This document shows, one piece after another, positions 1 to 64,000 of a stretch of 64,000 bases of DNA. A program made the translations under genes and the position numbers. Each line of letters starts with the position of its first letter. Within the stretch, counting starts at the first letter, position 1. The stretch is from an uncultured Flavobacteriales bacterium (lineage in GTDB: Bacteria > Bacteroidota > Bacteroidia > CAIKAF01), in the NCBI GenBank assembly GCA_903825395.1, contig CAIKAF010000024.1, positions 1 through 64,000 on the forward strand, given 5' to 3'. The notes beneath the pieces are model-generated. The model did no database searches. It was given only the letters and a program-made list of their open reading frames with translations, and was not told the DNA's origin.

Positions 1-141
1 AAATGCGCCGACAAAGTCAGCGCATTAAAAGAGAAGATTCTCCGTGACCGAATCAATATCCCTGACGGGTTGCTCCTCAGCAGAGCCCGTTTCCGTTTCT
101 TGATTGGCAAAATGAAATTAAACACAAATTTGTATATTTAA
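1..141 (+). CDS. C-terminal end of an unidentified protein (cut by window edge)
   Basis: Frame 1 is open from the first base to a TAA at 139-141, giving 46 residues that start KCADKVSALKEKIL and end GKMKLNTNLYI. The stretch is rich in Lys, Arg and Leu and reads like the C-terminus of a soluble or DNA-binding protein. There is no start codon in the window, so the gene would begin upstream. I do not recognise the family. A transposase tail is possible, because terminus-like sequence follows at about 144-169, but that is a guess. A chance open frame cannot be excluded at this length. Confidence 0.3.
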   Translation, partial: KCADKVSALKEKILRDRINIPDGLLLSRARFRFLIGKMKLNTNLYI

Positions 142-275
142 CCCTGTCCTAAAAATGGGGTGGTTACACCGGAATCAGTCGGATATGCATTGCCTGAATG
201 AGCATGTCGATGCCAACAGTTAAATGGGCCATTATTCCAAATCTTTCAGCTCAATGGTACGTGGATCAATTTAGC

Positions 276-306
276 TTGCAAACCCAAAATAGTATACGTA
301 TCTTTG
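276..306 (+). promoter_or_regulatory. Bacteroidota-type promoter for the toxin-antitoxin pair
   Basis: TTG at 276-278 is followed after 20 bases by TATCTTTG at 299-306, a full match to the Bacteroidota -33/-7 consensus TTG-N(17-23)-TAnnTTTG. Transcription would start near 313, about 11 bases before the antitoxin ATG at 324. This supports 324 over the upstream in-frame ATG at 198, which lies in front of the promoter. Confidence 0.6.
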
Positions 307-323
307 ATTATAATGCACGTATC

Positions 324-569
324 ATGACAACCAAGCTGACATTGACTGTAGAAAAGGCAGTTATAGAAAGGGCCAAATCGTATGCAAAAAAGACAGGTAG
401 AAGTCTATCTGAATTAATAGAGAGCTACCTTGAAAACATAACAGAGGAAAATTACAATTCAGAATTGTCTCCAAAACTGAATAAGTTAATTGGATCGGTT
501 AAGCTACCTGAAGACTTTGACGAAGAAAAAGAATTGCGCTCTGCAATTGAAAAGAAACATTCGTTATGA
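324..569 (+). CDS. Antitoxin of a type II toxin-antitoxin pair (DUF6364-like)
   Basis: This 81-residue protein starts MTTKLTLTVEKAVIERAKSY and continues with KTGRSLSELIESYL, the pattern of ribbon-helix-helix-like DUF6364 antitoxins: a short beta strand, a helix rich in Lys and Ala, and a GRSLSELIE turn and helix. The acidic C-terminal half (LPEDFDEEKELRSAIEKK) is of the kind that wraps around a toxin. The frame could begin at 198, but the extra N-terminus (MSMSMPTVKW...) does not look like this family and lies upstream of a good promoter, so 324 is preferred. The stop overlaps the toxin start by four bases (ATGA). Expected role: neutralise the PIN toxin and repress the promoter. Family assignment comes from pattern recognition only. 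Confidence 0.75.
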   Translation: MTTKLTLTVEKAVIERAKSYAKKTGRSLSELIESYLENITEENYNSELSPKLNKLIGSVKLPEDFDEEKELRSAIEKKHSL

Positions 570-991
570 TAAAAATATTTCTCGATACAAATATTCTGGT
601 GGATTTAATCGCCGACAGAAAACCGTTCAGTAAACAAGCAATTGAAATTTTTAAAAGCACGGAGAAAAATAAAACGCAACTCTTTACATCTTCTCAGTCC
701 ATTATTACTGTTCATTATCTTTTGAAAAAATATGTAGAAGAAAAAGAGCTTAGGAAGATTATTTTCAATCTCCTTAAATTTCTTAGTGTAATTCCAGTCG
801 ATATTGAGGTATTGAAAAAAGGGTTGCAATCAAATCACAAAGACTTTGAAGACGCTGTTCAAATTCTTTGTGCCTCAACTGCAACTGGCATAGATTATAT
901 TGTTACCAGAAATAAAAAGGATTTTAAAACAAGTGAAATTTCGGTTTTGTCGCCAGATGAAATTTGCTTAAAGTTGAATTCATCTCGATAA
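566..991 (+). CDS. PIN-domain ribonuclease toxin (VapC-like)
   Basis: This 141-residue protein is a complete PIN domain. It opens with MIKIFLDTNILVDLI, where Asp7 is the first metal-binding acid and Asn9 the usual polar partner. Further acids follow in HKDFEDAVQ (residues 91-98) and in GIDYIVTRNKKDF (109-120), which is the typical DY-I-TRN-KDF block of PIN toxins. Family members are Mg-dependent RNases that cut tRNA or rRNA and are held inactive by the antitoxin. It overlaps the antitoxin stop by four bases, so translation is probably coupled. The pair is AT-rich compared with the following genes, which suggests acquisition by transfer. Active-site acids look intact. The RNA target cannot be read from sequence. 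Confidence 0.85.
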   Translation: MIKIFLDTNILVDLIADRKPFSKQAIEIFKSTEKNKTQLFTSSQSIITVHYLLKKYVEEKELRKIIFNLLKFLSVIPVDIEVLKKGLQSNHKDFEDAVQILCASTATGIDYIVTRNKKDFKTSEISVLSPDEICLKLNSSR

Positions 992-1200
992 GCTAAGGAT
1001 AAGATTTTGTAGCCTCCCCCCAAAATAGTACTGGTTAAAATTGCAATTTCCAGCTTCAATCCCCCTTCAATTCATCCAAAAGGCAAAGTACATAAACCCA
1101 GAACGCACGAGCCTTAAACGAATTCGCAGCGCCTTAGAAGCCTTGTAGAGGTTTAAAGTGGTCTCTCAGCATTTCCTTTTGCGGGGTGTAGGAGTGGATG
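992..1200. other. Non-coding stretch with a possible element terminus
   Basis: No credible gene lies here. Near 1008-1033 the sequence TGTAGCCTCCCCCCAAAATA loosely resembles the reverse complement of 144-169 (TGTAACCACCCCATTTTTAG). The two could be decayed ends of a mobile element that carried the toxin-antitoxin pair. The match is imperfect. The repeat element at 1201-1351 follows directly. Confidence 0.25.
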
Positions 1201-1351
1201 CCGCTTGCGGTAGGGATTGAACCGGGTTGCCCGCAAGGCTGCCGAATCGCGGCCCGCGTGGCGCGGAGGCGACTTTAGGAGCCCCCGCAAGCCCGCTGGG
1301 CCGCAATTCGGCAGACGCGGACAACCGGAGAAAGCCCGTTCGCCGCCCCCC
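1201..1351 (+). repeat. Variable-stem hairpin repeat, copy A
   Basis: This is one of six GC-rich intergenic elements of about 150 bp. It reads 5' GGGATTGAACCGGGTTGCCC..., then a stem arm at 1239-1255 (CTGCCGAATCGCGGCCC), a 42-base constant segment at 1256-1297, and the matching arm at 1298-1314 (GGGCCGCAATTCGGCAG, complementary at 16 of 17 bases). An outer pair (CCGGGTTGCCCGC with GCGGACAACCGG) and a 3' block AAAGCCCGTTCGCCGCC close it. The apical core is GGAGGCGACTTTAGGAGCC. Open frames inside it, such as APKVASAPRG on the minus strand, recur in other copies and are artefacts of the repeat. Confidence 0.85.
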
Positions 1352-1418
1352 ACAATAAAACACCTCAATACCAAACCCGGATTGAACAAAACTCTGGCTA
1401 TCTCGTTTACCTGTAACT

Positions 1419-1847
1419 ATGAAACCACTGATTCGAATTACACGGAAAGAGCATTTTAATGCCGCACATAAAATGTACCGACCCGATTGGAGCGAGGCCC
1501 AAAATGAAGCTGTTTTTGGAAAGTGCTCCAACCACAATTGGCATGGACACAATTATGATTTGTACGTGACTCTGGAAGGAGAAGTGAATCCGGAAACCGG
1601 ATATGTGGCTGACCTTAAAGAGCTTAGCGATTTGCTGAAACGCAAGGTGGTGGATGTGCTTGACCATAAAAATTTAAATCTGGACGTGCCTTTTATGCAA
1701 GGCATTCTAGCCAGTACAGAACATTTGGCCCTGCAAATTTGGGAGCAAATTGAGCCGGAAATTCCCAATCTGGGAAATTGCCGATTGCATAAAATTCTGC
1801 TGTACGAAACCGAACGAAATTTTGTGGAACTTCAACGCCCAAGCTAA
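1419..1847 (+). CDS. 6-pyruvoyl-tetrahydropterin synthase / QueD family protein
   Basis: This 142-residue protein is one complete T-fold domain of the PTPS/QueD family, which converts 7,8-dihydroneopterin triphosphate to 6-pyruvoyl- or 6-carboxy-tetrahydropterin. Zinc ligands are His17 (in HFNAAH) and His42 and His44 (in NWHGHNY). The proposed catalytic cysteine is Cys36 in FGKCSNHN. His83 in LDHKNLN and Glu130 near the C-terminus fit the catalytic triad and the pterin-anchoring glutamate. In bacteria the usual role is queuosine precursor synthesis, but no queC, queE or queF is nearby. The spacing FGKC-x-NHNWHGHNY is close to eukaryotic-type PTPS, so a biopterin-like role is possible. I therefore give no gene symbol. 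The ATG at 1419 begins the first beta strand directly. Confidence 0.85.
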   Translation: MKPLIRITRKEHFNAAHKMYRPDWSEAQNEAVFGKCSNHNWHGHNYDLYVTLEGEVNPETGYVADLKELSDLLKRKVVDVLDHKNLNLDVPFMQGILASTEHLALQIWEQIEPEIPNLGNCRLHKILLYETERNFVELQRPS

Positions 1848-1884
1848 TTTTGGAAGTACCGAATCAACCGTAGTTGAGCTGAAT

Positions 1885-2592
1885 TTATGATTCAGGTTTT
1901 TGCCTGAAATGAAGATAGGAAATGAGGGCGTAGGCCGGCAACAACAACCAAAACCAATTTGGATTTCCAAGGATTACTATGCCTAATCCAACAGCTAGAA
2001 ACAGCAAGCGAAAGCGCATGTTCTTCCAGGTTAGCCCAACCGATTTTAAGCTAAATAGCCAAAATGGGGCGTTTAAAAAATAGACCGACAGGGCCAAGGC
2101 CAATAGGGCCGACCAAGCCATGAGGGTTTGACCTGGAATGAAATTTGGCGAATTGAAGTTCCACCACAGTAGGGCCCAAAATAAGGCATTCGCAGGGGTT
2201 GGAAGCCCTTTAAAATCCTGGCGTTGGTCTTCATCCAAATTAAATCGGCCCAGCCGCAAGGCCGAGGCGGGTAAAATGAGCCATCCCAAGTACGATACTT
2301 GGGGAGCAAGCTCTACAGGCAAAACCTGTTCCAAGACCTGAACGGACATCGCTGCCGGCAGAAAGCCAAAGGAAATTACATCGGCCAGGGAGTCGAGCTG
2401 CTTGCCGAGTGGTCCGCTGGCATTCAGAAGCCGCGCCAGTGCACCATCGAAAAAATCAAGCAGAAGGCAAACACCAATGGCCAGGACGACTTGGATTTCG
2501 GTCCAGGTGTCTAGATGTGCAACGGTTAAGCCGCCCAGCGTGGCATTGCCAAGGGTCAGTGCATTGGGCAACCATCTTAACCGATGTTTCAT
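1885..2592 (-). CDS. pssA: CDP-diacylglycerol-serine O-phosphatidyltransferase
   Basis: This 235-residue integral membrane enzyme carries the full CDP-alcohol phosphotransferase signature D-x2-DG-x2-AR-x8-G-x3-D-x3-D, seen as DFFDGALAR then GKQLDSLAD near residues 46-71. It makes phosphatidylserine from CDP-diacylglycerol and serine, the first step to phosphatidylethanolamine. The N-terminus (MKHRLRWLPNALTLGN) is typical of bacterial PssA type II, where the first helix follows P-N-x-LTLGN. About seven hydrophobic segments can be seen. It points away from porV2 and probably uses the promoter element at 2618-2625. No phosphatidylserine decarboxylase gene is in the window. Confidence 0.92.
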   Translation of the reverse strand: MKHRLRWLPNALTLGNATLGGLTVAHLDTWTEIQVVLAIGVCLLLDFFDGALARLLNASGPLGKQLDSLADVISFGFLPAAMSVQVLEQVLPVELAPQVSYLGWLILPASALRLGRFNLDEDQRQDFKGLPTPANALFWALLWWNFNSPNFIPGQTLMAWSALLALALSVYFLNAPFWLFSLKSVGLTWKNMRFRLLFLAVGLGIVILGNPNWFWLLLPAYALISYLHFRQKPES

Positions 2593-2617
2593 GGTGTGAA
2601 AAAATTACAATCTATCG

Positions 2618-2625
2618 CAAAAGTA
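2618..2625 (-). promoter_or_regulatory. -7 promoter element for pssA
   Basis: On the minus strand the bases read TACTTTTG, a full match to TAnnTTTG, about 25 bases before the pssA start codon. No clear TTG is found at the usual upstream distance, so this is a motif call only. Confidence 0.4.
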
Positions 2626-2647
2626 GTGTAAATTAGCGGTCTAGTAG

Positions 2648-3775
2648 ATGAAACGTTTTTCACCAATTTGGCTCAACCTCGGGTTGCTGCTGTTCGGAAC
2701 CGGTTCTGTTTGGGCACAGACGCCCAAATATGCGAATGCATTTTTAGATGTTGGAGTAGGGGCCAGGGGTATAGCCATGTCTCAGGCCGTGGTGGCTTCG
2801 GCCAACGATGCCACAGCGGCGTTTTGGAATCCGGCCGGATTAACCGATATGCGCCGTGATATCCAGTTTGGGTTTATGCACCATGAGCATTTTGCCGGTA
2901 TTGTAAAGTTCGATTATGGGGGCTTGGCTGTGAAATTCAGCGAAAAGGATGCCGGGGCCTTTACCTTTATTCGCAGCGGTGTGGACGACATCCCCAACAC
3001 CTTGGAATTGTTGGATGCCAATGGAAATGTAGATTACGACCGGGTGCAATCTTTCTCTGCTGCCGATTACGCTTTTTTATTGTCGTATGCCCGGAAATTG
3101 GACCGAAAAAACCGCTGGTCTTTGGGCGGAAGTGCCAAAGTGATTCATCGCCACATCGGTGGATTTGGAACGGGATGGGGCTTTGGGATTGACCTGGGGT
3201 TAAAGTTTCAGCACAACAACTGGTCGGCCGCCGCCATGTTTAGGGATGCCAGTTCGACCATTACTCAATTTAAGTATTCCACCGATGCTTTTCGCGTTAT
3301 TTTCATCGAAACGGGCAATGAGGTCATTTCGAGCAGTACCGAAATTGCCGTACCCCGTATGACGGTGGGCGGCGCCTACGCGCTGCACATCAAAGATAAA
3401 TTTTTGGTTCGCCCAGAACTGCAATTTACAGTCACCACCGACGGCAGGCGAAATGTATTGCTGGCCACCGATGCGGTTAGTGTTGACCCGGCCTTTGGCT
3501 TAGAGCTGGGATACAACGATTTGATTTTTATTCGGGGGGGAATAGGGCGGTTTCAGTATTTGAAAAATCCGAGTCCCGATGGTGGTTTTGAGGGGCAAAG
3601 CCTTTCTTTTCTGCCAACGGCAGGCCTTGGTTTGCAGATTAAAGCCTTGAGTTTGGATTACACCCTGGCCAATTTTGGGACTTCCCTGGTGGGTTTATCT
3701 CATGTATTCAGCTTGCGGCTTGATTTGTTTAAAGCCTCTAATTTGCCCTCTGACAATAAAACGAAATCTCCATGA
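2648..3775 (+). CDS. porV2: PorV/PorQ-family outer membrane protein, PorV2-like
   Basis: This 375-residue protein has a signal peptide (MKRFSPIWLNLGLLLFGTGSVWAQ) and then the hallmark start of the PorV/PorQ family: a FLDVGVGARGIAMSQA block and SANDATAAFWNPAGL near residue 60. The rest is amphipathic beta strands, as expected for an outer membrane barrel of the FadL-like fold. PorV proteins shuttle T9SS cargo from the translocon to the sortase. The gene overlaps the next one, a gingipain-type sortase, by four bases (ATGA), the arrangement of the PorV2-PorU2 pairs annotated in many Bacteroidota. The numbering PorV2 rather than PorV rests on that neighbour and on the N-terminal pattern, so the subfamily is less certain than the family. 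Confidence 0.8.
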   Translation: MKRFSPIWLNLGLLLFGTGSVWAQTPKYANAFLDVGVGARGIAMSQAVVASANDATAAFWNPAGLTDMRRDIQFGFMHHEHFAGIVKFDYGGLAVKFSEKDAGAFTFIRSGVDDIPNTLELLDANGNVDYDRVQSFSAADYAFLLSYARKLDRKNRWSLGGSAKVIHRHIGGFGTGWGFGIDLGLKFQHNNWSAAAMFRDASSTITQFKYSTDAFRVIFIETGNEVISSSTEIAVPRMTVGGAYALHIKDKFLVRPELQFTVTTDGRRNVLLATDAVSVDPAFGLELGYNDLIFIRGGIGRFQYLKNPSPDGGFEGQSLSFLPTAGLGLQIKALSLDYTLANFGTSLVGLSHVFSLRLDLFKASNLPSDNKTKSP

Positions 3776-6700
3776 AGCGCAGCCTGTCATCTGCTTTTTG
3801 GTTTTTAGGATTTATTCTGTGCTGTTTGCCGGTGCTTAGGGGGCAAAATACCTGGATAAATTATTCGCAAGTCCATTACAAGTTCGCGGTTGTAAAAACG
3901 GGCTTGCACCGAATTACTGGTCAAACCCTACAGAATGCGGGAATTAATCTGAGCAGCCTAGATCCCCGGCAATTGCGTATTTATGCTCGTGGACAGGAGA
4001 TTCCGTTGTACATTCCCGGAGAATGGGACGGGGTGTTAAGTCCCGCCGAGTTTATTGAATTTTTTGCTGAACGCAACAGCGGGAAAGAAGATGCAGCCTT
4101 ATATGCTTCTCCCACAGAACAGGCACACCCTTCACGGAGTTTATTTACCGATACGGTTTATTATTTCCTGACTTGGAATGCATCACCGGGAGCGCTGCGT
4201 TTCGCTACAGAGATAGATACGGCGGCATTTCAATATCCGGTTATTCCGTATTACGACCGCAGTATTTCATGGGCTCCGGGAGTTGGAGGTTCCACCTACC
4301 ACAACGGAACTGTGTATGGCGGCGGCAGTTTGAATCCGGAGATGGAGCCGGGAGAGGGATTTGCAGTGATGTATTCCGGATCGGCGAGCTATGGTCCAGC
4401 CTGGGGCTCTGCCCCCTTAACGGGCTTGCAAAGCGCTTTGTTCAATGCGCCGGCAACGCTGGAAATTCGAGCGGTGACCGGAAGCAATCCCAACAGTGCA
4501 ACTCCCGATCATATTCATGAACTTCGAACCGGGAATACGGTGTTGGAATCTCGAACCTTAGATGGCTATGGCCAAACCTTGTATTCTGCCACTTTGCCGT
4601 TTTCCACCATGTCGGCTTCATCGGCTCCGTTTACTCTGCAATTCTTAAATACCCTGTCTTCCAACACCCGAAATGGAATCACAGAATGGACCTTGAATTT
4701 GAAATTAAAGACAAGTTTTGGCAATCGGTTGGAGGAAGAATTGTCGATTCCAGGTCAAGGGGCTTCAAAGTCGGCCCTGTTGATTCAAGCATTTAATGCA
4801 GCGGGAGGAGAAGTTCGGTTGTATGATTTAACCCGCCGCCGCCGCATACCTGTTCAGGCCGCCGGAACGGGTAAATACCGTGCGGTCATTCCTCAAAACA
4901 ACCAGCAGGTCAGATTGTATTTGGCCGCAATAAGTACGGTGACCAATGTGGCAGCGGTTCGGCCTGCAGGGAAATCGGGGTATTTTACCAATTATGAATC
5001 AGGTCAGGCCAACGCGGATTATGTGGTTATTTCAGCTCCTCCTTTACTGGAAGCTGCCGCAAAATATTCTCAGTTTCGGTCGTTGACGGGCTATACTTCC
5101 TTGTTGGTGGATGTGAATGAATTGTGTGAGCAGTATGCATCTGGGGTTCCAAAGCATCCAGGGGCAATACGTAATTTTTTACGGATGACCGAAACCCGCT
5201 GGACGCTAAAACCAGAACATGTATTTTTAATTGGAAAGGGTATTCGGTATTTAAGTACCCGAAACAACGCACTGAATTACAACAAATCCATCATGCCCCC
5301 CATCGGGGAACCGCCTTGCGACAATCTGTACACCTTTGATGTGTTGGGCGACAGAACGCAACGCATGGCGATTGGACGATTAGCGGCAGAAACTCCACAA
5401 GATGTAGAAGCCTATCTGGAAAAAATGCAGGCCCACGAATCTCAACCCAATGCTTTGTGGAGAAAGCAATTCTTGCATTTGGGGGGAGGTATCTCTTCCA
5501 CCGAGCAACAAACCCTCGGATACTACCTCAACAATTATAAAAAACACGCTCAGGATAGCCTAATGGGAGGACAAGTGGTTACATTTTTGAAAACCACCAG
5601 TGCCCCCATTCAAATTACCTTGGCCGATTCCATTCGAAATTTAGTGGACAGAGATGGGGTATCTGTAATCACCGTATTTGGGCATGGAAGTGGTGATGGG
5701 TTCGACCAAAACATCGATGAGCCCCAGAATTACAACAACAAAGACCGTTATTTCTTTCTGATCGGGAATTCCTGCTATTCGGGAGATATTTTTTCAGAAT
5801 ACCGATTGGTGAGCGAGCGGTTTGTGATGCAGCCTCAAAAAGCCGCGGTTGGATTCTTGGCCTTTGGCTCTCCCGGATTATCCAGCATCATGAATGTATA
5901 TACCGATAGTTTGTACCGGCAATTTAGTCGGACCAGCTTTGGAAGTACAATTGGTACCTGCATTGCCCGAACCGTAACGGGGAATGCCATTTCTGGAATT
6001 AATCCCTTGATTCGGTTTACTTCGTTGGGAATTCAATTGCATGGAGATCCGGCCTTTGGATTGAAAGTTCCATTGCGCACCGATTTGGTGATTCGGGAAA
6101 GCGAACTGGTATTTCCTGATACCGATTGGAGTACCGATGAGGATAGCTTGTACTTGCGTGTGCCAGTATCGAATGTGGGACGCATGCCCAGCGATTCCAT
6201 TTTGGTAACGGTACGTTGGACTCGGCTGGGTTTGTTGAATGCCGACACCGTCATTTCTGCGCGTATGCCAGCCGTTGGATTCAGAGATACCATTGATTTT
6301 TGGCTTCCTATGCGCAGCGGTATCCTTCCCGGGCAACACAACCTAGCCATTACGGTAGATCCCGCAAATTTGATTTCAGAAGTCACTAAAACCAACAACA
6401 GAGTAGAATTACGACGGACCGTCGTTTCAGCCGACATCAATCCCATCTTCCCTCCTAAATTTGCTGTTGTACCGGGGCTGCCTCAGCCACTTTCTGCTCA
6501 AACGGGAGATCCTTTTTCCAGCGCTCGAACCTATAGAATGGAATGGGATACTGTGCCAGACTTTTCAAGTCCGCAGCGGACAGACACCACGTTTACTGGA
6601 GTTGGAGGTGTATATACCTGGACTCCACAGGTTTCGCTTCCTGACTCTACCGTTTGTTTCTGGCGCGCCGGTGTCGATTCGGCCAACACTGGCATTTTCC

Positions 6701-8802
6701 ATAAATGGCGCAGCAGCAGCTATCAGGTCATTCAGGGAAAATACGGCTGGGGGCAAGCTCGAGGCGTTCAGCACCGACAAAATGCCCAGTTGTATTTAGA
6801 GCCTAGAACCGGTGTTTCAGGCTTTGATTTTGTGCCCGTCTATAAAAAACTGGATTGCGAAGTGCTTACTTGCCCCGCTTCCTGGCAATTTGGCGAAACC
6901 CAATTTACCATTGACGGAGCCTTAATGGAGGAAAACGGATGCTTCCCCACGGCAGGCATCTATGTGGCAGTGATTGATCCCATTACCCTAAAGCCATGGG
7001 AAACACGTTTTGGCAATCAAAACCCTCAGAACTATTTTGGAAACGTAAACGATGCCGGGGGCTGCCGACAACGTCCGGAAAAATACTTCATTTACTGGCT
7101 CAACAACCAAACTCAGCGCGATGGACTCACAGCGTTGCTCAATGCCGTCCCCAACGATTACTACATCTTGGCCTATACGTTTTATCAAGGACCGTTTACT
7201 AACCCCTCGTTTTGGCCCAACACCTTGTTGACGGCCTTTGAAAACCTAGGCGCCGATACCTTACGGGATTTGGTGACAAATGGGCAGGCCAGACCGTATA
7301 TTTTCTTTACCCGAAAAGGCGATTTGAGCAGCACCAAAGAGGTGGTTGGGGCTTCTCAATGCGGTTACATACAATTGCTAACGGATTTAAGTTCCAATTG
7401 GATTTATGGGGCATTGACCACATCCTTAATTGGTCCTTCGACGCATTGGAACTCCCTAACCTGGCAATCTAGGCCGGAAGAAACAGCTCCCATTACCGAT
7501 ACGGCCTCTCTGCGCGTGTATGGAATTACGCCCTCGGGGTCTGAAGTGCTTTTAATTGAAGGCCTTCAACCGGGCCAACAAATTCTGAACGGCTTGAACG
7601 ATTCTATACCGGCCGCATCCTACCCATTCCTAAAATTGCAGATGTTCACGCGAGACGATGTAAATCAAACACCAAGGCAATTGAATCAATGGCATGTGTT
7701 GTTTGATGGAGTACCCGAACTGGCCTTGGCTCCAAATCTTGGATTTAGTTTTGACTCGGACAGTGTTCAACAAGGAGATTCGCTCAGCGCCCGTGTGACC
7801 TATAAAAACATCGGATTGCTGCCCACCGATTCGTTGACCATTCAGCATTCCTTCTTTAGCGGAAATCAATTGAAACATCAAGTCTACCACCGGCAACCTC
7901 CGGTTCAACCCGGACAATTGACCCAAGACACGGTGCGTGTTTCAAGCCTTTCTATGGCCGAAAACGGACGCTATGTTGTCGATGCCAATCAGCCGGGTAT
8001 GCCGGGGCATTTTAGAGAACTTACCTACTACAACAATATGGGGCAACGTAGTTTTTATGTGCAACGCGATCGGATTAACCCCTTGTTGGATGTGACTTTC
8101 GATGGGCGACGGATTATGGATGGCGATTTGGTCTCGGCACAACCCCTGATTCAAATCTTCCTGAAAGATGAAAATCCATTGTTGCCCTTGAACGATACGG
8201 CAGATTGGCAATTGTTTCTAGTTAAACCGGGCTCTGCAACTCCCCAGAAAATCCCCTTCAGTTCTTCCGAAATCGTTTATTTCCCGGCCGAAATGCCGGA
8301 GAATGAAGCGCGGATTGAATACCGACCTGAATTGGGCCAGACCGATGGTATGTATGAACTTTTGGTGCGGGCCAACGACCGCAGCGGAAATGCGTCGGGC
8401 AAGGGAGATGGGAATTTCGATTACCGGGTGCGTTTTGAAGTGGTGCATCAGTCTTCCATCACGCGGGTGCTGAATTATCCGAATCCATTTAGTACCTCTA
8501 CGCGATTTGTATTTACATTGACTGGAATGGAAATCCCTGAGGAACTTACCATTCGGATTTTTAATGTGGCCGGAGTCGTGGTGCGGGAAATAACCCGAAA
8601 CGAATTGGGGCCTATTCGCATTGGGCAGAATATCACTGAATTTGCTTGGGATGGCACCGATGAATTTGGGGATAAATTGGCCACTGGGGTGTACATTTTC
8701 CGGGTTTATGCCAAGCAACAAGGTGAAGAATTGGAAATTCGCAACAGTGGGGCCGACCGGTTCTTTCGCGAGGGCTTTGGGAAGATGTATTTGATGCGGT
8801 AA
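3772..8802 (+). CDS. porU2: Gingipain-type (C25) peptidase, putative T9SS sortase PorU2
   Basis: This 1676-residue exported protein begins with a signal peptide (MKRSLSSAFWFLGFILCCLP) and a long beta-rich N-terminal region. The C25 peptidase domain covers about residues 413-760. The catalytic pair is visible as His638 in FGHGSGDGF and Cys668 in GNSCYSGDIF. A CARDB-like domain follows at about 765-880, then several beta domains, and a C-terminal FlgD-type Ig domain (NYPNPFSTSTRF... GTDEFGDKLATGVYIFRV). PorU sortases remove T9SS C-terminal signals and attach cargo to the surface. Classic PorU is about 1100-1300 residues; the extra length and the C-terminal FlgD-like domain match the PorU2 group. 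It is translated directly after porV2. Its own end lacks a classic type A tail, as expected for a component rather than a cargo protein. Confidence 0.85.
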   Translation: MKRSLSSAFWFLGFILCCLPVLRGQNTWINYSQVHYKFAVVKTGLHRITGQTLQNAGINLSSLDPRQLRIYARGQEIPLYIPGEWDGVLSPAEFIEFFAERNSGKEDAALYASPTEQAHPSRSLFTDTVYYFLTWNASPGALRFATEIDTAAFQYPVIPYYDRSISWAPGVGGSTYHNGTVYGGGSLNPEMEPGEGFAVMYSGSASYGPAWGSAPLTGLQSALFNAPATLEIRAVTGSNPNSATPDHIHELRTGNTVLESRTLDGYGQTLYSATLPFSTMSASSAPFTLQFLNTLSSNTRNGITEWTLNLKLKTSFGNRLEEELSIPGQGASKSALLIQAFNAAGGEVRLYDLTRRRRIPVQAAGTGKYRAVIPQNNQQVRLYLAAISTVTNVAAVRPAGKSGYFTNYESGQANADYVVISAPPLLEAAAKYSQFRSLTGYTSLLVDVNELCEQYASGVPKHPGAIRNFLRMTETRWTLKPEHVFLIGKGIRYLSTRNNALNYNKSIMPPIGEPPCDNLYTFDVLGDRTQRMAIGRLAAETPQDVEAYLEKMQAHESQPNALWRKQFLHLGGGISSTEQQTLGYYLNNYKKHAQDSLMGGQVVTFLKTTSAPIQITLADSIRNLVDRDGVSVITVFGHGSGDGFDQNIDEPQNYNNKDRYFFLIGNSCYSGDIFSEYRLVSERFVMQPQKAAVGFLAFGSPGLSSIMNVYTDSLYRQFSRTSFGSTIGTCIARTVTGNAISGINPLIRFTSLGIQLHGDPAFGLKVPLRTDLVIRESELVFPDTDWSTDEDSLYLRVPVSNVGRMPSDSILVTVRWTRLGLLNADTVISARMPAVGFRDTIDFWLPMRSGILPGQHNLAITVDPANLISEVTKTNNRVELRRTVVSADINPIFPPKFAVVPGLPQPLSAQTGDPFSSARTYRMEWDTVPDFSSPQRTDTTFTGVGGVYTWTPQVSLPDSTVCFWRAGVDSANTGIFHKWRSSSYQVIQGKYGWGQARGVQHRQNAQLYLEPRTGVSGFDFVPVYKKLDCEVLTCPASWQFGETQFTIDGALMEENGCFPTAGIYVAVIDPITLKPWETRFGNQNPQNYFGNVNDAGGCRQRPEKYFIYWLNNQTQRDGLTALLNAVPNDYYILAYTFYQGPFTNPSFWPNTLLTAFENLGADTLRDLVTNGQARPYIFFTRKGDLSSTKEVVGASQCGYIQLLTDLSSNWIYGALTTSLIGPSTHWNSLTWQSRPEETAPITDTASLRVYGITPSGSEVLLIEGLQPGQQILNGLNDSIPAASYPFLKLQMFTRDDVNQTPRQLNQWHVLFDGVPELALAPNLGFSFDSDSVQQGDSLSARVTYKNIGLLPTDSLTIQHSFFSGNQLKHQVYHRQPPVQPGQLTQDTVRVSSLSMAENGRYVVDANQPGMPGHFRELTYYNNMGQRSFYVQRDRINPLLDVTFDGRRIMDGDLVSAQPLIQIFLKDENPLLPLNDTADWQLFLVKPGSATPQKIPFSSSEIVYFPAEMPENEARIEYRPELGQTDGMYELLVRANDRSGNASGKGDGNFDYRVRFEVVHQSSITRVLNYPNPFSTSTRFVFTLTGMEIPEELTIRIFNVAGVVVREITRNELGPIRIGQNITEFAWDGTDEFGDKLATGVYIFRVYAKQQGEELEIRNSGADRFFREGFGKMYLMR

Positions 8803-8803
8803 A

Positions 8804-9030
8804 AAACTGGGTTCAGGCTTGACTGTCTGTTTTACCAAAAACGGGTTCAGGCTTGACTGCCTGTTTTTACCACAACGTCCACAATGGGGGGCGCAGAGTT
8901 CACGGAGGTTTGGGGTTGAAGGAGAGGGGGGGGTGCTATTGCTACACCCCTTTGCGCCCTTTGCGCCGACATGGAGCCCTTTGCGGTTAAAAAAACGGGC
9001 TCAGGCTTGGAGGGCGGTTTTTTTTACAGA
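8804..9030 (+). repeat. Interspersed non-coding repeat, left copy
   Basis: Directly after the porU2 stop lies a tandem pair of about 38-base units (ACTGGGTTCAGGCTTGACTG... then ACGGGTTCAGGCTTGACTG...). Then comes a segment CACAATGGGGGGCGCAGAG followed by TTCACGGAGG. Bases 8841-8915 match 11256-11330 with one internal mismatch. The segment CGACATGGAGCCCTTTGCGG at 8968-8987 is also shared with the right copy, but there it comes before the 75-base core instead of after it. Each unit can fold into a hairpin ending TTTTTACC. Open frames through it are shadows. It resembles the CTTTGCG/CACAAAG-type dispersed repeats seen in many environmental genomes. Confidence 0.75.
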
Positions 9031-9242
9031 AAAGCATACAAGTGGGTCAACAAATTTCTTATAAATGGGTCAACGACTCTTGCTTTTTTTGTTTTTCAGA
9101 AAAAGTGACTCATCTTCGACTTTATTGTATAAGTGCATAAAAAAGAATAACTTAGAAGGCATCAAGCCTCATCGGCCCGAAACTAATTTTGCTCCAAGAG
9201 TATAAGTGCGTTCTTGTCATTTCAAGAAATACCGAATAAACC
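9031..9242. other. AT-rich upstream region of the cytochrome/monooxygenase gene
   Basis: No gene is visible. Two near-repeats, AGTGGGTCAACAAATTTCTT and the similar ATGGGTCAACGACTC, sit at about 9041-9077. A possible -7 element is at 9184-9191. Confidence 0.3.
9184..9191 (+). promoter_or_regulatory. Possible -7 promoter element
   Basis: TAATTTTG fits TAnnTTTG and would start transcription about 45 bases before the ATG at 9243. There is no TTG at the expected upstream distance, so support is weak. Confidence 0.35.
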
Positions 9243-11198
9243 ATGAAAAATAAAATCCCATTTTTTGTTTGTCTTTTCCTTTTCATTTTCCTAACCCAGG
9301 CAAATGGCTTTGGTCAAATTCCAACCTGGACAAACGACATTGCAAAAATAGTCTATGCCAATTGCACATCCTGTCACCATACCGGCGGGATTGCACCATT
9401 TTCTCTAAATTCTTATACTGATGCCTACCCGAATTCATATTATATGGCTGCTTCTGTAACCAATGGAATGCCCCCATGGAATGCAGACCCCAATTACAAA
9501 CGCTACGCGCATGAACGGCTATTGACTTCTGCCGAAATCTTAAAGATTCAACAATGGGCTACCAATGGGGCCCCTTCTGGCGATCTTCGGTTTGCCCCTC
9601 CAGCACCCACTTATTCAAATGGTACTAAACTTGGCACAGTTGATTTATCGTTAAAAATGAATGACTACATGGTGCAAAGCAATAGCGATGTTTACAGAAA
9701 TTTTGTCATCCCTTCTGGATTGACACAGGCCAGCTTTGCAACAGCCATAGAAATCATTCCTGGGAACCCGGGCATCGTTCACCACGTTTTGGTTTTTCAA
9801 GATTCCACAAACAATTCCATCAGCAATAGTAGTTCAGGAGGAACAGGATCGGCTGGATCTAAGCTCATTTATGAGTATGTGCCTGGGGCCCAGCCGTATT
9901 TCACGCCGGTGGGTACGGGACTTCGGTTGGCTCCCAATACGCGCATTGTGATCCAAATACATTATGCACCTGGCAGTCAAGGCCAGGTTGACAGCACTCG
10001 AATTAATTTTAAATTGACCACGAATAATGTACGCGGCATTTCGGTAAATCCCTTGCTCAACCATTTAAATACGCTTACAAATGGTCCATTATCTATTCCC
10101 GCAAACCAAACTAGAACCTTCAATGAATCTATAAGCTTCCCTGGCAATTGGACGTTCCTGACGGCCTCTCCACATATGCATTTATTGGGTAAAACATTTT
10201 TAACGTATGCGGTAAAAAATACGGCTCCGTTTGATACCATTCGTTTTGTAAATATTCCTGATTGGGATTTTCATTGGCAGGACAATTTCGTGTTTCAAAA
10301 TGCCGTTAAAGTTCCTAGTGGATATACGTTGAAGGCTACCGCAATGTTTGACAATACATCGAACAACCCGAACAATCCATCTTCCCCGCCTCAAAATGTT
10401 TCGGCTGGCGAGGCAACAACAGATGAAATGATGATGGTTTTCTTCTCGTACTTATCCTATCAAAACGGCGATGAAAACTTGATTATTGATAAACGTATTT
10501 TCCCAAAAGGGGCCACAACTTTTTGCGAGGGAATTACGGTCACTTTAAAGACCATTGAGGGGTCCGGTTACTCATACCAATGGTTTAGAAATGGGGTTGC
10601 CATTGGCGGCGCGACAGGGGCATCATACGAGGCCGGATTGACAGGGGCATATACCGTTTCCATTACATTGGGGCCAAACAATGCTGTTTCTGACCCCATT
10701 CAAATTACTGTTAACAGCAATCCTATCGCTGTAATTACTCCTGCAGGCAGCACCGCCATTTCTCCGGGAGGTAGTGTTGTATTGAATGGCAGTACGGGCA
10801 CAGGTTATTCCTACAAGTGGTATTTGAATGGTTCCGTGATTCCTGGGGCCACGTCTTCATCTTATACTGCAACTACCGCCGGCAATTACGAACTTGAGGT
10901 TTTTAATGGTTGCTATGCCGTTTCGTCACCCCTTTCAGTAACCACTACGCTGGAATTGAATGAAATTCAAAATCCAGACTTTACAATTTCTCCAAACCCA
11001 AGTAATGGAAGGATTTCCATCCACTCTTCCATTGAGGGAGAAGCTAAAATTTTCAATACCATTGGACAAGAAATCCAATCTGTTTCAATAAAGGCCAATA
11101 AAAACGAAATTTTTATCGGGGAAGCGGGGGTTTATTTATTGGTGTTTACCGATAATATAGGAAATACCAACGTCCGTCGTTTGCAAATAATGAAATAA
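9243..11198 (+). CDS. Secreted cytochrome c / copper type II monooxygenase-like protein with T9SS tail
   Basis: This 651-residue protein has a signal peptide (MKNKIPFFVCLFLFIFLTQA). A haem-binding motif C41-TS-C44-H45 lies in a short cytochrome c-like domain (residues 30-110, YANCTSCHHTGGIAPF). Residues 125-410 resemble the copper type II ascorbate-dependent monooxygenase fold; candidate copper ligands are His180-His181 (VHHVLVF), His240 (QIHYAPG) and His311/His313 (SPHMHLLGK). Two Ig-like segments follow (QWFRNG... and KWYLNG...). The last 85 residues have a T9SS type A form (FTISPNPSNGRISI... GVYLLVFTDN). Proteins of this build are common in Bacteroidota and their substrates are mostly unknown. 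Codon use is more AT-rich than porU2. The gene stands alone between two copies of the same non-coding repeat. The monooxygenase assignment is by motif; activity is not shown. Confidence 0.75.
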   Translation: MKNKIPFFVCLFLFIFLTQANGFGQIPTWTNDIAKIVYANCTSCHHTGGIAPFSLNSYTDAYPNSYYMAASVTNGMPPWNADPNYKRYAHERLLTSAEILKIQQWATNGAPSGDLRFAPPAPTYSNGTKLGTVDLSLKMNDYMVQSNSDVYRNFVIPSGLTQASFATAIEIIPGNPGIVHHVLVFQDSTNNSISNSSSGGTGSAGSKLIYEYVPGAQPYFTPVGTGLRLAPNTRIVIQIHYAPGSQGQVDSTRINFKLTTNNVRGISVNPLLNHLNTLTNGPLSIPANQTRTFNESISFPGNWTFLTASPHMHLLGKTFLTYAVKNTAPFDTIRFVNIPDWDFHWQDNFVFQNAVKVPSGYTLKATAMFDNTSNNPNNPSSPPQNVSAGEATTDEMMMVFFSYLSYQNGDENLIIDKRIFPKGATTFCEGITVTLKTIEGSGYSYQWFRNGVAIGGATGASYEAGLTGAYTVSITLGPNNAVSDPIQITVNSNPIAVITPAGSTAISPGGSVVLNGSTGTGYSYKWYLNGSVIPGATSSSYTATTAGNYELEVFNGCYAVSSPLSVTTTLELNEIQNPDFTISPNPSNGRISIHSSIEGEAKIFNTIGQEIQSVSIKANKNEIFIGEAGVYLLVFTDNIGNTNVRRLQIMK

Positions 11199-11218
11199 AC
11201 GGGATACCCCCTCCGCGC

Positions 11219-11330
11219 CCTTTGCACCGACATGGAGCCCTTTGCGGTAAAAAATACGGGTTCAGGCTTGACTGCCTGTTTTTACCACAACGTCCACAAT
11301 GGGAGGCGCAGAGTTCACGGAGGTTTGGGA
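11219..11330 (+). repeat. Interspersed non-coding repeat, right copy
   Basis: This copy holds in one unit the pieces that are split and reordered in the left copy: CCTTTGCACCGACATGGAGC, then GCGGTAAAAAATACGGGTTC and the 75-base core at 11256-11330. A hairpin is possible between GGTAAAAA...CAGGC and GCCTGTTTTTACC, with TTGACT as loop. It ends about 20 bases before the MFS gene's stop codon and could act as a two-way transcription barrier. Confidence 0.75.
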
Positions 11331-11352
11331 GCCCTCACCCCCGCAGTTCAGG

Positions 11353-12522
11353 CTACAAAACACCCTTCCGAACTCCGGCAAGCAGCCCGGCCAACACCAA
11401 CAAAACTCCGTAAAGGGCGATAATCCAAACGGGATTGTGACTCCCTTCCCAAATGACTGTGGTTACCACCGTCAAAAGCACTCCACCGGCATTCCCCGCC
11501 AACATAATCCATGAAGTGGCCTGACCGGCCAAATCCGTTCCGGCTTCTTCCTCAGAAGCAGCCAAAATCAAAGGATATCCGGTTAAAAATACCATGCCAG
11601 TGCCAAAGGAAACGCCAAACAAAACTAAGGTCGGCATCGGGAAACCAAGCAATACCGCAATGCCAATCAATCCCAACCAGGCTGCCGCACGAATAAAGGG
11701 CCGCTTTACCCCCATTTTATCTGAAATCGGAGGAAGAACAATGGCGCCTACAATGCCACCTAAAATCAAAAATGCCGCCGCCAAACCAACGTCCTCGGCT
11801 CCAACACCATAGCCCCGTAATATCCATTCCAAGGCCGCCATTAATCCATTGAAAACCCCTAGAGCCAATCCTGAAATAACACTTAACACCACAACTCCCG
11901 GGGTGTGAATGCTCAATCGACTTCCAGCACTAGGTTCTGCTGATTCGGCACGCTCAGTCCTAAAAGCCGCCTTAATCCCTCCTTCAGCCCATATAAATCC
12001 AATAATTCCAATCAGGGCTAATCCCGCGAACAGGGCATCGGCTAAAAAAAACGATTGTCCATCTACCAGCTCAGGGGTTAGTCCAATTCCCAATCCCATC
12101 CCAATAAACATAGAGGCGCTGCCCAATCCGGTGGCCGTACCCACCAACTCGGCCGGAAATTGCCGGGCAACCAGTTTAGAAATTCCATTTACCACCAGGG
12201 GCTGACCTATGGCAATTCCCGCTTGCATACTCAACAACCAAAAAAAACCGCCTTCATGCAATCTTCCCAGCGAGAACATGGCCATCACAAGACCTCCAAT
12301 GCCCACAACCGGAGCATATCCATATCGATCAATCCATTTTCCGGAGGGCTGAGATAACAGCACATACAGCACCGGAAACACCATCATTAACAGCACATTT
12401 TCAGCTTCTCCTGTTCCGAATTTTTCAGTCAAAAGGGGACCTAAAGCCGCATAATTGAGCCAAAAGGCCTGGGACATGGCGGCCATCAGGCCAAAGAATC
12501 CCAAAATTATCCATCGTTTCAT
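11353..12522 (-). CDS. Major facilitator superfamily transporter
   Basis: This 389-residue protein has about 12 hydrophobic segments in two halves, as in MFS permeases. The loop after helix 2 reads PSGKWIDRYGYAPVVGIGG, a form of the MFS motif A (G-x3-D-R-x-G-x-R). The second half has the parallel ISDKMGVKRPFIRAA. The N-terminus MKRWIILGFFGLMAAMSQAF leads directly into helix 1. A nitrate/oxalate or FLVCR-like subfamily is possible, but no substrate can be read. It follows rpsT on the same strand after a strong terminator, so it probably has its own promoter. Its 3' end lies close to the dispersed repeat at 11219-11330. Confidence 0.85.
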   Translation of the reverse strand: MKRWIILGFFGLMAAMSQAFWLNYAALGPLLTEKFGTGEAENVLLMMVFPVLYVLLSQPSGKWIDRYGYAPVVGIGGLVMAMFSLGRLHEGGFFWLLSMQAGIAIGQPLVVNGISKLVARQFPAELVGTATGLGSASMFIGMGLGIGLTPELVDGQSFFLADALFAGLALIGIIGFIWAEGGIKAAFRTERAESAEPSAGSRLSIHTPGVVVLSVISGLALGVFNGLMAALEWILRGYGVGAEDVGLAAAFLILGGIVGAIVLPPISDKMGVKRPFIRAAAWLGLIGIAVLLGFPMPTLVLFGVSFGTGMVFLTGYPLILAASEEEAGTDLAGQATSWIMLAGNAGGVLLTVVTTVIWEGSHNPVWIIALYGVLLVLAGLLAGVRKGVL

Positions 12523-12549
12523 CGAATTGTTTTTGGGGACTAAAATAAA

Positions 12550-12575
12550 AAAAGGGCTGAAAATCAGCCCTTTTT
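12550..12575 (-). terminator. Intrinsic terminator of rpsT
   Basis: On the minus strand an 11-base stem AAAAGGGCTGA/TCAGCCCTTTT closes a three-base loop and is followed by more T residues, 24 bases after the rpsT stop. It is nearly symmetrical, so it could work in both directions. Confidence 0.85.
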
Positions 12576-12598
12576 AAAAACTAAATCCACTTCCAAAC

Positions 12599-12850
12599 TT
12601 ACATTGCAGCCACACGCTTCATCATTTTTGACTTGATGTTGGCCGCTTTATTTTTATGAATGATGTTGTTTTTTGCCAATTTATCTACCATTTCGGCAGC
12701 TTTGGACATCAAATTCAACGCATCCTCTTTCAAGGTCGCCAAATGGAATTTTTTCAACACCGTACGAGCCGATTTGTGCTGATATCTATTTCTAAGACGC
12801 TTTGTTTCAGAGTTTCTGATGCGTTTTTTTGCTGACTTAATGTTCGCCAT
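12599..12850 (-). CDS. rpsT: 30S ribosomal protein S20
   Basis: This 83-residue, very basic protein opens MANIKSAKKRIRNSETKRLR, the standard S20 start, and is helical and Lys/Arg-rich throughout, ending SKMMKRVAAM. S20 binds 16S rRNA early in 30S assembly. The length matches the family (about 84). It lies 15 bases after tRNA-Glu on the same strand and has its own terminator, so the two are probably co-transcribed from the promoter at 12957-12987. Nothing unusual is seen. Confidence 0.97.
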   Translation of the reverse strand: MANIKSAKKRIRNSETKRLRNRYQHKSARTVLKKFHLATLKEDALNLMSKAAEMVDKLAKNNIIHKNKAANIKSKMMKRVAAM

Positions 12851-12865
12851 TCAATTCATTTTTAG

Positions 12866-12937
12866 TAGCCCATAGGGGAATCGAACCCCTGTTTCAAGAA
12901 TGAAAATCTTGCGTCCTAACCCCTAGACGAATGGGCC
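12866..12937 (-). tRNA. tRNA-Glu (anticodon TTC)
   Basis: The minus strand folds as a complete cloverleaf. The acceptor stem pairs GGCCCAT with ATGGGCT. The anticodon stem is CAAGA/TCTTG around the loop TTTTCAT, giving anticodon TTC. The T arm is AGGGG-TTCGATT-CCCCT. The CCA end is not encoded. It is the first gene of a tRNA-rpsT unit. Confidence 0.95.
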
Positions 12938-12956
12938 TTGTATTAAACTTGGGATG

Positions 12957-12987
12957 CAAAAGTAATTAAAATTTCGAATTGAACAAA
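12957..12987 (-). promoter_or_regulatory. Promoter of the tRNA-Glu/rpsT unit
   Basis: On the minus strand TTTG is followed after 19 bases by TACTTTTG, a full match to the Bacteroidota consensus. Its -7 element sits 20 bases upstream of the tRNA 5' end. This is among the clearest promoters in the window. Confidence 0.75.
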
Positions 12988-13048
12988 GCCTCGGAATGCT
13001 TTCTAAAAAAATCTTCCCAATTCTAAGGGGTTTTTATGGGATTTAAGG

Positions 13049-13217
13049 GGGTGGGGCGCTTTACCGGCTGTCCTTCCAAGTCCTCGGTGCCGCGGGCACA
13101 GCGGAAATGCGCTGCGGTGGCTCCCAAGGTCGCCTCCTCGCCGCATCCGCTGTTGCCCGCCCCACCTGCGGGCTTTCCACTCCATCCGGAGCGCGGGCCC
13201 CTCATGCCCTTTGCCGC
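13049..13217 (-). repeat. Variable-stem hairpin repeat, copy D
   Basis: This copy lies in the opposite direction to copy A. The conserved apical core is at 13114-13144 (GCGGTGGCTCCCAAGGTCGC...). It is flanked by the complementary arms GGGCACAGCGGA and TCCGCTGTTGCCC, which pair with one bulge. The outer blocks GGGGCGCTTTACCGG and TGCGGGCTTT are more diverged than in copies A-C. It ends directly at the stop codon of the next gene (13218), so it forms that gene's 3' flank. Confidence 0.75.
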
Positions 13218-13592
13218 CTATGGCAATACATTGAACTCAATGACAGATATGCTTAAAGCATTGGCTCCCGCGGCCAAGGTGGTTTGAGCCGGCAACCAAA
13301 TCGGCATCTGGGTATAGGTGCCAAAGGACTGATTTCCATCGGCTGACCAATCTGAATATGATCTTCCACTTAAGTAAACAGTTGATCCATTTACCAGCAT
13401 GGCTGTCGACAGTGCAATATTTGTTCCAGAGGTATGAAGCTGAGAATTCGATAGCACTGAGGTAACCTTCCAAACTTTATTTTGGGGTACTGTGTCTACC
13501 GCTGAAACCAATAAAACCTGATTAAATTGCAGCGTTCCTTGAGCATGCAAACCACCCAAACCCAACAATACACATCCTAAAATAAATTTCAT
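13218..13592 (-). CDS. Small secreted protein of unknown function
   Basis: This 124-residue protein has a clear signal peptide (MKFILGCVLLGLGGLHAQG). The mature part is beta-rich with alternating polar and hydrophobic residues (LQFNQVLLVSAVDTVPQNKVWKVTSVL, quoted here only in part) and no cysteines, suggesting a small beta sandwich such as a fibre or carbohydrate-binding module. I do not recognise the family. A promoter motif lies nine bases upstream. The stop codon abuts the repeat element, so 3' end formation may use that hairpin. Confidence 0.6.
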   Translation of the reverse strand: MKFILGCVLLGLGGLHAQGTLQFNQVLLVSAVDTVPQNKVWKVTSVLSNSQLHTSGTNIALSTAMLVNGSTVYLSGRSYSDWSADGNQSFGTYTQMPIWLPAQTTLAAGANALSISVIEFNVLP

Positions 13593-13600
13593 TTTTAGGA

Positions 13601-13627
13601 TAAAGATACAACTCGGCCCATATACAA
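13601..13627 (-). promoter_or_regulatory. Promoter of the small secreted protein gene
   Basis: On the minus strand TTG is followed after 16 bases by TATCTTTA, one base off TAnnTTTG and with spacing at the short limit. The ATG at 13592 is nine bases after the -7 element, so the leader would be extremely short. Confidence 0.45.
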
Positions 13628-13653
13628 GGGCTGGAATTGCATTTAAATTGGGG

Positions 13654-14967
13654 TTAAGTGAGGCTCAAAATTCCCTCTACCAATACATCTAAATCGCGCA
13701 GTGATGTATATACATGTGGGGTAATTCGCACTCCCTTCAAGCCTTCATAATCAATGGCAACACAATGCACCTTGTATTTTCCAAACAGATGCTGCTCGAT
13801 TTCGGCTCCGGTTTTGCCCTTATAGCCCAAATGCACCAAAGAACAACTGGATTCTGGATTCAGGGGAGTGTTTATTTCTACATCGGCTTTGGATGCTACT
13901 TTGCTGGTCCAGTACTTCTTCAAATACTGCAAACGGGCATGCTTGTTTTCGTTCCCTATCCAGCGCTGAAATTCCAGGGCCTCGCGGATGCCCTGTTCCA
14001 AAGCAAAATTCCGAGTCCCCAGGCTTTCAAACTTCCGGATGTCATCGCTCTCCGGTTTTTCTGGCGCCAACAGCGGCCACACAGAAGCGATTTTCTCCTT
14101 GCGGATGTACATCATGCCCGTTCCAAAAGGGGCACTCAACCACTTGTGCAAGCTCGTTCCATAGTAATCGCAATTCAAATCGGGAATGGAGTAGGGCACA
14201 TGGGCGAAAGAATGCGCCCCGTCGCACAACACATCTATGCCTCTGGACTTGGCTTCATCGGCAACGGCTTTCACCGGCAAAATCCGGCCGTTCCAATTTA
14301 TCAGGTGGGTGATGTGCACCACTTTAGTTTTTTTGCTCATGTTAGACACATAGGCCTCTTTGACCTTTGCATCGCTCATGCGCACCGGGTCTAAATTCAC
14401 ATACACCAGCACAATGCCCTCTCGTTTTTCACGCTGTTTCCAGGCGTTTAGCATGTTGGGGTAATCGTACCGATCAACCAATACCTCATCGCCCTTTTTC
14501 AGATTCAAGCCAAAGATGATGGTTTCCAGCGCTTCTGAGGCGTTTCGGTTGATGGCGAGTTCCTCCGGACTGCAACCGGCATATTCTGCCAATTCCCTGC
14601 GCAACGGCTCTCGGCCCTGATCCAATATCCGCCACATGTAATACGAAGGCCCTTGGTTGCTTTGGTGGTAGTGATGGTCAACGGCATCTTGCACCTGTTT
14701 GGGCTGAGGACTTACTCCCCCGTTGTTTAAATTTATTAGGTTGTAGTTTAAGGTGTAGCATTGCCGTACCCAGGCCCAAAAGGATTCATCTTTGGCATTT
14801 TCTTCGGGCGTTTTGCTCTGCAGCTGCGGTTGCCATCTTAGGGCTTCTTCTTTCCAGTTGGCCGATAAGACCATGCTCGGCAGTCCAACCGTGGCGCCGG
14901 CAGCCAATATGCCGGCTCTGCCCATAAAGGTTCTACGCGTAATTCCCATAGCAGTAGGTTTTTGCAC
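13654..14967 (-). CDS. Tat-exported class V aminotransferase (PLP enzyme)
   Basis: This 437-residue protein begins with a twin-arginine signal (ITRRTFMGRAGILAAGATVGL), so it is folded with its cofactor before export. The rest is a complete class V aminotransferase fold of the isopenicillin N epimerase/cysteine desulfurase type. Asp249 and His252 in CDGAHSFAH contact pyridoxal phosphate, and Lys275 in GTSLHKWLSAPFGTG forms the Schiff base. The N-terminal substrate loop LNNGGVSPQP is typical of the epimerase-like group. A second ATG seven codons in (MGITRR) is an equally good start. Substrate unknown: family members act on amino acids or peptides in the periplasm. It is divergent from addA; no co-operonic partner is seen. 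Confidence 0.85.
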   Translation of the reverse strand: MQKPTAMGITRRTFMGRAGILAAGATVGLPSMVLSANWKEEALRWQPQLQSKTPEENAKDESFWAWVRQCYTLNYNLINLNNGGVSPQPKQVQDAVDHHYHQSNQGPSYYMWRILDQGREPLRRELAEYAGCSPEELAINRNASEALETIIFGLNLKKGDEVLVDRYDYPNMLNAWKQREKREGIVLVYVNLDPVRMSDAKVKEAYVSNMSKKTKVVHITHLINWNGRILPVKAVADEAKSRGIDVLCDGAHSFAHVPYSIPDLNCDYYGTSLHKWLSAPFGTGMMYIRKEKIASVWPLLAPEKPESDDIRKFESLGTRNFALEQGIREALEFQRWIGNENKHARLQYLKKYWTSKVASKADVEINTPLNPESSCSLVHLGYKGKTGAEIEQHLFGKYKVHCVAIDYEGLKGVRITPHVYTSLRDLDVLVEGILSLT

Positions 14968-15056
14968 AAGGTAATGGATTTGTTTTGACCTTCAAAATGC
15001 CCCCTGATGTATTGGGGTGTGCAAAGGCTTGCAGTCCCTTTTTGTATCTTGTTGCC

Positions 15057-18000
15057 ATGTCAGTTATTCATTTACTCAAAGCCAGCGCTGGCGCCGGAAA
15101 AACCTACCGCCTGGCCTACACTTTTATTCGGTTGGCCCTGCAATCCAAGGGTCAGTGGCAGCGCATTCTTGCCGTTACGTTTACCAATAAGTCCACCCGC
15201 GAAATGAAGGAGCGGATTTTAAGCAGCCTGCGGCAGTTGGCCCTTGAACCACTAAAAAGTCTATACTTTAAGCAGCTCTGCACCGATCTTAATCTGCCTC
15301 AGGAACAACCCCATGAACTGCAAAACCGTTCTTTAAAGCTGCTTCAGGAGCTGCTTCAAGACTATGGCCGGTTCCACGTGCTTACCCTAGATAGCTTTAT
15401 GCAACGCATGCTGCGTTCCTTGGCCCGAGAGATTGATTTGTCGGCCGGCTACGCCATTGAAATGGATCGGGATAAAATCCTTTCTGCGCTGGTTCAGCGA
15501 CTTATGGACGATTTGACGGCCGATAGCTATATTGCGCAGTGGTTGAACCGCTTTGCGGCCGACCGCCTTGAATCGGAAAAAAGCTGGGATTTCCGCCGCG
15601 ACCTCATGGCCTTTTCCGGTCAGGTGCTGGAAGAAAAATTCCAATTGAAACAAGACCTGATTCTGAATTTCTTGGAAAACGAATCTTCCATGGAAGAGAT
15701 GCTCCGGTTTGCCAACAAAGAATTGGACCAATGGACAGAAAAAATTAAGTCCCAAGCCGAATATGCCGTTCAAGAAATGGATCGGGCAGGCTTTGAAATT
15801 GGCGATTTTGCGTTTGGGAATAAAGGTGGAATTATGCTGTTGTTTAAGGCCTTGGAACCCGATGTGACTTCCATAGGTGCTGAGCTGGAGAAAGCTAGGG
15901 TGCTTCAATTTTACTCGGACCCCGAGGCTTGGTTTACCAATCAAAATAGGGAGGCCGGACTGCCCCGCGCTGCAACCTTATACCAAGCCTACCATGAATT
16001 GTTTGATGCCCTGCAATCCACGCTGCCCATGGCCTATTCCTGTCATCTGCTCAAATCAAGGGTGTATGAATTGGGGCTGATTACCGAAATGATTCGCCTG
16101 CTAGGCCAATGGCGGGACGAAGAAAACAAACTCTCAATCTCCGATGCCGCCCCGATTCTAAACAATGTGATGGCCGGAAACAACCAGTCCTTTATTTTTG
16201 AAAAATGGGGGAATTACTTCGACCATTTTTTAATCGATGAGTTTCAAGATACCAGCGGTTTGCAATGGTCGAACCTAAAACCTTTGGTGGAGAACGGATT
16301 GGCTCAAGGCAAGGAGTCCCTGCTGGTTGGCGATGTAAAACAAGCCATTTACCGATTTCGAAATGGAGATTGGAAGCTGCTGCATGAAACGGTTGCCCTG
16401 GAATTTGGGAATCAGGTTCAACCCGAACCCATGAACGAAAATTACCGAAGCCTGGTAGGTATTCTGGATTTCAACCGGGCATTTTTCGAGGCCTGTCCCG
16501 GTATTATGGCCGATGTGGTTGCCCGGCAAAACATTGACCCAAGCTGGATTGTCAAACTCCCTCAAATTTATCAGAATGCCGGCCAAAATCCCGGAAAAGA
16601 AAAGCAAAAAGAGCATTCTGGCCTGGTTCAATTTAACCTGCCGTTTTTAAGCGACCTAAATGCGGAACAATCCCGATGGTACTGCTTCAATCAAACCATC
16701 GACCGCGTTCGCGATTTGCTCGACAATCATGGATACCTGCCGGGGCATATCGCTTTCCTGTTCCGCGACAACGATTCGATAAACACCTTTGTTGAAGCCT
16801 ATCAGGAACGTAAAATGGCCGAGCCTGAAAAACACTGGCCCGATATTTCGACCGAAAGCGCCGCCCGATTGCAAATCCACCCTGCAGTGGTTATTCTGTT
16901 GGGCGTCCTGCATGCCCTAGACCGAAAACCTGATGCCGTTAATCTCGCCCAAGCCTCACTGAATTACCGCCGCTGGATTCTGCAGGAAGAACATGCTCAA
17001 CCTCTTGCGCCCAATTGGGATGCAGATCCCTTTCTGCTGCGCTTGAAACCCCGGCTGGAAACCTGGCGCCACGCCTCCCTGGCCGATGTGCTGCGCGATG
17101 CCGCCGTTGAACTGAATCTGTTTCAGCACGAAGCTTGGCATCCTTTTATCAAGGCCTTCTTAAACCTTGCCGCCGAATGGTCCCACACCGAAGGAGGCAA
17201 TTTTGGGTATTTTCTGGATTGGTGGAGCCAAGAGGGAGATTCCCAAAGTTTGGGACTCAGCGATGACCCCAACAACATGATTGCCACGACCATTCATAAG
17301 AGCAAGGGCTTGGAATTCGATGTGGTTTTGGTACCCTATCTGGGGGGAGATGTTCAGAAATACAACGATTTGCTGTGGGCGGAACCCAATCCAAGGCAAC
17401 CGGGATTTCCGCCCTTGATTCCTGTTCCCTTCAGTGGAGGCTTAAAATACTCCTTCTTCCGCGACAAGTGGGAAGAAGAAACCCTAAACCAGTGGCTGGA
17501 TACCTTAAATCTACTCTACGTGACGTTTACTCGGCCTCGCCGCATGCTGGAAGTGTGGTCGCCCCTAACCAAAGACAACCTACGGGAAAAGGAGAAAAAT
17601 TACAGCCGGATTTCGTCCATCCTGTTGTTTGCCCTCCATGCCCTTAAACCCGAGGTTTCTGGGAGCAATGAGGGATATACCTATACCTTCGGCAGTTGTC
17701 CCCCGCCCGAAATCCAAGCGGAAAAGCCTCAAAACTGCTTCCTGGCCGGCATTCCCCAGCCCGCGGACCAACGCCTAAGGCCCAGCATTACCATATTGGG
17801 TCAGCCCAGCGAAGATTGGGAACAGCGCCAACATGCGTTGCGCCGGGGCTTGATTGTGCATCGATTGGCGGCCGGATTGGATGGCAACCCCGCCACCACC
17901 GAAAAACTGCTTAACGGCTTGCTGCTGGAAGGCTTAATGGAAGAACGGGAACGCGCGGAATACCAGGCACTCATTGAAACCTTACTCGGCATGCCGGTGG

Positions 18001-18266
18001 TTCAAGAAACCTTTGATGGCAGCTGGAAGATTTTAAACGAACAGGCCATTCTCTTGCCCGACGGCCGGCTTCGCCGGCCCGACCGGGTGGCCATCCGCGG
18101 AAACGAAGTCCGCATCATTGACTACAAAACAGGCAGCAAAAAAGAAGAGCATCAGCAACAAATTCAAGGCTATATGCGCTTGCTGCAGCAAATGGGTATG
18201 TCTGGCGCCACCGGCTATTTGGTGTATTTAGATGAAATGACTACTGTAACTGTACCTGCACGATGA
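15057..18266 (+). CDS. addA: AddA-like helicase-nuclease subunit (UvrD/RecB family)
   Basis: This 1069-residue protein is a superfamily 1 helicase with a C-terminal nuclease. The Walker A is KASAGAGKTYR (Lys15). The Walker B is DEFQD at residues 394-398. Later motifs are VGDVKQAIYRFRNGD, TTIHKSKGLEFDV (about 744) and LLYVTFTRPRR. The PD-(D/E)XK nuclease motif is RIIDYKTG near residue 1020. With the next gene it would form the AddAB complex, which resects double-strand breaks for RecA loading. The frame is open further upstream to 14985, but the ATG at 15057 puts Walker A at the family's usual place, so it is preferred. It overlaps addB by four bases (ATGA). Sequence is divergent from Bacillus AddA, as is normal in this phylum. 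Confidence 0.9.
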   Translation: MSVIHLLKASAGAGKTYRLAYTFIRLALQSKGQWQRILAVTFTNKSTREMKERILSSLRQLALEPLKSLYFKQLCTDLNLPQEQPHELQNRSLKLLQELLQDYGRFHVLTLDSFMQRMLRSLAREIDLSAGYAIEMDRDKILSALVQRLMDDLTADSYIAQWLNRFAADRLESEKSWDFRRDLMAFSGQVLEEKFQLKQDLILNFLENESSMEEMLRFANKELDQWTEKIKSQAEYAVQEMDRAGFEIGDFAFGNKGGIMLLFKALEPDVTSIGAELEKARVLQFYSDPEAWFTNQNREAGLPRAATLYQAYHELFDALQSTLPMAYSCHLLKSRVYELGLITEMIRLLGQWRDEENKLSISDAAPILNNVMAGNNQSFIFEKWGNYFDHFLIDEFQDTSGLQWSNLKPLVENGLAQGKESLLVGDVKQAIYRFRNGDWKLLHETVALEFGNQVQPEPMNENYRSLVGILDFNRAFFEACPGIMADVVARQNIDPSWIVKLPQIYQNAGQNPGKEKQKEHSGLVQFNLPFLSDLNAEQSRWYCFNQTIDRVRDLLDNHGYLPGHIAFLFRDNDSINTFVEAYQERKMAEPEKHWPDISTESAARLQIHPAVVILLGVLHALDRKPDAVNLAQASLNYRRWILQEEHAQPLAPNWDADPFLLRLKPRLETWRHASLADVLRDAAVELNLFQHEAWHPFIKAFLNLAAEWSHTEGGNFGYFLDWWSQEGDSQSLGLSDDPNNMIATTIHKSKGLEFDVVLVPYLGGDVQKYNDLLWAEPNPRQPGFPPLIPVPFSGGLKYSFFRDKWEEETLNQWLDTLNLLYVTFTRPRRMLEVWSPLTKDNLREKEKNYSRISSILLFALHALKPEVSGSNEGYTYTFGSCPPPEIQAEKPQNCFLAGIPQPADQRLRPSITILGQPSEDWEQRQHALRRGLIVHRLAAGLDGNPATTEKLLNGLLLEGLMEERERAEYQALIETLLGMPVVQETFDGSWKILNEQAILLPDGRLRRPDRVAIRGNEVRIIDYKTGSKKEEHQQQIQGYMRLLQQMGMSGATGYLVYLDEMTTVTVPAR

Positions 18267-21076
18267 ATCAATATTTAAATGAAGTTGCACGGCAGCTGTT
18301 GGAGGAACATGGGCAGGATTTAAGCTCCGCAATGGTTCTGCTGCCCACCCGACGCTCGGGGTTGTTTCTTCGGAAACACTTGGCGGAACAGGCGGGAAAG
18401 CCCATTTGGGCACCCAACATGCAAACCATGGAATCGTTCTTTGCGGAAGCTTCCGGCCAAACCTTGGCTCCCGGTACCGATTTGCTGATGCGCCTGCACC
18501 CCATTTTCAATCAAACGGTGTATGAAGAGCCCTTTGAACGCTTTTACTTTTGGGGTCAGGTAATTTTGGAGGAGTTTGAACGCATAGATCAGGCCTTGGC
18601 TCAACCCGAAGAATTGTTTCGGGTGCTGTTGGAGGAGCGCGAAATTGATGCGGCCTTTTCCAGCATGGAACCCGAAGCCCGTGCCTTGGCCATTCGATTT
18701 TGGAAGGGGTTCATCCCCGAAACCTCAAAAATTCAAGAGGAGTTTTTACGGATTTGGAGGAGCGGGAGTGCTTTGTATCAGGCCTTTCAGGCGCACTTGG
18801 ACGAACATCAATTAAGCTATCCGGGCCGGGCCGTTCGGCATTGGGTAGAACAGGTACAGCCTCCCGATAACTCGGAGTACACACACCTATATCTATTGGA
18901 TCCCCTTTGGATTTCTAAAGCCCAGGAAAAGGCCATTCAGAAATTAGGCCAAACCCATGAAGTGCGCGTGTTTTGGAATCCCTCAAAAAGCGCGGAATGC
19001 ATGTCTGAAGATGCGTATTACCAGCGAAGGACCAGCTGGAAATCGCGCTTGGGCAAAGCCGTAGAAGTTCCGGAACCCAAGGTGGCTGCCCAAATTACCA
19101 CCTATCAGGCGGGAGGACAAGAAGGGCAGGCCTCTTGCTTAGCGGGCCTTCTGCTGGACGATTCCATCGACTTTGAAGACACCGCCGTGGTGTTGCCCAA
19201 TGCCCAAATGTTGATGCCTGCCATACAGTATTTGCCCGCATCGGTGCAATCTCTCAACATTTCCATTGGGCACCCCATTTCAGAAAGTTCTATTTCGCAC
19301 TGGTTTTACGCCCTAAGGCAGCTGCACAGCACCAAGCGCAAGGATTTTTTTAGTCCCGAGGTCTGGCTTAAATCTTCCAGGTTGTTGAAATTTTTGGAAT
19401 TGCCTTCCACCAACGAAGGGTTTACGATTCAGGCTACCCAGTTGTCTGAAGCCATCATTAAAAGCCGAAAGCCGGAAACAGCACGCTCTGAAATGCTGGA
19501 TGCGCCGGCCGTATTGGCTTGGTTGGATCCGTTGATGGAAGATCGGTTTCATGTACTGCGTTTGGCCCAGCATTGGTGCGACAGGTTGGCAGAAGAAAAT
19601 CAAGATCCCCGAGGGCTCACCACCCAAATGGCGTTTTACCTTTCCGCTCAGTTGCGCCGGGTTCGGGAAGGGTTGAATCCGTTTTTGGATAGCTTAACAT
19701 CCGAAGCCCAATGGAAAATTATAGACCGCCTCATCAAATCCATCAAAACCCCGTTTAGTGGCGAACCCCTAACCGGTTTGCAAATCTTGGGTTTACAGGA
19801 AACCGCCAACCTTGACTTTAAACGTGTTATTGTATTGCAAACCAACGAAGGCAGTCTGCCCTCTAAGGGTTCCGCCCATGGACTCATACCCTTTCACCTG
19901 AAAAAGGCCTTTGGAATGGATTTGCCTGAAGACCGGGAAAAAACAGAAGGGCTGTTGTTGTTTCAATTAATGGAACGGGCAGAACGGGTTGATTTAATTT
20001 ACAACAACCAGATTAAAAGCGGAGATACGGGCGAGCCCAGTCGGTTTATCCTTCAGTGGGAATGGATGCACAATCGGTTGCGGCATCTGCCTACGCTCAG
20101 CGAGCCATTGAACATTCGGCCGGAGAGTTCCATGCCCATTTCCATTGCCAAGGAGGGGCAGGTGGCTGTCCGGTTGCAGGAATACATTAGCAAGAATGAA
20201 TTGTCGGCCTCCACGCTTAACGATTTTATGACCTGTGGATTGCGGTTTTACCTGAGTAAACTGCAGGGCATAGAGCAGCGGCAGCAACCGGCCGAGCAAA
20301 TGGATGCCGCCATGTTGGGTACCTTGATTCATGCGGTGCTTGAACATTTTTACAAGGCGCATCCGGCGGGGCAGCCCATAGAAAAGGAGTGGATTAAGGC
20401 CCAGGGAACCGAAGCCAATTTAAAAGCTTTGACGGCAAGAGCCTTGCAGGAGTATTTTGAATCGGCCCGGCCGGTCGATCAAACCCGTGGCGAATTGGTG
20501 CTGTTGAATTCCGTGGTATTGTTTCATGTTCAGCAGGTATTGAGGCAGGACATCGAGAATCCCAACCGGTTTTACTTTGAGGGGGCCGAGCAGCGCATCA
20601 ACCTGAGTTACACCTTGTCGCAGGGTGAAACCGTGAAGTTCAAAGGCTTTGTAGATCGTATGGATGTGTTGATGCATCCGGAGGGAGAAATATTTCGATT
20701 GTTGGACTACAAAACCGGAAAATTTGATCGCAAAAAAATAAATTTCAGCAGTGTTGCTGAGGCATTTCCGGGCGATAATCTGCATAAAAAGGAATTGTTT
20801 CAAGTGTTTTTGTATGGGTGGTTGGCCATGCGTGGGGCCTTGCCGGGCGACCGCAAGGTCATGCCGGGATTGTGGTTTATTCGGAGCCGCAGCAGCGATG
20901 GGGCCTTGGTTCAGGGCGATAAACCGGTCACCGATTTTCGTCCCTTCGCTCAGGAGTTTGAGGACAGGTTGAATGCGGTATTGAGCGACCTGTTGGATTT
21001 GCAGAAGCCTTTTGAGCAAACCACAACCACCGAAGACTGCGCATATTGTGCGTTTAAGACCATGTGTGGAAGGTAG
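18263..21076 (+). CDS. addB: AddB-like PD-(D/E)XK nuclease subunit with iron-sulphur staple
   Basis: This 937-residue protein has an N-terminal helicase-like region without a working Walker A (it starts with LLPTRRSGLFLRKHL) and a C-terminal nuclease domain. The nuclease motif is RLLDYKTGK near residue 815. Four cysteines suit a 4Fe-4S staple: Cys658 (DFMTCGLRFY) and Cys926, Cys929 and Cys935 (CAYCAFKTMC at the end). This is the AddB arrangement, in which the inactive helicase half recognises Chi and the nuclease cuts one strand. It is translationally coupled to addA. The stop is followed by nearly 500 bases without a supported gene before hipB. Confidence 0.88.
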   Translation: MNQYLNEVARQLLEEHGQDLSSAMVLLPTRRSGLFLRKHLAEQAGKPIWAPNMQTMESFFAEASGQTLAPGTDLLMRLHPIFNQTVYEEPFERFYFWGQVILEEFERIDQALAQPEELFRVLLEEREIDAAFSSMEPEARALAIRFWKGFIPETSKIQEEFLRIWRSGSALYQAFQAHLDEHQLSYPGRAVRHWVEQVQPPDNSEYTHLYLLDPLWISKAQEKAIQKLGQTHEVRVFWNPSKSAECMSEDAYYQRRTSWKSRLGKAVEVPEPKVAAQITTYQAGGQEGQASCLAGLLLDDSIDFEDTAVVLPNAQMLMPAIQYLPASVQSLNISIGHPISESSISHWFYALRQLHSTKRKDFFSPEVWLKSSRLLKFLELPSTNEGFTIQATQLSEAIIKSRKPETARSEMLDAPAVLAWLDPLMEDRFHVLRLAQHWCDRLAEENQDPRGLTTQMAFYLSAQLRRVREGLNPFLDSLTSEAQWKIIDRLIKSIKTPFSGEPLTGLQILGLQETANLDFKRVIVLQTNEGSLPSKGSAHGLIPFHLKKAFGMDLPEDREKTEGLLLFQLMERAERVDLIYNNQIKSGDTGEPSRFILQWEWMHNRLRHLPTLSEPLNIRPESSMPISIAKEGQVAVRLQEYISKNELSASTLNDFMTCGLRFYLSKLQGIEQRQQPAEQMDAAMLGTLIHAVLEHFYKAHPAGQPIEKEWIKAQGTEANLKALTARALQEYFESARPVDQTRGELVLLNSVVLFHVQQVLRQDIENPNRFYFEGAEQRINLSYTLSQGETVKFKGFVDRMDVLMHPEGEIFRLLDYKTGKFDRKKINFSSVAEAFPGDNLHKKELFQVFLYGWLAMRGALPGDRKVMPGLWFIRSRSSDGALVQGDKPVTDFRPFAQEFEDRLNAVLSDLLDLQKPFEQTTTTEDCAYCAFKTMCGR

Positions 21077-21274
21077 GGGCGGAGGCGCGGGGCCTATTCT
21101 TTTGGTTCTTTGATGGCGCGTTGTTTTTATTCAGTAGAAAAAAAGCAGCAGCTGCTTATTATGCATTGGAAGGCATTGAAGAGCAATTGCACTTATTGCC
21201 CCAAAGGCATTCAGTAGAGGGCTGGGTTTACGAAGAGTTTGCATCAGTCACCTTGCAACTGCTTTTAATGAATG
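21077..21274. other. Unassigned stretch after addB with a doubtful small ORF
   Basis: An open frame at 21064-21303 (79 codons) overlaps the addB end. It has no recognisable domain and no clear ribosome site, and it runs into an operator palindrome. I do not support it as a gene. The rest may be a remnant of an earlier insertion next to the toxin-antitoxin locus. Confidence 0.3.
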
Positions 21275-21288
21275 CACCCTATAGGGTA
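21275..21288. promoter_or_regulatory. Operator palindrome 1 (CACCC-N4-GGGTA)
   Basis: CACCCTATAGGGTA is one of four related palindromes upstream of hipB. Its centre is 41 bp from operator 2. It is the most diverged from TACCC-N4-GGGTA. Confidence 0.6.
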
Positions 21289-21315
21289 CAAAATCAGATA
21301 TGAATCTTGAATTTG

Positions 21316-21329
21316 TACCCGAAAGGGTA
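21316..21329. promoter_or_regulatory. Operator palindrome 2 (TACCC-N4-GGGTA)
   Basis: TACCCGAAAGGGTA follows AATTTG and is itself followed by a short open frame (MIEKRKK, then stop). This copies the layout of operator 4 in front of hipB and suggests a duplicated, now dead, promoter-start region. Confidence 0.7.
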
Positions 21330-21501
21330 TGCTATATGATTGAGAAAAGAAAAAAATAGTCCAAAATCAGCCCGAATGCCCTCCGTTTGTCAAGGGGAGG
21401 CATTGCTTTAGCGGCTAAGGCCAAAGCGGCTGCCCAGCGCGATGGCCGTTTGCTTTTCGGCTTTTAGCGTTCCTGATGCGCGGTTGGAATTTTATTGAAT
21501 A
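21330..21501. other. Spacer between the two operator pairs
   Basis: No gene is visible. The first bases (TATATGATTGAGAAAAG) look like a lost start region matching that of hipB. The rest, including AGCGGCTAAGGCCAAAGCGG, has no feature I can name. Confidence 0.3.
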
Positions 21502-21515
21502 CACCCGAACGGGTA
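21502..21515. promoter_or_regulatory. Operator palindrome 3 (CACCC-N4-GGGTA)
   Basis: CACCCGAACGGGTA lies 41 bp, centre to centre, before operator 4 and covers the region where the -33 element of the hipB promoter would be. Confidence 0.7.
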
Positions 21516-21534
21516 CATATTTAAAAAATATTCC

Positions 21535-21556
21535 TAAATTTGTACCCAAATGGGTA
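21535..21556 (+). promoter_or_regulatory. hipB promoter -7 element with operator 4
   Basis: TAAATTTG at 21535-21542 fits TAnnTTTG, and the perfect palindrome TACCCAAATGGGTA at 21543-21556 follows at once, covering the expected transcription start. The hipB ATG is at 21561. Repressor bound here would block initiation directly, which is the usual autoregulation of hip operons. Confidence 0.7.
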
Positions 21557-21560
21557 TACT

Positions 21561-21770
21561 ATGAGCCTGGCAGCCTTTGTAAAAAGCAAACGTAAATTGG
21601 TGAAACTCACCCAGCCTGAGCTGGCTGAAAAGGCCGGGGTAGGTTTGCGATTTATTCGTGAATTGGAACAGGGGAAGGAAACCTTGAGGTTGGACAAGGT
21701 AAACCAAGTCTTGCAGCTTTTTGGCTATGAGGTTGGGGCCGTTCCTCAAATTAGGCTTTTAGAATCTTAA
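21561..21770 (+). CDS. hipB: HipB-like HTH repressor/antitoxin
   Basis: This 69-residue protein is almost wholly a Cro/C1-type helix-turn-helix: FVKSKRKLVKLTQPELAEKAGVGLRFIRELEQGK (only partly needed; the key block is LTQPELAEKAGVGLRFIREL). It continues with LRLDKVNQVLQLFGYEVG, typical of HipB. It binds operator palindromes and helps restrain the kinase toxin. The frame extends back to a TTG at 21540, but that lies inside the promoter and operator, so the ATG at 21561 is the start. The hipS gene follows 21 bases later, so the three genes form an operon. Confidence 0.85.
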   Translation: MSLAAFVKSKRKLVKLTQPELAEKAGVGLRFIRELEQGKETLRLDKVNQVLQLFGYEVGAVPQIRLLES

Positions 21771-21791
21771 CTTCAATTTAACATCTGTGCC

Positions 21792-22124
21792 ATGCGCAAA
21801 GCAGCCGTAAAAATTGAGGATCACATAGTCGGATGGCTCACACAAGATGAGCTGGGGTATCATTTTGAATATGAGCGAGCCTATGCTGTTAAGCCAGGGG
21901 CTCGGCAGGTAAGCTTGACCTTACCTCTAAGGGAGGAGAAGTACACATCAAAGGTACTGTTCCCCTTTTTTGATGGTCTTATACCCGAAGGGTGGTTGCT
22001 TGATATAGCCGAAAAGAACTGGAAATTGAATCCCAGAGATCGGATGGGATTGTTGTTGGCCTGTTGCAAAGATTGCGTTGGGGTTGTGAGTATAGTGGAA
22101 GTAAAAGAGGAGGAAGTGCCATGA
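21792..22124 (+). CDS. hipS: HipS-like protein (separate N-subdomain of HipA)
   Basis: This 110-residue protein matches only the N-terminal subdomain of HipA: it has VGWLTQDELGYHFEYE and the block SLTLPLREEKYTS...LFPFFDGLIPEGW, which is the conserved L-P-x-FDGLLPEG turn of HipA. In HipBST systems this small protein, not HipB, acts as the main antitoxin of the kinase. Its stop overlaps the hipT start by four bases (ATGA at 22121-22124). The split is a true two-gene arrangement and not a frameshift: both parts have complete ends and the join matches known HipS-HipT borders. Confidence 0.82.
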   Translation: MRKAAVKIEDHIVGWLTQDELGYHFEYERAYAVKPGARQVSLTLPLREEKYTSKVLFPFFDGLIPEGWLLDIAEKNWKLNPRDRMGLLLACCKDCVGVVSIVEVKEEEVP

Positions 22125-23062
22125 AAAACTGCCTGTTTTGTTATAAGCCAGTGGACCTAGACGGGAAGGATTTTCATGCCTTTTGCTCAAAGCAGATTTT
22201 TGGCCAGCCGAGTCCGCCAGTATTGCCCTATTCAGAAGAAGATTTGGAAGCACTGGCTCAGGAAGTGATACGCAGCCAAACCGCAGTGGCGGGTGTTCAG
22301 GCCAAGTTGTCCTTGCAGATCAGCAGCAATAGCAGAGCTGGAACCGAACGAAGGTTTACCCTAGTGGGCTTATGGGGCGGGTATATTTTGAAACCACCTG
22401 CCATGCAGTATCCACATTTGCCCGAAGTGGAAGATGCCACTATGCATTTGGCAGAAATTGCCAAAATAAAAACAGCACCACACAGTTTGGTTCGACTAAA
22501 ATCGGGCAATCTGGGCTATGTTACCAAGCGCATAGATCGGACATATCGGGGCAAATTGGCCATGGAAGACATGTGCCAACTTACCGAACGGCTTACAGAG
22601 GACAAATATCAGGGCAGCTATGAGCAGATTGCTAAAGTCATTCAAAGGTATTCAGCAACACCCGGATTGGATTTGGTGAACTTTTTTGAACTGCTGCTCT
22701 TCTCTTTCCTAACCGGAAACGCCGACATGCATTTGAAGAATTTCTCCTTGCTTGAGCAGTCCGGCATTGGTATGGTTTTTTCTCCGGCTTACGATTTGGT
22801 AAATACCGCCTTAGTAAATCCTGACGATAAAGAGGAAATGGCATTAACCCTAAACGGGCGAAAGAAAAAACTAAAAAAACAGGATTTTCTGGCGGCCATG
22901 AACATAGCGAAAATAGACAGAAAGCAACAGGAAAACATCTTTGCCAAGATGGCAAAGGCCTTACCCCAATGGCTGGAGTTGATTGACAGAAGTTTTTTGA
23001 CCGATGAATTCAAAGAAGGGTATAAAATCATTTTAACAGAACGAACTGGGCGGGTGCTGTAG
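22121..23062 (+). CDS. hipT: HipT-like serine/threonine kinase toxin
   Basis: This 313-residue protein is the kinase core of HipA. It starts with a small Cys/His motif (CLFCYKPVDLDGKDFHAFC). The Gly-rich loop is at residues 54-62 (TAVAGVQAK). A lysine at position 91 (GGYILKP) fits the ATP-binding lysine. The catalytic loop is GNADMHLKN (Asp202, Asn207) and the metal-binding Asp225 lies in SPAYDLVNT. Family toxins phosphorylate aminoacyl-tRNA synthetases and stop growth. The position that holds the regulatory serine in HipA (Ser150) reads as Ala55 here. The frame is open back to 22064, but the ATG at 22121 overlaps the hipS stop and is the likely start. The 3' end is followed by repeat copy E. 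Confidence 0.85.
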   Translation: MKNCLFCYKPVDLDGKDFHAFCSKQIFGQPSPPVLPYSEEDLEALAQEVIRSQTAVAGVQAKLSLQISSNSRAGTERRFTLVGLWGGYILKPPAMQYPHLPEVEDATMHLAEIAKIKTAPHSLVRLKSGNLGYVTKRIDRTYRGKLAMEDMCQLTERLTEDKYQGSYEQIAKVIQRYSATPGLDLVNFFELLLFSFLTGNADMHLKNFSLLEQSGIGMVFSPAYDLVNTALVNPDDKEEMALTLNGRKKKLKKQDFLAAMNIAKIDRKQQENIFAKMAKALPQWLELIDRSFLTDEFKEGYKIILTERTGRVL

Positions 23063-23165
23063 ATGCTCGTTTTAGGTGCTTGATTTAAATTATTGAGATA
23101 CATAAAGTTCTTAGTAAAGGCTGACCAAGACCTAATCTTGTTTACTTCCCCCAATCCCTCCCCCG

Positions 23166-23317
23166 TCGCCCGCGGTAGGGATGGAGTAGGGTAGCCCGAA
23201 AAGCCCAAGGCGCGGCCTGCGCCAACCGGCGGGGGCGACCTTGGGAGCCACCCGCCGGTGGCTGCAGGCCCCGCCTTGGGCTGCGGACTACCCACGACAG
23301 CCCGTTTACCGCCCCCC
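23166..23317 (+). repeat. Variable-stem hairpin repeat, copy E
   Basis: The arms at 23202-23220 (AGCCCAAGGCGCGGCCTGC) and 23264-23282 (GCAGGCCCCGCCTTGGGCT) are complementary at 18 of 19 bases and enclose a 43-base apical segment with the core GGGGCGACCTTGGGAGCC. The outer pair is GGGTAGCCCG with CGGACTACCC, which differs from copy A (GTTG/CAAC) but still pairs. The 3' block is CAGCCCGTTTACCGCC. The rest of 23063-23435 holds no gene. Confidence 0.85.
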
Positions 23318-23386
23318 AAAAAAATCCCCAGCCATTCCCCCCGATTTTACCGCCCCATTTCCCCCACAACTCTGCTTTTTAATGCC

Positions 23387-23394
23387 TATTTTTG
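23387..23394 (+). promoter_or_regulatory. -7 promoter element for icmF
   Basis: TATTTTTG fits TAnnTTTG, 42 bases before the ATG at 23436. No clear upstream TTG is seen. Confidence 0.4.
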
Positions 23395-23435
23395 CCCCGA
23401 AACTGCCGTATTCTACGCTGCTGTTTTTTTAGCTG

Positions 23436-26400
23436 ATGCCTATGGAAACCACGCCTTACAGCCCCAAACATAAAATTCGAATTGTGACGGCCGCCGCCCT
23501 CTTTGACGGCCACGACGCAGCCATTAATATTATGCGACGCATTATTCAAGCCAGCGGAGCCGAGGTGATTCACCTGGGCCACGACCGCTCGGTGCAGGAA
23601 GTCGTGCAAACCGCCCTGCAAGAAGATGCCAATGCCATTGCCATGACGTCCTACCAAGGCGGACACATGGAATATTTTACCTACATGTACGACCTGCTGA
23701 AGGAAAATGGGGCCGAACACATTAAAATTTTTGGCGGCGGCGGCGGCGTTATTCTGCCCGAAGAAATTGAACAACTCCACGCCCACGGCATTGAACGCAT
23801 TTACAGCCCCGACGATGGCCGAGCCCTTGGACTGCAAGGCATGATTAACGATTTGCTGCGCCGCTGCGATTATGCCATCGGCGAATCCATCGAACAGGAA
23901 CTCAAGGAATATGCCACCGGAAAACCCTCGTTCCGCTGCCTGGCCCGACTGATTTCGGCCGCCGAAAATTTCGGCGATCTGCACGCCCCCCAACTGCAAC
24001 CCATCTTTAACGCGGGCGAAGCGGCTCAGGTTCCTGTACTGGGAATTACGGGCACCGGCGGAGCCGGAAAAAGCTCGCTGGTGGATGAGCTGGTGCGCCG
24101 ATTCCTGCTCGATTTCCCCGATAAAACCATGGCCATCGTTTCGGTAGATCCCAGCAAACGCAAAACCGGCGGAGCCCTGCTGGGCGATCGCATCCGCATG
24201 AACGCCATCAACCACCCCCGCGTGTTTATGCGCTCTATGGCCACCCGCCAAAGCAACCTGGCCCTGAGCCGCTATGTGAAAGAATCCATCTCCATTTTAA
24301 AGTCGGCCGGCTTCGACCTGATTATCCTGGAAACCAGCGGAATTGGACAAAGCGATACGGAAATTACCGAACATGCCGATTATGCGCTGTATGTGATGAC
24401 TCCGGAATACGGGGCCGCTACGCAGCTGGAGAAAATCGATATGCTGGATTTTGCCGATGCCATTGCCTTGAATAAGTTCGATAAGCGCGGCGCCCTGGAC
24501 GCCCTGCGCGACGTACGCAAGCAATACAAACGAAACCACCAGCTCTGGGAGGCCGACGATGAGTCTTTGCCCGTGCTGGGAACGATTGCCTCGCAATTCA
24601 ACGACCCCGGCATGAACGCCCTGTACCGTAGGGTAATGGACGGCCTATCGGCCAAAACCGGAGCCAAACTGAACAGCTCCCTGGAAATCAGCCGGGAGAT
24701 GTCGGAGAAAATCTACATTATTCCTCCGCACCGCACCCGATACCTCAGCGAAATATCAGAAAACAATCGGCAGTACAACCGCTGGGCCGAACAGCAGGCC
24801 GATATGGCGGAAAAAGTCTATGCCATTCATCAATCGTTAGAGATTCTGGCGGCCAAAGGGCAACAGGAATCGGAAACCTACGCGGCCTTGGCCGAACTGC
24901 GCAGTCAATTGGAATTGGATTTGGACGGCCGCAACCGTCAGCTTCTGGAGCAATTTCCGGAACTGGTAGAGCGGTTTAAGCAAGATGAATTTGTGTTTCA
25001 GGTGCGCGGCAAAGATATTCGCATGGCTACCCACAGCCTGAGCTTGTCGCAAACCCGCATACCTAAGGTGTCTTCGCCGCGGTACCGCAGCTGGGGCGAC
25101 CAATTGCGCTGGCTGCTGCAAGAGAACTTTCCGGGCTATTTCCCCTACACTTCGGGCGTGTTTCCTTTTAAGCGCGATGGGGAAGATCCTACGCGGATGT
25201 TTGCCGGCGAGGGCGGACCGGAACGCACCAACCGCCGCTTTCACTACGTGTCGAAAGGATTGCCCGCAGCACGTCTTTCCACCGCATTTGATTCCGTTAC
25301 CTTGTACGGCAACGACCCCGGCTACCGCCCCGATATTTATGGGAAAATCGGCAATTCAGGGGTGTCCATTTGCTGCTTAGACGATGCCAAGAAATTGTAT
25401 TCCGGCTTTGATTTATGTGCCCCCAGCACTTCAGTGTCGATGACCATCAATGGTCCGGCAGCCATGTTAACGGCCTTCTTTATGAACGCGGCCATCGATC
25501 AACAGTGCGAAAAATACATCCACGAACAAGGGCTACAGGCCGAGGTTCAGAAAAAGATACAGGATGTGTATGCCGCCAAAGGTCAAACTCCACCGGCCTA
25601 CCACGGCGACTTGCCCGAGGGCAACAATGGCCTGGGATTGATGCTGTTGGGCGTTACCGGCGATGAGGTATTGCCGGCCGAGGTGTATCAGCGCATCAAA
25701 GACCAAACCGTTGCCGCCGTTCGCGGAACCGTACAGGCCGACATATTGAAGGAAGACCAGGCTCAGAACACCTGCATTTTTTCCACCGAATTCAGCTTGC
25801 GCCTGATGGGCGACATGCAGCAGTACTTTATTTGGAAGGGTGTCCGCAATTTTTATTCGGTGTCGATTTCGGGCTACCACATTGCCGAAGCCGGAGCCAA
25901 TCCCATTTCGCAGCTGGCCTTCACTTTGGCCAATGGATTTACCTATGTAGAATACTACCGCTCGCGGGGCATGGACATTGACGCCTTTGCCCCCAATTTG
26001 AGTTTCTTCTTCAGCAACGGAATGGATCCGGAGTACGCGGTGTTGGGCCGGGTGGCCCGCCGGATTTGGTCTAAGGCCATGAAAAACCTGTACCAAGCTC
26101 AGGAGCGCAGCCAAATGCTGAAATACCACATTCAAACCTCGGGCCGTTCCTTGCACGCTCAAGAAATCGACTTCAACGATATTCGTACCACCTTGCAGGC
26201 CTTGTATGCCATTTACGACAACTGCCAAAGTCTGCATACCAATGCCTATGACGAAGCCATTACCACGCCAACCGAAGAATCGGTGCGCCGGGCCATGGCC
26301 ATACAGCTCATCATCAATAAGGAATTGGGATTGGCGAAAAACGAAAATCCCTTGCAGGGTTCCTTCATCATTGAAGAACTCACCGATTTGGTGGAGGAGG

Positions 26401-26822
26401 CCGTGTATTTGGAGTTTGACCGGATTACTGAGCGCGGGGGAGTCCTTGGCGCCATGGAAACCATGTATCAGCGCGGTAAAATTCAGGAAGAAAGCCTGTA
26501 TTACGAAACATTGAAGCATACCGGGGAATATCCGATTGTGGGGGTAAACACCTTTTTAAGTTCCAAGGGGTCGCCCACGGTTCGGCCGGGCGAGGTAATT
26601 CGTTCCACCACCGAAGAGAAGGAATGGCAAATTAAGACCAAGGAATTCCAGCATGGTTTCCGAGCCGGGCAGGCTGAACAGGCTCTGCAAGCCCTTCAAG
26701 AAGCGGCCATTCAAAATAAAAATATGTTTGAAGTGCTGATGGAAAGTGCCAAAGTGTGTACCCTGGGTCAAATTACCCAGGCCTTATTTGAGGTGGGTGG
26801 TCAGTACCGACGCAACATGTAA
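23436..26822 (+). CDS. icmF: Fused B12-dependent acyl-CoA mutase IcmF
   Basis: This 1128-residue protein has the domain order of IcmF. First comes a B12-binding domain (residues 13-150, with [13 protein letters not shown] and the GGGGG run). Then a MeaI-like G-protein chaperone domain has its P-loop [10 protein letters not shown] near residue 205. A linker follows, and then the mutase barrel (about 540-1128; [19 protein letters not shown]). IcmF rearranges isobutyryl-CoA and n-butyryl-CoA using adenosylcobalamin, and the G domain loads and protects the cofactor. Phe589 in PTRMFAGEG sits where methylmalonyl-CoA mutases have Tyr, which favours isobutyryl-type substrates. No separate mutA/mutB is nearby. 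Several long antisense frames are shadows of its GC-rich codons. A second ATG lies two codons downstream. Confidence 0.93.
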
Positions 26823-26844
26823 GGCAAATCCCCGTTCATTCTCG

Positions 26845-26852
26845 TACCTTTA
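26845..26852 (+). promoter_or_regulatory. Possible -7 element for the FKBP gene
   Basis: TACCTTTA is one base off TAnnTTTG and lies 30 bases before the ATG at 26875. No upstream TTG is clear. Confidence 0.35.
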
Positions 26853-26874
26853 CCTAAATTTTTTAAAAAAATAC

Positions 26875-27633
26875 ATGAAATCAAATGCAATTCGGGCCGC
26901 TGCGGTCCTTGTTCTGGCCGGTATCGGCAGCCTGGCAACGGCACAGAAGTTAAGTGGCGACGCCAAAAAGGCGGTTGACGCGCTTTCAAAAAATCAACAA
27001 CCTACCCTTCAAACCTTAGATCAAAAGGTAAGTTATGCAGTGGGCCTTGATGTGCTTCAAAATTTGACTACGGCGGGTCTTCAAGTTGATTTGTTGGCCT
27101 TTTTGCAAGGCGCTATCGATGGGCTTGACACCACCCGCACCAAATTGGTGAAAGAGGGTGAAACCGAAGAGATTTTTGCCCAATTTCAAACAGTCATGAT
27201 GGAACGGCAAAAGAAGCAAGCGGACGCGGCAGCATCTGTAAACATCGAGGCGGGTAAAAAATTCATGGCTGCCGAGAGTGGCAAGCCAGGCATGAACAGC
27301 ACGGAGTCGGGCTTGATGTACGAGGTGGTTAAGCTGGGTGAAGGCCCACGTCCAACGGCCGAATCTACCGTTAAAGTGAATTACGAGGGCACCCTGATTG
27401 ATGGCACTAAGTTCGACAGCAGTTACGATCGCGGTCAGCCGGCCCAATTCCCATTAAGTGGCGTTATTCGCGGCTGGACCGAAGGCTTGCAATTGATGCC
27501 TGTGGGTTCCACCTTCCGTTTCATCATTCCTGCCGATTTGGCTTACGGCAACAATGCGCCTCCCGGTTCAGCCATCAAACCCGGCTCAACGCTGGTATTC
27601 AAAGTAGAATTGTTGGAGATTGTAGCACAGTAA
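26875..27633 (+). CDS. Secreted FKBP-type peptidyl-prolyl isomerase (FkpA/Mip-like)
   Basis: This 252-residue protein has a signal peptide (MKSNAIRAAAVLVLAGIGSL), a helical N-terminal dimerisation region (residues 30-130, with KVSYAVGLDVLQNL as in FkpA/Mip) and a C-terminal FKBP domain. FKBP landmarks include VKVNYEGTLIDGTKFDSSYD, the GVIRGWTEGLQLMPVGS loop and IPADLAYGNNAPPGSAI. It folds proteins in the periplasm. The frame is open upstream into icmF, but the ATG at 26875 gives the signal peptide and is 52 bases after icmF. A strong terminator lies 22 bases after the stop. Confidence 0.92.
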   Translation: MKSNAIRAAAVLVLAGIGSLATAQKLSGDAKKAVDALSKNQQPTLQTLDQKVSYAVGLDVLQNLTTAGLQVDLLAFLQGAIDGLDTTRTKLVKEGETEEIFAQFQTVMMERQKKQADAAASVNIEAGKKFMAAESGKPGMNSTESGLMYEVVKLGEGPRPTAESTVKVNYEGTLIDGTKFDSSYDRGQPAQFPLSGVIRGWTEGLQLMPVGSTFRFIIPADLAYGNNAPPGSAIKPGSTLVFKVELLEIVAQ

Positions 27634-27655
27634 ATCCGAGCCAATCGGTTTGGCA

Positions 27656-27692
27656 GGCGAAAATGGATGAAATTCCATTTTCGCCTTTTTTT
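27656..27692 (+). terminator. Intrinsic terminator of the FKBP gene
   Basis: A perfect 12-base stem GGCGAAAATGGA/TCCATTTTCGCC with a six-base loop is followed by seven T residues. Confidence 0.92.
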
Positions 27693-27716
27693 ATGGTGTT
27701 TGCTCTTGATTTTTAG

Positions 27717-27867
27717 GGCGCCTTTTCCCGCTTTCACCTGTAGTCAGGTGTGCCAAAACCTGCACAGCCAGGCGCCTGCGGTGGCTCCCAAGGTCGCCTC
27801 CTCGCCGCGGCTGTGCCGGGTTTTGGCGGACCTTCCTGCCGGTTCAATCGGGGGCGCGGCGGCACGT
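27717..27867 (-). repeat. Variable-stem hairpin repeat, copy F
   Basis: Same direction as copies C and D. The arms 27751-27769 (TGCCAAAACCTGCACAGCC) and 27809-27827 (GGCTGTGCCGGGTTTTGGC) are complementary apart from one bulge, and enclose the conserved core at 27778-27808, nearly the same as in copy D. The outer blocks GCTTTCACCTGTAGTC and CCGGTTCAATC match copy C. It begins about 25 bases after the FKBP terminator. Confidence 0.8.
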
Positions 27868-27918
27868 TTTAAATTGCCGCTACGCTTTGCCTTTTTGGCG
27901 CTTGGCGAGGATGCAGAT

Positions 27919-28110
27919 TTAGTTTCGCTTATTTTCAAATCGAAGCACAAAAAGGTCTTCCCAGCACAAAAGTTGATAGGAGTTCGATTGTTCAATTAAC
28001 AACTGAACCCGTTTTTTGGCTTGGCGCCATGTATGGGCTTCTTTTTTGTTAATGCCTATTTTCTCAACGTAATAAATGCGGTTGGGCTCCACCACATATT
28101 TAGCCCAAAA
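27919..28110 (-). pseudogene. Open frame without a start: possible gene fragment
   Basis: On the minus strand a frame of about 60 codons ends at a TAA at 27919-27921 and reads ...WAKYVVEPNRIYYVEKIG then NKKEAHTWRQAKKRVQLLIE and LLCWEDLFVLRFENKRN. Its helical, charged composition looks coding, but it has no ATG and overlaps the 3' end of the small gene at 28056-28226 in another frame. It may be the tail of a gene whose front is lost, or a frameshifted extension. Family not recognised. Confidence 0.3.
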
Positions 28111-28226
28111 GCAACTGTTACAACTTCGTAACCTTCTTTGGTTTTTTCATTCAGTATTTTTTCCACTTTTTGTTTTAATGAGTCAGTTGACCACATTGTT
28201 GATTCCTTAATAATTGAATACGTCAT
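28056..28226 (-). CDS. Small DUF4177-like protein
   Basis: This 56-residue protein reads MTYSIIKESTMWSTDSLKQK, then VEKILNEKTKEGYEVVTVAF, and ends PTAFITLRK. The layout fits the DUF4177-type small proteins: an N-terminal strand, a helix, NE-x2-KEGYEVV and a final strand ending in basic residues. These have no known function. The frame continues 22 codons upstream to 28292, but that part is Lys/Thr-rich and not family-like. It stands alone between repeat F and the desaturase gene. Given the length, moderate doubt remains. Confidence 0.45.
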   Translation of the reverse strand: MTYSIIKESTMWSTDSLKQKVEKILNEKTKEGYEVVTVAFGLNMWWSPTAFITLRK

Positions 28227-28452
28227 ATTCGTAGTTTTACTCTTCCTACTCGTCTGGCTTTTCGGTTTCGCCCCGTTTTTAAGAGTGGTCACTGGACTCC
28301 ACGTTCAATTTATCTTCTTGTAAGTCCTGAACGGTAGTCAAGTATGGTCAACGTTACGCTTTAATATTGTTTGTCCGTTCTTCTCTTGTCGGTTAAACTT
28401 GTTCATACCTAAATTCTTGCATTTTTTTCGGGCAAGAAACGCATGAATTCAA

Positions 28453-29586
28453 TTAAGCATGAGCCATTGTGGCAGTCTGAACAACAGACTCCTGAGGAAT
28501 CTGTGTAATCCGCCCTAGGTTTCTTAAATGCCGTCCATGCGTAACCAATGCTTCCCATACAGTTGGAGTGTTTTCATAGGGCAAGCCGAACTCCTCTGCT
28601 GTTTTTCGCACAATGGGAGCTATTTTTCGGTAGTGAATATGGCAGATATGGGGAAATAAATGGTGTTCAATTTGATAGTTTAATCCTCCGGCATACCAGG
28701 AAAACAACCTGTTTTCATTTGCGAAATTGCGGGTAGTACGAATTTGATGTTCGGCGAATGAATAGGGGAGTTCTCCATTTTCTGGGATGGCAACAAAGGC
28801 GGTTTCATCGCTCACATGGGCCGGTTGGAAGACCAAGGCCAGTAAAAATCCGGCAATCAAATGGGCCGTCAAAAATCCCAAAACAATTTGACCAAAACTG
28901 AAATCAGTAAAAATCAAGGGTAGGGCAAAAGAATACACCAAAATCCAAACTTTAGTGAATATCAATATTATCAATTCTTTGGTTTTTGAACCATTTACCT
29001 GATTGATGAGGCCTTCTTTGTCGTACTTCGCAAACCGGAAATAATCCTTTAGCAACACCCAAAACAAGGTCATTAACGAATAAAATGGCCATGCGTACCA
29101 ATGCTGGTAGCGGTGAATGGGTTTAAGGGGGGCATAGGGAGTGAATCGGAACAGCCCCCGGTTATCAATATCCTCGTCGTGCTCCGTAATATTCGTGTAG
29201 GAATGATGAAGCACATTGTGTTGAATCTTCCAATTGAAATTGCTGGCTCCTAAAAAATTTAGAGAGTAACCAATGAACTCGTTTTCTTTTGGATTGGAGG
29301 AATACGCGCCATGGCAGGCATCGTGCATCACCGAAAGCCCTATGCCGGCCAAACCAATTCCAATAACTGCCGAGGCCAACAAGGCCAACCAACCGGATTG
29401 AATGACTCCCGTTAACAGCAACAGGTATGGAGTCAAATATAACAAAAACATAACCAGCGTTTTGCCCCGCATAGCCCAACCGCCGTTCTTGGAAAGGTTG
29501 TTTTCTTTAAAATACTGGTGAACGCGTTTGTTCAATTCGCGCTGAAATCCGATACCTTCCTTTGAAAATCGAAGGTTTGCTTCCAT
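28453..29586 (-). CDS. Front-end type membrane fatty acid desaturase
   Basis: This 377-residue membrane protein has the three histidine boxes of acyl-lipid/acyl-CoA desaturases: HDACH (residues 88-92), HNVLHH (123-128) and QIEHH in GGLNYQIEHHLFPHICH. The QIEHH form of the third box is typical of front-end (delta-6/linoleoyl-CoA-like) desaturases. Four or more hydrophobic segments surround the di-iron site. No fused cytochrome b5 domain is present. It would adjust membrane fluidity by adding double bonds to long acyl chains. It is transcribed alone, divergent from the ABC-F gene. Substrate and position of desaturation cannot be fixed by sequence alone. Confidence 0.9.
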   Translation of the reverse strand: MEANLRFSKEGIGFQRELNKRVHQYFKENNLSKNGGWAMRGKTLVMFLLYLTPYLLLLTGVIQSGWLALLASAVIGIGLAGIGLSVMHDACHGAYSSNPKENEFIGYSLNFLGASNFNWKIQHNVLHHSYTNITEHDEDIDNRGLFRFTPYAPLKPIHRYQHWYAWPFYSLMTLFWVLLKDYFRFAKYDKEGLINQVNGSKTKELIILIFTKVWILVYSFALPLIFTDFSFGQIVLGFLTAHLIAGFLLALVFQPAHVSDETAFVAIPENGELPYSFAEHQIRTTRNFANENRLFSWYAGGLNYQIEHHLFPHICHIHYRKIAPIVRKTAEEFGLPYENTPTVWEALVTHGRHLRNLGRITQIPQESVVQTATMAHA

Positions 29587-29800
29587 ATCTAATCTACTTT
29601 AGACTGCAAGGTACGACAATTCCGCCTACCCTATGCAGGGCAGTTTCATCAACAGTCCTGTTTTAACGATTTGTATGTATTTTCTGAATTGTTCAGGGAG
29701 GAATGGCAGGAAGGAAAAACCAGATGAATCAAAGGGCGGTATTTGAAATAGGGCATGAAAAGCCCTGGCGGTTTTTACCCTTCTTTTCAGGAAAGAAAAC

Positions 29801-29808
29801 TACCTTTG
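29801..29808 (+). promoter_or_regulatory. -7 promoter element for the ABC-F gene
   Basis: TACCTTTG is a full match to TAnnTTTG, 27 bases before the ATG at 29835. The upstream region has TTTTT rather than TTG at the right distance. Confidence 0.5.
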
Positions 29809-29816
29809 CAGCCTAA

Positions 29817-31445
<1,629 letters not shown>

Positions 31446-31493
31446 GTGTCTAATTGCGTTCCTTTCTGTAACTTCGGCCTAAACATCAGATAT

Positions 31494-31889
31494 ATGATTC
31501 GAATTTTTGTTCTTGCCATTGCTCTAAGTTCTGCCCTTTTTGCCTCAGCCCAACATATTCCTCAAGGGGGGGATTCTGAAGCGGATACGGTCGAGATTTT
31601 TATCGAAGGGCCGGTTCTTAAAAAAATTGGGATTTTTCACCATGTGTACATCGACAACTGGGATGATTTGGCCAATTTGCCTTTAGTTAAAACGAAAATC
31701 GACTTGTTGGTAAAAGAATCAGAGGATTGGGTGAAAATTGGGAAGGCGGAAATTTATCGGTTTAAGGAAAAAGATAAAACGGTTGAAATCAAGTTGTTGG
31801 AGGATGTGAAGCCGCCAAAGGGAAGCAGCAATTGGTCATTAGACACCAAATCTAGATTGCGGTTGCTGTGGAAGGAAGTGGTTGAATAG
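31494..31889 (+). CDS. Small secreted protein of unknown function
   Basis: This 131-residue protein has a signal peptide (MIRIFVLAIALSSALFASAQ) and a mature domain rich in charged residues (VKIGKAEIYRFKEKDKTVEI). It contains no cysteines and looks like alternating beta strands. The frame is open back to 31446, directly after the ABC-F stop, but the ATG at 31494 gives a normal signal peptide and is preferred. I do not recognise the family. It may be cotranscribed with the ABC-F gene. Confidence 0.6.
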   Translation: MIRIFVLAIALSSALFASAQHIPQGGDSEADTVEIFIEGPVLKKIGIFHHVYIDNWDDLANLPLVKTKIDLLVKESEDWVKIGKAEIYRFKEKDKTVEIKLLEDVKPPKGSSNWSLDTKSRLRLLWKEVVE

Positions 31890-31949
31890 TCAACTTTTAT
31901 TTCAACAGCATTGTTACCTCATTAGAAGGTTTCAATCCGCCAATTTGAT

Positions 31950-31957
31950 TATTTTCG
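31950..31957 (+). promoter_or_regulatory. Possible -7 element of the sdh operon
   Basis: TATTTTCG fits the TAnnTTCG variant seen before several genes in this window. It is 40 bases before the sdhC start. Confidence 0.4.
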
Positions 31958-31996
31958 CAGTCCATTGATTCGTTGAATTTCGAACTTTAATTAATT

Positions 31997-32698
31997 ATGT
32001 CAGGTAAGACGCAATCGGGCTTAATCAAGTCCTCCATCGGAAAAAAAGTATTTATGGGTCTAACGGGCCTGTTTCTGTGTTTGTTTTTGGCCGGTCATTT
32101 GGCCGGTAATTTGCAGCTTTTGTTGCCCGCCGAGGTTGCCCGCGATCAGTTTAATGCCTATGCCAAGTTCATGACTACCAATCCTGCGGTTAAGGTATTA
32201 TCGTACTTGACTTATTTCAGCATTCTATTCCATGCGGTGGATGGGTTGTATTTGGCATGGCAAAATAAAAAGGCTAGACCTCAGGCCTATTACAAGAAAG
32301 ACGATGCCGCCAATGCCGGCTGGGCCTCAAGGAATATGGCCATTTTAGGCACCTTACTGCTGGTGTTCATTGTTATTCACATGAAATCGTTTTGGTATGA
32401 GATGCATTTTGGCAGTGTGCCCATGTACGCTTCTGTAGAGCATGGTGAACTTAAGGATTTATACACGTTAACTGTTTCTGCCTTTACCCAGTGGTGGTAT
32501 GTGCTTATTTATGTGGTAAGCATGGCGGTGGTAGGATTTCATTTGTGGCATGGATTTGGAAGTGGTTTTCAATCGCTGGGAATGAATCATCCTGCCTATA
32601 CTCCAATTTTGAATGGCTTTGGCAAAGGGTTTGCCGTGGTGGTTTCTGTTTTGTTTGCCATCTTGCCCATTTACATTTACTTGACTTCCCTAAATTAA
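31997..32698 (+). CDS. sdhC: Succinate dehydrogenase cytochrome b subunit
   Basis: This 233-residue membrane protein has five hydrophobic helices and spaced histidines ([32 protein letters not shown]) that suit two b-type haems. This single-subunit, di-haem anchor is the type B form used by Bacteroidota and epsilonproteobacteria, so no sdhD is needed. It carries electrons between menaquinone and the SdhB clusters. It is the first gene of sdhCAB, eight bases before sdhA. Confidence 0.93.
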
Positions 32699-32706
32699 AA
32701 TCGAAT

Positions 32707-34686
32707 ATGTCTGTTTTGAATTCGAAAATTCCGGCCGGACCATTGGCCGACAAATGGAAAAACCATAAGAATTCGATTCGTTTGGTGAATCCAGCCAATA
32801 AGCGCAGCATCGATGTAATTGTTGTGGGCACTGGCTTGGCTGGAGCTTCTGCAGCTGCTTCCTTGGCTGAAATGGGATATAAGGTGAAGGCTTTTTGTTT
32901 CCAGGATAGCCCGCGTAGGGCGCATTCCATTGCTGCCCAAGGCGGAATCAATGCGGCTAAGAATTACCGGAATGACGGCGATTCGGTGCACCGCTTGTTT
33001 TATGATACGATTAAAGGAGGAGATTACCGCAGCCGCGAAGCCAATGTGCACCGCTTGGCTGAGGTGTCCGTAAATATTATTGACCAATGCGTGGCACAAG
33101 GTGTACCCTTTGCCCGTGAGTATGGTGGTTTGCTGGATAATCGCTCGTTCGGTGGAGTTCAGGTTTCCAGGACGTTTTATGCCAAAGGTCAAACCGGGCA
33201 GCAACTTTTATTGGGGGCGTATTCGGCTTTAAGTCGTCAGGTTTCAGTAGGTCAGGTGAAAATGTACCACCGCCATGAAATGCTGGACGTTGTTATGATT
33301 GATGGCAAAGCCCGTGGTATTATTGCCCGAAATTTGGTGACCGGGGAACTGGAAAGGCATAGCGCCCATGCTGTTTTGTTGTGCACCGGAGGGTACGGAA
33401 ACGTATTCTTTTTGTCCACCAACGCTATGGGTTCCAATGTTACAGCCACTTGGAAGGCGCACAGAAAAGGAGCCTATTTTGCCAATCCTTGTTTTACTCA
33501 AATTCACCCGACCTGCATTCCCGTTTCCGGAGATTATCAGTCGAAATTGACCTTAATGTCCGAAAGCCTTCGCAACGACGGCCGCATTTGGGTTCCAAAA
33601 AAACAAAATGACACCCGCCGTCCCGTAGATATTCCTGAAGAAGAACGGGATTATTATTTGGAACGTCGCTATCCGGCCTTTGGCAACTTGGTTCCACGCG
33701 ATGTAGCTTCACGTGCCGCGAAAGAACGTTGCGATGCCGGTTATGGTGTAGGCCAATCTAAAATGGCGGTCTATTTGGATTATGCATCTGCCATTCAACG
33801 GTATGGAACGCTTGAAGCCAATAAATTAGGAGAATCTCAACCCTCGGCTCAACGCATTACTGAATTGGGAACTCAAGTGGTGGCTTCCAAGTACGGTAAC
33901 CTGTTTGAAATGTACGAGAAAATTACGGGCGACAATCCCTATGAAACTCCCATGCGCATTTATCCTGCTGTGCATTACACCATGGGCGGTTTGTGGGTAG
34001 ATTACAACCTGATGAGCAACCTTCCCGGCTTGTTCGTATTGGGCGAAGCCAATTTCTCTGACCACGGGGCAAATCGACTGGGGGCTTCTGCATTGATGCA
34101 AGGGTTGGCCGATGGTTACTTTGTGGTTCCCTATACCCTAGGTGATTATTTGGCAGACGACATTCGCACCGGAAGCATCTCAACCAACGATCCTGCTTTT
34201 GATGAGGCTGAAAAGTCTGTTCAAGACCAAATCAATCGTCTGATGAACATCGGTGGAAGTAAATCGGTGGATTATTTCCATAAGGCCTTAGGCAAAATCA
34301 TGTGGGACAAGTGCGGTATGGCTCGAAGCGAAGAAGGACTTAAACAGGCCATCTCTGAAATTCAGGCTCTGCGTGAAGAATTTTATGCTCAGGTGCGTGT
34401 ACCCGGCTCAGCCAATGAAATGAATCCTGAACTTGAAAAGGCCATCCGCGTGGCTGATTTCTTAGAACTGGGCGAGTTGATGTGCTACGATGCCCTGAAC
34501 AGAAATGAGAGCTGTGGAGGCCACTTCCGCGAAGAGTATCAAACCGAAGATGGCGAAGCCCTTCGAAACGACGAAGAGTATTCTTATGTAGCCGCGTGGG
34601 AATATGGTCATGGTAAGGCCCCCATTTTGCATAAGGAAGATCTGAATTTTGAAAATGTAAAACCCAGCACCCGCTCGTATAAATAA
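32707..34686 (+). CDS. sdhA: Succinate dehydrogenase/fumarate reductase flavoprotein subunit
   Basis: This 659-residue protein has the FAD-binding start [21 protein letters not shown] and the covalent FAD histidine in [18 protein letters not shown]. The substrate-site block is [12 protein letters not shown], and [22 protein letters not shown] is also standard. It oxidises succinate to fumarate on the cytoplasmic side. The frame is open back to 32491 inside sdhC, but the ATG at 32707 gives the usual N-terminus, so it is taken as start. A C-terminal SdhA domain with [11 protein letters not shown] is intact. Confidence 0.96.
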
Positions 34687-34693
34687 GAAGATT

Positions 34694-35455
34694 ATGTCAT
34701 CCAATACCATGCGTTTGAACCTTAAAATCTGGAGGCAAAAAAGTGCTAAAGCCAACGGAAAAATGGTGGACTACACCTTGAACGAGGTGAATCCTGAAAT
34801 GTCGTTCCTGGAAATGATGGACGTGTTGAACCAGCAATTGGTAGAGTGGGGAGATGAACCGGTAGCCTTTGACCACGATTGCCGTGAAGGCATTTGTGGC
34901 ATGTGCTCCATGTTTATCAATGGGCGCGCTCATGGCCCTATGACCGGCACCACAACCTGTCAGTTGCACATGCGTCATTTTAAAGATGGAGATACCATCG
35001 TTATTGAACCATGGCGTGCTGCAGCATTTCCTGTGATTAAAGATTTGATGGTAGATCGCTCGGCCTTTGATCGCATCATTCAGGCCGGTGGTTATGTATC
35101 TGTAAATACGGGCTCTGCTCCCGATGCCAATGCTCTACCCATTCCCAAAGAGAATGCCGACATGGCCTTTGATGCCGCCACATGCATTGGTTGTGGAGCT
35201 TGTGTTGCAACATGCAAAAATGCCTCAGCTATGCTGTTTGTTGGAGCCAAAATAAGTCAATTGTCCTTGCTGCCTCAGGGGCAACCCGAGCGGGAAGAAC
35301 GCGCCATCCGTATGGTAGAGCAAATGGACAAAGAAGGTTTTGGAAATTGTACCAATACGGGTGCTTGTGAAGTTGAGTGTCCGAAGGGCATCTCCATTGA
35401 AAATATTGCCCGCATGAATCGGGAGTATTTGAAAGCAAAAATTGCTCAGAAGTAA
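34694..35455 (+). CDS. sdhB: Succinate dehydrogenase/fumarate reductase iron-sulphur subunit
   Basis: This 253-residue protein binds three clusters. The 2Fe-2S ligands are in [13 protein letters not shown] and the later CQLH. The 4Fe-4S and 3Fe-4S ligands are in [13 protein letters not shown] and in [15 protein letters not shown]. It passes electrons from SdhA to the haem subunit. It starts seven bases after sdhA. Its stop is followed by only eight bases before the convergent rnc gene, with no hairpin terminator visible between them. Confidence 0.96.
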
Positions 35456-35463
35456 TTGCTGGG

Positions 35464-36222
35464 CTAAACGGCCAAATCGGATGTAATGCACAGGTGCCGG
35501 CAGGCCATTTTTGCCGCCATCTGCTGTGCCTTTTTCTTTGAAGTGGCTCGGCCTTTTCCAAGAAGATTTCCGTCTACACGAACTCCCATGGTGTATTCAT
35601 TTCCTTGAGGGGACAAATGTTCTTCCAACAATTCGAAGGTCATTAATACCCGTTCGCGTTGGCAGTGAATCAAAAGGGCGCTTTTGTAATCAAACAGCTC
35701 GGAACCGGGTACCGATCCAAACACCTGGGCTTTAATCAGCTTTTTTCGAATGAATTTTCGGGTTTTTGAAAAGCCTTTATCCAAAAAGATGGCTCCCAAT
35801 AGCGCTTCTAGGGCGTTTCCTTTAACGTCTTCGGGGAGTCGATTAAAATTGAACTTTCCAATAATCAGGTTGGACAGTCCAATTTGGTCTGCGATGCGGT
35901 TTAAGGTACCTCTGTTGACCATGGCCGAACGCATACGGGTAAGCTCCCCCTCCATTTTTTCAGGGTGGTGTTCATAGAGGTATTCGGCCATCACCAAATC
36001 CAGTACGGAATCTCCAAGGTATTCAAGGCGTTCATTGTGCACTATATGTTCCGAGCCTTTCATATAGATGGCGGAACTGTGTGTTATGGCTTGAGCGTAA
36101 TAGCAGAAATTACGGGGTTTAAATCCTAAGATTTCAATCAATCTGGATTTATTTTCGGCACTAAGTTCAGGGATGGAATTGGTGGTGGAGCGTCTTCGAA
36201 AGGGAAGCCAAAACCAATTCAT
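35464..36222 (-). CDS. rnc: Ribonuclease III
   Basis: This 252-residue enzyme has the RNase III signature NERLEYLGDSVLDLV with catalytic acids, a second acidic site ALEALLGAIFLD, and a C-terminal double-stranded RNA-binding domain (residues about 180-250: FDYKSALLIHCQ... GKGRATSKKKAQQMAA). It processes rRNA precursors and structured mRNAs. The frame extends to 36303, overlapping fabF, but the ATG at 36222 lies ten bases after the fabF stop and is preferred. The acpP-fabF-rnc order is widely conserved, so this is an operon. Confidence 0.93.
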   Translation of the reverse strand: MNWFWLPFRRRSTTNSIPELSAENKSRLIEILGFKPRNFCYYAQAITHSSAIYMKGSEHIVHNERLEYLGDSVLDLVMAEYLYEHHPEKMEGELTRMRSAMVNRGTLNRIADQIGLSNLIIGKFNFNRLPEDVKGNALEALLGAIFLDKGFSKTRKFIRKKLIKAQVFGSVPGSELFDYKSALLIHCQRERVLMTFELLEEHLSPQGNEYTMGVRVDGNLLGKGRATSKKKAQQMAAKMACRHLCITSDLAV

Positions 36223-36232
36223 GGATTCAGTA

Positions 36233-37486
36233 TTAATCAAACTTTTTGACGATAACCGAGGCGTTGTGTCCACCAAAACCAAAGGTATTGCATAAGGCAG
36301 CACGAATGTTTCTGTGCTGTGCCGTATGAAATGTAAGGTTTAGATTTGGATCAATTTCTGGATCGTCAGTAAAGTGATTGATTGTAGGAGGCACGATACC
36401 ATGTTGTACTGCAAGGACGCAGGCAATGGTTTCGATGGCTCCGGCGGCACCCAACAAATGTCCTGTCATGGATTTTGTTGAGCTGATGTTCAAATTATAA
36501 GCGTGGTCGCCAAATACTTTTTTAATGGCCACTACTTCTGCAATATCTCCGAGAGGGGTAGAAGTGCCGTGCACATTAATGTAATCTACTTCCTCGGGAT
36601 TCATGCCGGCATCTTGAAGCGCAAGCCGCATAACTCCACTGGCTCCCAACCCTTCTGGGTGCGGAGCAGTAATGTGGTGGGCATCGGCAGAGAAGGCTCC
36701 TCCGGCCAGTTCGGCATAAATATGGGCTCCTCTGGCTTTCGCATGTTCCAGTTCTTCCAAAACTAGTGCTCCGGCGCCTTCTCCTAAAACAAAACCATCC
36801 CGCTCTTTATCAAACGGCCTAGAGGCAGTAGTGGGACTGTCGTTTCGTGTAGAAAGGGCGTGCATGGCGTTAAAACCTCCAATTCCAGCCACATTAACAG
36901 CAGCTTCAGAACCACCGGTAACAATCACATCTGCCCGCCCATCGCGGATGCAGTTGAAGGCATCAATCATGGAATGGGTGCTGGAAGCACAAGCAGAAAC
37001 CGTGGCGAAATTGGGGCCACGGAAGCCAAATTTAATGGAGATGTGTCCGGCAGCGATATCAATAATCACTTTGGGAATAAAGAAGGGATTGAACCGAGGG
37101 GTTCCATCGCCTAGGGCGAATTCAGAAATTTCTTGAATTAAGGTATCAAGCCCTCCAATACCAGAAGCCCAGATGACACCGGCGCGGTCGGGATCAACGG
37201 ATCCTGCCTGAGCAAGACCAGCATCTTCGACGGCTTCGGTGGCACAAATAAGGGCGTATTGAACGAATGAATCCAGCTTGCGGGCTTCTTTGCGGTCAAG
37301 AAACTGCAAGGGATCCAATCCTTTCAGTTCGCAAGCGAACTGAGTTTTAAATTTTGAGGCATCAAATCGAGTAATGGGCGCCGCACCGCTTCGGCCGGAA
37401 CACAATCCCTGCCAATATTCTTCCTTGGTATTTCCAATGGGAGTTAAGGCTCCTAATCCCGTAACAACGACTCTCCGTCCCGCCAT
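36233..37486 (-). CDS. fabF: Beta-ketoacyl-ACP synthase II
   Basis: This 417-residue condensing enzyme carries the Cys-His-His triad: Cys in VSACASSTHSM, His in VHGTSTPLGD and His in MTGHLLGAAGAIE. It extends acyl-ACP with malonyl-ACP in fatty acid synthesis. The frame could start at a TTG (37492), but the ATG at 37486 (MAGRRVVVTGLGALTPIG) is normal. It lies 11 bases after acpP and ten before rnc. Full length, no odd residues. This is the housekeeping paralogue of the divergent condensing enzyme at 39410-40693. Confidence 0.96.
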   Translation of the reverse strand: MAGRRVVVTGLGALTPIGNTKEEYWQGLCSGRSGAAPITRFDASKFKTQFACELKGLDPLQFLDRKEARKLDSFVQYALICATEAVEDAGLAQAGSVDPDRAGVIWASGIGGLDTLIQEISEFALGDGTPRFNPFFIPKVIIDIAAGHISIKFGFRGPNFATVSACASSTHSMIDAFNCIRDGRADVIVTGGSEAAVNVAGIGGFNAMHALSTRNDSPTTASRPFDKERDGFVLGEGAGALVLEELEHAKARGAHIYAELAGGAFSADAHHITAPHPEGLGASGVMRLALQDAGMNPEEVDYINVHGTSTPLGDIAEVVAIKKVFGDHAYNLNISSTKSMTGHLLGAAGAIETIACVLAVQHGIVPPTINHFTDDPEIDPNLNLTFHTAQHRNIRAALCNTFGFGGHNASVIVKKFD

Positions 37487-37497
37487 ACGCAAAAAAA

Positions 37498-37734
37498 TTA
37501 GTTGGCGTTGCTTTCGATATACGAAATGGCCTCTCCAACCGTGCTGATTTTTTCAGCTTGTTCGTCGGGTATGGTAATGTTGAATTCTTTTTCGAATTCC
37601 ATGATGAGCTCAACAGTATCCAAGCTATCGGCACCCAAATCGTCGGTGAATTTGGCCTCAGGTTTTACTTCAGCTTCTTCCACACCGAGCTTGTCAACGA
37701 TGATGGCTTTTACTCTAGCAGCAATTTCGGACAT
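37498..37734 (-). CDS. acpP: Acyl carrier protein
   Basis: This 78-residue acidic protein has the phosphopantetheine attachment site [14 protein letters not shown], where the Ser of DSL carries the prosthetic group. It is the carrier for fatty acid synthesis and the first gene of acpP-fabF-rnc. No other carrier protein is in the window, so it may also serve the polyketide operon 2 kb away. Upstream, the minus strand has TAATTTTG at 37770-37777, a fit to TAnnTTTG. Confidence 0.97.
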
Positions 37735-37865
37735 AAGTATTGATTTTAGTTTATCGACTGCAAAGTAAACAAAATTACCCCAATAAATACACTTCTTTTA
37801 AAATTCAAGTTTGTTTCTTTATTTTAATAAGTAGTAATGAATCAACGGGTTATATATGTTTTGGT

Positions 37866-38573
37866 CTAATTGCTTTTCTTTTTTCCTGCAGGATGCTCTT
37901 TTTTGAAGCCAATTTCATGCACTTCTTGCCCTGTGAAAATAAAATAGGTGGTGTTGAGGTTTGGAGCTTGAATTTGTAGTCCTGTTAACCTTCCAAATGC
38001 CGGTAAAATAAGGCTGTCTGCACTTAAAATGCCGCATGGTAGGGTCAGGTGTTGCTTTGCTCCGCTTGGAATTCGAATGCCGGGGTGCAGGTGTCCACAC
38101 ATAAATGGCAATCCCGAGGCCTCTTTGGGCTCGTGGCACAGCTCTATACCGTTCCATTGCACCCGGGCAGACCGTTTTAAATTGGGAAGGTCTTTTCCGA
38201 ATGTGGTTCCAAATTTTTGGTCGTGGTTGCCTAAAATCCAATGGAATTCCAATTCCTTGTGTTTTTCAAGGCTCTTTAAAAATGCGGTTGTTTCTGTTGT
38301 GGTTGGTCCGTGCAGCAAATCGCCAAGCAAGAAAACCCGTTCCATGTTATGCTGTGCAACAAATTCAAAAAAGGCCTGAATTTGCTTGCTGCTTGCTGTG
38401 TTGGGCAAATTAATTCCTGCCCGCTGAAAGGCTTCTGCTTTACCAATGTGGAAATCGGTTAAAAATGCGCTGCGGCTTTTGGCGTGCCAGAGAATGCGGT
38501 TTGGGAGCCATTCCCAATCCAATCCCTGCCAAGTAAAACCGGCCGATTTAGAATTAAACTGTGGAATTAGCAT
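37866..38573 (-). CDS. pdeM: Ligase-associated metallophosphoesterase PdeM
   Basis: This 235-residue protein is a calcineurin-like phosphoesterase with ligand motifs LTDFHIGKAEAF, LLGDLLHGP, ILGNHDQKF and CGHLHPGI. The pattern DFHIGKAEAFQRAGI is typical of PdeM, which is usually linked to an ATP-dependent DNA ligase and exonuclease in DNA repair. Those partners (ligD-like ligase, Lhr helicase) are not in the window, so it stands alone here. The frame continues to 38627, but the ATG at 38573 (MLIPQFNSKSAG) is preferred. The facing gene starts on the other strand, so the two share a short promoter region. Confidence 0.82.
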   Translation of the reverse strand: MLIPQFNSKSAGFTWQGLDWEWLPNRILWHAKSRSAFLTDFHIGKAEAFQRAGINLPNTASSKQIQAFFEFVAQHNMERVFLLGDLLHGPTTTETTAFLKSLEKHKELEFHWILGNHDQKFGTTFGKDLPNLKRSARVQWNGIELCHEPKEASGLPFMCGHLHPGIRIPSGAKQHLTLPCGILSADSLILPAFGRLTGLQIQAPNLNTTYFIFTGQEVHEIGFKKEHPAGKKKSN

Positions 38574-38582
38574 GGGCTTTTT

Positions 38583-38590
38583 TACCTTCG
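38583..38590 (+). promoter_or_regulatory. -7 element (TAnnTTCG type) for the DUF2911 gene
   Basis: TACCTTCG lies 36 bases before the ATG at 38627. The same octamer precedes genes at 44992 and 58820. Confidence 0.4.
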
Positions 38591-38626
38591 ATGTACATGT
38601 GTGCTTTAACCGACTCAAAGATAACA

Positions 38627-39178
38627 ATGCCCATACTGCTTTTCCCCCTTATTTTCCTTTTTATCTATGGTTGTGGAAATTCCGGACCCACAACGGCACG
38701 GGCACCCATCATCCAAACGCAACAGCAAATTAAAGAGCAGCGGACTTCTCCTTTGACCTTTGTTACCGGTGTGGTTTCGGGAGTTAAGATTTCGATTCAG
38801 TATGGGGCTCCATCGGTAAAGGGCAGAAGCATTTGGGGCGACTTGGTTCCTTACGATGAGGTGTGGAGAACAGGAGCCAATGAGGCCACCTGGATAGAGA
38901 CGGAACGCCCTATGATTATTGCCGGGAAACGCATTCCGGCAGGTAGATTTGGTTTATTTACGATTCCCGGTGCTTCAGAATGGACGGTTATAATTAATAC
39001 GGATTGGGATCAGTGGGGAGCTTATTATTATTCGGCATCGAACGATCTATTGCGCACTACCGTTCCGGTGTTGGAATCGACCGAAGAACATGAGGTAATG
39101 CAATTTTCGATTGAATCGGCGGGCATTGTATTTCGGTGGGCGGGCATAGAATGGACCTTGCCCATTCAATCGGTGTAG
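38627..39178 (+). CDS. DUF2911 family lipoprotein
   Basis: This 183-residue protein begins with a lipoprotein signal (MPILLFPLIFLFIYGCGNSG, lipid cysteine at position 16). The mature part is a DUF2911 domain: ISIQYGAPSVKGRSIWGDLV, VWRTGANEATWIE, IPAGRFGLFTIPG and WGAYYYSASNDLL. DUF2911 proteins are common in Bacteroidota and have no defined function. The frame is open back to 38561, but only the ATG at 38627 gives the lipobox. Repeat copy B starts 36 bases after the stop. Confidence 0.82.
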   Translation: MPILLFPLIFLFIYGCGNSGPTTARAPIIQTQQQIKEQRTSPLTFVTGVVSGVKISIQYGAPSVKGRSIWGDLVPYDEVWRTGANEATWIETERPMIIAGKRIPAGRFGLFTIPGASEWTVIINTDWDQWGAYYYSASNDLLRTTVPVLESTEEHEVMQFSIESAGIVFRWAGIEWTLPIQSV

Positions 39179-39213
39179 GCGTGATTTGGCTGTATGAAAG
39201 GGCCTTTAGTATT

Positions 39214-39364
39214 TGGGGCTGCGGCAGGGATTGAGCCGGGTTGCCCGCAAGGTTGGCGGAGCCGCACCCGCGTGGCGCGGAGGCGACTTTAGGAGCCACC
39301 GCAAGCCCGCTGGGTGCGCCTTCCGCCAGCCGCGGACAACCGGTGAAAGCCCGTTTGCCGCCCA
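39214..39364 (+). repeat. Variable-stem hairpin repeat, copy B
   Basis: The 42-base apical segment at 39270-39311 is the same as in copy A except for one base (GGAGCCACCGC against GGAGCCCCCGC), while the arms are different in sequence: TGGCGGAGCCGCACCC against GGGTGCGCCTTCCGCCA, which still pair with one bulge. The outer pair is CCGGGTTGCCCGC with GCGGACAACCGG. The 3' block is GAAAGCCCGTTTGCCGCCC. It fills the gap between the convergent DUF2911 gene and the polyketide operon. Confidence 0.9.
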
Positions 39365-39409
39365 ATACCAATACCTATAAAATCAGTTGAACCTGAGTTT
39401 GAATCTAGA

Positions 39410-40693
39410 TCAGGGTTTAAACTTTGATAGAAATACAACGGCATTGACATCGCCGAAGCCGAAGCCGGCTTTGCCTGCGATGTTGAGTTTGCCCTGCATT
39501 TGCAGCGCTTCGTTTGGAATTCGATTTGCGTCGATGTACTGTAAAATGGAGGGGTGCAGTGGCCTTGCGTTGAGCGAAGGATGGGCGAACTGATGCTCGA
39601 TTTCAAGGGCCAGCGCCACCAATTCGATGGAGCCTGCCGCGCCCAGGCAATGCCCAATCATGGATTTTGTGCTGTTGATGAGCGGGAAATTGGTGCCCGA
39701 TCGATTCAGCGCCTTAGCCCAATTTTGAATTTCCAGCACATCGCCCATGGTTGCGGTTAAATGGCCAGAAATCAGGTCCACCTGATGGGCTTGAATTTGG
39801 GCATCTGCCAATGCTTCTTCAATGCATTTTACTACGGCATTGGGATTGGGGGCTGTCATGCTGCCCCCTTGCCGCTGCCCACCCGCATTCACGGCTCCGC
39901 CCAGGTATTCTGCGTAAATATGGGCTCCGCGGGCCCGTGCATGCTCATATTCTTCAAGCACTAGAGCGCCAGCACCGGCTCCCGGAATAAATCCTGAGGC
40001 TTGCTCTGACATGGGGTTAGAAGCCGATTCCGGATGCTGATTTCCATTTCGGTTCAGAACCTTCATGGAATCAAATCCGCCCCACATGTAGGGGCCTTCG
40101 GCATCGCAGCTTCCGGCCAGCATAATGCGGGCTTTTCCATATTGAATTCGTTCTGCTGCCAAGTACAGGGATTCTGTGCCCGTGGCGCAGGCCGAGGAAT
40201 TGGTGTAGCAGTGGTTGCCCAATCCGAGCAGTCCCGCCACCCAGGCACTGATGCCTGAAGCCATGGTTTGCTCGACCACTCTGCTGCCCAAGCGCCGGAC
40301 GTCGCCTTGATCCAATTTATAAATCGCATCGCGCAGGGGCTCCACTCCGGCAAGTCCCGTTCCAAATACCGTTCCTGCCTCGAAATTGGGTGCCGAGGCC
40401 TGTTTGGAATCGGAGCTGAATCCGGCATTTTCCCAGGCTTCCAAGGCGGCAAGAGCTCCGTAGAGCATGCCTGAGCTTTTCATAAACCTCAGAGTCAGTT
40501 CGTCAAACCGATGTTGAAGTATTTCAGGGTTTACTTGAGGGCGTGCAGAGACTTGGCAGTTAAAGCCTTTTTCGGTCAATTCTGCATCCAAGCGGAGTCC
40601 AGAAGTTCCTTTTTGCAGGGCTTCAAGAAAATGGGGTACTCCAACAGCGTTGGGTGCCACCACTCCTAAGCCAGTAATAACAACGCGTTTCAT
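39410..40693 (-). CDS. Divergent beta-ketoacyl-ACP synthase of the polyketide operon
   Basis: This 427-residue condensing enzyme is a KAS-family paralogue of fabF. The nucleophile is Cys169 (NSSACATGTESL). The first active-site His appears as ISGHLTATMGD instead of the usual HGTST, and the second His is in SMIGHCLGAAGSIE, so the triad is kept. It is the last gene of a six-gene operon and overlaps the dehydratase by four bases (ATGA). With the dehydratase and reductase it probably builds or lengthens the acyl starter used by the type III polyketide synthase. It is too complete to be a chain-length factor. Confidence 0.85.
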   Translation of the reverse strand: MKRVVITGLGVVAPNAVGVPHFLEALQKGTSGLRLDAELTEKGFNCQVSARPQVNPEILQHRFDELTLRFMKSSGMLYGALAALEAWENAGFSSDSKQASAPNFEAGTVFGTGLAGVEPLRDAIYKLDQGDVRRLGSRVVEQTMASGISAWVAGLLGLGNHCYTNSSACATGTESLYLAAERIQYGKARIMLAGSCDAEGPYMWGGFDSMKVLNRNGNQHPESASNPMSEQASGFIPGAGAGALVLEEYEHARARGAHIYAEYLGGAVNAGGQRQGGSMTAPNPNAVVKCIEEALADAQIQAHQVDLISGHLTATMGDVLEIQNWAKALNRSGTNFPLINSTKSMIGHCLGAAGSIELVALALEIEHQFAHPSLNARPLHPSILQYIDANRIPNEALQMQGKLNIAGKAGFGFGDVNAVVFLSKFKP

Positions 40694-41190
40694 TTTTGAT
40701 TGTCGGGAACCATCATGCCCGAAAGGATCCCTGAGCAGACTACTTCGCCAGCCGAATTTTTCATGCTTACTTCACATTGAAGTTTCCGAAGCCTGAAAAA
40801 TTGTTTTTTCGATTCAACCCAAACCAAATCTCCGGGTAAGACCATTTTTTGGAAGCGAACATCAGAAGAGGTGAAGAAGATTTTTACTGGGGGTGTATCT
40901 CCTTTGTGCATGCCAAGGCAAAAAATACCGAGGGTAACCAAGCCGATTTGGGCCATGGTTTCAGTGAGAATTACGCCCGGGGTAACGGGGAATTCAGGGA
41001 AATGACCTTGGTAAAACAATTCATTTTCTTTGAACCGATAATAGCCTCGAACAAAATCTTCTGAAATTTCGGTCAATCCGTCAATAAATCGAAAGGGAGG
41101 TTTCTGCGGCACTTTATGCAGGATAGCCTGCACCAACTCTTGGGGCAGGGTGTCAGCAGTGGGTTGGTTATATGAGCGATTCTCCTCCAT
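40690..41190 (-). CDS. FabZ-like hot-dog 3-hydroxyacyl-ACP dehydratase
   Basis: This 166-residue protein is a single hot-dog domain with FabZ active-site residues: His63 in YQGHFPEFPVTPG and Glu77 in ILTETMAQIG. The lead-in PPFRFIDGLTEIS is also typical. It would remove water from 3-hydroxyacyl-ACP. It overlaps the reductase gene by 23 bases and the synthase gene by four. No housekeeping fabZ is nearby; this one seems dedicated to the operon. Confidence 0.85.
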   Translation of the reverse strand: MEENRSYNQPTADTLPQELVQAILHKVPQKPPFRFIDGLTEISEDFVRGYYRFKENELFYQGHFPEFPVTPGVILTETMAQIGLVTLGIFCLGMHKGDTPPVKIFFTSSDVRFQKMVLPGDLVWVESKKQFFRLRKLQCEVSMKNSAGEVVCSGILSGMMVPDNQK

Positions 41191-41956
41191 CTACCGGAAT
41201 AACAGCACCGTTTATCCAACGGGCTTCTGGTTGGCACATCAAATATACGACATTTGCGGCGTCTTCGGGTTGAGTACCGCGTTGAAGGGGATGTTTTTCT
41301 GCGACGGTTGAAATCAAATCTCGGCTACCGGGCAAAACGCTAAGGGCTGGGGTGTCGGTGATTCCGATTTCAAGAACATTGCTGCGAACGCCCAGGGAAG
41401 CGAATTCAATAGCCATGTAGCGGCCAAGCGTTTCAAGGGCTGATTTTGCCATTCCAATGGCGGCATATCCGGGCAAGTACATGCGTCCTCCGCGGCTGGT
41501 AAATGCCAGGTTGCTGAACGGTGCGGCAATCTGTTGATGCGCTGCCAGCTCTTGCATTACATACAGCCAACTTAAGGCCATAGCGTCATGGGTTAAGGTC
41601 AAATCGAGTGCGCCCAGCGGCTTCTGACCTGCTGTAGAAACCAATGCGCCGGGAGTTCCGCGGGCTATGCTGTGCACCAGCACTGTAAACCGAATCTGCT
41701 GAAGCTGGCAGGACTTCCACACTTCATTTCGAACGTCGGCTTTAGTAATATCGGCATTTATGGACAGGATTTGACCGGGGTAGCGGTCTTCCCATTCCTT
41801 GCGCAGGGTTTCATCGCGGCTTCTCCGTTCTCGATACCAGCTTAAAACGGAATATCCATGTTGAGCTAGTTTTTGGACGGTGGCAAGGCCAAGTCCGCTT
41901 GAGCCTCCTAAAACCAAGGCCATTTTTCGGCCGGTAAAGCGTTCGATCATTTCCAT
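41168..41956 (-). CDS. FabI-like short-chain reductase (probable enoyl-ACP reductase)
   Basis: This 262-residue SDR protein has the nucleotide-binding motif GGSSGLGLA. Its catalytic Tyr and Lys are seven residues apart, in LPGYAAIGMAKSALETLGRY, which is the Y-x6-K spacing of FabI/FabL enoyl reductases rather than the Y-x3-K of FabG. VHSIARG also matches the FabI HSIA motif. So it most likely reduces enoyl-ACP, leaving no ketoreductase in the operon. It could start at 41950, where ATG overlaps the polyketide synthase stop as ATGA, or two codons upstream at 41956. Confidence 0.78.
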   Translation of the reverse strand: MEMIERFTGRKMALVLGGSSGLGLATVQKLAQHGYSVLSWYRERRSRDETLRKEWEDRYPGQILSINADITKADVRNEVWKSCQLQQIRFTVLVHSIARGTPGALVSTAGQKPLGALDLTLTHDAMALSWLYVMQELAAHQQIAAPFSNLAFTSRGGRMYLPGYAAIGMAKSALETLGRYMAIEFASLGVRSNVLEIGITDTPALSVLPGSRDLISTVAEKHPLQRGTQPEDAANVVYLMCQPEARWINGAVIPVDGGESLI

Positions 41957-43017
41957 TCCAAGGCCAATTGCTGGGCAGAAAAGCCCGGTCCAAAACTCAA
42001 CATAATGCCTTTTTGTCCGGGCTGTGTACCGGCCTCTTGAACGGCCTTAAGCACAAACATAACTGTGGCCGATGACATATTTCCTACGCTGTTCAAAACC
42101 TGTCGGGTATGCCTCAAGTCTTTGCCCAAGGGATGAACCAGTGTTTCCACCATTTCAATTATTTTTTTGCCTCCGGGGTGGAACACAAAGTGGTCAATTT
42201 CTGACCAATCCCAGCCTAAATCGCTTAAAAAAGGAGGCAGAATCTGTGGGAAATGCGATTCTATTTTTAGGGGAACACCGGGGTCTAAAACAATATGCAG
42301 ACCGTTTTCCCTAAGGTCAAAACCCATCATGCGTTCTTCATCAAAAAAATGATACATCCGGGTGTCTTGAATTTCTGCTTGGTTAGGCTGTTGGTCTTCG
42401 GGAGCTGTACTCAATAAAGTGCAAGCCAATCCGTCGCCAAAAATCGCAGCCGATACAATATTGGTAAAGCTGTAATCGCCGTCCTGAAAGGTGGATGTGG
42501 GCGATTCAAACGAGAGCACAACGGCCCGTTTTCCCGGTTTGGCCTTCAGGAGTTCATAGGCATAGGTGAGTCCCGAAGTTCCGCCGGCGCAGCCCATTTC
42601 GGTTACTGGCAGTCGAACCACATCGCCCCGCATCTTCAACTGATTCACCAAATAGGCATCCAAGGAGGGAATCATAATTCCAGTGCATGAGGTGGTAATG
42701 ATGTAATCCACTTGAGTAGGCCGCCAACCTGCATTGTTCAAGGCCTGAAGCAGCATGGATTCGGCCAGAGGTATCATCTCTTGAATGAAAACGTCGTTGC
42801 GTTGCGCAAAGGTTTTTGAAGAGAACACCTCATCGATGGAAAGGATGGAATGCCTTGCTTGCACGCCTGAATTTCGGAAGATGCGCCTGGCTTTTTCCCG
42901 GTCGCGTTCGGTTTGTCCCTGCATCCATTTTTCTAAGTAAGTCAAGATGGTCGCCGCCTCTTCCCGAAATGCGGGCAACTTGGTTTCTACATGAACAATT
43001 CGAACGGGTTCAGACAT
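41947..43017 (-). CDS. Type III polyketide synthase
   Basis: This 356-residue enzyme is of the chalcone/stilbene synthase family. The triad is Cys in VTEMGCAGGTSGL, His in FVFHPGGKKII and Asn in SVGNMSSATV, and the C-terminal SFGPGFSAQQL matches the family GFGPG loop. Type III enzymes condense an acyl starter with several malonyl-CoA units and cyclise the product. With the methyltransferase and flavoprotein just upstream, an alkylresorcinol or alkylpyrone route is expected, as in Streptomyces srsABC. The frame begins at a GTG (43026); the ATG at 43017 (MSEPVRIV) is preferred. It overlaps both neighbours. Confidence 0.92.
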   Translation of the reverse strand: MSEPVRIVHVETKLPAFREEAATILTYLEKWMQGQTERDREKARRIFRNSGVQARHSILSIDEVFSSKTFAQRNDVFIQEMIPLAESMLLQALNNAGWRPTQVDYIITTSCTGIMIPSLDAYLVNQLKMRGDVVRLPVTEMGCAGGTSGLTYAYELLKAKPGKRAVVLSFESPTSTFQDGDYSFTNIVSAAIFGDGLACTLLSTAPEDQQPNQAEIQDTRMYHFFDEERMMGFDLRENGLHIVLDPGVPLKIESHFPQILPPFLSDLGWDWSEIDHFVFHPGGKKIIEMVETLVHPLGKDLRHTRQVLNSVGNMSSATVMFVLKAVQEAGTQPGQKGIMLSFGPGFSAQQLALEWK

Positions 43018-43699
43018 GTGTGGCACAAATAAAATATCGACCGGGAAAAGAGGAATAAAATGTCAGATTGCCCCAGCCTGCCTGCAAAAATACAGATTCC
43101 AATTCCCTTTTCCGAAAAGACCGCAAAACTGAGATCGCTCCATCGTGTTTTGAAACGGTAGAAAGGCCCAAAATGGACGACAGCAATTTAAACCCATAAA
43201 AAGAAAAGGGGCTGCGTTCAAGGTCTTCAAAAATCAATCCTTGCCGCACAATCGGCTTTAATTCAGTTAAAAATCGAGGTAATTCTTCGGCATTCAGGTG
43301 GTGCAGGAATAGCGTGCCAATGGCCCAATCAACGGGAGTTCTCAGTTCCTTGCATACCGCGATTGCATCGCCTTCCAGCCATTCTACTCCTGAAGTTTTT
43401 AGCGTTTTGGCTTCCTTCATCAAGTCCGGATTCCGATCTATTCCCAACCAACTTACCTGAGCATTCGGAATTCGGCTTTGCAGTTCCACTACCCCTAAAC
43501 CACTTCCACATCCAAGTTCTGCAATGCGCAGGGGGACTGTCAAATCTAGTTTTTTTTGAAGTAAATTGGCCCAGCGGGAATAAATGCCCATCTGTAGATT
43601 TAGCCGATGTATCTCCTTCAGGTTTTGTAATAAAACCGGAACGGCCAATTCGCCATCCATCCATTCAGCCTCCTGGCTTCGTATAGAAAAATCAGGCAT
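43010..43699 (-). CDS. SAM-dependent class I methyltransferase of the polyketide operon
   Basis: This 229-residue protein has the SAM-binding motif I IAELGCGSGLGVVE and an acidic motif II WLGIDRNPDL. The first residues MPDFSIRSQEAEWMDGEL are the standard start of a methyltransferase group found beside type III synthases and similar clusters, so the ATG at 43699 is preferred to the frame's first ATG at 43720. It probably O- or C-methylates the aromatic product. It overlaps the flavoprotein gene (stop at 43692) and the synthase gene, so translation is coupled on both sides. Confidence 0.85.
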   Translation of the reverse strand: MPDFSIRSQEAEWMDGELAVPVLLQNLKEIHRLNLQMGIYSRWANLLQKKLDLTVPLRIAELGCGSGLGVVELQSRIPNAQVSWLGIDRNPDLMKEAKTLKTSGVEWLEGDAIAVCKELRTPVDWAIGTLFLHHLNAEELPRFLTELKPIVRQGLIFEDLERSPFSFYGFKLLSSILGLSTVSKHDGAISVLRSFRKRELESVFLQAGWGNLTFYSSFPGRYFICATHV

Positions 43700-44828
43700 G
43701 CGGCAGAATAGGTTTTCCATGGGATTTTGCCAATATGCTGTGCAATGCCACGGGCAGAAGACGGGCCCCCATTAAGGCCAAATCTGAAATTCCGGGTCGG
43801 CCAAACAAGCCTTGAATTGTGCGACTTAAGGCTAGGCGACCTTGAATGTCGTGTTTCCATTGGTAGGCGTACAGCTGCAAGGCTTCGGATTTGCGGTCGG
43901 GGTTAAAATGTACCTGCCGCATGGCTCCATGCATGGCATGGGCCGTTCGTACTGCCAGGGCCATGCCGTTCCCAAACAAGGGGGCCACCAGGCCTGTTGC
44001 ATCTCCAAGAAATGCAACCTTACCTGCTACGGCTTCTTTTTTTCCAAACCGAATTCCGCTGATGGCCAAAGGCCGATCAAAAACGGGAGTATGCGATGAG
44101 AAAAAGGCATCTAAGGCCTTGTTTTTCCTCATTACCTGTTCTTGAAAAGGGAGTAAACCTCCCAATTCTTTCAAGGTGCTGGTTTTTACCAAATAGCACA
44201 AATTAATCCGCTTATTTTCAACTGCCGAAATGCCAGCGTACCCTCCCTTGAAATTATGCAATGCCACCAGGTCGACAGGCCAGTCTCCTTCAAAATGCAT
44301 TTTGATTCCACTGTACAAGTCATCATCGGCCAGGAATTTGCGTTCAAAAAAAGTATCCATTCTTGAGCGTTTTCCGTGGGCAGAAATGTACCACGGGGCG
44401 CCATATTCATTGCCTTCTCGGTCAATGGCAATTTCCAATAAACCATCGCTTCGGTGGGCTACGATTTCGGTTTCTTCAACTACATGGACTCCCGCGCTTT
44501 CTGCCTTGTTTTTGAGGAAATCGTCTAAGGCAAATCGACTAATGCCTAGGGCTTGCATATCCAGGTTGGTTTGCAGCGATCGATTCCCTGTACTGCTCAA
44601 TTGGAACCTTGAAATTCGGACCGGACTTAGTTCATCGATGGGCAGCTGAAGGGAGTGAAGGTAGGGCAGCACCTCGGTACTGATGAATTCTCCGCAGACT
44701 TTATGTCTGGGATACGTTCCGGCTTCCAACACTTGAACCCTTAAACCTTCTTTCTGAAGGGCTGTGGCCAAAACCAGTCCTGAAATGCCTCCGCCAGCAA
44801 TAATTACATCTGAATTCACTCTGCCCAT
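43692..44828 (-). CDS. FAD-dependent oxidoreductase of the polyketide operon
   Basis: This 378-residue flavoprotein has the dinucleotide fold start VIIAGGGISGLVLATAL, the substrate/FAD loop YPRHKVCGEFIS and the second FAD motif GDATGLVAPLFGNGM. That pattern fits the geranylgeranyl reductase/aromatic hydroxylase family. It probably hydroxylates or oxidises the polyketide ring to a hydroquinone or quinone, like SrsC. It is the first gene of the six. The frame goes to 44903, but MGRVNSDVIIAG at 44828 is preferred. A TATCTTTA (-7-like) lies six bases upstream of that ATG on the minus strand, so the leader may be extremely short. Confidence 0.85.
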   Translation of the reverse strand: MGRVNSDVIIAGGGISGLVLATALQKEGLRVQVLEAGTYPRHKVCGEFISTEVLPYLHSLQLPIDELSPVRISRFQLSSTGNRSLQTNLDMQALGISRFALDDFLKNKAESAGVHVVEETEIVAHRSDGLLEIAIDREGNEYGAPWYISAHGKRSRMDTFFERKFLADDDLYSGIKMHFEGDWPVDLVALHNFKGGYAGISAVENKRINLCYLVKTSTLKELGGLLPFQEQVMRKNKALDAFFSSHTPVFDRPLAISGIRFGKKEAVAGKVAFLGDATGLVAPLFGNGMALAVRTAHAMHGAMRQVHFNPDRKSEALQLYAYQWKHDIQGRLALSRTIQGLFGRPGISDLALMGARLLPVALHSILAKSHGKPILPHA

Positions 44829-44935
44829 ACGAGGTAAAGATACGAATCCAACCCTCAGATTTTTCTTTCCATGCCTTTGGATTATGTCCAATTTCAGTAT
44901 CAAATAAATGAAAATGTTAACCTTTTACCATGTGG

Positions 44936-44966
44936 TTGAATGCATCGTTTTGATTTAATACCTTCG
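44936..44966 (+). promoter_or_regulatory. Promoter of the first Ig-repeat surface protein gene
   Basis: TTG at 44936-44938 and TACCTTCG at 44959-44966 are separated by 20 bases, the ideal spacing, with C in place of the third T of TTTG. The ATG at 44992 is 25 bases downstream. Confidence 0.6.
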
Positions 44967-44991
44967 AGCCATACTAATCCCGCTTTTTTGT

Positions 44992-47466
44992 ATGAAAAAT
45001 CTGTTGATTTTAACCCTTGGGTCACTGGGCTTTTCCGCAATGTTGTCAGCGCAAAGCAATCCTTCAGCCCGACTCCTGCCGTATTCGGAGAATTTTAATG
45101 GTATGTTGGCTCCAACGTATCCAGTGGGTTGGGTTGGATGGACTCAGGCCACCTTACCGGGGGCTTATCAATTGGCAGCGCCCACCGGAGATCGAGCTTT
45201 AACTGCCAATGGGAATGCCTCAAGCACTACGAATAACGTGTATGATTTTTCAACGAAACTGGGATTTTTAAACAGTGGAACTACCAATCATGCCATAGCT
45301 ACGGCTTTGGTAACTACAGGCTGGGCTAGCATTAATGTGAGCTATTCTGTGATGACCATACGCGATAACAATGAGCGAACTCTGGTTCTTGGGCTTCAAT
45401 ACCGGGTGGGTACTTCCGGCCCTTTTACCAATATTCCAGGTACGGGTTACAACAATTCGTTGATAGTTCAGACTTCAGGAAATACAGGGGTTAATGTGCA
45501 AACCAGATCGGTTACTCTGCCTGCAGTTTGCAACAATCAATCTGTAGTTCAACTTCGATTTATCGCGAAAGATTCGATTGGCTCTGGCGCTCGTCCCAGT
45601 TTCGCAATTGATAATTTTTCCGCCTCGGGTACTTCCTGTTCTGGTTTGGTTGTTTCCGCTGCCGCCCAATCTTCCACCACGTTTTGCTCTGGTGGATCTG
45701 TCGTTTTGCGCGCCTCTGGTGCTTCTACTTACATGTGGAGCAACAATCAAACAGGAGATTCCATTGTGGTTTCTCAACCTGGAAATTACTTTGTCACGGG
45801 TACCGATGTGGCAGGGTGTATGGCCACTTCAAATTCAATACCTGTAACTGTTAATTCGGCACCCACCATTAATATAACTCCAAGTGGGCCTATCGCTTTC
45901 TGCCAAGGGGGGGCGGTGCATCTTCAGGCTTATGGTGCCAGTTCCTACTTATGGAGCAATGGACAAACCGCCGATTCCATTTCTGTGAATACAACTGGAA
46001 ACTATCAGGTGGTTGGAACTACCCCTAATGGTTGTTCCGATTCAGCATCCGTTCAGGTGGTAGTGAATCCCCTACCCACGGTTTCCATAAATTCAAATGG
46101 CCCCCAAACCTTTTGCCAAGGTTCACAAGTAACTCTCTCTGCATCTGGAGCTCAGAGCTATTCGTGGTCAACATCTGCCCTTGCTGATTCCATTTTGGTT
46201 ACTCAGTCTGGAGGGTATTTTGTAGTAGGGACAGATCAAAACGGATGCTCAGATACCTCACAAGTAGTTCAAGTGCTTGTTCACCCGCTCCCCCAAATCA
46301 CGATCACCCCATCAGGCCCTACATCCATTTGCCAAGGCAGTTCAGTTCAATTTTTCGCCCAAGGGGGCAGTTCGTATGTCTGGCCCTGTGGCTGTCCGGG
46401 TCAAAGTCAATTCATTAATAGTTCCGGGCCAGTACGGGTTTGGGGTACAGATTTGAACGGATGCAGCGATTCTTCAAATACGGTTATGGTTATAGTAAAT
46501 CCCAATCCGACCGCACAAATTACTCCCAATGGCCCCAGCATTTTTTGCCAAGGAGATTCTCTGAGTTTACTTGGAGTTTCTGGCTTAACCAACAGCTGGA
46601 GCACCAACCAAATTTCAGATTCCATTTCGGTTAATCAGTCTGGGCTTTATACGTTATTGGTTACCGATGCCAATGGGTGTTCAGATAGCACTAGCCTTCA
46701 AATTTTTGTAAATGCCTTGCCTCAAATAGGTATTTCGGTGAATGGAAATACAACCCTTTGCCAAGGCGATAGTGTCGAATTGGTTGGAACTGGCGCCCTA
46801 ACTTATGCCTGGAATACAGCTCAGTCTGGTTCTTCCATTTGGGTTTCAACTTCAGGAACATTTCATGTGCAGGGAACCGATTTGAATGGGTGTTCAGATA
46901 GTTCAGCAGCCGTTCAGATATCCGTTATTGCTCCTCCTGTTGTTCTGAGTCAGCCCGCAAATGTACAGGACGTTCCGGGCAACAATGCCATATTTGCAGT
47001 GGCTTCACAAGACCCGAACGATGCATTTCAATGGGAAGAAAACCCTGGAACCGGTTTTCAACCACTTAGCGACGGAATCAAATACGCTGGCACAGCAACG
47101 AGCCAATTGACGGTGGCAAACATTGCCCTTTCCGACAACGGCAATGCGTACCGCTGTCAAATTAGCAACGGAGCATGTACGGTGCAAAGTCAGTCGGCGC
47201 TGCTTACAGTAAATCCAAATTCAGGCTGGGAAGGGGATGGGTCCTTGGCGGTTCGAATTTTCCCGAATCCAGCCAGCAATTTTATTTCAGTTTGGCAATC
47301 TGCAGGCCAGGTTAAATCCAACGTTTCTATCCTTGATTTAAATGGTAAAATATTGATTAGTAGTGATTTAGATGAAGAGCTGACAACCTTAAATATTGAA
47401 TTCCTGCCAACGGGAATGTATCAATTGCTGGTTGGGAATTCCGTTTATCGGTTTACCAAAAAGTAA
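44992..47466 (+). CDS. Secreted Ig-repeat surface protein with T9SS type A tail
   Basis: This 824-residue protein has a signal peptide (MKNLLILTLGSLGFSAMLSA) and an N-terminal beta-rich domain of about 200 residues (PYSENFNGMLAPTYPVGWVG, a jelly-roll-like start). Six tandem repeats of about 72 residues follow, each with the pattern FCQG-x-SV-x-L...YxWSNG...GTDxNGCSDSS and two conserved cysteines that could pair. One Ig-like domain comes next (NAFRC-type, residues about 655-735). The last 80 residues form a T9SS type A sorting tail (RIFPNPASNFISV... LPTGMYQLLVGN). The function is probably adhesion or surface structure. Repeat copy C starts 20 bases after the stop. The N-terminal domain's fold is a guess. 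Confidence 0.85.
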   Translation: MKNLLILTLGSLGFSAMLSAQSNPSARLLPYSENFNGMLAPTYPVGWVGWTQATLPGAYQLAAPTGDRALTANGNASSTTNNVYDFSTKLGFLNSGTTNHAIATALVTTGWASINVSYSVMTIRDNNERTLVLGLQYRVGTSGPFTNIPGTGYNNSLIVQTSGNTGVNVQTRSVTLPAVCNNQSVVQLRFIAKDSIGSGARPSFAIDNFSASGTSCSGLVVSAAAQSSTTFCSGGSVVLRASGASTYMWSNNQTGDSIVVSQPGNYFVTGTDVAGCMATSNSIPVTVNSAPTINITPSGPIAFCQGGAVHLQAYGASSYLWSNGQTADSISVNTTGNYQVVGTTPNGCSDSASVQVVVNPLPTVSINSNGPQTFCQGSQVTLSASGAQSYSWSTSALADSILVTQSGGYFVVGTDQNGCSDTSQVVQVLVHPLPQITITPSGPTSICQGSSVQFFAQGGSSYVWPCGCPGQSQFINSSGPVRVWGTDLNGCSDSSNTVMVIVNPNPTAQITPNGPSIFCQGDSLSLLGVSGLTNSWSTNQISDSISVNQSGLYTLLVTDANGCSDSTSLQIFVNALPQIGISVNGNTTLCQGDSVELVGTGALTYAWNTAQSGSSIWVSTSGTFHVQGTDLNGCSDSSAAVQISVIAPPVVLSQPANVQDVPGNNAIFAVASQDPNDAFQWEENPGTGFQPLSDGIKYAGTATSQLTVANIALSDNGNAYRCQISNGACTVQSQSALLTVNPNSGWEGDGSLAVRIFPNPASNFISVWQSAGQVKSNVSILDLNGKILISSDLDEELTTLNIEFLPTGMYQLLVGNSVYRFTKK

Positions 47467-47486
47467 AGGAGCAGTTTTTTGTTTTT

Positions 47487-47634
47487 TGGGGCGGCTGCGG
47501 GCTTTCACCGTTAGTCCGCGGTGGCCGGAAGGCTGGCCCAGCGGGCTTGCGGTGGCTCCTAAAGTCGCCTCCGCGCCACGCGGGCCAGGCTCCGGCCTCC
47601 TTGCGGTCTAACTGGTTCAATCCCTGCCGCAGCC
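47487..47634 (-). repeat. Variable-stem hairpin repeat, copy C
   Basis: Inverted relative to A and B. The 42-base segment 47540-47581 is the reverse complement of the copy B apical segment. The arms GGCCGGAAGGCTGGCCC and GGGCCAGGCTCCGGCC have a third sequence and still pair with one bulge. The outer pair is TTAGTCCGC with GCGGTCTAA, again different from the other copies yet complementary. The rest of the gap (47635-47802) holds nothing I can name. Confidence 0.9.
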
Positions 47635-47802
47635 ACTCAAAAAAAATCCATATTGATTTCCATTTTCAGCCAGGCCCAGCGCACTTGCCATTGGAATTCC
47701 TACGAACAATTGAACCAAATCAGGTTGAATTCGTTATTCCATTAAATGTTCTTAATTAAAATTTTTAAGTGACTTCATTTGAAACTACTTAACTGTGTTA
47801 CA

Positions 47803-50800
47803 ATGGTAAAATCAGCTTCCTTTTATGGCCTTTCCATTGGCTATTTTCTTTTTTTCCCAATTGCCCTTACAGCTCAAATTCCAAACTATGTAAATACCTC
47901 CGGTTTGGTGGGCTGGTGGGGTTTCAATGGAAACGCTCAAGATTTGAGTGGCAATGGTTTCAATGGAACGGTCAGCGGCGCCACCCTAACCAACAATCGA
48001 TTTGGATCTGCGTTTTCAGCCTACTCTTTTGATGGCAACAACGACCGAATTACCGTCGGAAATGCGCAGGCGCTTAATCCCGGTCAAATGACCATGAGCA
48101 TTTGGGTGAATCCTCAGGCCTTTGGTCCCAGCGAACAATACATTGTCAATAAATCCTTCGATCCCACACCTAGGCATTGGTCCATTCGAGTGACGGGTAC
48201 GGGCCAACTGCAAGTCGAAACTAGAATAAATAATACGTACTATTTGTATTCGGCTTCAGGTCCTGCATCCAATCTGGCCCTAAATCAATGGGCCTTTTTG
48301 TGTCTAATTTATGACGGGAATCGAACGCTGTTGCTCCACAATCAAGATACGGTCATAAATGTCAACCAAGCCGGTTCATTAACTTCATCCAATTTGGCCC
48401 TGAACTTTGGATATTTCCCGCATGCCAATATGCCACCGTTTGGATATTTTTTCAACGGTCGGTTGGACGATGCTGGCATGTGGAATCGACCTCTTACTTC
48501 CTGTGAAGTAAAACGCCTTTATAATGCTACTGTATTGAATAACAATACCATCTTGTCTTCTACACCCTACACACCCATGACGCATGTGGTTAACAGTGCT
48601 GGATTGGTGTACAATCCTGATTCCATAAGTATAACTCAAGGTGATGCGGTTCAGTTTCAAATTGGGGGAAGTCACGATGCCAGGGAGGTTTCTCAAGCCA
48701 CCTACAATGCAAATGGCAATGCCTGGAATGGTGGATTTCAAACCGCATTTGGAGGAGGTTTGGTGAATTTACCCAACTTAGGTACCTATTATTATGTATG
48801 TACTCCCCACGCCAGTTTCGGCATGAAAGGCCGTATTTTCGTACAGCCCTACACCGGAAATCAATCGCCCATTTCCTTTTGTCAGGGGGATAGCGCTCAA
48901 TTGCTGGCCAGCGGTTCACAAACATATTTGTGGAGCAACGGAAAGTCGGGAAACAATACCTACGTCAAAGCCACTGGCGTGTATTATGTAGTTGGTTTAG
49001 ACCAACACGGCTGCCCGGATACTTCGGCCACAATTAATGTTACTGTAAATCCAAGGCCCACCGCGGTGGTTTCTGCCTCTGGGCCACTGGATTTTTGCGC
49101 AGGGGGTTCAGTGAATCTAACAGCTTCAGGAGGGGTGTCATATGTGTGGAGCTCAGGAGCATCCAGCTCCGGAATTCAAGTGCAAAACTCAGGAACGTTT
49201 TCGGTCATTGCAACCGATGCCAATGGCTGCAAGGACACATCTGCTACGTACACAACACAGGTTTTTCCAAACCCCATCGGTCAGATACAGAATCTGGGAC
49301 CGACGTCGTTCTGTTCCGGTGGCTCAGTTCAACTTCTTGCCATTGGTGCGCCCAACATTGTATGGTCAAATGGGTCTATTAATGATACCATAACGGTAAA
49401 CCAATCCGGGTTTTTTCAGGCGACTGTAACCGATACCAATGGCTGCTCCGGATTGAGTCCTTCCGTTCAGGTAACGGTTTATCCTCTTCCCAATGCTCAA
49501 ATATCTGCTTCTGGTCCGATTAGTTTTTGCCAAGGCTCTAGTGTGCAACTGAATGCTACTGGAGGAAGTACATACCTTTGGAGTACAGGGCAAACGGGTA
49601 GCTCTATATCTGTAAGTAGTTCTGGGACCTATACCGCTATTGCCACTTCAAACCAAGGCTGTCAAGATTCCAGCAATGCGATTTCAGTAACGGTGAATCC
49701 GTTGCCTTCGGTTTCAATTCAGGCGCAGGGCCCGCTGGCATTTTGCCCGGGACAAGGCGTCAACTTCAGCGCCCAAGGAGCTCAATCCTACATTTGGAGC
49801 AATGGTTTAACCGGAAATGCAATTCAGGTGACCCAAGCAGGTGTTTTTTCGGCAATAGGTACAAATTCCTTTGGTTGCCAGTCCAGTTCCAATGCCTTAA
49901 CAACCAGTTTTCATCCCGTTCCTACGGCTCAAATTCAAGTTCAGGGTTCTTTGCAATTTTGTCCGGGCGATAGTGTAGTATTGCTGGCACAGGGAGGCGA
50001 TACCTATCTATGGAACAACGGCAGCACCGCTGCTCAGCTGGTGGCTCTGCAAAGCGGCACGTATTCTGTCATCGCCAACAATTCCTTTGGATGTTCTGAT
50101 ACTTCAACTGTTGTTTCTGTTCAACAGGTGGCTACTCCCACAGCATTAATTACAGCTTCAGGGCCTTTGTCTTTTTGCCAGGGCGATTCGGTGGTACTTC
50201 AAGCTTCGGGTGGCAGCACGTACGTGTGGAGTAACGGCAGTACAAACAGCAGTATAACCGTAAATCAATCAGGATTTTGGTCTGTTCAGGCAGCCTTAGG
50301 TACAGGTTGCGTCGATACATCGCAAACGCTGACAACTCAGGTATTCAATTTGCCAACCATTCAAGTTGCCGCCTCAGGACCCACCTCTTTTTGTTCAGGA
50401 GGGCAGGTTGTTCTGTTGGCCTCGGGTGCTCTTTCTTACATGTGGAATACAGGTCAGCTCTCAGACTCAGTTGTCATTCAAAACGCTGGTTCTTTTATTG
50501 CAGTAGGTACGGATGCCAATGGATGCAGCAATGCCTCAGCGCCTACAGTTGTAACAGTATTTCCCAATCCCGTCGTTAGCATTACTCCAAGCGGTTTAAT
50601 TTCTATTTGTCCTGCCGACAGTATTGAGTTAACCGCTCAGGGGGCCTTGACTTTCCTTTGGAATGACGGATTTCAAGGCAGCACTCGCTATGTGCAGCAG
50701 GCAGGGATTTACTCTGCTCAAGGTACCGATGCCAATGGCTGCAGTGCTGGAAGCGATTCGGCCACATTGACAATACTTCCCTTACCCCAATGGATTATTC

Positions 50801-51321
50801 AGCCCCAAGACAGCATGGTGGTTGCTGGGAGTCAGGTTGGTTTTTCAGCTCAGGTGCAATCCCTAATGGCTGTTTATCAATGGCAAATCAATACTGGAAC
50901 TGGCTGGCAAAATCTATTGGATACAGGGGGGGTAATAGGATCTGGCAGTCCGAACTTAATTTTAACCTCTGCCGATTCCGCTTGGAATGGGTATCAATTT
51001 AGGTGCATAGCAACTCAAGAGGGCTGTTCTGACACTTCGCAATCGGCTGTTCTTTTGGTTGAAATTCCTGTAAATGGTCTGGTTTCTAGTTCTGATCTTT
51101 CCTGGAAATTGCAGCACAACCCTACAGGACCTTTGCTTAAAATCCTTGGACTTAATGAAGAGGTCAATTATCGAATTTTGGACGCTTCAGGTCGATTGTG
51201 GCTTCAGGGTAAAAGATCAGGGGTTTTTAATTCCATTGATGTGAGCAGCCTACCCTTGGGCTGTTATATGCTTCAATTGACATCAGCCACAAAAACCTGG
51301 GCTGTCCGGTTTTGCCCATAA
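47803..51321 (+). CDS. Secreted LamG/cupredoxin/Ig-repeat surface protein with T9SS-like tail
   Basis: This 1172-residue protein starts with a signal peptide (MVKSASFYGLSIGYFLFFPI) and a LamG-like lectin fold (residues 30-250, LVGWWGFNGNAQDLSGNGFN... YSFDGNNDRI). A cupredoxin-like domain follows (about 265-350) with type 1 copper ligands His291, Cys333, His336 and Met341 (SHDAREV; CTPHASFGM). Nine tandem Ig-like repeats of about 72 residues have two cysteines each (FCxG... NGC). Then come one more Ig-like domain and a C-terminal sorting-like tail (RILDASGRLWLQG... LPLGCYMLQLTS). The frame opens at a TTG (47779), but the ATG at 47803 gives the signal peptide. Expected on the cell surface; glycan binding and redox activity are inferences from domain type. 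Confidence 0.85.
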   Translation: MVKSASFYGLSIGYFLFFPIALTAQIPNYVNTSGLVGWWGFNGNAQDLSGNGFNGTVSGATLTNNRFGSAFSAYSFDGNNDRITVGNAQALNPGQMTMSIWVNPQAFGPSEQYIVNKSFDPTPRHWSIRVTGTGQLQVETRINNTYYLYSASGPASNLALNQWAFLCLIYDGNRTLLLHNQDTVINVNQAGSLTSSNLALNFGYFPHANMPPFGYFFNGRLDDAGMWNRPLTSCEVKRLYNATVLNNNTILSSTPYTPMTHVVNSAGLVYNPDSISITQGDAVQFQIGGSHDAREVSQATYNANGNAWNGGFQTAFGGGLVNLPNLGTYYYVCTPHASFGMKGRIFVQPYTGNQSPISFCQGDSAQLLASGSQTYLWSNGKSGNNTYVKATGVYYVVGLDQHGCPDTSATINVTVNPRPTAVVSASGPLDFCAGGSVNLTASGGVSYVWSSGASSSGIQVQNSGTFSVIATDANGCKDTSATYTTQVFPNPIGQIQNLGPTSFCSGGSVQLLAIGAPNIVWSNGSINDTITVNQSGFFQATVTDTNGCSGLSPSVQVTVYPLPNAQISASGPISFCQGSSVQLNATGGSTYLWSTGQTGSSISVSSSGTYTAIATSNQGCQDSSNAISVTVNPLPSVSIQAQGPLAFCPGQGVNFSAQGAQSYIWSNGLTGNAIQVTQAGVFSAIGTNSFGCQSSSNALTTSFHPVPTAQIQVQGSLQFCPGDSVVLLAQGGDTYLWNNGSTAAQLVALQSGTYSVIANNSFGCSDTSTVVSVQQVATPTALITASGPLSFCQGDSVVLQASGGSTYVWSNGSTNSSITVNQSGFWSVQAALGTGCVDTSQTLTTQVFNLPTIQVAASGPTSFCSGGQVVLLASGALSYMWNTGQLSDSVVIQNAGSFIAVGTDANGCSNASAPTVVTVFPNPVVSITPSGLISICPADSIELTAQGALTFLWNDGFQGSTRYVQQAGIYSAQGTDANGCSAGSDSATLTILPLPQWIIQPQDSMVVAGSQVGFSAQVQSLMAVYQWQINTGTGWQNLLDTGGVIGSGSPNLILTSADSAWNGYQFRCIATQEGCSDTSQSAVLLVEIPVNGLVSSSDLSWKLQHNPTGPLLKILGLNEEVNYRILDASGRLWLQGKRSGVFNSIDVSSLPLGCYMLQLTSATKTWAVRFCP

Positions 51322-51399
51322 TTGCATTTGAATGGTGCTAGACGGAGTGTTTTGTGCTTTCATTTGTACAAAATAGGGTTATCGCTCCAAAACTTAAGC

Positions 51400-51407
51400 T
51401 AATTTTG
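51400..51407 (+). promoter_or_regulatory. Possible -7 element before the fibrinogen-like protein gene
   Basis: TAATTTTG fits TAnnTTTG but ends only four bases before the first ATG at 51412. If it is used, transcription would start near that ATG and the in-frame ATG at 51427 (MRVLFPILL) would be the real start. Confidence 0.35.
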
Positions 51408-51411
51408 GTGT

Positions 51412-52641
51412 ATGATGACCAATGCTATGAGGGTACTTTTCCCTATCTTACTCTTTTCGGTGCTTCAAGGGGCTTTTGCTCAGGGAGTTCGAATTGGAAC
51501 AAATCCAGGAATTCCTGATTCATCGGCTATCTTGGATGTAGATGATACGACCAGAGGCTTTTTGCCCCCCCGATTAACCACCACCCAGCGAAATGCAATT
51601 CAAAATCCTGCCGACGGCTTAATTGTCTATAATGTCAGCACCAATTGCTTGCAAATGTCAACATCTGGAATTTGGTTTGACATTTGGTGCCAATGCACTT
51701 CTTTGCCCGACCCCACTTTTACCGGATCAAATCAGGGGACAACAAATCAGGCCATGGTTTTTTCTGCTGTGGCCCAAGGCCTGACGTATGCCTGGACATT
51801 TCAAAATGGAAGCCCTGCAAGCAGCTCCAGTTCCACGCCTTCCGTTACCTGGACTCAGACAGGCACGTTTAATGTGCAATTGAGAGTAACCGATGCGAAT
51901 GGCTGCTCCGATTCCAGTCTTCAACTAATCACGGTCAGCAATGTTTCCCCGCAAAGTTGTTGGCACATCAAACAAAACAATCCCAATGCCAGTAGTGGTC
52001 TTTACCTGTTGGATCCTGATGGTGTAGGTGGAGTTAATCCCGAACAATTTTATTGCGATATGACTACGGGTGGTGGGGGCTGGACTTTAATTGTTCTCAG
52101 CAACGGAAATGTATCCGGTCATCCAAATGTAGGATTGTCAGTGGCAAAGAATACGTTGCTGAGCACCAACGGCGGTCTTGTATCTGCTAATTTAGATGCA
52201 TTTGATCAGTGGACGGGCACTAATTTCTGGAATTTATTGGGTTCTCAAGGGCAGATGCTTTGGAAAGTAGGATCTGGCAGTACTGGAATTCTGGATATCG
52301 TCCGCCACAATTTCAATGTGTACAACAACGGAGAACGTGTGAGTTTTAGCAATTACCAAGCTTTGCAGGGTGGTATTCCAAATATTGATTACAACAGCAA
52401 TGGCTATTTGCAGGCTTCGGGTAGCAGTACAGGAGGCAGCAGCTGTACTGTTGAATCAAGCCCCTCTGTTGGTCTGCATGGCCCATGGTTTTACCATGGC
52501 TGCAGCAACGTTAGTCCTTGGTGTACCGGTCACGGCGATTGCAGCGGTTTGCCGGTTCGAATGCAATGGAGAAATCAAAATAATTATACCACAGCCACTT
52601 CTCCAAGTTGCTCAAATCACGGTGAAATATTTGTTCGATAA
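51412..52641 (+). CDS. Secreted fibrinogen-like/PKD surface protein
   Basis: This 409-residue protein has a signal peptide (MRVLFPILLFSVLQGAFAQ after a few residues). The head block GFLPPRLTTTQRNAIQNPAD and LIVYNVSTNCLQM is a motif repeated in many Bacteroidota surface proteins. A PKD-like domain (FSAVAQGLTYAWTFQNGSPA... TDANGCSDSS) follows, then a fibrinogen C-terminal-like domain (GLYLLDPDGVGGVNPEQFYC, DMTTGGGGWTLIVLSN). No type A tail is obvious at the end (SCSNHGEIFVR). It is a distant paralogue of the protein at 59991-61508, with the same head and fibrinogen part but a different middle. Probable role: adhesion or glycan binding. Confidence 0.8.
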   Translation: MMTNAMRVLFPILLFSVLQGAFAQGVRIGTNPGIPDSSAILDVDDTTRGFLPPRLTTTQRNAIQNPADGLIVYNVSTNCLQMSTSGIWFDIWCQCTSLPDPTFTGSNQGTTNQAMVFSAVAQGLTYAWTFQNGSPASSSSSTPSVTWTQTGTFNVQLRVTDANGCSDSSLQLITVSNVSPQSCWHIKQNNPNASSGLYLLDPDGVGGVNPEQFYCDMTTGGGGWTLIVLSNGNVSGHPNVGLSVAKNTLLSTNGGLVSANLDAFDQWTGTNFWNLLGSQGQMLWKVGSGSTGILDIVRHNFNVYNNGERVSFSNYQALQGGIPNIDYNSNGYLQASGSSTGGSSCTVESSPSVGLHGPWFYHGCSNVSPWCTGHGDCSGLPVRMQWRNQNNYTTATSPSCSNHGEIFVR

Positions 52642-52761
52642 GCCGAATCCAGAGCTTCTTTAAGAGTGGCAATTCACCTGTTCTACTTTCGGTGAATGCC
52701 TGAATAACAAATGTGTTTCTAGGCTTGTTTTCTAAAACTCACTCCACTAAAAAAAGGCGGA

Positions 52762-53175
52762 TTAGCAGAAGTGATTGTACACTGCTTTCAAATGTTCGGA
52801 TAGCATGCTTTCATTACTGCCTTCAATCTGATGCCGTTCAATAAAATGCACCAATTCACCATCTTTAAAAATGGCAATGCTAGGTGAGGAGGGAGGATAG
52901 GGTAAAAAGTACTCCCGGGCCGTTTGCACAGCCTCGGTGTCTACTCCGGCAAAAACCGTACTCAATGCAGAAGGGCGTTTTTCATTTTCTAAACTATGGA
53001 TAACACCTGGGCGTGCACCTCTTGCAGCACAACCACAAACGGAATTTACCACTACCAAATGAACGCCTTCGGTTTTTTCAATGGCTTCTCTGACTTGTTC
53101 GGCTGTTTCCAATGAAGTAAATCCTTGATTCACTAATTCCTCCCGGCAGGGAGCTACTATTTGTTCTGGATACAT
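52762..53175 (-). CDS. Bacilliredoxin (BrxA/BrxB family)
   Basis: This 137-residue thioredoxin-like protein has the CGC active site at Cys47-Gly48-Cys49 (NSVCGCAARGARPG), typical of BrxA/YphP. Other family marks are MYPEQIVAPCREELVNQGF at the start and FKDGELVHFIERHQIEG. In Firmicutes these remove bacillithiol from proteins. Many Bacteroidota also make bacillithiol, so the same role is likely. The C-terminal Cys (NHFC) may be a resolving residue. It faces the fibrinogen-like gene and stands alone. Confidence 0.88.
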   Translation of the reverse strand: MYPEQIVAPCREELVNQGFTSLETAEQVREAIEKTEGVHLVVVNSVCGCAARGARPGVIHSLENEKRPSALSTVFAGVDTEAVQTAREYFLPYPPSSPSIAIFKDGELVHFIERHQIEGSNESMLSEHLKAVYNHFC

Positions 53176-53197
53176 GGTTTCTTAGTTAAATGATGTT

Positions 53198-53205
53198 CAA
53201 AATTA
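53198..53205 (-). promoter_or_regulatory. -7 element for the bacilliredoxin gene
   Basis: The minus strand reads TAATTTTG, a fit to TAnnTTTG, 22 bases before the start codon. No TTG at the expected distance (TTTC is present). Confidence 0.4.
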
Positions 53206-53313
53206 CAGGTTTTTAAGGTAGAAAGCGGGATTTTTTATTCTACCGTTATAGAATATGGAAATCAACTGCCAATGCATTGACAAACAGAGATGAAGCTGGT
53301 GATTTTATTATGA

Positions 53314-54648
53314 TTAGTGTCGGTCAAACTCCATACGCATTCCCGGATTTGCGCCCACCAGTTGCCCTTGATGCCAAACCTTGATTCCATTTACCCAAGT
53401 GGTTTCAATTTGATGCTGAAAGGTTTGGCCCAACATAGGGCTCCAGCCGCATTTGTATAATAAAGACTCTTTTGTTACAGTCGAAGGCGCATTTGGATTC
53501 ACCAGGATGAGGTCGGCTTGGAAACCAACATCAATAAATCCCCGGTTTTTTATTTTGAATAGGCGAGCTACTTGATGTGCCATTTTATCTACCACTTGCT
53601 CTGGAGTAATCCACCCCTCAAGAGTTAGCTCTAGCATGGCTTGAACGCTGTGTTGCACCATTGGTGCTCCGCTGGGGCAGTCAAAGTAAGTCTGTTGTTT
53701 TTCTTCGATGGTATGTGGAGCATGGTCGGTGGCAATTACATCAATGCGTCCATCCAAAAGGGCTTTCCGGATGGCATCTCGGTCCGTTTTTGCCTTAACC
53801 GCTGGATTCCATTTAATGAGGCTGCCTTTTTGCTGGTAATCCTCCTGAGTAAACCACAGATGGTGTATACAGGCTTCAGAGGTAATTCTCTTATTTTCTA
53901 ATGGGCCAGGCTGGAATAAGGACAATTCCTTTTCTGTTGAAATATGTAAAATATGAATGTGTGTATTGTACTTGGTAGCCAATTCAACGGCTCTGGCTGA
54001 AGACGCATAGCAAGCTTCAGCATCTCGAATTATAGGGTGATAAGCCACCGGAACCTGGTCTCCGAATTTTTCCCTTGCCAAGGCAGAATTTCGACGAATG
54101 TGTTCTTCCGATTCACAATGCAAGGCAATGATTCCGGTAAACTGCCTGAATACTTCCTTCAAAATATCGTCTTTGTCAACCAACATCCCCCCAGTTGAAG
54201 AACCCATAAAGATTTTTAAGCCACATACTTGGCCCAAATCTGTTTTCAAAATTTCATGAAGATTATCGTTGCTGGTCCCCATGAAAAAAGAATAGTTTGC
54301 GGGCAATTGCCCTTCGGCCAATGCGTATTTTTCAGCCAAACGCGCTTGGGTGGTAGCCGGAGGTTTGGTGTTGGGCATTTCCATGAAGGAAGTTATGCCA
54401 CCTGCTACAGCTGCTTTGCTTTCTGAAATTAAATTTCCTTTATGGGTTAAGCCCGGTTCTCTGAAATGAACTTGGTCGTCTATTGCGCCCGGCATTATCC
54501 ATTTTCCTGTGGCACTTATGACCTCTTCACCTGGTTTTGGTAGGGCTTCGCCCCATGGGACTAAAGCATTGATTTTTCCATCTAGGATGTGTACATCTAA
54601 TTTTTCTCGGCCACGGCTTCGAAAAACTTCAGCTCCGGTAATCCACAT
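53314..54648 (-). CDS. pyrC: Dihydroorotase
   Basis: This 444-residue amidohydrolase has the metal-binding start DDQVHFREPGLTHKGNL, the carbamylated lysine region GLKIFMGSSTGGM, further histidine ligands (ALHCESEEH, IHILHIST) and the catalytic block ATDHAPHTIEEK. It closes dihydroorotate from carbamoyl aspartate in pyrimidine synthesis. The form is class I (PyrC/allantoinase-like) with TDHAPH intact, so it is active and not a PyrX-like pseudoenzyme. It starts four bases after the glycosyltransferase stop and the two are probably cotranscribed. Confidence 0.93.
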   Translation of the reverse strand: MWITGAEVFRSRGREKLDVHILDGKINALVPWGEALPKPGEEVISATGKWIMPGAIDDQVHFREPGLTHKGNLISESKAAVAGGITSFMEMPNTKPPATTQARLAEKYALAEGQLPANYSFFMGTSNDNLHEILKTDLGQVCGLKIFMGSSTGGMLVDKDDILKEVFRQFTGIIALHCESEEHIRRNSALAREKFGDQVPVAYHPIIRDAEACYASSARAVELATKYNTHIHILHISTEKELSLFQPGPLENKRITSEACIHHLWFTQEDYQQKGSLIKWNPAVKAKTDRDAIRKALLDGRIDVIATDHAPHTIEEKQQTYFDCPSGAPMVQHSVQAMLELTLEGWITPEQVVDKMAHQVARLFKIKNRGFIDVGFQADLILVNPNAPSTVTKESLLYKCGWSPMLGQTFQHQIETTWVNGIKVWHQGQLVGANPGMRMEFDRH

Positions 54649-54652
54649 AGGG

Positions 54653-55381
54653 TCATTTTTTTAGATATCGTTTAACGCTGTTCAAGCGCAAAGATATAAC
54701 ACCCCAAATGGCTTCTTTGATTATTTTTTTAGAAATTTTAGAAGTTCCTTCCTGCCGATCGGTGAAAATGATTGGAACCTCCTTTAGCACATAGCCAAGT
54801 CGAAAGGCTATATACTTCATTTCAATTTGAAATGCATAGCCCTTAAACCTTATTTTATTAAAATTCAATGCCTGCAAAAAATCCCTGCGGTAACACACGA
54901 ATCCAGCTGTTGCATCGCGTACTGACATGCCCGTAATAAGACGAACATAGGCAGAGGCATAGTAAGAAAGAAGAACGCGACCCATTGGCCAATTGACCAC
55001 ATTCACTCCGGTAACATACCTTGAACCAATGGCAATATGAGCGCCCTCTTGAGCGGCCTGAAGGAGTCGCTCCAAATCTGCAGGATTGTGCGAAAAATCG
55101 CAATCCATTTCAAAAATAAATTGATAGTCTCGTTCAAGGCCCCAATCGAAAGCAGCCAAGTATGCCTTTCCCAAACCCTCCTTTTTGGTTCGTTTCAACA
55201 AATGCAATCGGTTCGCATAATTGGCTTGAAGTTGCTCGACTGCTTCCGCTGTGCCGTCTGGTGAGCCGTCATCTACAATCAATAAATCAAATGCAGAGGG
55301 GAGGGCCATAACGGTATGTACCATCCGCTCAATATTCTCGATTTCATTGTAGGTAGGTACTACGACCAGATATGGGCTCAA
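54653..55381 (-). CDS. Polyprenol phosphate mannosyl/glucosyltransferase (DPM1-like)
   Basis: This 242-residue GT2 enzyme has LVVVPTYNEIENIERM, the nucleotide site LLIVDDGSPDGTAEAV, the DxD motif FEMDCDFSHNP, and QEGTSKISKKIIKEA at the end, as in dolichol-phosphate mannosyltransferases. It has no membrane helices and so is the soluble DPM1 kind. It makes a lipid-linked sugar donor for protein or lipoprotein glycosylation. The start codon is TTG at 55379-55381 (TTG-AGC-CCA); no in-frame ATG precedes it. A perfect -7 element lies about 14 bases upstream, so the leader is very short. Confidence 0.9.
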   Translation of the reverse strand: MSPYLVVVPTYNEIENIERMVHTVMALPSAFDLLIVDDGSPDGTAEAVEQLQANYANRLHLLKRTKKEGLGKAYLAAFDWGLERDYQFIFEMDCDFSHNPADLERLLQAAQEGAHIAIGSRYVTGVNVVNWPMGRVLLSYYASAYVRLITGMSVRDATAGFVCYRRDFLQALNFNKIRFKGYAFQIEMKYIAFRLGYVLKEVPIIFTDRQEGTSKISKKIIKEAIWGVISLRLNSVKRYLKK

Positions 55382-55395
55382 CGGATTATTTTTTA

Positions 55396-55403
55396 CAAAG
55401 ATA
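55396..55403 (-). promoter_or_regulatory. -7 promoter element for the DPM1-like/pyrC unit
   Basis: The minus strand reads TATCTTTG, a full match to TAnnTTTG. It lies 14 bases before the TTG start codon. Confidence 0.5.
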
Positions 55404-55450
55404 GAAACACTTAGGCCAAAATGTTGCGTTTTATTTTTTTGACGTCCCCC

Positions 55451-57517
55451 TCAATTTTTATTTTGCGCTGTTCCGTACATCAGGCGTTTCAGCAACGGAT
55501 TTAATAATGCGACTAAAATGCCTGCTGTTACCGGAACTATTGTGAAAATTAAAAAGAAGGTACTAAGGCTGTAATTCGCTGAAATATGCTCAATTTGACC
55601 TCCCAATGTTGCTGCCAATTTATTCCCAATGGCAATGGCTAAATACCACATTCCAAACATAAAGGCAATCATTCGGGGTGGGACAAGTTTAGAAACATTA
55701 CTAAGTCCAACTGGTGAAACACATAGTTCACCAAGGGTGTGAAATAAGTAGGCAATTACTAGCCAAACCATACTAACCTTTACAAATCCAGGTGCAGCTC
55801 CCTTTGGAATTACAGCCGAGCCTATGGCTAGGCATCCGAACCCTAAACCCATAACGATCAGCCCCAATCCATATTTTTGGGCGACGCTTGGATTGTATTT
55901 GCTATCCCACCATTTTGTAAATAATGAAGCGAAGGCAATTATGAAAAAGGAATTTAAGATGGAGAACCAACTGGTTGTAATTTCAACCAAATTTGTCACG
56001 GGTTCTAAAACTATAGCTGGGATTAAGGTGCTAGTTTTTCCAGCTTGTTGATATGCGTTTCGAACGGAATTCTCCTTCTTTCCAGTAAGTAAGACCCAAT
56101 TCCCCTTTTCTTTGTGCAAGAAAACAGCTTGATTCATTTGCAAATGTTCCTTCGAGCGCAACATAATTGAAGTATCTCGAACCATTTCAGGCCGCTGCTG
56201 CCCCTCTGCCAATGGAAGCCATTGGGTTTTGCCCTCTGAATCTGTTTGTTCTGTCAATGGCACTGAAATGCGGTAAGCCAGTTGCTGGCTGTCGTTGTAC
56301 AGCATCCAGCCGACGATGCTCCACACTACAACAAAACTTAGTCCCATGATGGAATTGGCCATAGGAATGCTATTTCGTGTTTCTCGCAACAGCTTTATGA
56401 GTACCCAAGTGATGATTCCCAATGGAACAGTAGTGAGCAATGCATTAATGATGCGGTAAGTAATGGCAGCCGAATCGGTTAGGGTGCGCTGGGTGAAATC
56501 TCTGGCAAACAAGACTAGAGATGTAGCCCCCTGTTCAAACGACATCCAAAAGAATACGGTGAAAAAGGCAAAAATCACGACTGCAATCATTTTATTGCGA
56601 ACAACGGGGCTATATCGAATCAAGCGACTAACAACCACTGTTAATAGGGCCGCCAATCCTATTAAAGCCAAAACAACAGGTCCACTTAAGGAACCAATTC
56701 CCAGCCCCTGAGGTATAAGGTTGATGTTGGCTATGGAACTTAATGGATCGTTCAAAAGGTAAGTCAATCCGATGCTAGCTGCCAGGGCAATCAGTACCCC
56801 ATCCAGTATGGTAAAAGGATTGCGTGGCTCTGGGTCGGCAGCAATATTGTCCTCCACAGCCTTAGAATCTGTGGATTTGGTAGGGCGGTCTCCCAAACTT
56901 CCAAACAAGGGTTTGGCAAGCCAGAACTGAAGGGAGCCCAATAACATAAAAATTCCGGCCAAGCCAAAGCCCCAACTCCAACCCACTTTTTCCGCGAGGT
57001 ACCCGCATATCAACATTCCAAAAAAGGCACCTGCATTCACGCCCATATAGAAGATCGTATACGCCCCGTCCTTTTTTTCAGGCAGATCTTTATACATCTG
57101 AGAAATGAAACTTATCATATTTGGCTTGAAAAATCCGGTGCCAACAACCAATAATCCCAAACCAATGTATAAGGATGCTTCGGTTTCTAATGCCATACTT
57201 GCGTGGCCTGCGGTCATTATTAGGGCTCCGGTCAAGACAGCCAATCGGTAGCCTAAAATCCGATCGGCAAGGATACCCCCAACTATAGGCGTTAAATACA
57301 AAAGACCTGCATAGGTACCGAATAAGGCTCCGGCCTGTTTGCTTGACCATTCCCAGCCTGGATTAGATCCGATGGCGGCCATGGTAAGAAAGTTAATCAA
57401 TAAAACGCGCATTCCATAAAAGGAAAATCGCTCCCACATTTCAGTGAAAAACAAAACAAATAAACCGGCGGGATGACCCAAGACCTTACTTTTGAAAAAA
57501 TCTGGTGTAGCACTCAT
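55451..57517 (-). CDS. POT-family proton-dependent peptide transporter
   Basis: This 688-residue membrane protein has the POT signature: TEMWERFSFYGMRVLLINFL with the E-x2-ER motif in helix 1, and FYMGVNAGAFFGMLICGYLAE. It has about 12-14 hydrophobic helices. It imports di- and tripeptides with protons. Between two helices (about residues 405-510) lies a hydrophilic insert (PLTEQTDSEGKTQWLPLAEG...) which accounts for the length above the usual 450-500. Such inserts are common in Bacteroidota members. A TAnnTTCG promoter element lies just upstream. No neighbouring peptidase is present. Confidence 0.92.
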   Translation of the reverse strand: MSATPDFFKSKVLGHPAGLFVLFFTEMWERFSFYGMRVLLINFLTMAAIGSNPGWEWSSKQAGALFGTYAGLLYLTPIVGGILADRILGYRLAVLTGALIMTAGHASMALETEASLYIGLGLLVVGTGFFKPNMISFISQMYKDLPEKKDGAYTIFYMGVNAGAFFGMLICGYLAEKVGWSWGFGLAGIFMLLGSLQFWLAKPLFGSLGDRPTKSTDSKAVEDNIAADPEPRNPFTILDGVLIALAASIGLTYLLNDPLSSIANINLIPQGLGIGSLSGPVVLALIGLAALLTVVVSRLIRYSPVVRNKMIAVVIFAFFTVFFWMSFEQGATSLVLFARDFTQRTLTDSAAITYRIINALLTTVPLGIITWVLIKLLRETRNSIPMANSIMGLSFVVVWSIVGWMLYNDSQQLAYRISVPLTEQTDSEGKTQWLPLAEGQQRPEMVRDTSIMLRSKEHLQMNQAVFLHKEKGNWVLLTGKKENSVRNAYQQAGKTSTLIPAIVLEPVTNLVEITTSWFSILNSFFIIAFASLFTKWWDSKYNPSVAQKYGLGLIVMGLGFGCLAIGSAVIPKGAAPGFVKVSMVWLVIAYLFHTLGELCVSPVGLSNVSKLVPPRMIAFMFGMWYLAIAIGNKLAATLGGQIEHISANYSLSTFFLIFTIVPVTAGILVALLNPLLKRLMYGTAQNKN

Positions 57518-57522
57518 AAGGG

Positions 57523-57530
57523 CGAAGATA
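57523..57530 (-). promoter_or_regulatory. -7 element (TAnnTTCG type) for the peptide transporter
   Basis: The minus strand reads TATCTTCG only five bases before the ATG at 57517, so the transcript would be leaderless or start slightly inside the gene. Confidence 0.35.
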
Positions 57531-57594
57531 AAAATTTAGGTCAAGGGGCAGACTTTAGGTTCGAGAGGAGCCTGCCATTTTGATGGCATCACCT

Positions 57595-58695
57595 TCATCC
57601 CTCCATCCCCATTCGACGCATTAAGCATAACGCCGATTCACGGTTGGAGTACTCGCCCCAGAAATCTTCCATGTTTAAATTGGGCTTTGGTGTTTTTGAG
57701 TTTGAAATATCGCTGGCTTTTGAGTAAAGCTGAATCCAAGGTTCCAATCCAGTACCGTATGCCAATTCGACGTTTGCCCAAACAGGTTTTCCACTGGCAA
57801 GGGCATGCAGAAGCCTTAAAGGAACCCCGCCCATGTATTCCCCACATAAAATATGCGCCTCAGCCATTTTATTCAAGGCCGTTAATGCTTCTTCACTGGG
57901 ATTGGATATCAATTGAATGCGTTTTCCTTCTGGAATTCTCAAATTCTCTACTCCTTGTCCAGCCACCACAAGCAACGTATCATAATCACAAAACTCCAAC
58001 ATAAAATTGTTGACCTGATTTTGTTGATTTACTTGATTGAAATTGCCTTGCATTAAGACAAATGGGGAATCTAAATTCTGCGGTAAGCGACCTAATTCAA
58101 GTTGGTCTTTATCTCTGAAAAAGGGGGCAACCCAATGTACGTTCTCGGAATACCTCTTAAACCAATCTACTTCATTTTTTGAAATGGGGAACAAGGCTGT
58201 TGCTAACCTTAATTCTTTCTCTTGCAGCTTTAATCGGAAGGCCTCCAATCGAAAATATACCGCTTTCCAACCAGAACTTGCTTTTGCCAATTTACTGTAA
58301 TAAGCCCACTCTATATTGTGGCAACGCACAAATATGGGTCTATTTGGCCACTTTTTGCGTAGATCTCTTAACCACCCCGTACAATGCTGGCCTTCCAAGA
58401 GAATTGGAGCGTTGTCTTTATTCAGCACTTTCCACAATTCTTCTGTTTTTCTACTTTGAACAATGTAAGGTTTAACGCTCAACTGACTTCTCCAACCTAT
58501 TTTTCGTTCAAATTCATTGCCTTTTATGGTCTTCCATGGAATGGAGGCGGCAGGTTGTTTTCCATAGTCAAAATAATGAAGATGAACCTGTACTCCCAAT
58601 TTTTCAAGGCTATCCACTTTCCAAAAGACGTCAACTATTCCACCGTAGGTAGGAGGCCAAGGACGGTCAAACGATACCACATGCAAATCAGGCAT
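57595..58695 (-). CDS. Glycosyltransferase (group 1-like)
   Basis: This 366-residue protein begins LHVVSFDRPWPPTYGGIVDV, with the glycine-rich PP-x-YGG-x-x-D loop of GT-B enzymes. Further marks are PIFVRCHNIEWAYYSKLAKA, VLMQGNFNQVNQQNQVNNFM and LLHALASGKPVWANVE, the last being the acceptor/donor region of GT4-type enzymes. The conserved second-domain E-x7-E motif is weak. It probably acts on surface polysaccharide. It is divergent from another glycosyltransferase gene (58820), which suggests a shared pathway. Confidence 0.75.
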   Translation of the reverse strand: MPDLHVVSFDRPWPPTYGGIVDVFWKVDSLEKLGVQVHLHYFDYGKQPAASIPWKTIKGNEFERKIGWRSQLSVKPYIVQSRKTEELWKVLNKDNAPILLEGQHCTGWLRDLRKKWPNRPIFVRCHNIEWAYYSKLAKASSGWKAVYFRLEAFRLKLQEKELRLATALFPISKNEVDWFKRYSENVHWVAPFFRDKDQLELGRLPQNLDSPFVLMQGNFNQVNQQNQVNNFMLEFCDYDTLLVVAGQGVENLRIPEGKRIQLISNPSEEALTALNKMAEAHILCGEYMGGVPLRLLHALASGKPVWANVELAYGTGLEPWIQLYSKASDISNSKTPKPNLNMEDFWGEYSNRESALCLMRRMGMEG

Positions 58696-58807
58696 ACCAA
58701 AGCAATGAGTCGGGTCTAAAGTAATTAATCTTCCGGTGTCAGAAGCGTAAAGGGGGGATTGTGGCCTTAGGTTTTGTTCGACATTAGGTGGGTTAATACC
58801 TCTTTTT

Positions 58808-58815
58808 TACCTTCG
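58808..58815 (+). promoter_or_regulatory. -7 element (TAnnTTCG type) for the GT4 gene
   Basis: TACCTTCG ends four bases before the ATG at 58820, implying a leaderless mRNA. The same octamer is found at 38583 and 44959. Confidence 0.4.
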
Positions 58816-58819
58816 ACAC

Positions 58820-59941
58820 ATGAATCCCCTACGGATATCGGTAGCTGTTATTTCTGATTTGGAAACCGATCAACGGGTTAGAAAGGTATGCACCTGGATG
58901 CATGAGCAGGGGTATCTGGTTCACTTAACGGGCCTTCAACGGCCGTTTTCCAAGGAATTGCCTACGAGGCCTTATGCTCAACATCGGCTTATTACCAAGA
59001 GACAAAAAGGTGTATTGTTTTATGCCGAGTGGCAATGGAAATTGCATTTGGCATTACGTAAAATCCCAGCAGATGTAATCTACGCAAACGATTTAGATTC
59101 TCTATTCCCAGCATGGTTGGCGGCTAGGGCTCAAGGCGCGGCGTTGGTTTACGACAGCCATGAATGGTTTACTGAAGTTCCTGAGTTGCTGAATCAGCCA
59201 ATAAAAAAGTGGATTTGGAAAAAACTGGAGGCTTTTCTGGTTCCAAAAACCAAGGGCAGAATTACCGTAAATGCATCTATAGCTAACAAGCTACAAGAAA
59301 CCTATGGATTTCCTTTTGCCGTGTTGCGAAATGTTCCTCAATTAATTTCCGTTTCGGCCGACTCCTCTCTATTGCCTTTGAAAGCTCAAGGTAAATTTTG
59401 CCTGATTTTACAAGGAAATGGAATTAATATAGATCGGGGCGCCGAAGAGGCCATTCAATCGCTGCATTTTTTACCTGAACAGGTTCATTTGCTCATTGTC
59501 GGTGCTGGAGACGTATTTCCTTTGTTGCCCAATATTATCCAAAACGAAGGATTGCAAAATAGGGTAAACCTTTTACCCCGTATGCCTTATGAGCAAATGA
59601 TGCAATTGGCCGCTGCATGTCAGTTGGGCCTTTCTTTGGATAAAAACAAAAGTGGCAACTATTTGTATTCCCTTCCCAATAAGGTGTTTGATTATTGGAT
59701 GGCGGGCATTCCTGTTTTGGCATCAAATTTACCTGAACTGCGGTCCCTTATTCAAGAAACGGGCGCCGGCATGTTGTGTAAGGAAGTCAATCCTAAGGAA
59801 ATCGCTCAAGCTGTTTTGCCAGTGTTGGAATCGAATAGCCGGTATGCTGAATTGTGCCTTAAAGCTAAAAAGGCAGCCGCATTGAATTGCTGGGAAAACG
59901 AGCAGCTGGCGTTGCGAACGGTATTCGAACGCCTTTTTTAA
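58820..59941 (+). CDS. GT4-family glycosyltransferase
   Basis: This 373-residue GT-B protein starts LRISVAVISDLETDQRVRKV, a start typical of GT4 enzymes in Bacteroidota. The first half has VIYANDLDSLFPAW and YDSHEWFTEVPEL. The second half has LILQGNGINIDRGAEEAIQS, RVNLLPRMPYEQMMQLAAAC and SLPNKVFDYWMAGIPVLASN, the expected donor-sugar-binding region. It likely adds a sugar in exopolysaccharide or glycolipid synthesis. It is divergent from the gene at 57595-58695 and convergent with the fibrinogen-like gene. The donor is unknown. Confidence 0.85.
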   Translation: MNPLRISVAVISDLETDQRVRKVCTWMHEQGYLVHLTGLQRPFSKELPTRPYAQHRLITKRQKGVLFYAEWQWKLHLALRKIPADVIYANDLDSLFPAWLAARAQGAALVYDSHEWFTEVPELLNQPIKKWIWKKLEAFLVPKTKGRITVNASIANKLQETYGFPFAVLRNVPQLISVSADSSLLPLKAQGKFCLILQGNGINIDRGAEEAIQSLHFLPEQVHLLIVGAGDVFPLLPNIIQNEGLQNRVNLLPRMPYEQMMQLAAACQLGLSLDKNKSGNYLYSLPNKVFDYWMAGIPVLASNLPELRSLIQETGAGMLCKEVNPKEIAQAVLPVLESNSRYAELCLKAKKAAALNCWENEQLALRTVFERLF

Positions 59942-59990
59942 GCGTTTGGAAGGTTTTGCCTTTTAAAGCATAAGCAAGTTTAAGAGGGTT

Positions 59991-61508
59991 TTATTTGATC
60001 CAAACTTGATGAATGGTGTGATTGCCAGACCCATTTGGATAATCATCGACCTCCCAACGGCTTCCTGTTCCTTGAATGCCCCAATGGTATTGAGCACTCC
60101 GATAAAATGAAAAATCGGTAAGAGCAAAATTTCCCATATCATTAAAATATGAATCAACCTGTGCAGGTATATTTGCTGTATGCCCAGTTAATGGGGTGAA
60201 TGAGGAGTTTAATCCATTAAACGATCCATTTCCACTTTTCATGTAAGATCGAACGGCATTTAAATTTGTTTTAAAATGAATAATCCGTCCATGTGCTGAT
60301 GTTCTCCCATAAAAGCGAACAGAATTGAAAACTAGCAAATTCGCTAAACTATTTGAAACATGGCCCCAAGCGGAGGGATGGTTACTTTCATTGCTGCCTA
60401 ATGAAGTTGAATTTTGAATTGGCAAGCGGTTGCTAAGTACCAACAGATTCGGATTGGTGCCTGCACCATGAACGTAATTTAACACCAAAGTCCAACCTCC
60501 ACCGTCGGTGGTCATATCGCAGTAGCATTGAAACGGCAACATCGGACCGCTGGTATCGGGGTCCAACCAATATACCCCGGTACCCACACTTTGCCCTTGA
60601 GAAATGATTTGCTGGCAATTCAATGCCGGACTGTTGCTGGCTTCCCCCAATTTCTTAGTGGTAAAGGTTATTTGACTGCCATACCCCGTTCCTGCCACAT
60701 TGCTGGCATAGGCACGAACATAATAGGTGGTATTGTTTTGTAAATTTTGAAAGGTGGAAGAAAATACCCCAGTTCCAGAACCCGAAATTACGGTTGAATT
60801 TGAAGTAGTTGGGTTCGGCGAGGTAGAATAGCATAGGCCCCGCGCTAAAACCGGCGCCCCACCGTCCTGGCTTACATTTCCCCCGGACACTGCGGTATTT
60901 CCCCCAATATTTATTGCGGTATCTGTACTTACCGTAGGGGGATTTGGCGTGGTAAAACTCAATTCATTCCCATATCCCGTCCCTTCAGAATTGGTGGCGT
61001 AGGCTCGAACAAAGTAGGTTGTACCATTTTGAAGCGACCCAAGTGTGCTGGTAAAAACACCCATGCCAACTCCATCAACCGAAAATGAATCGCTGAGGGT
61101 GGGCCCCGCTGCTGTATCCCAGCACACCCCACGAGCGGTTACCAATGTGCCACCATCGTCGGTTACGGTTCCTCCGGATTGTGCAGTTACTCCGGTAACT
61201 GAATTCACCAAGGCTGTCAAAACCAAAGGGGGTTTAGGGCACATGGAGTACCAACCCGAAGGCCGGTAGTATTGCATGCAATTTAAATCCGTATTGAATA
61301 CCGTGAGCCCAAACGCTGGATTTTGGATCGAATCTCTTTGGCCCGTGGTTAATCTAGGAGGCAAAAATCCTTTTGAGTTGCTTTCTACATCAAGCATGGC
61401 TGCAGGATGAGGCGGATTGCCCGTTTGGTTTATACCAACCTGAGCATGAACTGAATCAATGAACAAGCCAATTAGTAGAACACAAAAAGACCAATTATGG
61501 AAGTGCAT
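59991..61508 (-). CDS. Secreted fibrinogen-like surface protein with Fn3-like repeats
   Basis: This 505-residue protein has a signal peptide (MHFHNWSFCVLLIGLFIDSV), the head block GFLPPRLTTGQRDSIQNPAF and LTVFNTDLNCMQY, two repeats of about 90 residues that look fibronectin III-like (GVCWDTAAGPTLSDS..., GTTYFVRAYATNSEGTGYGN; then GLCYSTSPNPTTSNS..., TTYYVRAYASNVAGTGYGS), and a fibrinogen C-terminal-like domain (GVYWLDPDTSGPMLPFQCYC, DMTTDGGGWTLVLNYVHG). It is a paralogue of the protein at 51412-52641. No T9SS type A tail is clear. Probable surface adhesin. Confidence 0.8.
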   Translation of the reverse strand: MHFHNWSFCVLLIGLFIDSVHAQVGINQTGNPPHPAAMLDVESNSKGFLPPRLTTGQRDSIQNPAFGLTVFNTDLNCMQYYRPSGWYSMCPKPPLVLTALVNSVTGVTAQSGGTVTDDGGTLVTARGVCWDTAAGPTLSDSFSVDGVGMGVFTSTLGSLQNGTTYFVRAYATNSEGTGYGNELSFTTPNPPTVSTDTAINIGGNTAVSGGNVSQDGGAPVLARGLCYSTSPNPTTSNSTVISGSGTGVFSSTFQNLQNNTTYYVRAYASNVAGTGYGSQITFTTKKLGEASNSPALNCQQIISQGQSVGTGVYWLDPDTSGPMLPFQCYCDMTTDGGGWTLVLNYVHGAGTNPNLLVLSNRLPIQNSTSLGSNESNHPSAWGHVSNSLANLLVFNSVRFYGRTSAHGRIIHFKTNLNAVRSYMKSGNGSFNGLNSSFTPLTGHTANIPAQVDSYFNDMGNFALTDFSFYRSAQYHWGIQGTGSRWEVDDYPNGSGNHTIHQVWIK

Positions 61509-61528
61509 AAATTACTTGAACTGAAACT

Positions 61529-61558
61529 AAAAGTAGAGTTTAAGTGGATAAACTCAAA
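61529..61558 (-). promoter_or_regulatory. Promoter of the fibrinogen-like protein gene
   Basis: On the minus strand TTG (61556-61558) is followed after 19 bases by TACTTTTA (61529-61536), one base off TAnnTTTG with ideal spacing, 20 bases before the ATG. Confidence 0.55.
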
Positions 61559-61719
61559 ACAAAGTATAGCCTTTTTAAAGTTTACATAATATTATTGGAA
61601 GTAATTTTTTCATCAATTGCAACCACATGATTTTACGGCAATACTTACAAAAACGTAGTAGAGCAAATAATCAGGAAGGTTTTAATTGATTTAAAGAAGG
61701 GATTAACCAATCCTGTTTT

Positions 61720-62481
61720 CTAGTTCAAGGCAGAATATTGTGGCTCTCGAAGCAATCTAACCTCAATATCTTTAGGCAAATAATGCCGAATAACCATCCG
61801 TAATTTTTCTGTATAAAGTTCCCGGCGTTCCGACCAACGAATAAGACCATGGGCCAATATCTCGGCATCTGGTTTTTGGCCTTTCAAGCGCATGTTGGCG
61901 CGTAGAACCCTAAATTTTTTATATGAAGGAAACGTGTTTATGGTTCGCATGTAATCTTGAATGCCCGCATACAAATTGGGATAGGATTTTAGATAATAGG
62001 TTGTTGTCTCAGACTGGGTTACTACAAATCCATTGGATCGGCGTTGGGTTAATCCGAAATAATTATGGGTTCGTCTGGCTGCCGAAGATTTACCCCATCC
62101 ACTTTCTACTATGGCCTGCGCCAAAACCAATTTTTCGGGTACAATATCCACGCGGTTTAGAGCAGCATCAATGCGGTGAATAACATCCCTTCTAAAATTC
62201 TGAAAGGATGGAGTATCTGTGGGCAGTTTATACCGCTGTGCAATTTTTGCTAAAAAGCCAAGTTCTTCTACATACAAGCCTTGGCCTGTTTTTAATTTCT
62301 TTTGAATGTTAATCAAATGAGCACGCTGAAATAAAATATCCAAATTCACTCTTCGAACTTGAGGTAAAAAATCAGCAATAAATTCTTTACCAACCTTAGT
62401 AAATGGCTTGGCCGATTTCAATGGTAAACAGAGAAAGCCGATGCTGATAAACAAAAGGGGAATGGGAAGGCGGAATCTCAT
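61720..62481 (-). CDS. Bax-like glucosaminidase
   Basis: This 253-residue protein has a signal peptide or N-terminal anchor (MRFRLPIPLLFISIGFLCLP) and a glucosaminidase domain with the catalytic glutamate in LVLAQAIVESGWGKSSAARR, followed by NYFGLTQRR and YPNLYAGIQDYMRTINTFPS. These are the marks of the Bax/FlgJ-like family that cuts peptidoglycan glycans. Length and start fit the Bax protein group. It stands alone between the fibrinogen-like gene and the membrane protein. Role: probably cell wall remodelling. Confidence 0.88.
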   Translation of the reverse strand: MRFRLPIPLLFISIGFLCLPLKSAKPFTKVGKEFIADFLPQVRRVNLDILFQRAHLINIQKKLKTGQGLYVEELGFLAKIAQRYKLPTDTPSFQNFRRDVIHRIDAALNRVDIVPEKLVLAQAIVESGWGKSSAARRTHNYFGLTQRRSNGFVVTQSETTTYYLKSYPNLYAGIQDYMRTINTFPSYKKFRVLRANMRLKGQKPDAEILAHGLIRWSERRELYTEKLRMVIRHYLPKDIEVRLLREPQYSALN

Positions 62482-62569
62482 GGTACAAATTTCAACATTT
62501 ACACTTGGCCCCCTGAGTCAGTATCTTTTAACTTATTTACAATAACATGTTCAAAATCTGCAATTTCCA

Positions 62570-63994
62570 TTAATGGCAGGACGTTGGACAGCGTTTTTCT
62601 ACTGCTTTGCCGGAGTATCTGCTTCCTAGGTAAAAGAGTATAACGGGCAGATGTACAACGGCGTAGTACCTTGAAATATTACCCAATACTGGCATTAGCA
62701 TACCTAAAAAACAACCGATGCAAATGGCCCAGAGCAGTAGGGTGGCCAATATTGGTTCAGGTTGTTCTGAATTAATGAATCGAAAACATAAAAAAAGCAA
62801 AGCCAAAGCAAAAAGTCCCCGTTCAAATCCCCAAATCCAATATCGATAGTTTAATTTAAACCAATTTGTACCAACTACCCCATTCCAAATAAACACTGGC
62901 ATTCCTTGTATTAATCCATATACGCTTCCATCGATTTTTGGCAGATCAATCTGTGTAGCTGCGTGTTTTTGCTTTGCTTCCACTTCCAAATCCAACCTTT
63001 TGAACTTTAGTTTTTCTAGGATATTCACGCCTGGCTGCTGAACTTGCCTGGCATAAGATTGGCCATTTTCCCGCTCATAGGCCTCTTGACTGTCAAAATC
63101 AGAACGAATTACCGAAGGTTGGTATTGCCAAGCCCAAATCTGTACAAGGCATATCAACACAATAGGTAGAACTAAGCTCAAGACAAAACTAGTTTTGGCC
63201 GAAAGCCTTGAAAAAAATCGGGCAAATAAGGTGAAGAAAAATGCGGGAATTGCACATAAAAAAAGGAACACCCTAAATTCAAACATCAGGATGATGGCGA
63301 CAAAAAGATATAAGATTGCCATCCAATTTTTATGCTGCAAAAGGTAAATGCCCCACAAAAACATGGCTGCAGACAATAGCAAAAGACCTTCTTTGCCTGG
63401 TAGGGAAGTCCAAATCATCACTGAGGGTGAGGCCAATAAGGCCAGCCAAAAGACTAGGAAGGAGGCCCTTGGCATCGTATGTCTAAGTAAAGATGAAAGT
63501 AGGTACAGCCCCAACCAAGCTATAAAAGCGAAAGAAAAAAAAACAAGAGTGTAACTTTTGCCGCTCAGCCAAAGCAAGCATGAAGTAAGTCGGACCATCA
63601 ATTGCTTTTCATTGGGGAAGCCATAATGATTGGTTTTACTCCAAATTTTCATTCCTATCGTGGTAGTCTCACCCAGTTGGCTGTATGGCTTGCCATTAAC
63701 AATCAATGACCAATAGTCTTTAGGGCTACTTTTGGATAACTCATGTAATTTACTGGCATTTAGAAGCAAAGCCGATGCATCTCCTCCCTCTGAATTGGAA
63801 TATTTTTGTACCTGATAATGGTAAACGAAACCTCCAACCATCAACTGAAGGGGAAGCAAAATGGCCCATACCCAACGCTCAAACCATATTATTTTTCGTT
63901 CTGACCATCTCCACCAAACCATCCAAAACAAAAAAAGGGCAGTTACGCCCTTGCATGAATCCAGCCAAGATAGGTCGGACAAATGAACAATCAT
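62570..63994 (-). CDS. Polytopic membrane protein of unknown function (start may lie outside)
   Basis: This 474-residue protein has about 10-12 hydrophobic helices and one hydrophilic loop (residues 290-360, with QSYARQVQQPGVNILEKLKF). Features such as PSVMIWTSLPGKEGLLLLSA and the ends of helices resemble polysaccharide polymerases or GT-C type membrane glycosyltransferases, but no diagnostic motif is secure. The frame stays open through the last six bases of the window, so an earlier start is possible. The nearby glycosyltransferases fit a surface-polysaccharide role; that is inference. Confidence 0.6.
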   Translation of the reverse strand: MIVHLSDLSWLDSCKGVTALFLFWMVWWRWSERKIIWFERWVWAILLPLQLMVGGFVYHYQVQKYSNSEGGDASALLLNASKLHELSKSSPKDYWSLIVNGKPYSQLGETTTIGMKIWSKTNHYGFPNEKQLMVRLTSCLLWLSGKSYTLVFFSFAFIAWLGLYLLSSLLRHTMPRASFLVFWLALLASPSVMIWTSLPGKEGLLLLSAAMFLWGIYLLQHKNWMAILYLFVAIILMFEFRVFLFLCAIPAFFFTLFARFFSRLSAKTSFVLSLVLPIVLICLVQIWAWQYQPSVIRSDFDSQEAYERENGQSYARQVQQPGVNILEKLKFKRLDLEVEAKQKHAATQIDLPKIDGSVYGLIQGMPVFIWNGVVGTNWFKLNYRYWIWGFERGLFALALLFLCFRFINSEQPEPILATLLLWAICIGCFLGMLMPVLGNISRYYAVVHLPVILFYLGSRYSGKAVEKRCPTSCH

Positions 63995-64000
63995 TATCCG

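Follow-up and report, generated by a model that had tools for sequence, protein, structure and literature searches.

On the minus strand of the window, the whole 64,000-nt stretch of DNA analyzed here, six intact open reading frames follow one another in tandem from position 44828 to position 39410. They encode a flavoprotein (FAD), a methyltransferase (MT), a type III polyketide synthase (T3PKS), and three fatty acid enzymes (SDR, FabZ, and KAS; Table 1). All six overlapping genes named in the preliminary description were recovered, and Pfam and NCBIfam bear out the family class given to each. The overlaps, put there at 4 to 23 bases, need correction: in gene order from FAD to KAS they measure 29, 17, 10, 23, and 4 bases, the first shrinking to 8 should the ATG at 43699 be the true start of MT. 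The start codon of the T3PKS is GTG. With dN/dS values of 0.03 to 0.21 against two congeners, all six genes are under purifying selection, and the catalytic residues checked in T3PKS, KAS, FabZ, and SDR are invariant across relatives. Promoter and terminator scans returned numbers close to the shuffled expectation.

Table 1. Genes of the operon, in order of transcription
Gene and predicted product	Positions	Strand	Basis of assignment
FAD flavoprotein, probable ring hydroxylase	43692..44828	-	Pfam FAD_binding_3, AlphaFold model, structural matches
MT, class I SAM methyltransferase	43010..43720	-	Methyltransf_25, model, Foldseek
T3PKS, type III polyketide synthase	41947..43026	-	Chal_sti_synt_N/C, triad, tree
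SDR, FabL-like enoyl-ACP reductase	41168..41956	-	NCBIfam FabL best but below cut-off; 3oic
FabZ-like 3-hydroxyacyl-ACP dehydratase	40690..41190	-	PF07977; FabA/FabZ hotdog; His63, Glu77
KAS, FabF-type elongating ketosynthase	39410..40693	-	Profile families, catalytic residues, GHLTAT motif

Conservation of the gene set

The gene set is widespread in Bacteroidota and is not special to the window's genome. Some T3PKS occurs in 173 of the 395 Bacteroidota genomes sampled, and 33 of the 395, including the window's own, carry one at an identity of at least 49%, the next best match being at 34%. The T3PKS of the operon is the only one in the window's 2.63 Mb genome, and within the same family the operon is found in 8 of 16 genomes. 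A scan of genome contigs yielded three close relatives and one T3PKS from Bdellovibrionota.

A neighborhood search across Bacteroidota, in which as much as 20 kb was read on the DNA surrounding 32 of the 33 close T3PKS loci, found the genes conserved together. The order FAD-MT-T3PKS-(SDR)-FabZ-KAS is kept in 31 of the 32 neighborhoods, read in other genomes, which is far beyond chance, bearing in mind that the relatives share ancestry and that such co-occurrence counts are not independent events. Neighboring genes in the relatives as a rule overlap or are separated by gaps of a few bases, and in most of these operons KAS is followed by a small acyl carrier protein (ACP) and then by a phosphopantetheinyl transferase (PPTase). 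Across the 32 loci, FAD, MT, and KAS are each present in 32, FabZ in 30, ACP in 26, PPTase in 21, and SDR in 17, some of the apparent absences being limits of the simple ORF caller used.

The fatty acid enzymes and the carrier protein

The SDR retains Y164-x6-K171, invariant across relatives; its best NCBIfam family is FabL (PRK08063; 127.9 bits, under the cut-off of 328), and FabL (3oic) is also its best solved structural match. It is missing from 15 of the 32 loci, and none of the members sampled from g6, the largest genus, has it. In the FabZ-like dehydratase, H63 and E77 are invariant in 31 sequences. A second FabZ-type gene, 32% identical to that of the operon, adjoins an LpxC-like ORF and looks like the housekeeping copy. 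The KAS has Cys169, His311, and His348 invariant across relatives and is a different protein from the FabF encoded at 36233-37492, a housekeeping enzyme; in genome G403, the counterpart of this FabF scores 482 bits, against 671 to 781 for the operon KAS.

The preliminary description had noted that the operon encodes neither a ketoreductase nor a carrier protein and had proposed that both are borrowed, the latter perhaps as acpP. No ketoreductase indeed lies within the operon, and a housekeeping FabG is present in the window's genome. For the carrier protein the proposal is not supported. In 26 of the 32 operons, the ACP directly following KAS bears an unusual LKINSA motif. No ACP stands at the end of the operon in the window's genome, and an ACP 68% identical to that of a congener, which served as the search query, is instead encoded on another contig, C1, at 21069-21320. 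This protein scores 26 bits with PF00550 (cut-off, 20.8), carries its attachment serine in LKINSA, and is not the product of acpP, the housekeeping gene that the window has at 37504-37683. On C1 it stands after accD and before a degenerate PPTase-like ORF of 167 aa, which keeps the phosphopantetheinyl-transferase motif W-x2-KEA-x2-K and scores below the Pfam cut-off. The ACP and PPTase-like gene are likewise apart from the operon in G401, G403, G406, and G407.

Within the family, this ACP is present in 7 of 8 operon-bearing and 0 of 8 operon-lacking genomes (Fisher p = 0.0014, uncorrected for kinship). Because this dedicated ACP goes with the operon from genome to genome within the family, we rejected housekeeping acpP as the main carrier, and we infer that the C1 ACP is the dedicated carrier protein of the operon and is used by its pathway.

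The synthase and its tailoring partners

The T3PKS is of the chalcone/stilbene type, with PF00195 and PF02797 over cut-off, and its Cys146-His283-Asn316 triad is invariant in 33 sequences. The nearest solved structures are Pks11, followed by 1u0m and CylI (8ysp). In a tree of 77 T3PKS from the loci studied and three solved structures, the operon-type enzymes form one clade (support 97/94), sister to a Bdellovibrionota enzyme. Their clade lies nearer to Pks11 and to a group of Bacteroidota T3PKS paired with ICMT than to the UbiA-linked FAD/MT group discussed below, a placement that involves long branches. The position of Trp281 in ArsB and Gly284 in ArsC is taken to discriminate resorcinol from pyrone synthases. 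Of the products suggested previously, a long-chain alkylresorcinol, alkylpyrone, or quinone, we retain a methylated and oxidized lipid as the prediction. We favor a phenolic lipid over a less likely pyrone, the product toward which the grouping of the T3PKS with Pks11 and the ICMT-linked enzymes would point.

The flavoprotein belongs to the superfamily of class A monooxygenases, flavin halogenases, and GG reductases, with the NCBIfam families GG-red-SF and QhpG below cut-off (the geranylgeranyl reductase family TIGR02032 at 106.8 bits; cut-off, 158.8). Its AlphaFold model (pLDDT 89.7) has a class A monooxygenase/halogenase fold, and the best matches, with Z scores of 33 to 37, are PltA, Mpy16, ChlB4, FasV, TrlE, Bmp2, and 3-hydroxybenzoate 6-hydroxylase. 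Halogenases are among these, and the fold alone is indecisive; assignment as a flavin-dependent halogenase was rejected on the absence of the WxWxIP motif (0 of 43 relatives), and assignment as a geranylgeranyl reductase on that of YxWxFP (also 0 of 43). Because both motifs are absent, ring hydroxylation is the likeliest guess for the modeled enzyme. The FAD family occurs in 80 of the 395 genomes; a T3PKS is present in 79 of those 80, compared with 173 of all 395 (p = 6e-33, uncorrected for kinship). Being nearly exclusive to T3PKS genomes, the FAD family looks like a dedicated partner of the synthase.

The MT model (pLDDT 93.8) matches many class I enzymes, and its Foldseek matches include the phenol C-methyltransferases CouO and NovO (TM 0.67 to 0.68) and the quinone enzyme Coq5. 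It may methylate the ring, at carbon or oxygen. The MT is a Methyltransf_25 class I enzyme, and ICMT was found only in another T3PKS group.

Proposed pathway, alternatives, and related systems

Taken together with the C1 ACP, the operon can be read as a dedicated pathway to a lipid-tailed type III polyketide whose starter would come from a private type II fatty acid synthase (FAS), a reading to which we give a probability of about 0.68. KAS, the FabZ-like dehydratase, and the FabL-like SDR would extend a fatty chain carried by the private ACP, with ketoreduction supplied by housekeeping FabG. The acyl-ACP could then prime the T3PKS, which would add malonyl units from malonyl-CoA and close the ring, after which MT may methylate and FAD hydroxylate it. 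The predicted product is a methylated, hydroxylated alkylresorcinol or an alkyl-quinol or quinone-like lipid, the main alternative being an alkylpyrone. We infer the acyl-ACP hand-off, as we do the chain length, the ring type, the order of tailoring, and a membrane role. The central proposal of the preliminary description, a T3PKS served by private fatty acid enzymes with methylation and oxidation afterwards, is supported as a reading of the sequence. Several observations count against the dedicated pathway. Reduction is not uniform, because SDR is missing from many loci; the T3PKS groups with Pks11 and the ICMT-linked enzymes and not with the other FAD/MT-linked T3PKS; and in the window's genome the ACP lies outside the operon beside a PPTase-like ORF that is below the Pfam cut-off.

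The product could instead be a methylated long-chain alkylpyrone of the Pks11 or BpsA type and not a phenol, in which case FAD would oxidize the chain or the pyrone. The closest solved T3PKS, Pks11, is indeed an alpha-pyrone synthase, and the tree sets the operon clade beside it and the T3PKS-ICMT group. However, this placement carries long branches, the operon MT is a class I enzyme and not an ICMT as in the adjacent group, and the structural matches of FAD, which include aromatic hydroxylases as well as halogenases, suit a phenol; we consider the pyrone unlikely. It is also conceivable that the chain made by KAS, FabZ, and SDR is out of the ordinary, being unsaturated, polyene, or branched, and that this chain itself forms the functional end of the product, a pigment or signal, and stays unsaturated where SDR is lacking. 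Aryl polyenes and flexirubins are built by the same enzyme types, and the 15 loci without SDR, with all sampled g6 among them, would fit such a chain. Yet all other parts are common to SDR-bearing and SDR-lacking operons and a housekeeping enoyl reductase could replace SDR, and we regard this as rather doubtful.

It could further be speculated that the fatty acid genes only accompany the T3PKS, as an accessory or spare FAS set, and that the synthase would take ordinary acyl-CoA or housekeeping acyl-ACP. Many T3PKS do use acyl-CoA (PMC6274091), and the ACP and PPTase-like gene are apart from the operon in the window's genome. The presence of KAS in 32 and FabZ in 30 of the 32 loci, overlapping or nearly so, and the tracking of the operon by ACP across the family make this improbable.

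The proposed pathway can be placed beside a second gene group. In other Bacteroidota, a distant T3PKS lineage lies beside FAD and MT, with a UbiA prenyltransferase in 9 of 11 loci; no UbiA prenyltransferase was seen in any of the 32 operon loci within the stretch read. Between the operon and UbiA-linked groups, the median identity of FAD is 41%, against 43 to 48% within groups, that of MT is 31%, and that of T3PKS is 27%, against 45 to 68% within. As the between-group identity of FAD is near that within groups and that of T3PKS is far lower, these values suggest that FAD, and less clearly MT, may be a module used with two T3PKS lineages. We tentatively propose that one FAD and MT pair acts in Bacteroidota on two kinds of lipid-tailed phenol. 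In the operon, the fatty tail would be prebuilt on a private type II FAS and ACP and captured by a Pks11-like T3PKS, and in the other group UbiA would attach a prenyl tail to a ring already formed by a distant T3PKS. The two could jointly represent a family of membrane lipids, quinone-like or antioxidant-like, that is widespread and has yet to be described. If true, the arrangement would clearly exemplify a single tailoring module working with two different routes to a lipid tail.

Among characterized systems, the closest logic would appear to be that of hidABC (hierridins) for tailoring and of the Azotobacter ars genes for starter supply. The hidABC operon of picocyanobacteria and a homologous planctomycete operon combine methyltransferase, oxidoreductase, and T3PKS in that order (PMC8086630, PMC10896814). 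The planctomycete operons lead to alkylresorcinols, with pentadecyl- and heptadecylresorcinols as T3PKS products (PMC10896814), and one partner methyltransferase in hid-type operons is probably a C-methyltransferase (PMC8086630, PMC10896814). The likeness to the operon studied, adjacent methyltransferase, FAD oxidoreductase, and T3PKS, is one of enzyme type; in hid, no dedicated fatty acid enzymes, ACP, or PPTase are described, and the operon studied has the order FAD-MT-T3PKS. The Streptomyces srsABC phenolic lipid genes, put forward in the preliminary description, follow the same T3PKS, methyltransferase, and flavoprotein logic. They are not the best comparison; hidABC has the same three enzyme types. 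We know of no FAS genes in srs.

Like the operon studied, ars pairs a T3PKS with a private FAS, here ArsA and ArsD, which we take to be a type I FAS. In Azotobacter vinelandii, the carrier domain of ArsA delivers its acyl chains straight to ArsB and ArsC (PMC6274091, PMC4314083), a transfer known in ars and predicted for the operon. In contrast to ArsA, an FAS with its own ACP domain, the operon studied uses discrete type II KAS, FabZ, SDR, and ACP genes with no multidomain FAS, and it has the FAD-MT pair besides. The cylindrocyclophane enzyme CylI can also accept ACP-bound chains, but its chain comes from other PKS proteins and its tailoring is different (PMC8086630). The T3PKS-ICMT pairs, which resemble BpsAB, bring remotely related synthases from within Bacteroidota, but they have an ICMT-type methyltransferase and lack both FAD of the operon family and FAS genes.

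The operon can be viewed as a probable variant of known logic, a T3PKS pathway of phenolic-lipid type in which a discrete type II FAS, equipped with an ACP of its own, supplies the starter. In line with the preliminary description, which knew of no characterized Bacteroidota cluster with this gene set, open-access PMC papers yielded no description of the gene set or its product, although a subscription-only one could be missed; a paper on koreenceine, which concerns Pseudomonas acting on Flavobacterium (PMC6498172), was set aside as not relevant to the operon. If the reading is true, this would be, as far as we found, the first case of a T3PKS that receives its starter from a discrete type II FAS dedicated to it. 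The full parts list, including the split-off ACP, makes the layout testable in culturable strains. T3PKS clusters make up 9 to 11% of the biosynthetic clusters in surveys of Flavobacteriaceae (PMC7440613, PMC10734526).

Acetyl-CoA carboxylase genes beside the carrier protein and the operon

Upstream of the operon in three loci (L042, L051 and L058) stand accB-accC, and in the genome of the window (G000) it is instead the private acyl carrier protein (ACP) that has a carboxylase gene, accD, as neighbor (table). These arrangements form a recurring tie to malonyl-CoA supply, which may be coincidence.

Type III polyketide synthases in other neighborhoods

In other Bacteroidota families, a distant type III synthase adjoins a UbiA prenyltransferase together with a methyltransferase and a flavoprotein (L078, L140, L145 to L149, L151 and L153), a candidate prenylated polyketide pathway. 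A distinct Bacteroidota synthase group adjoins an ICMT-type methyltransferase, with neither flavoprotein nor fatty-acid genes (L074 to L076, L080, L081, L115 to L117 and L119 to L127).

A Bdellovibrionales MAG (L041) carries a synthase 50% identical to that of the window. Its neighbors are a large membrane protein and an FAD enzyme of distant relationship, and the fatty-acid genes are missing; either inter-phylum transfer or misbinning would account for it.

Flanking gene and large genes elsewhere

A DUF2911 relative also lies just past the operon in L048, L052 and L059. On another G000 contig (C6, near 28604-29638), an open frame of 2151 aa with matches to carrier protein and ketoreductase probably encodes a type I PKS or PUFA-type synthase.

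Features in the window and on contig C1 of G000
Feature	Position	Remark
C25-family peptidase	window 3772-8802	
Protein	window 9243-11198	type IX secretion sorting tail
DUF2911 gene	window 38561-39178	convergent with operon
Protein	window 44992-47466	type IX secretion sorting tail
Another large repeat protein	window 47779-51321	
accD, private ACP, degenerate PPTase-like ORF (L091)	G000:C1:20198-21820	adjoin one another
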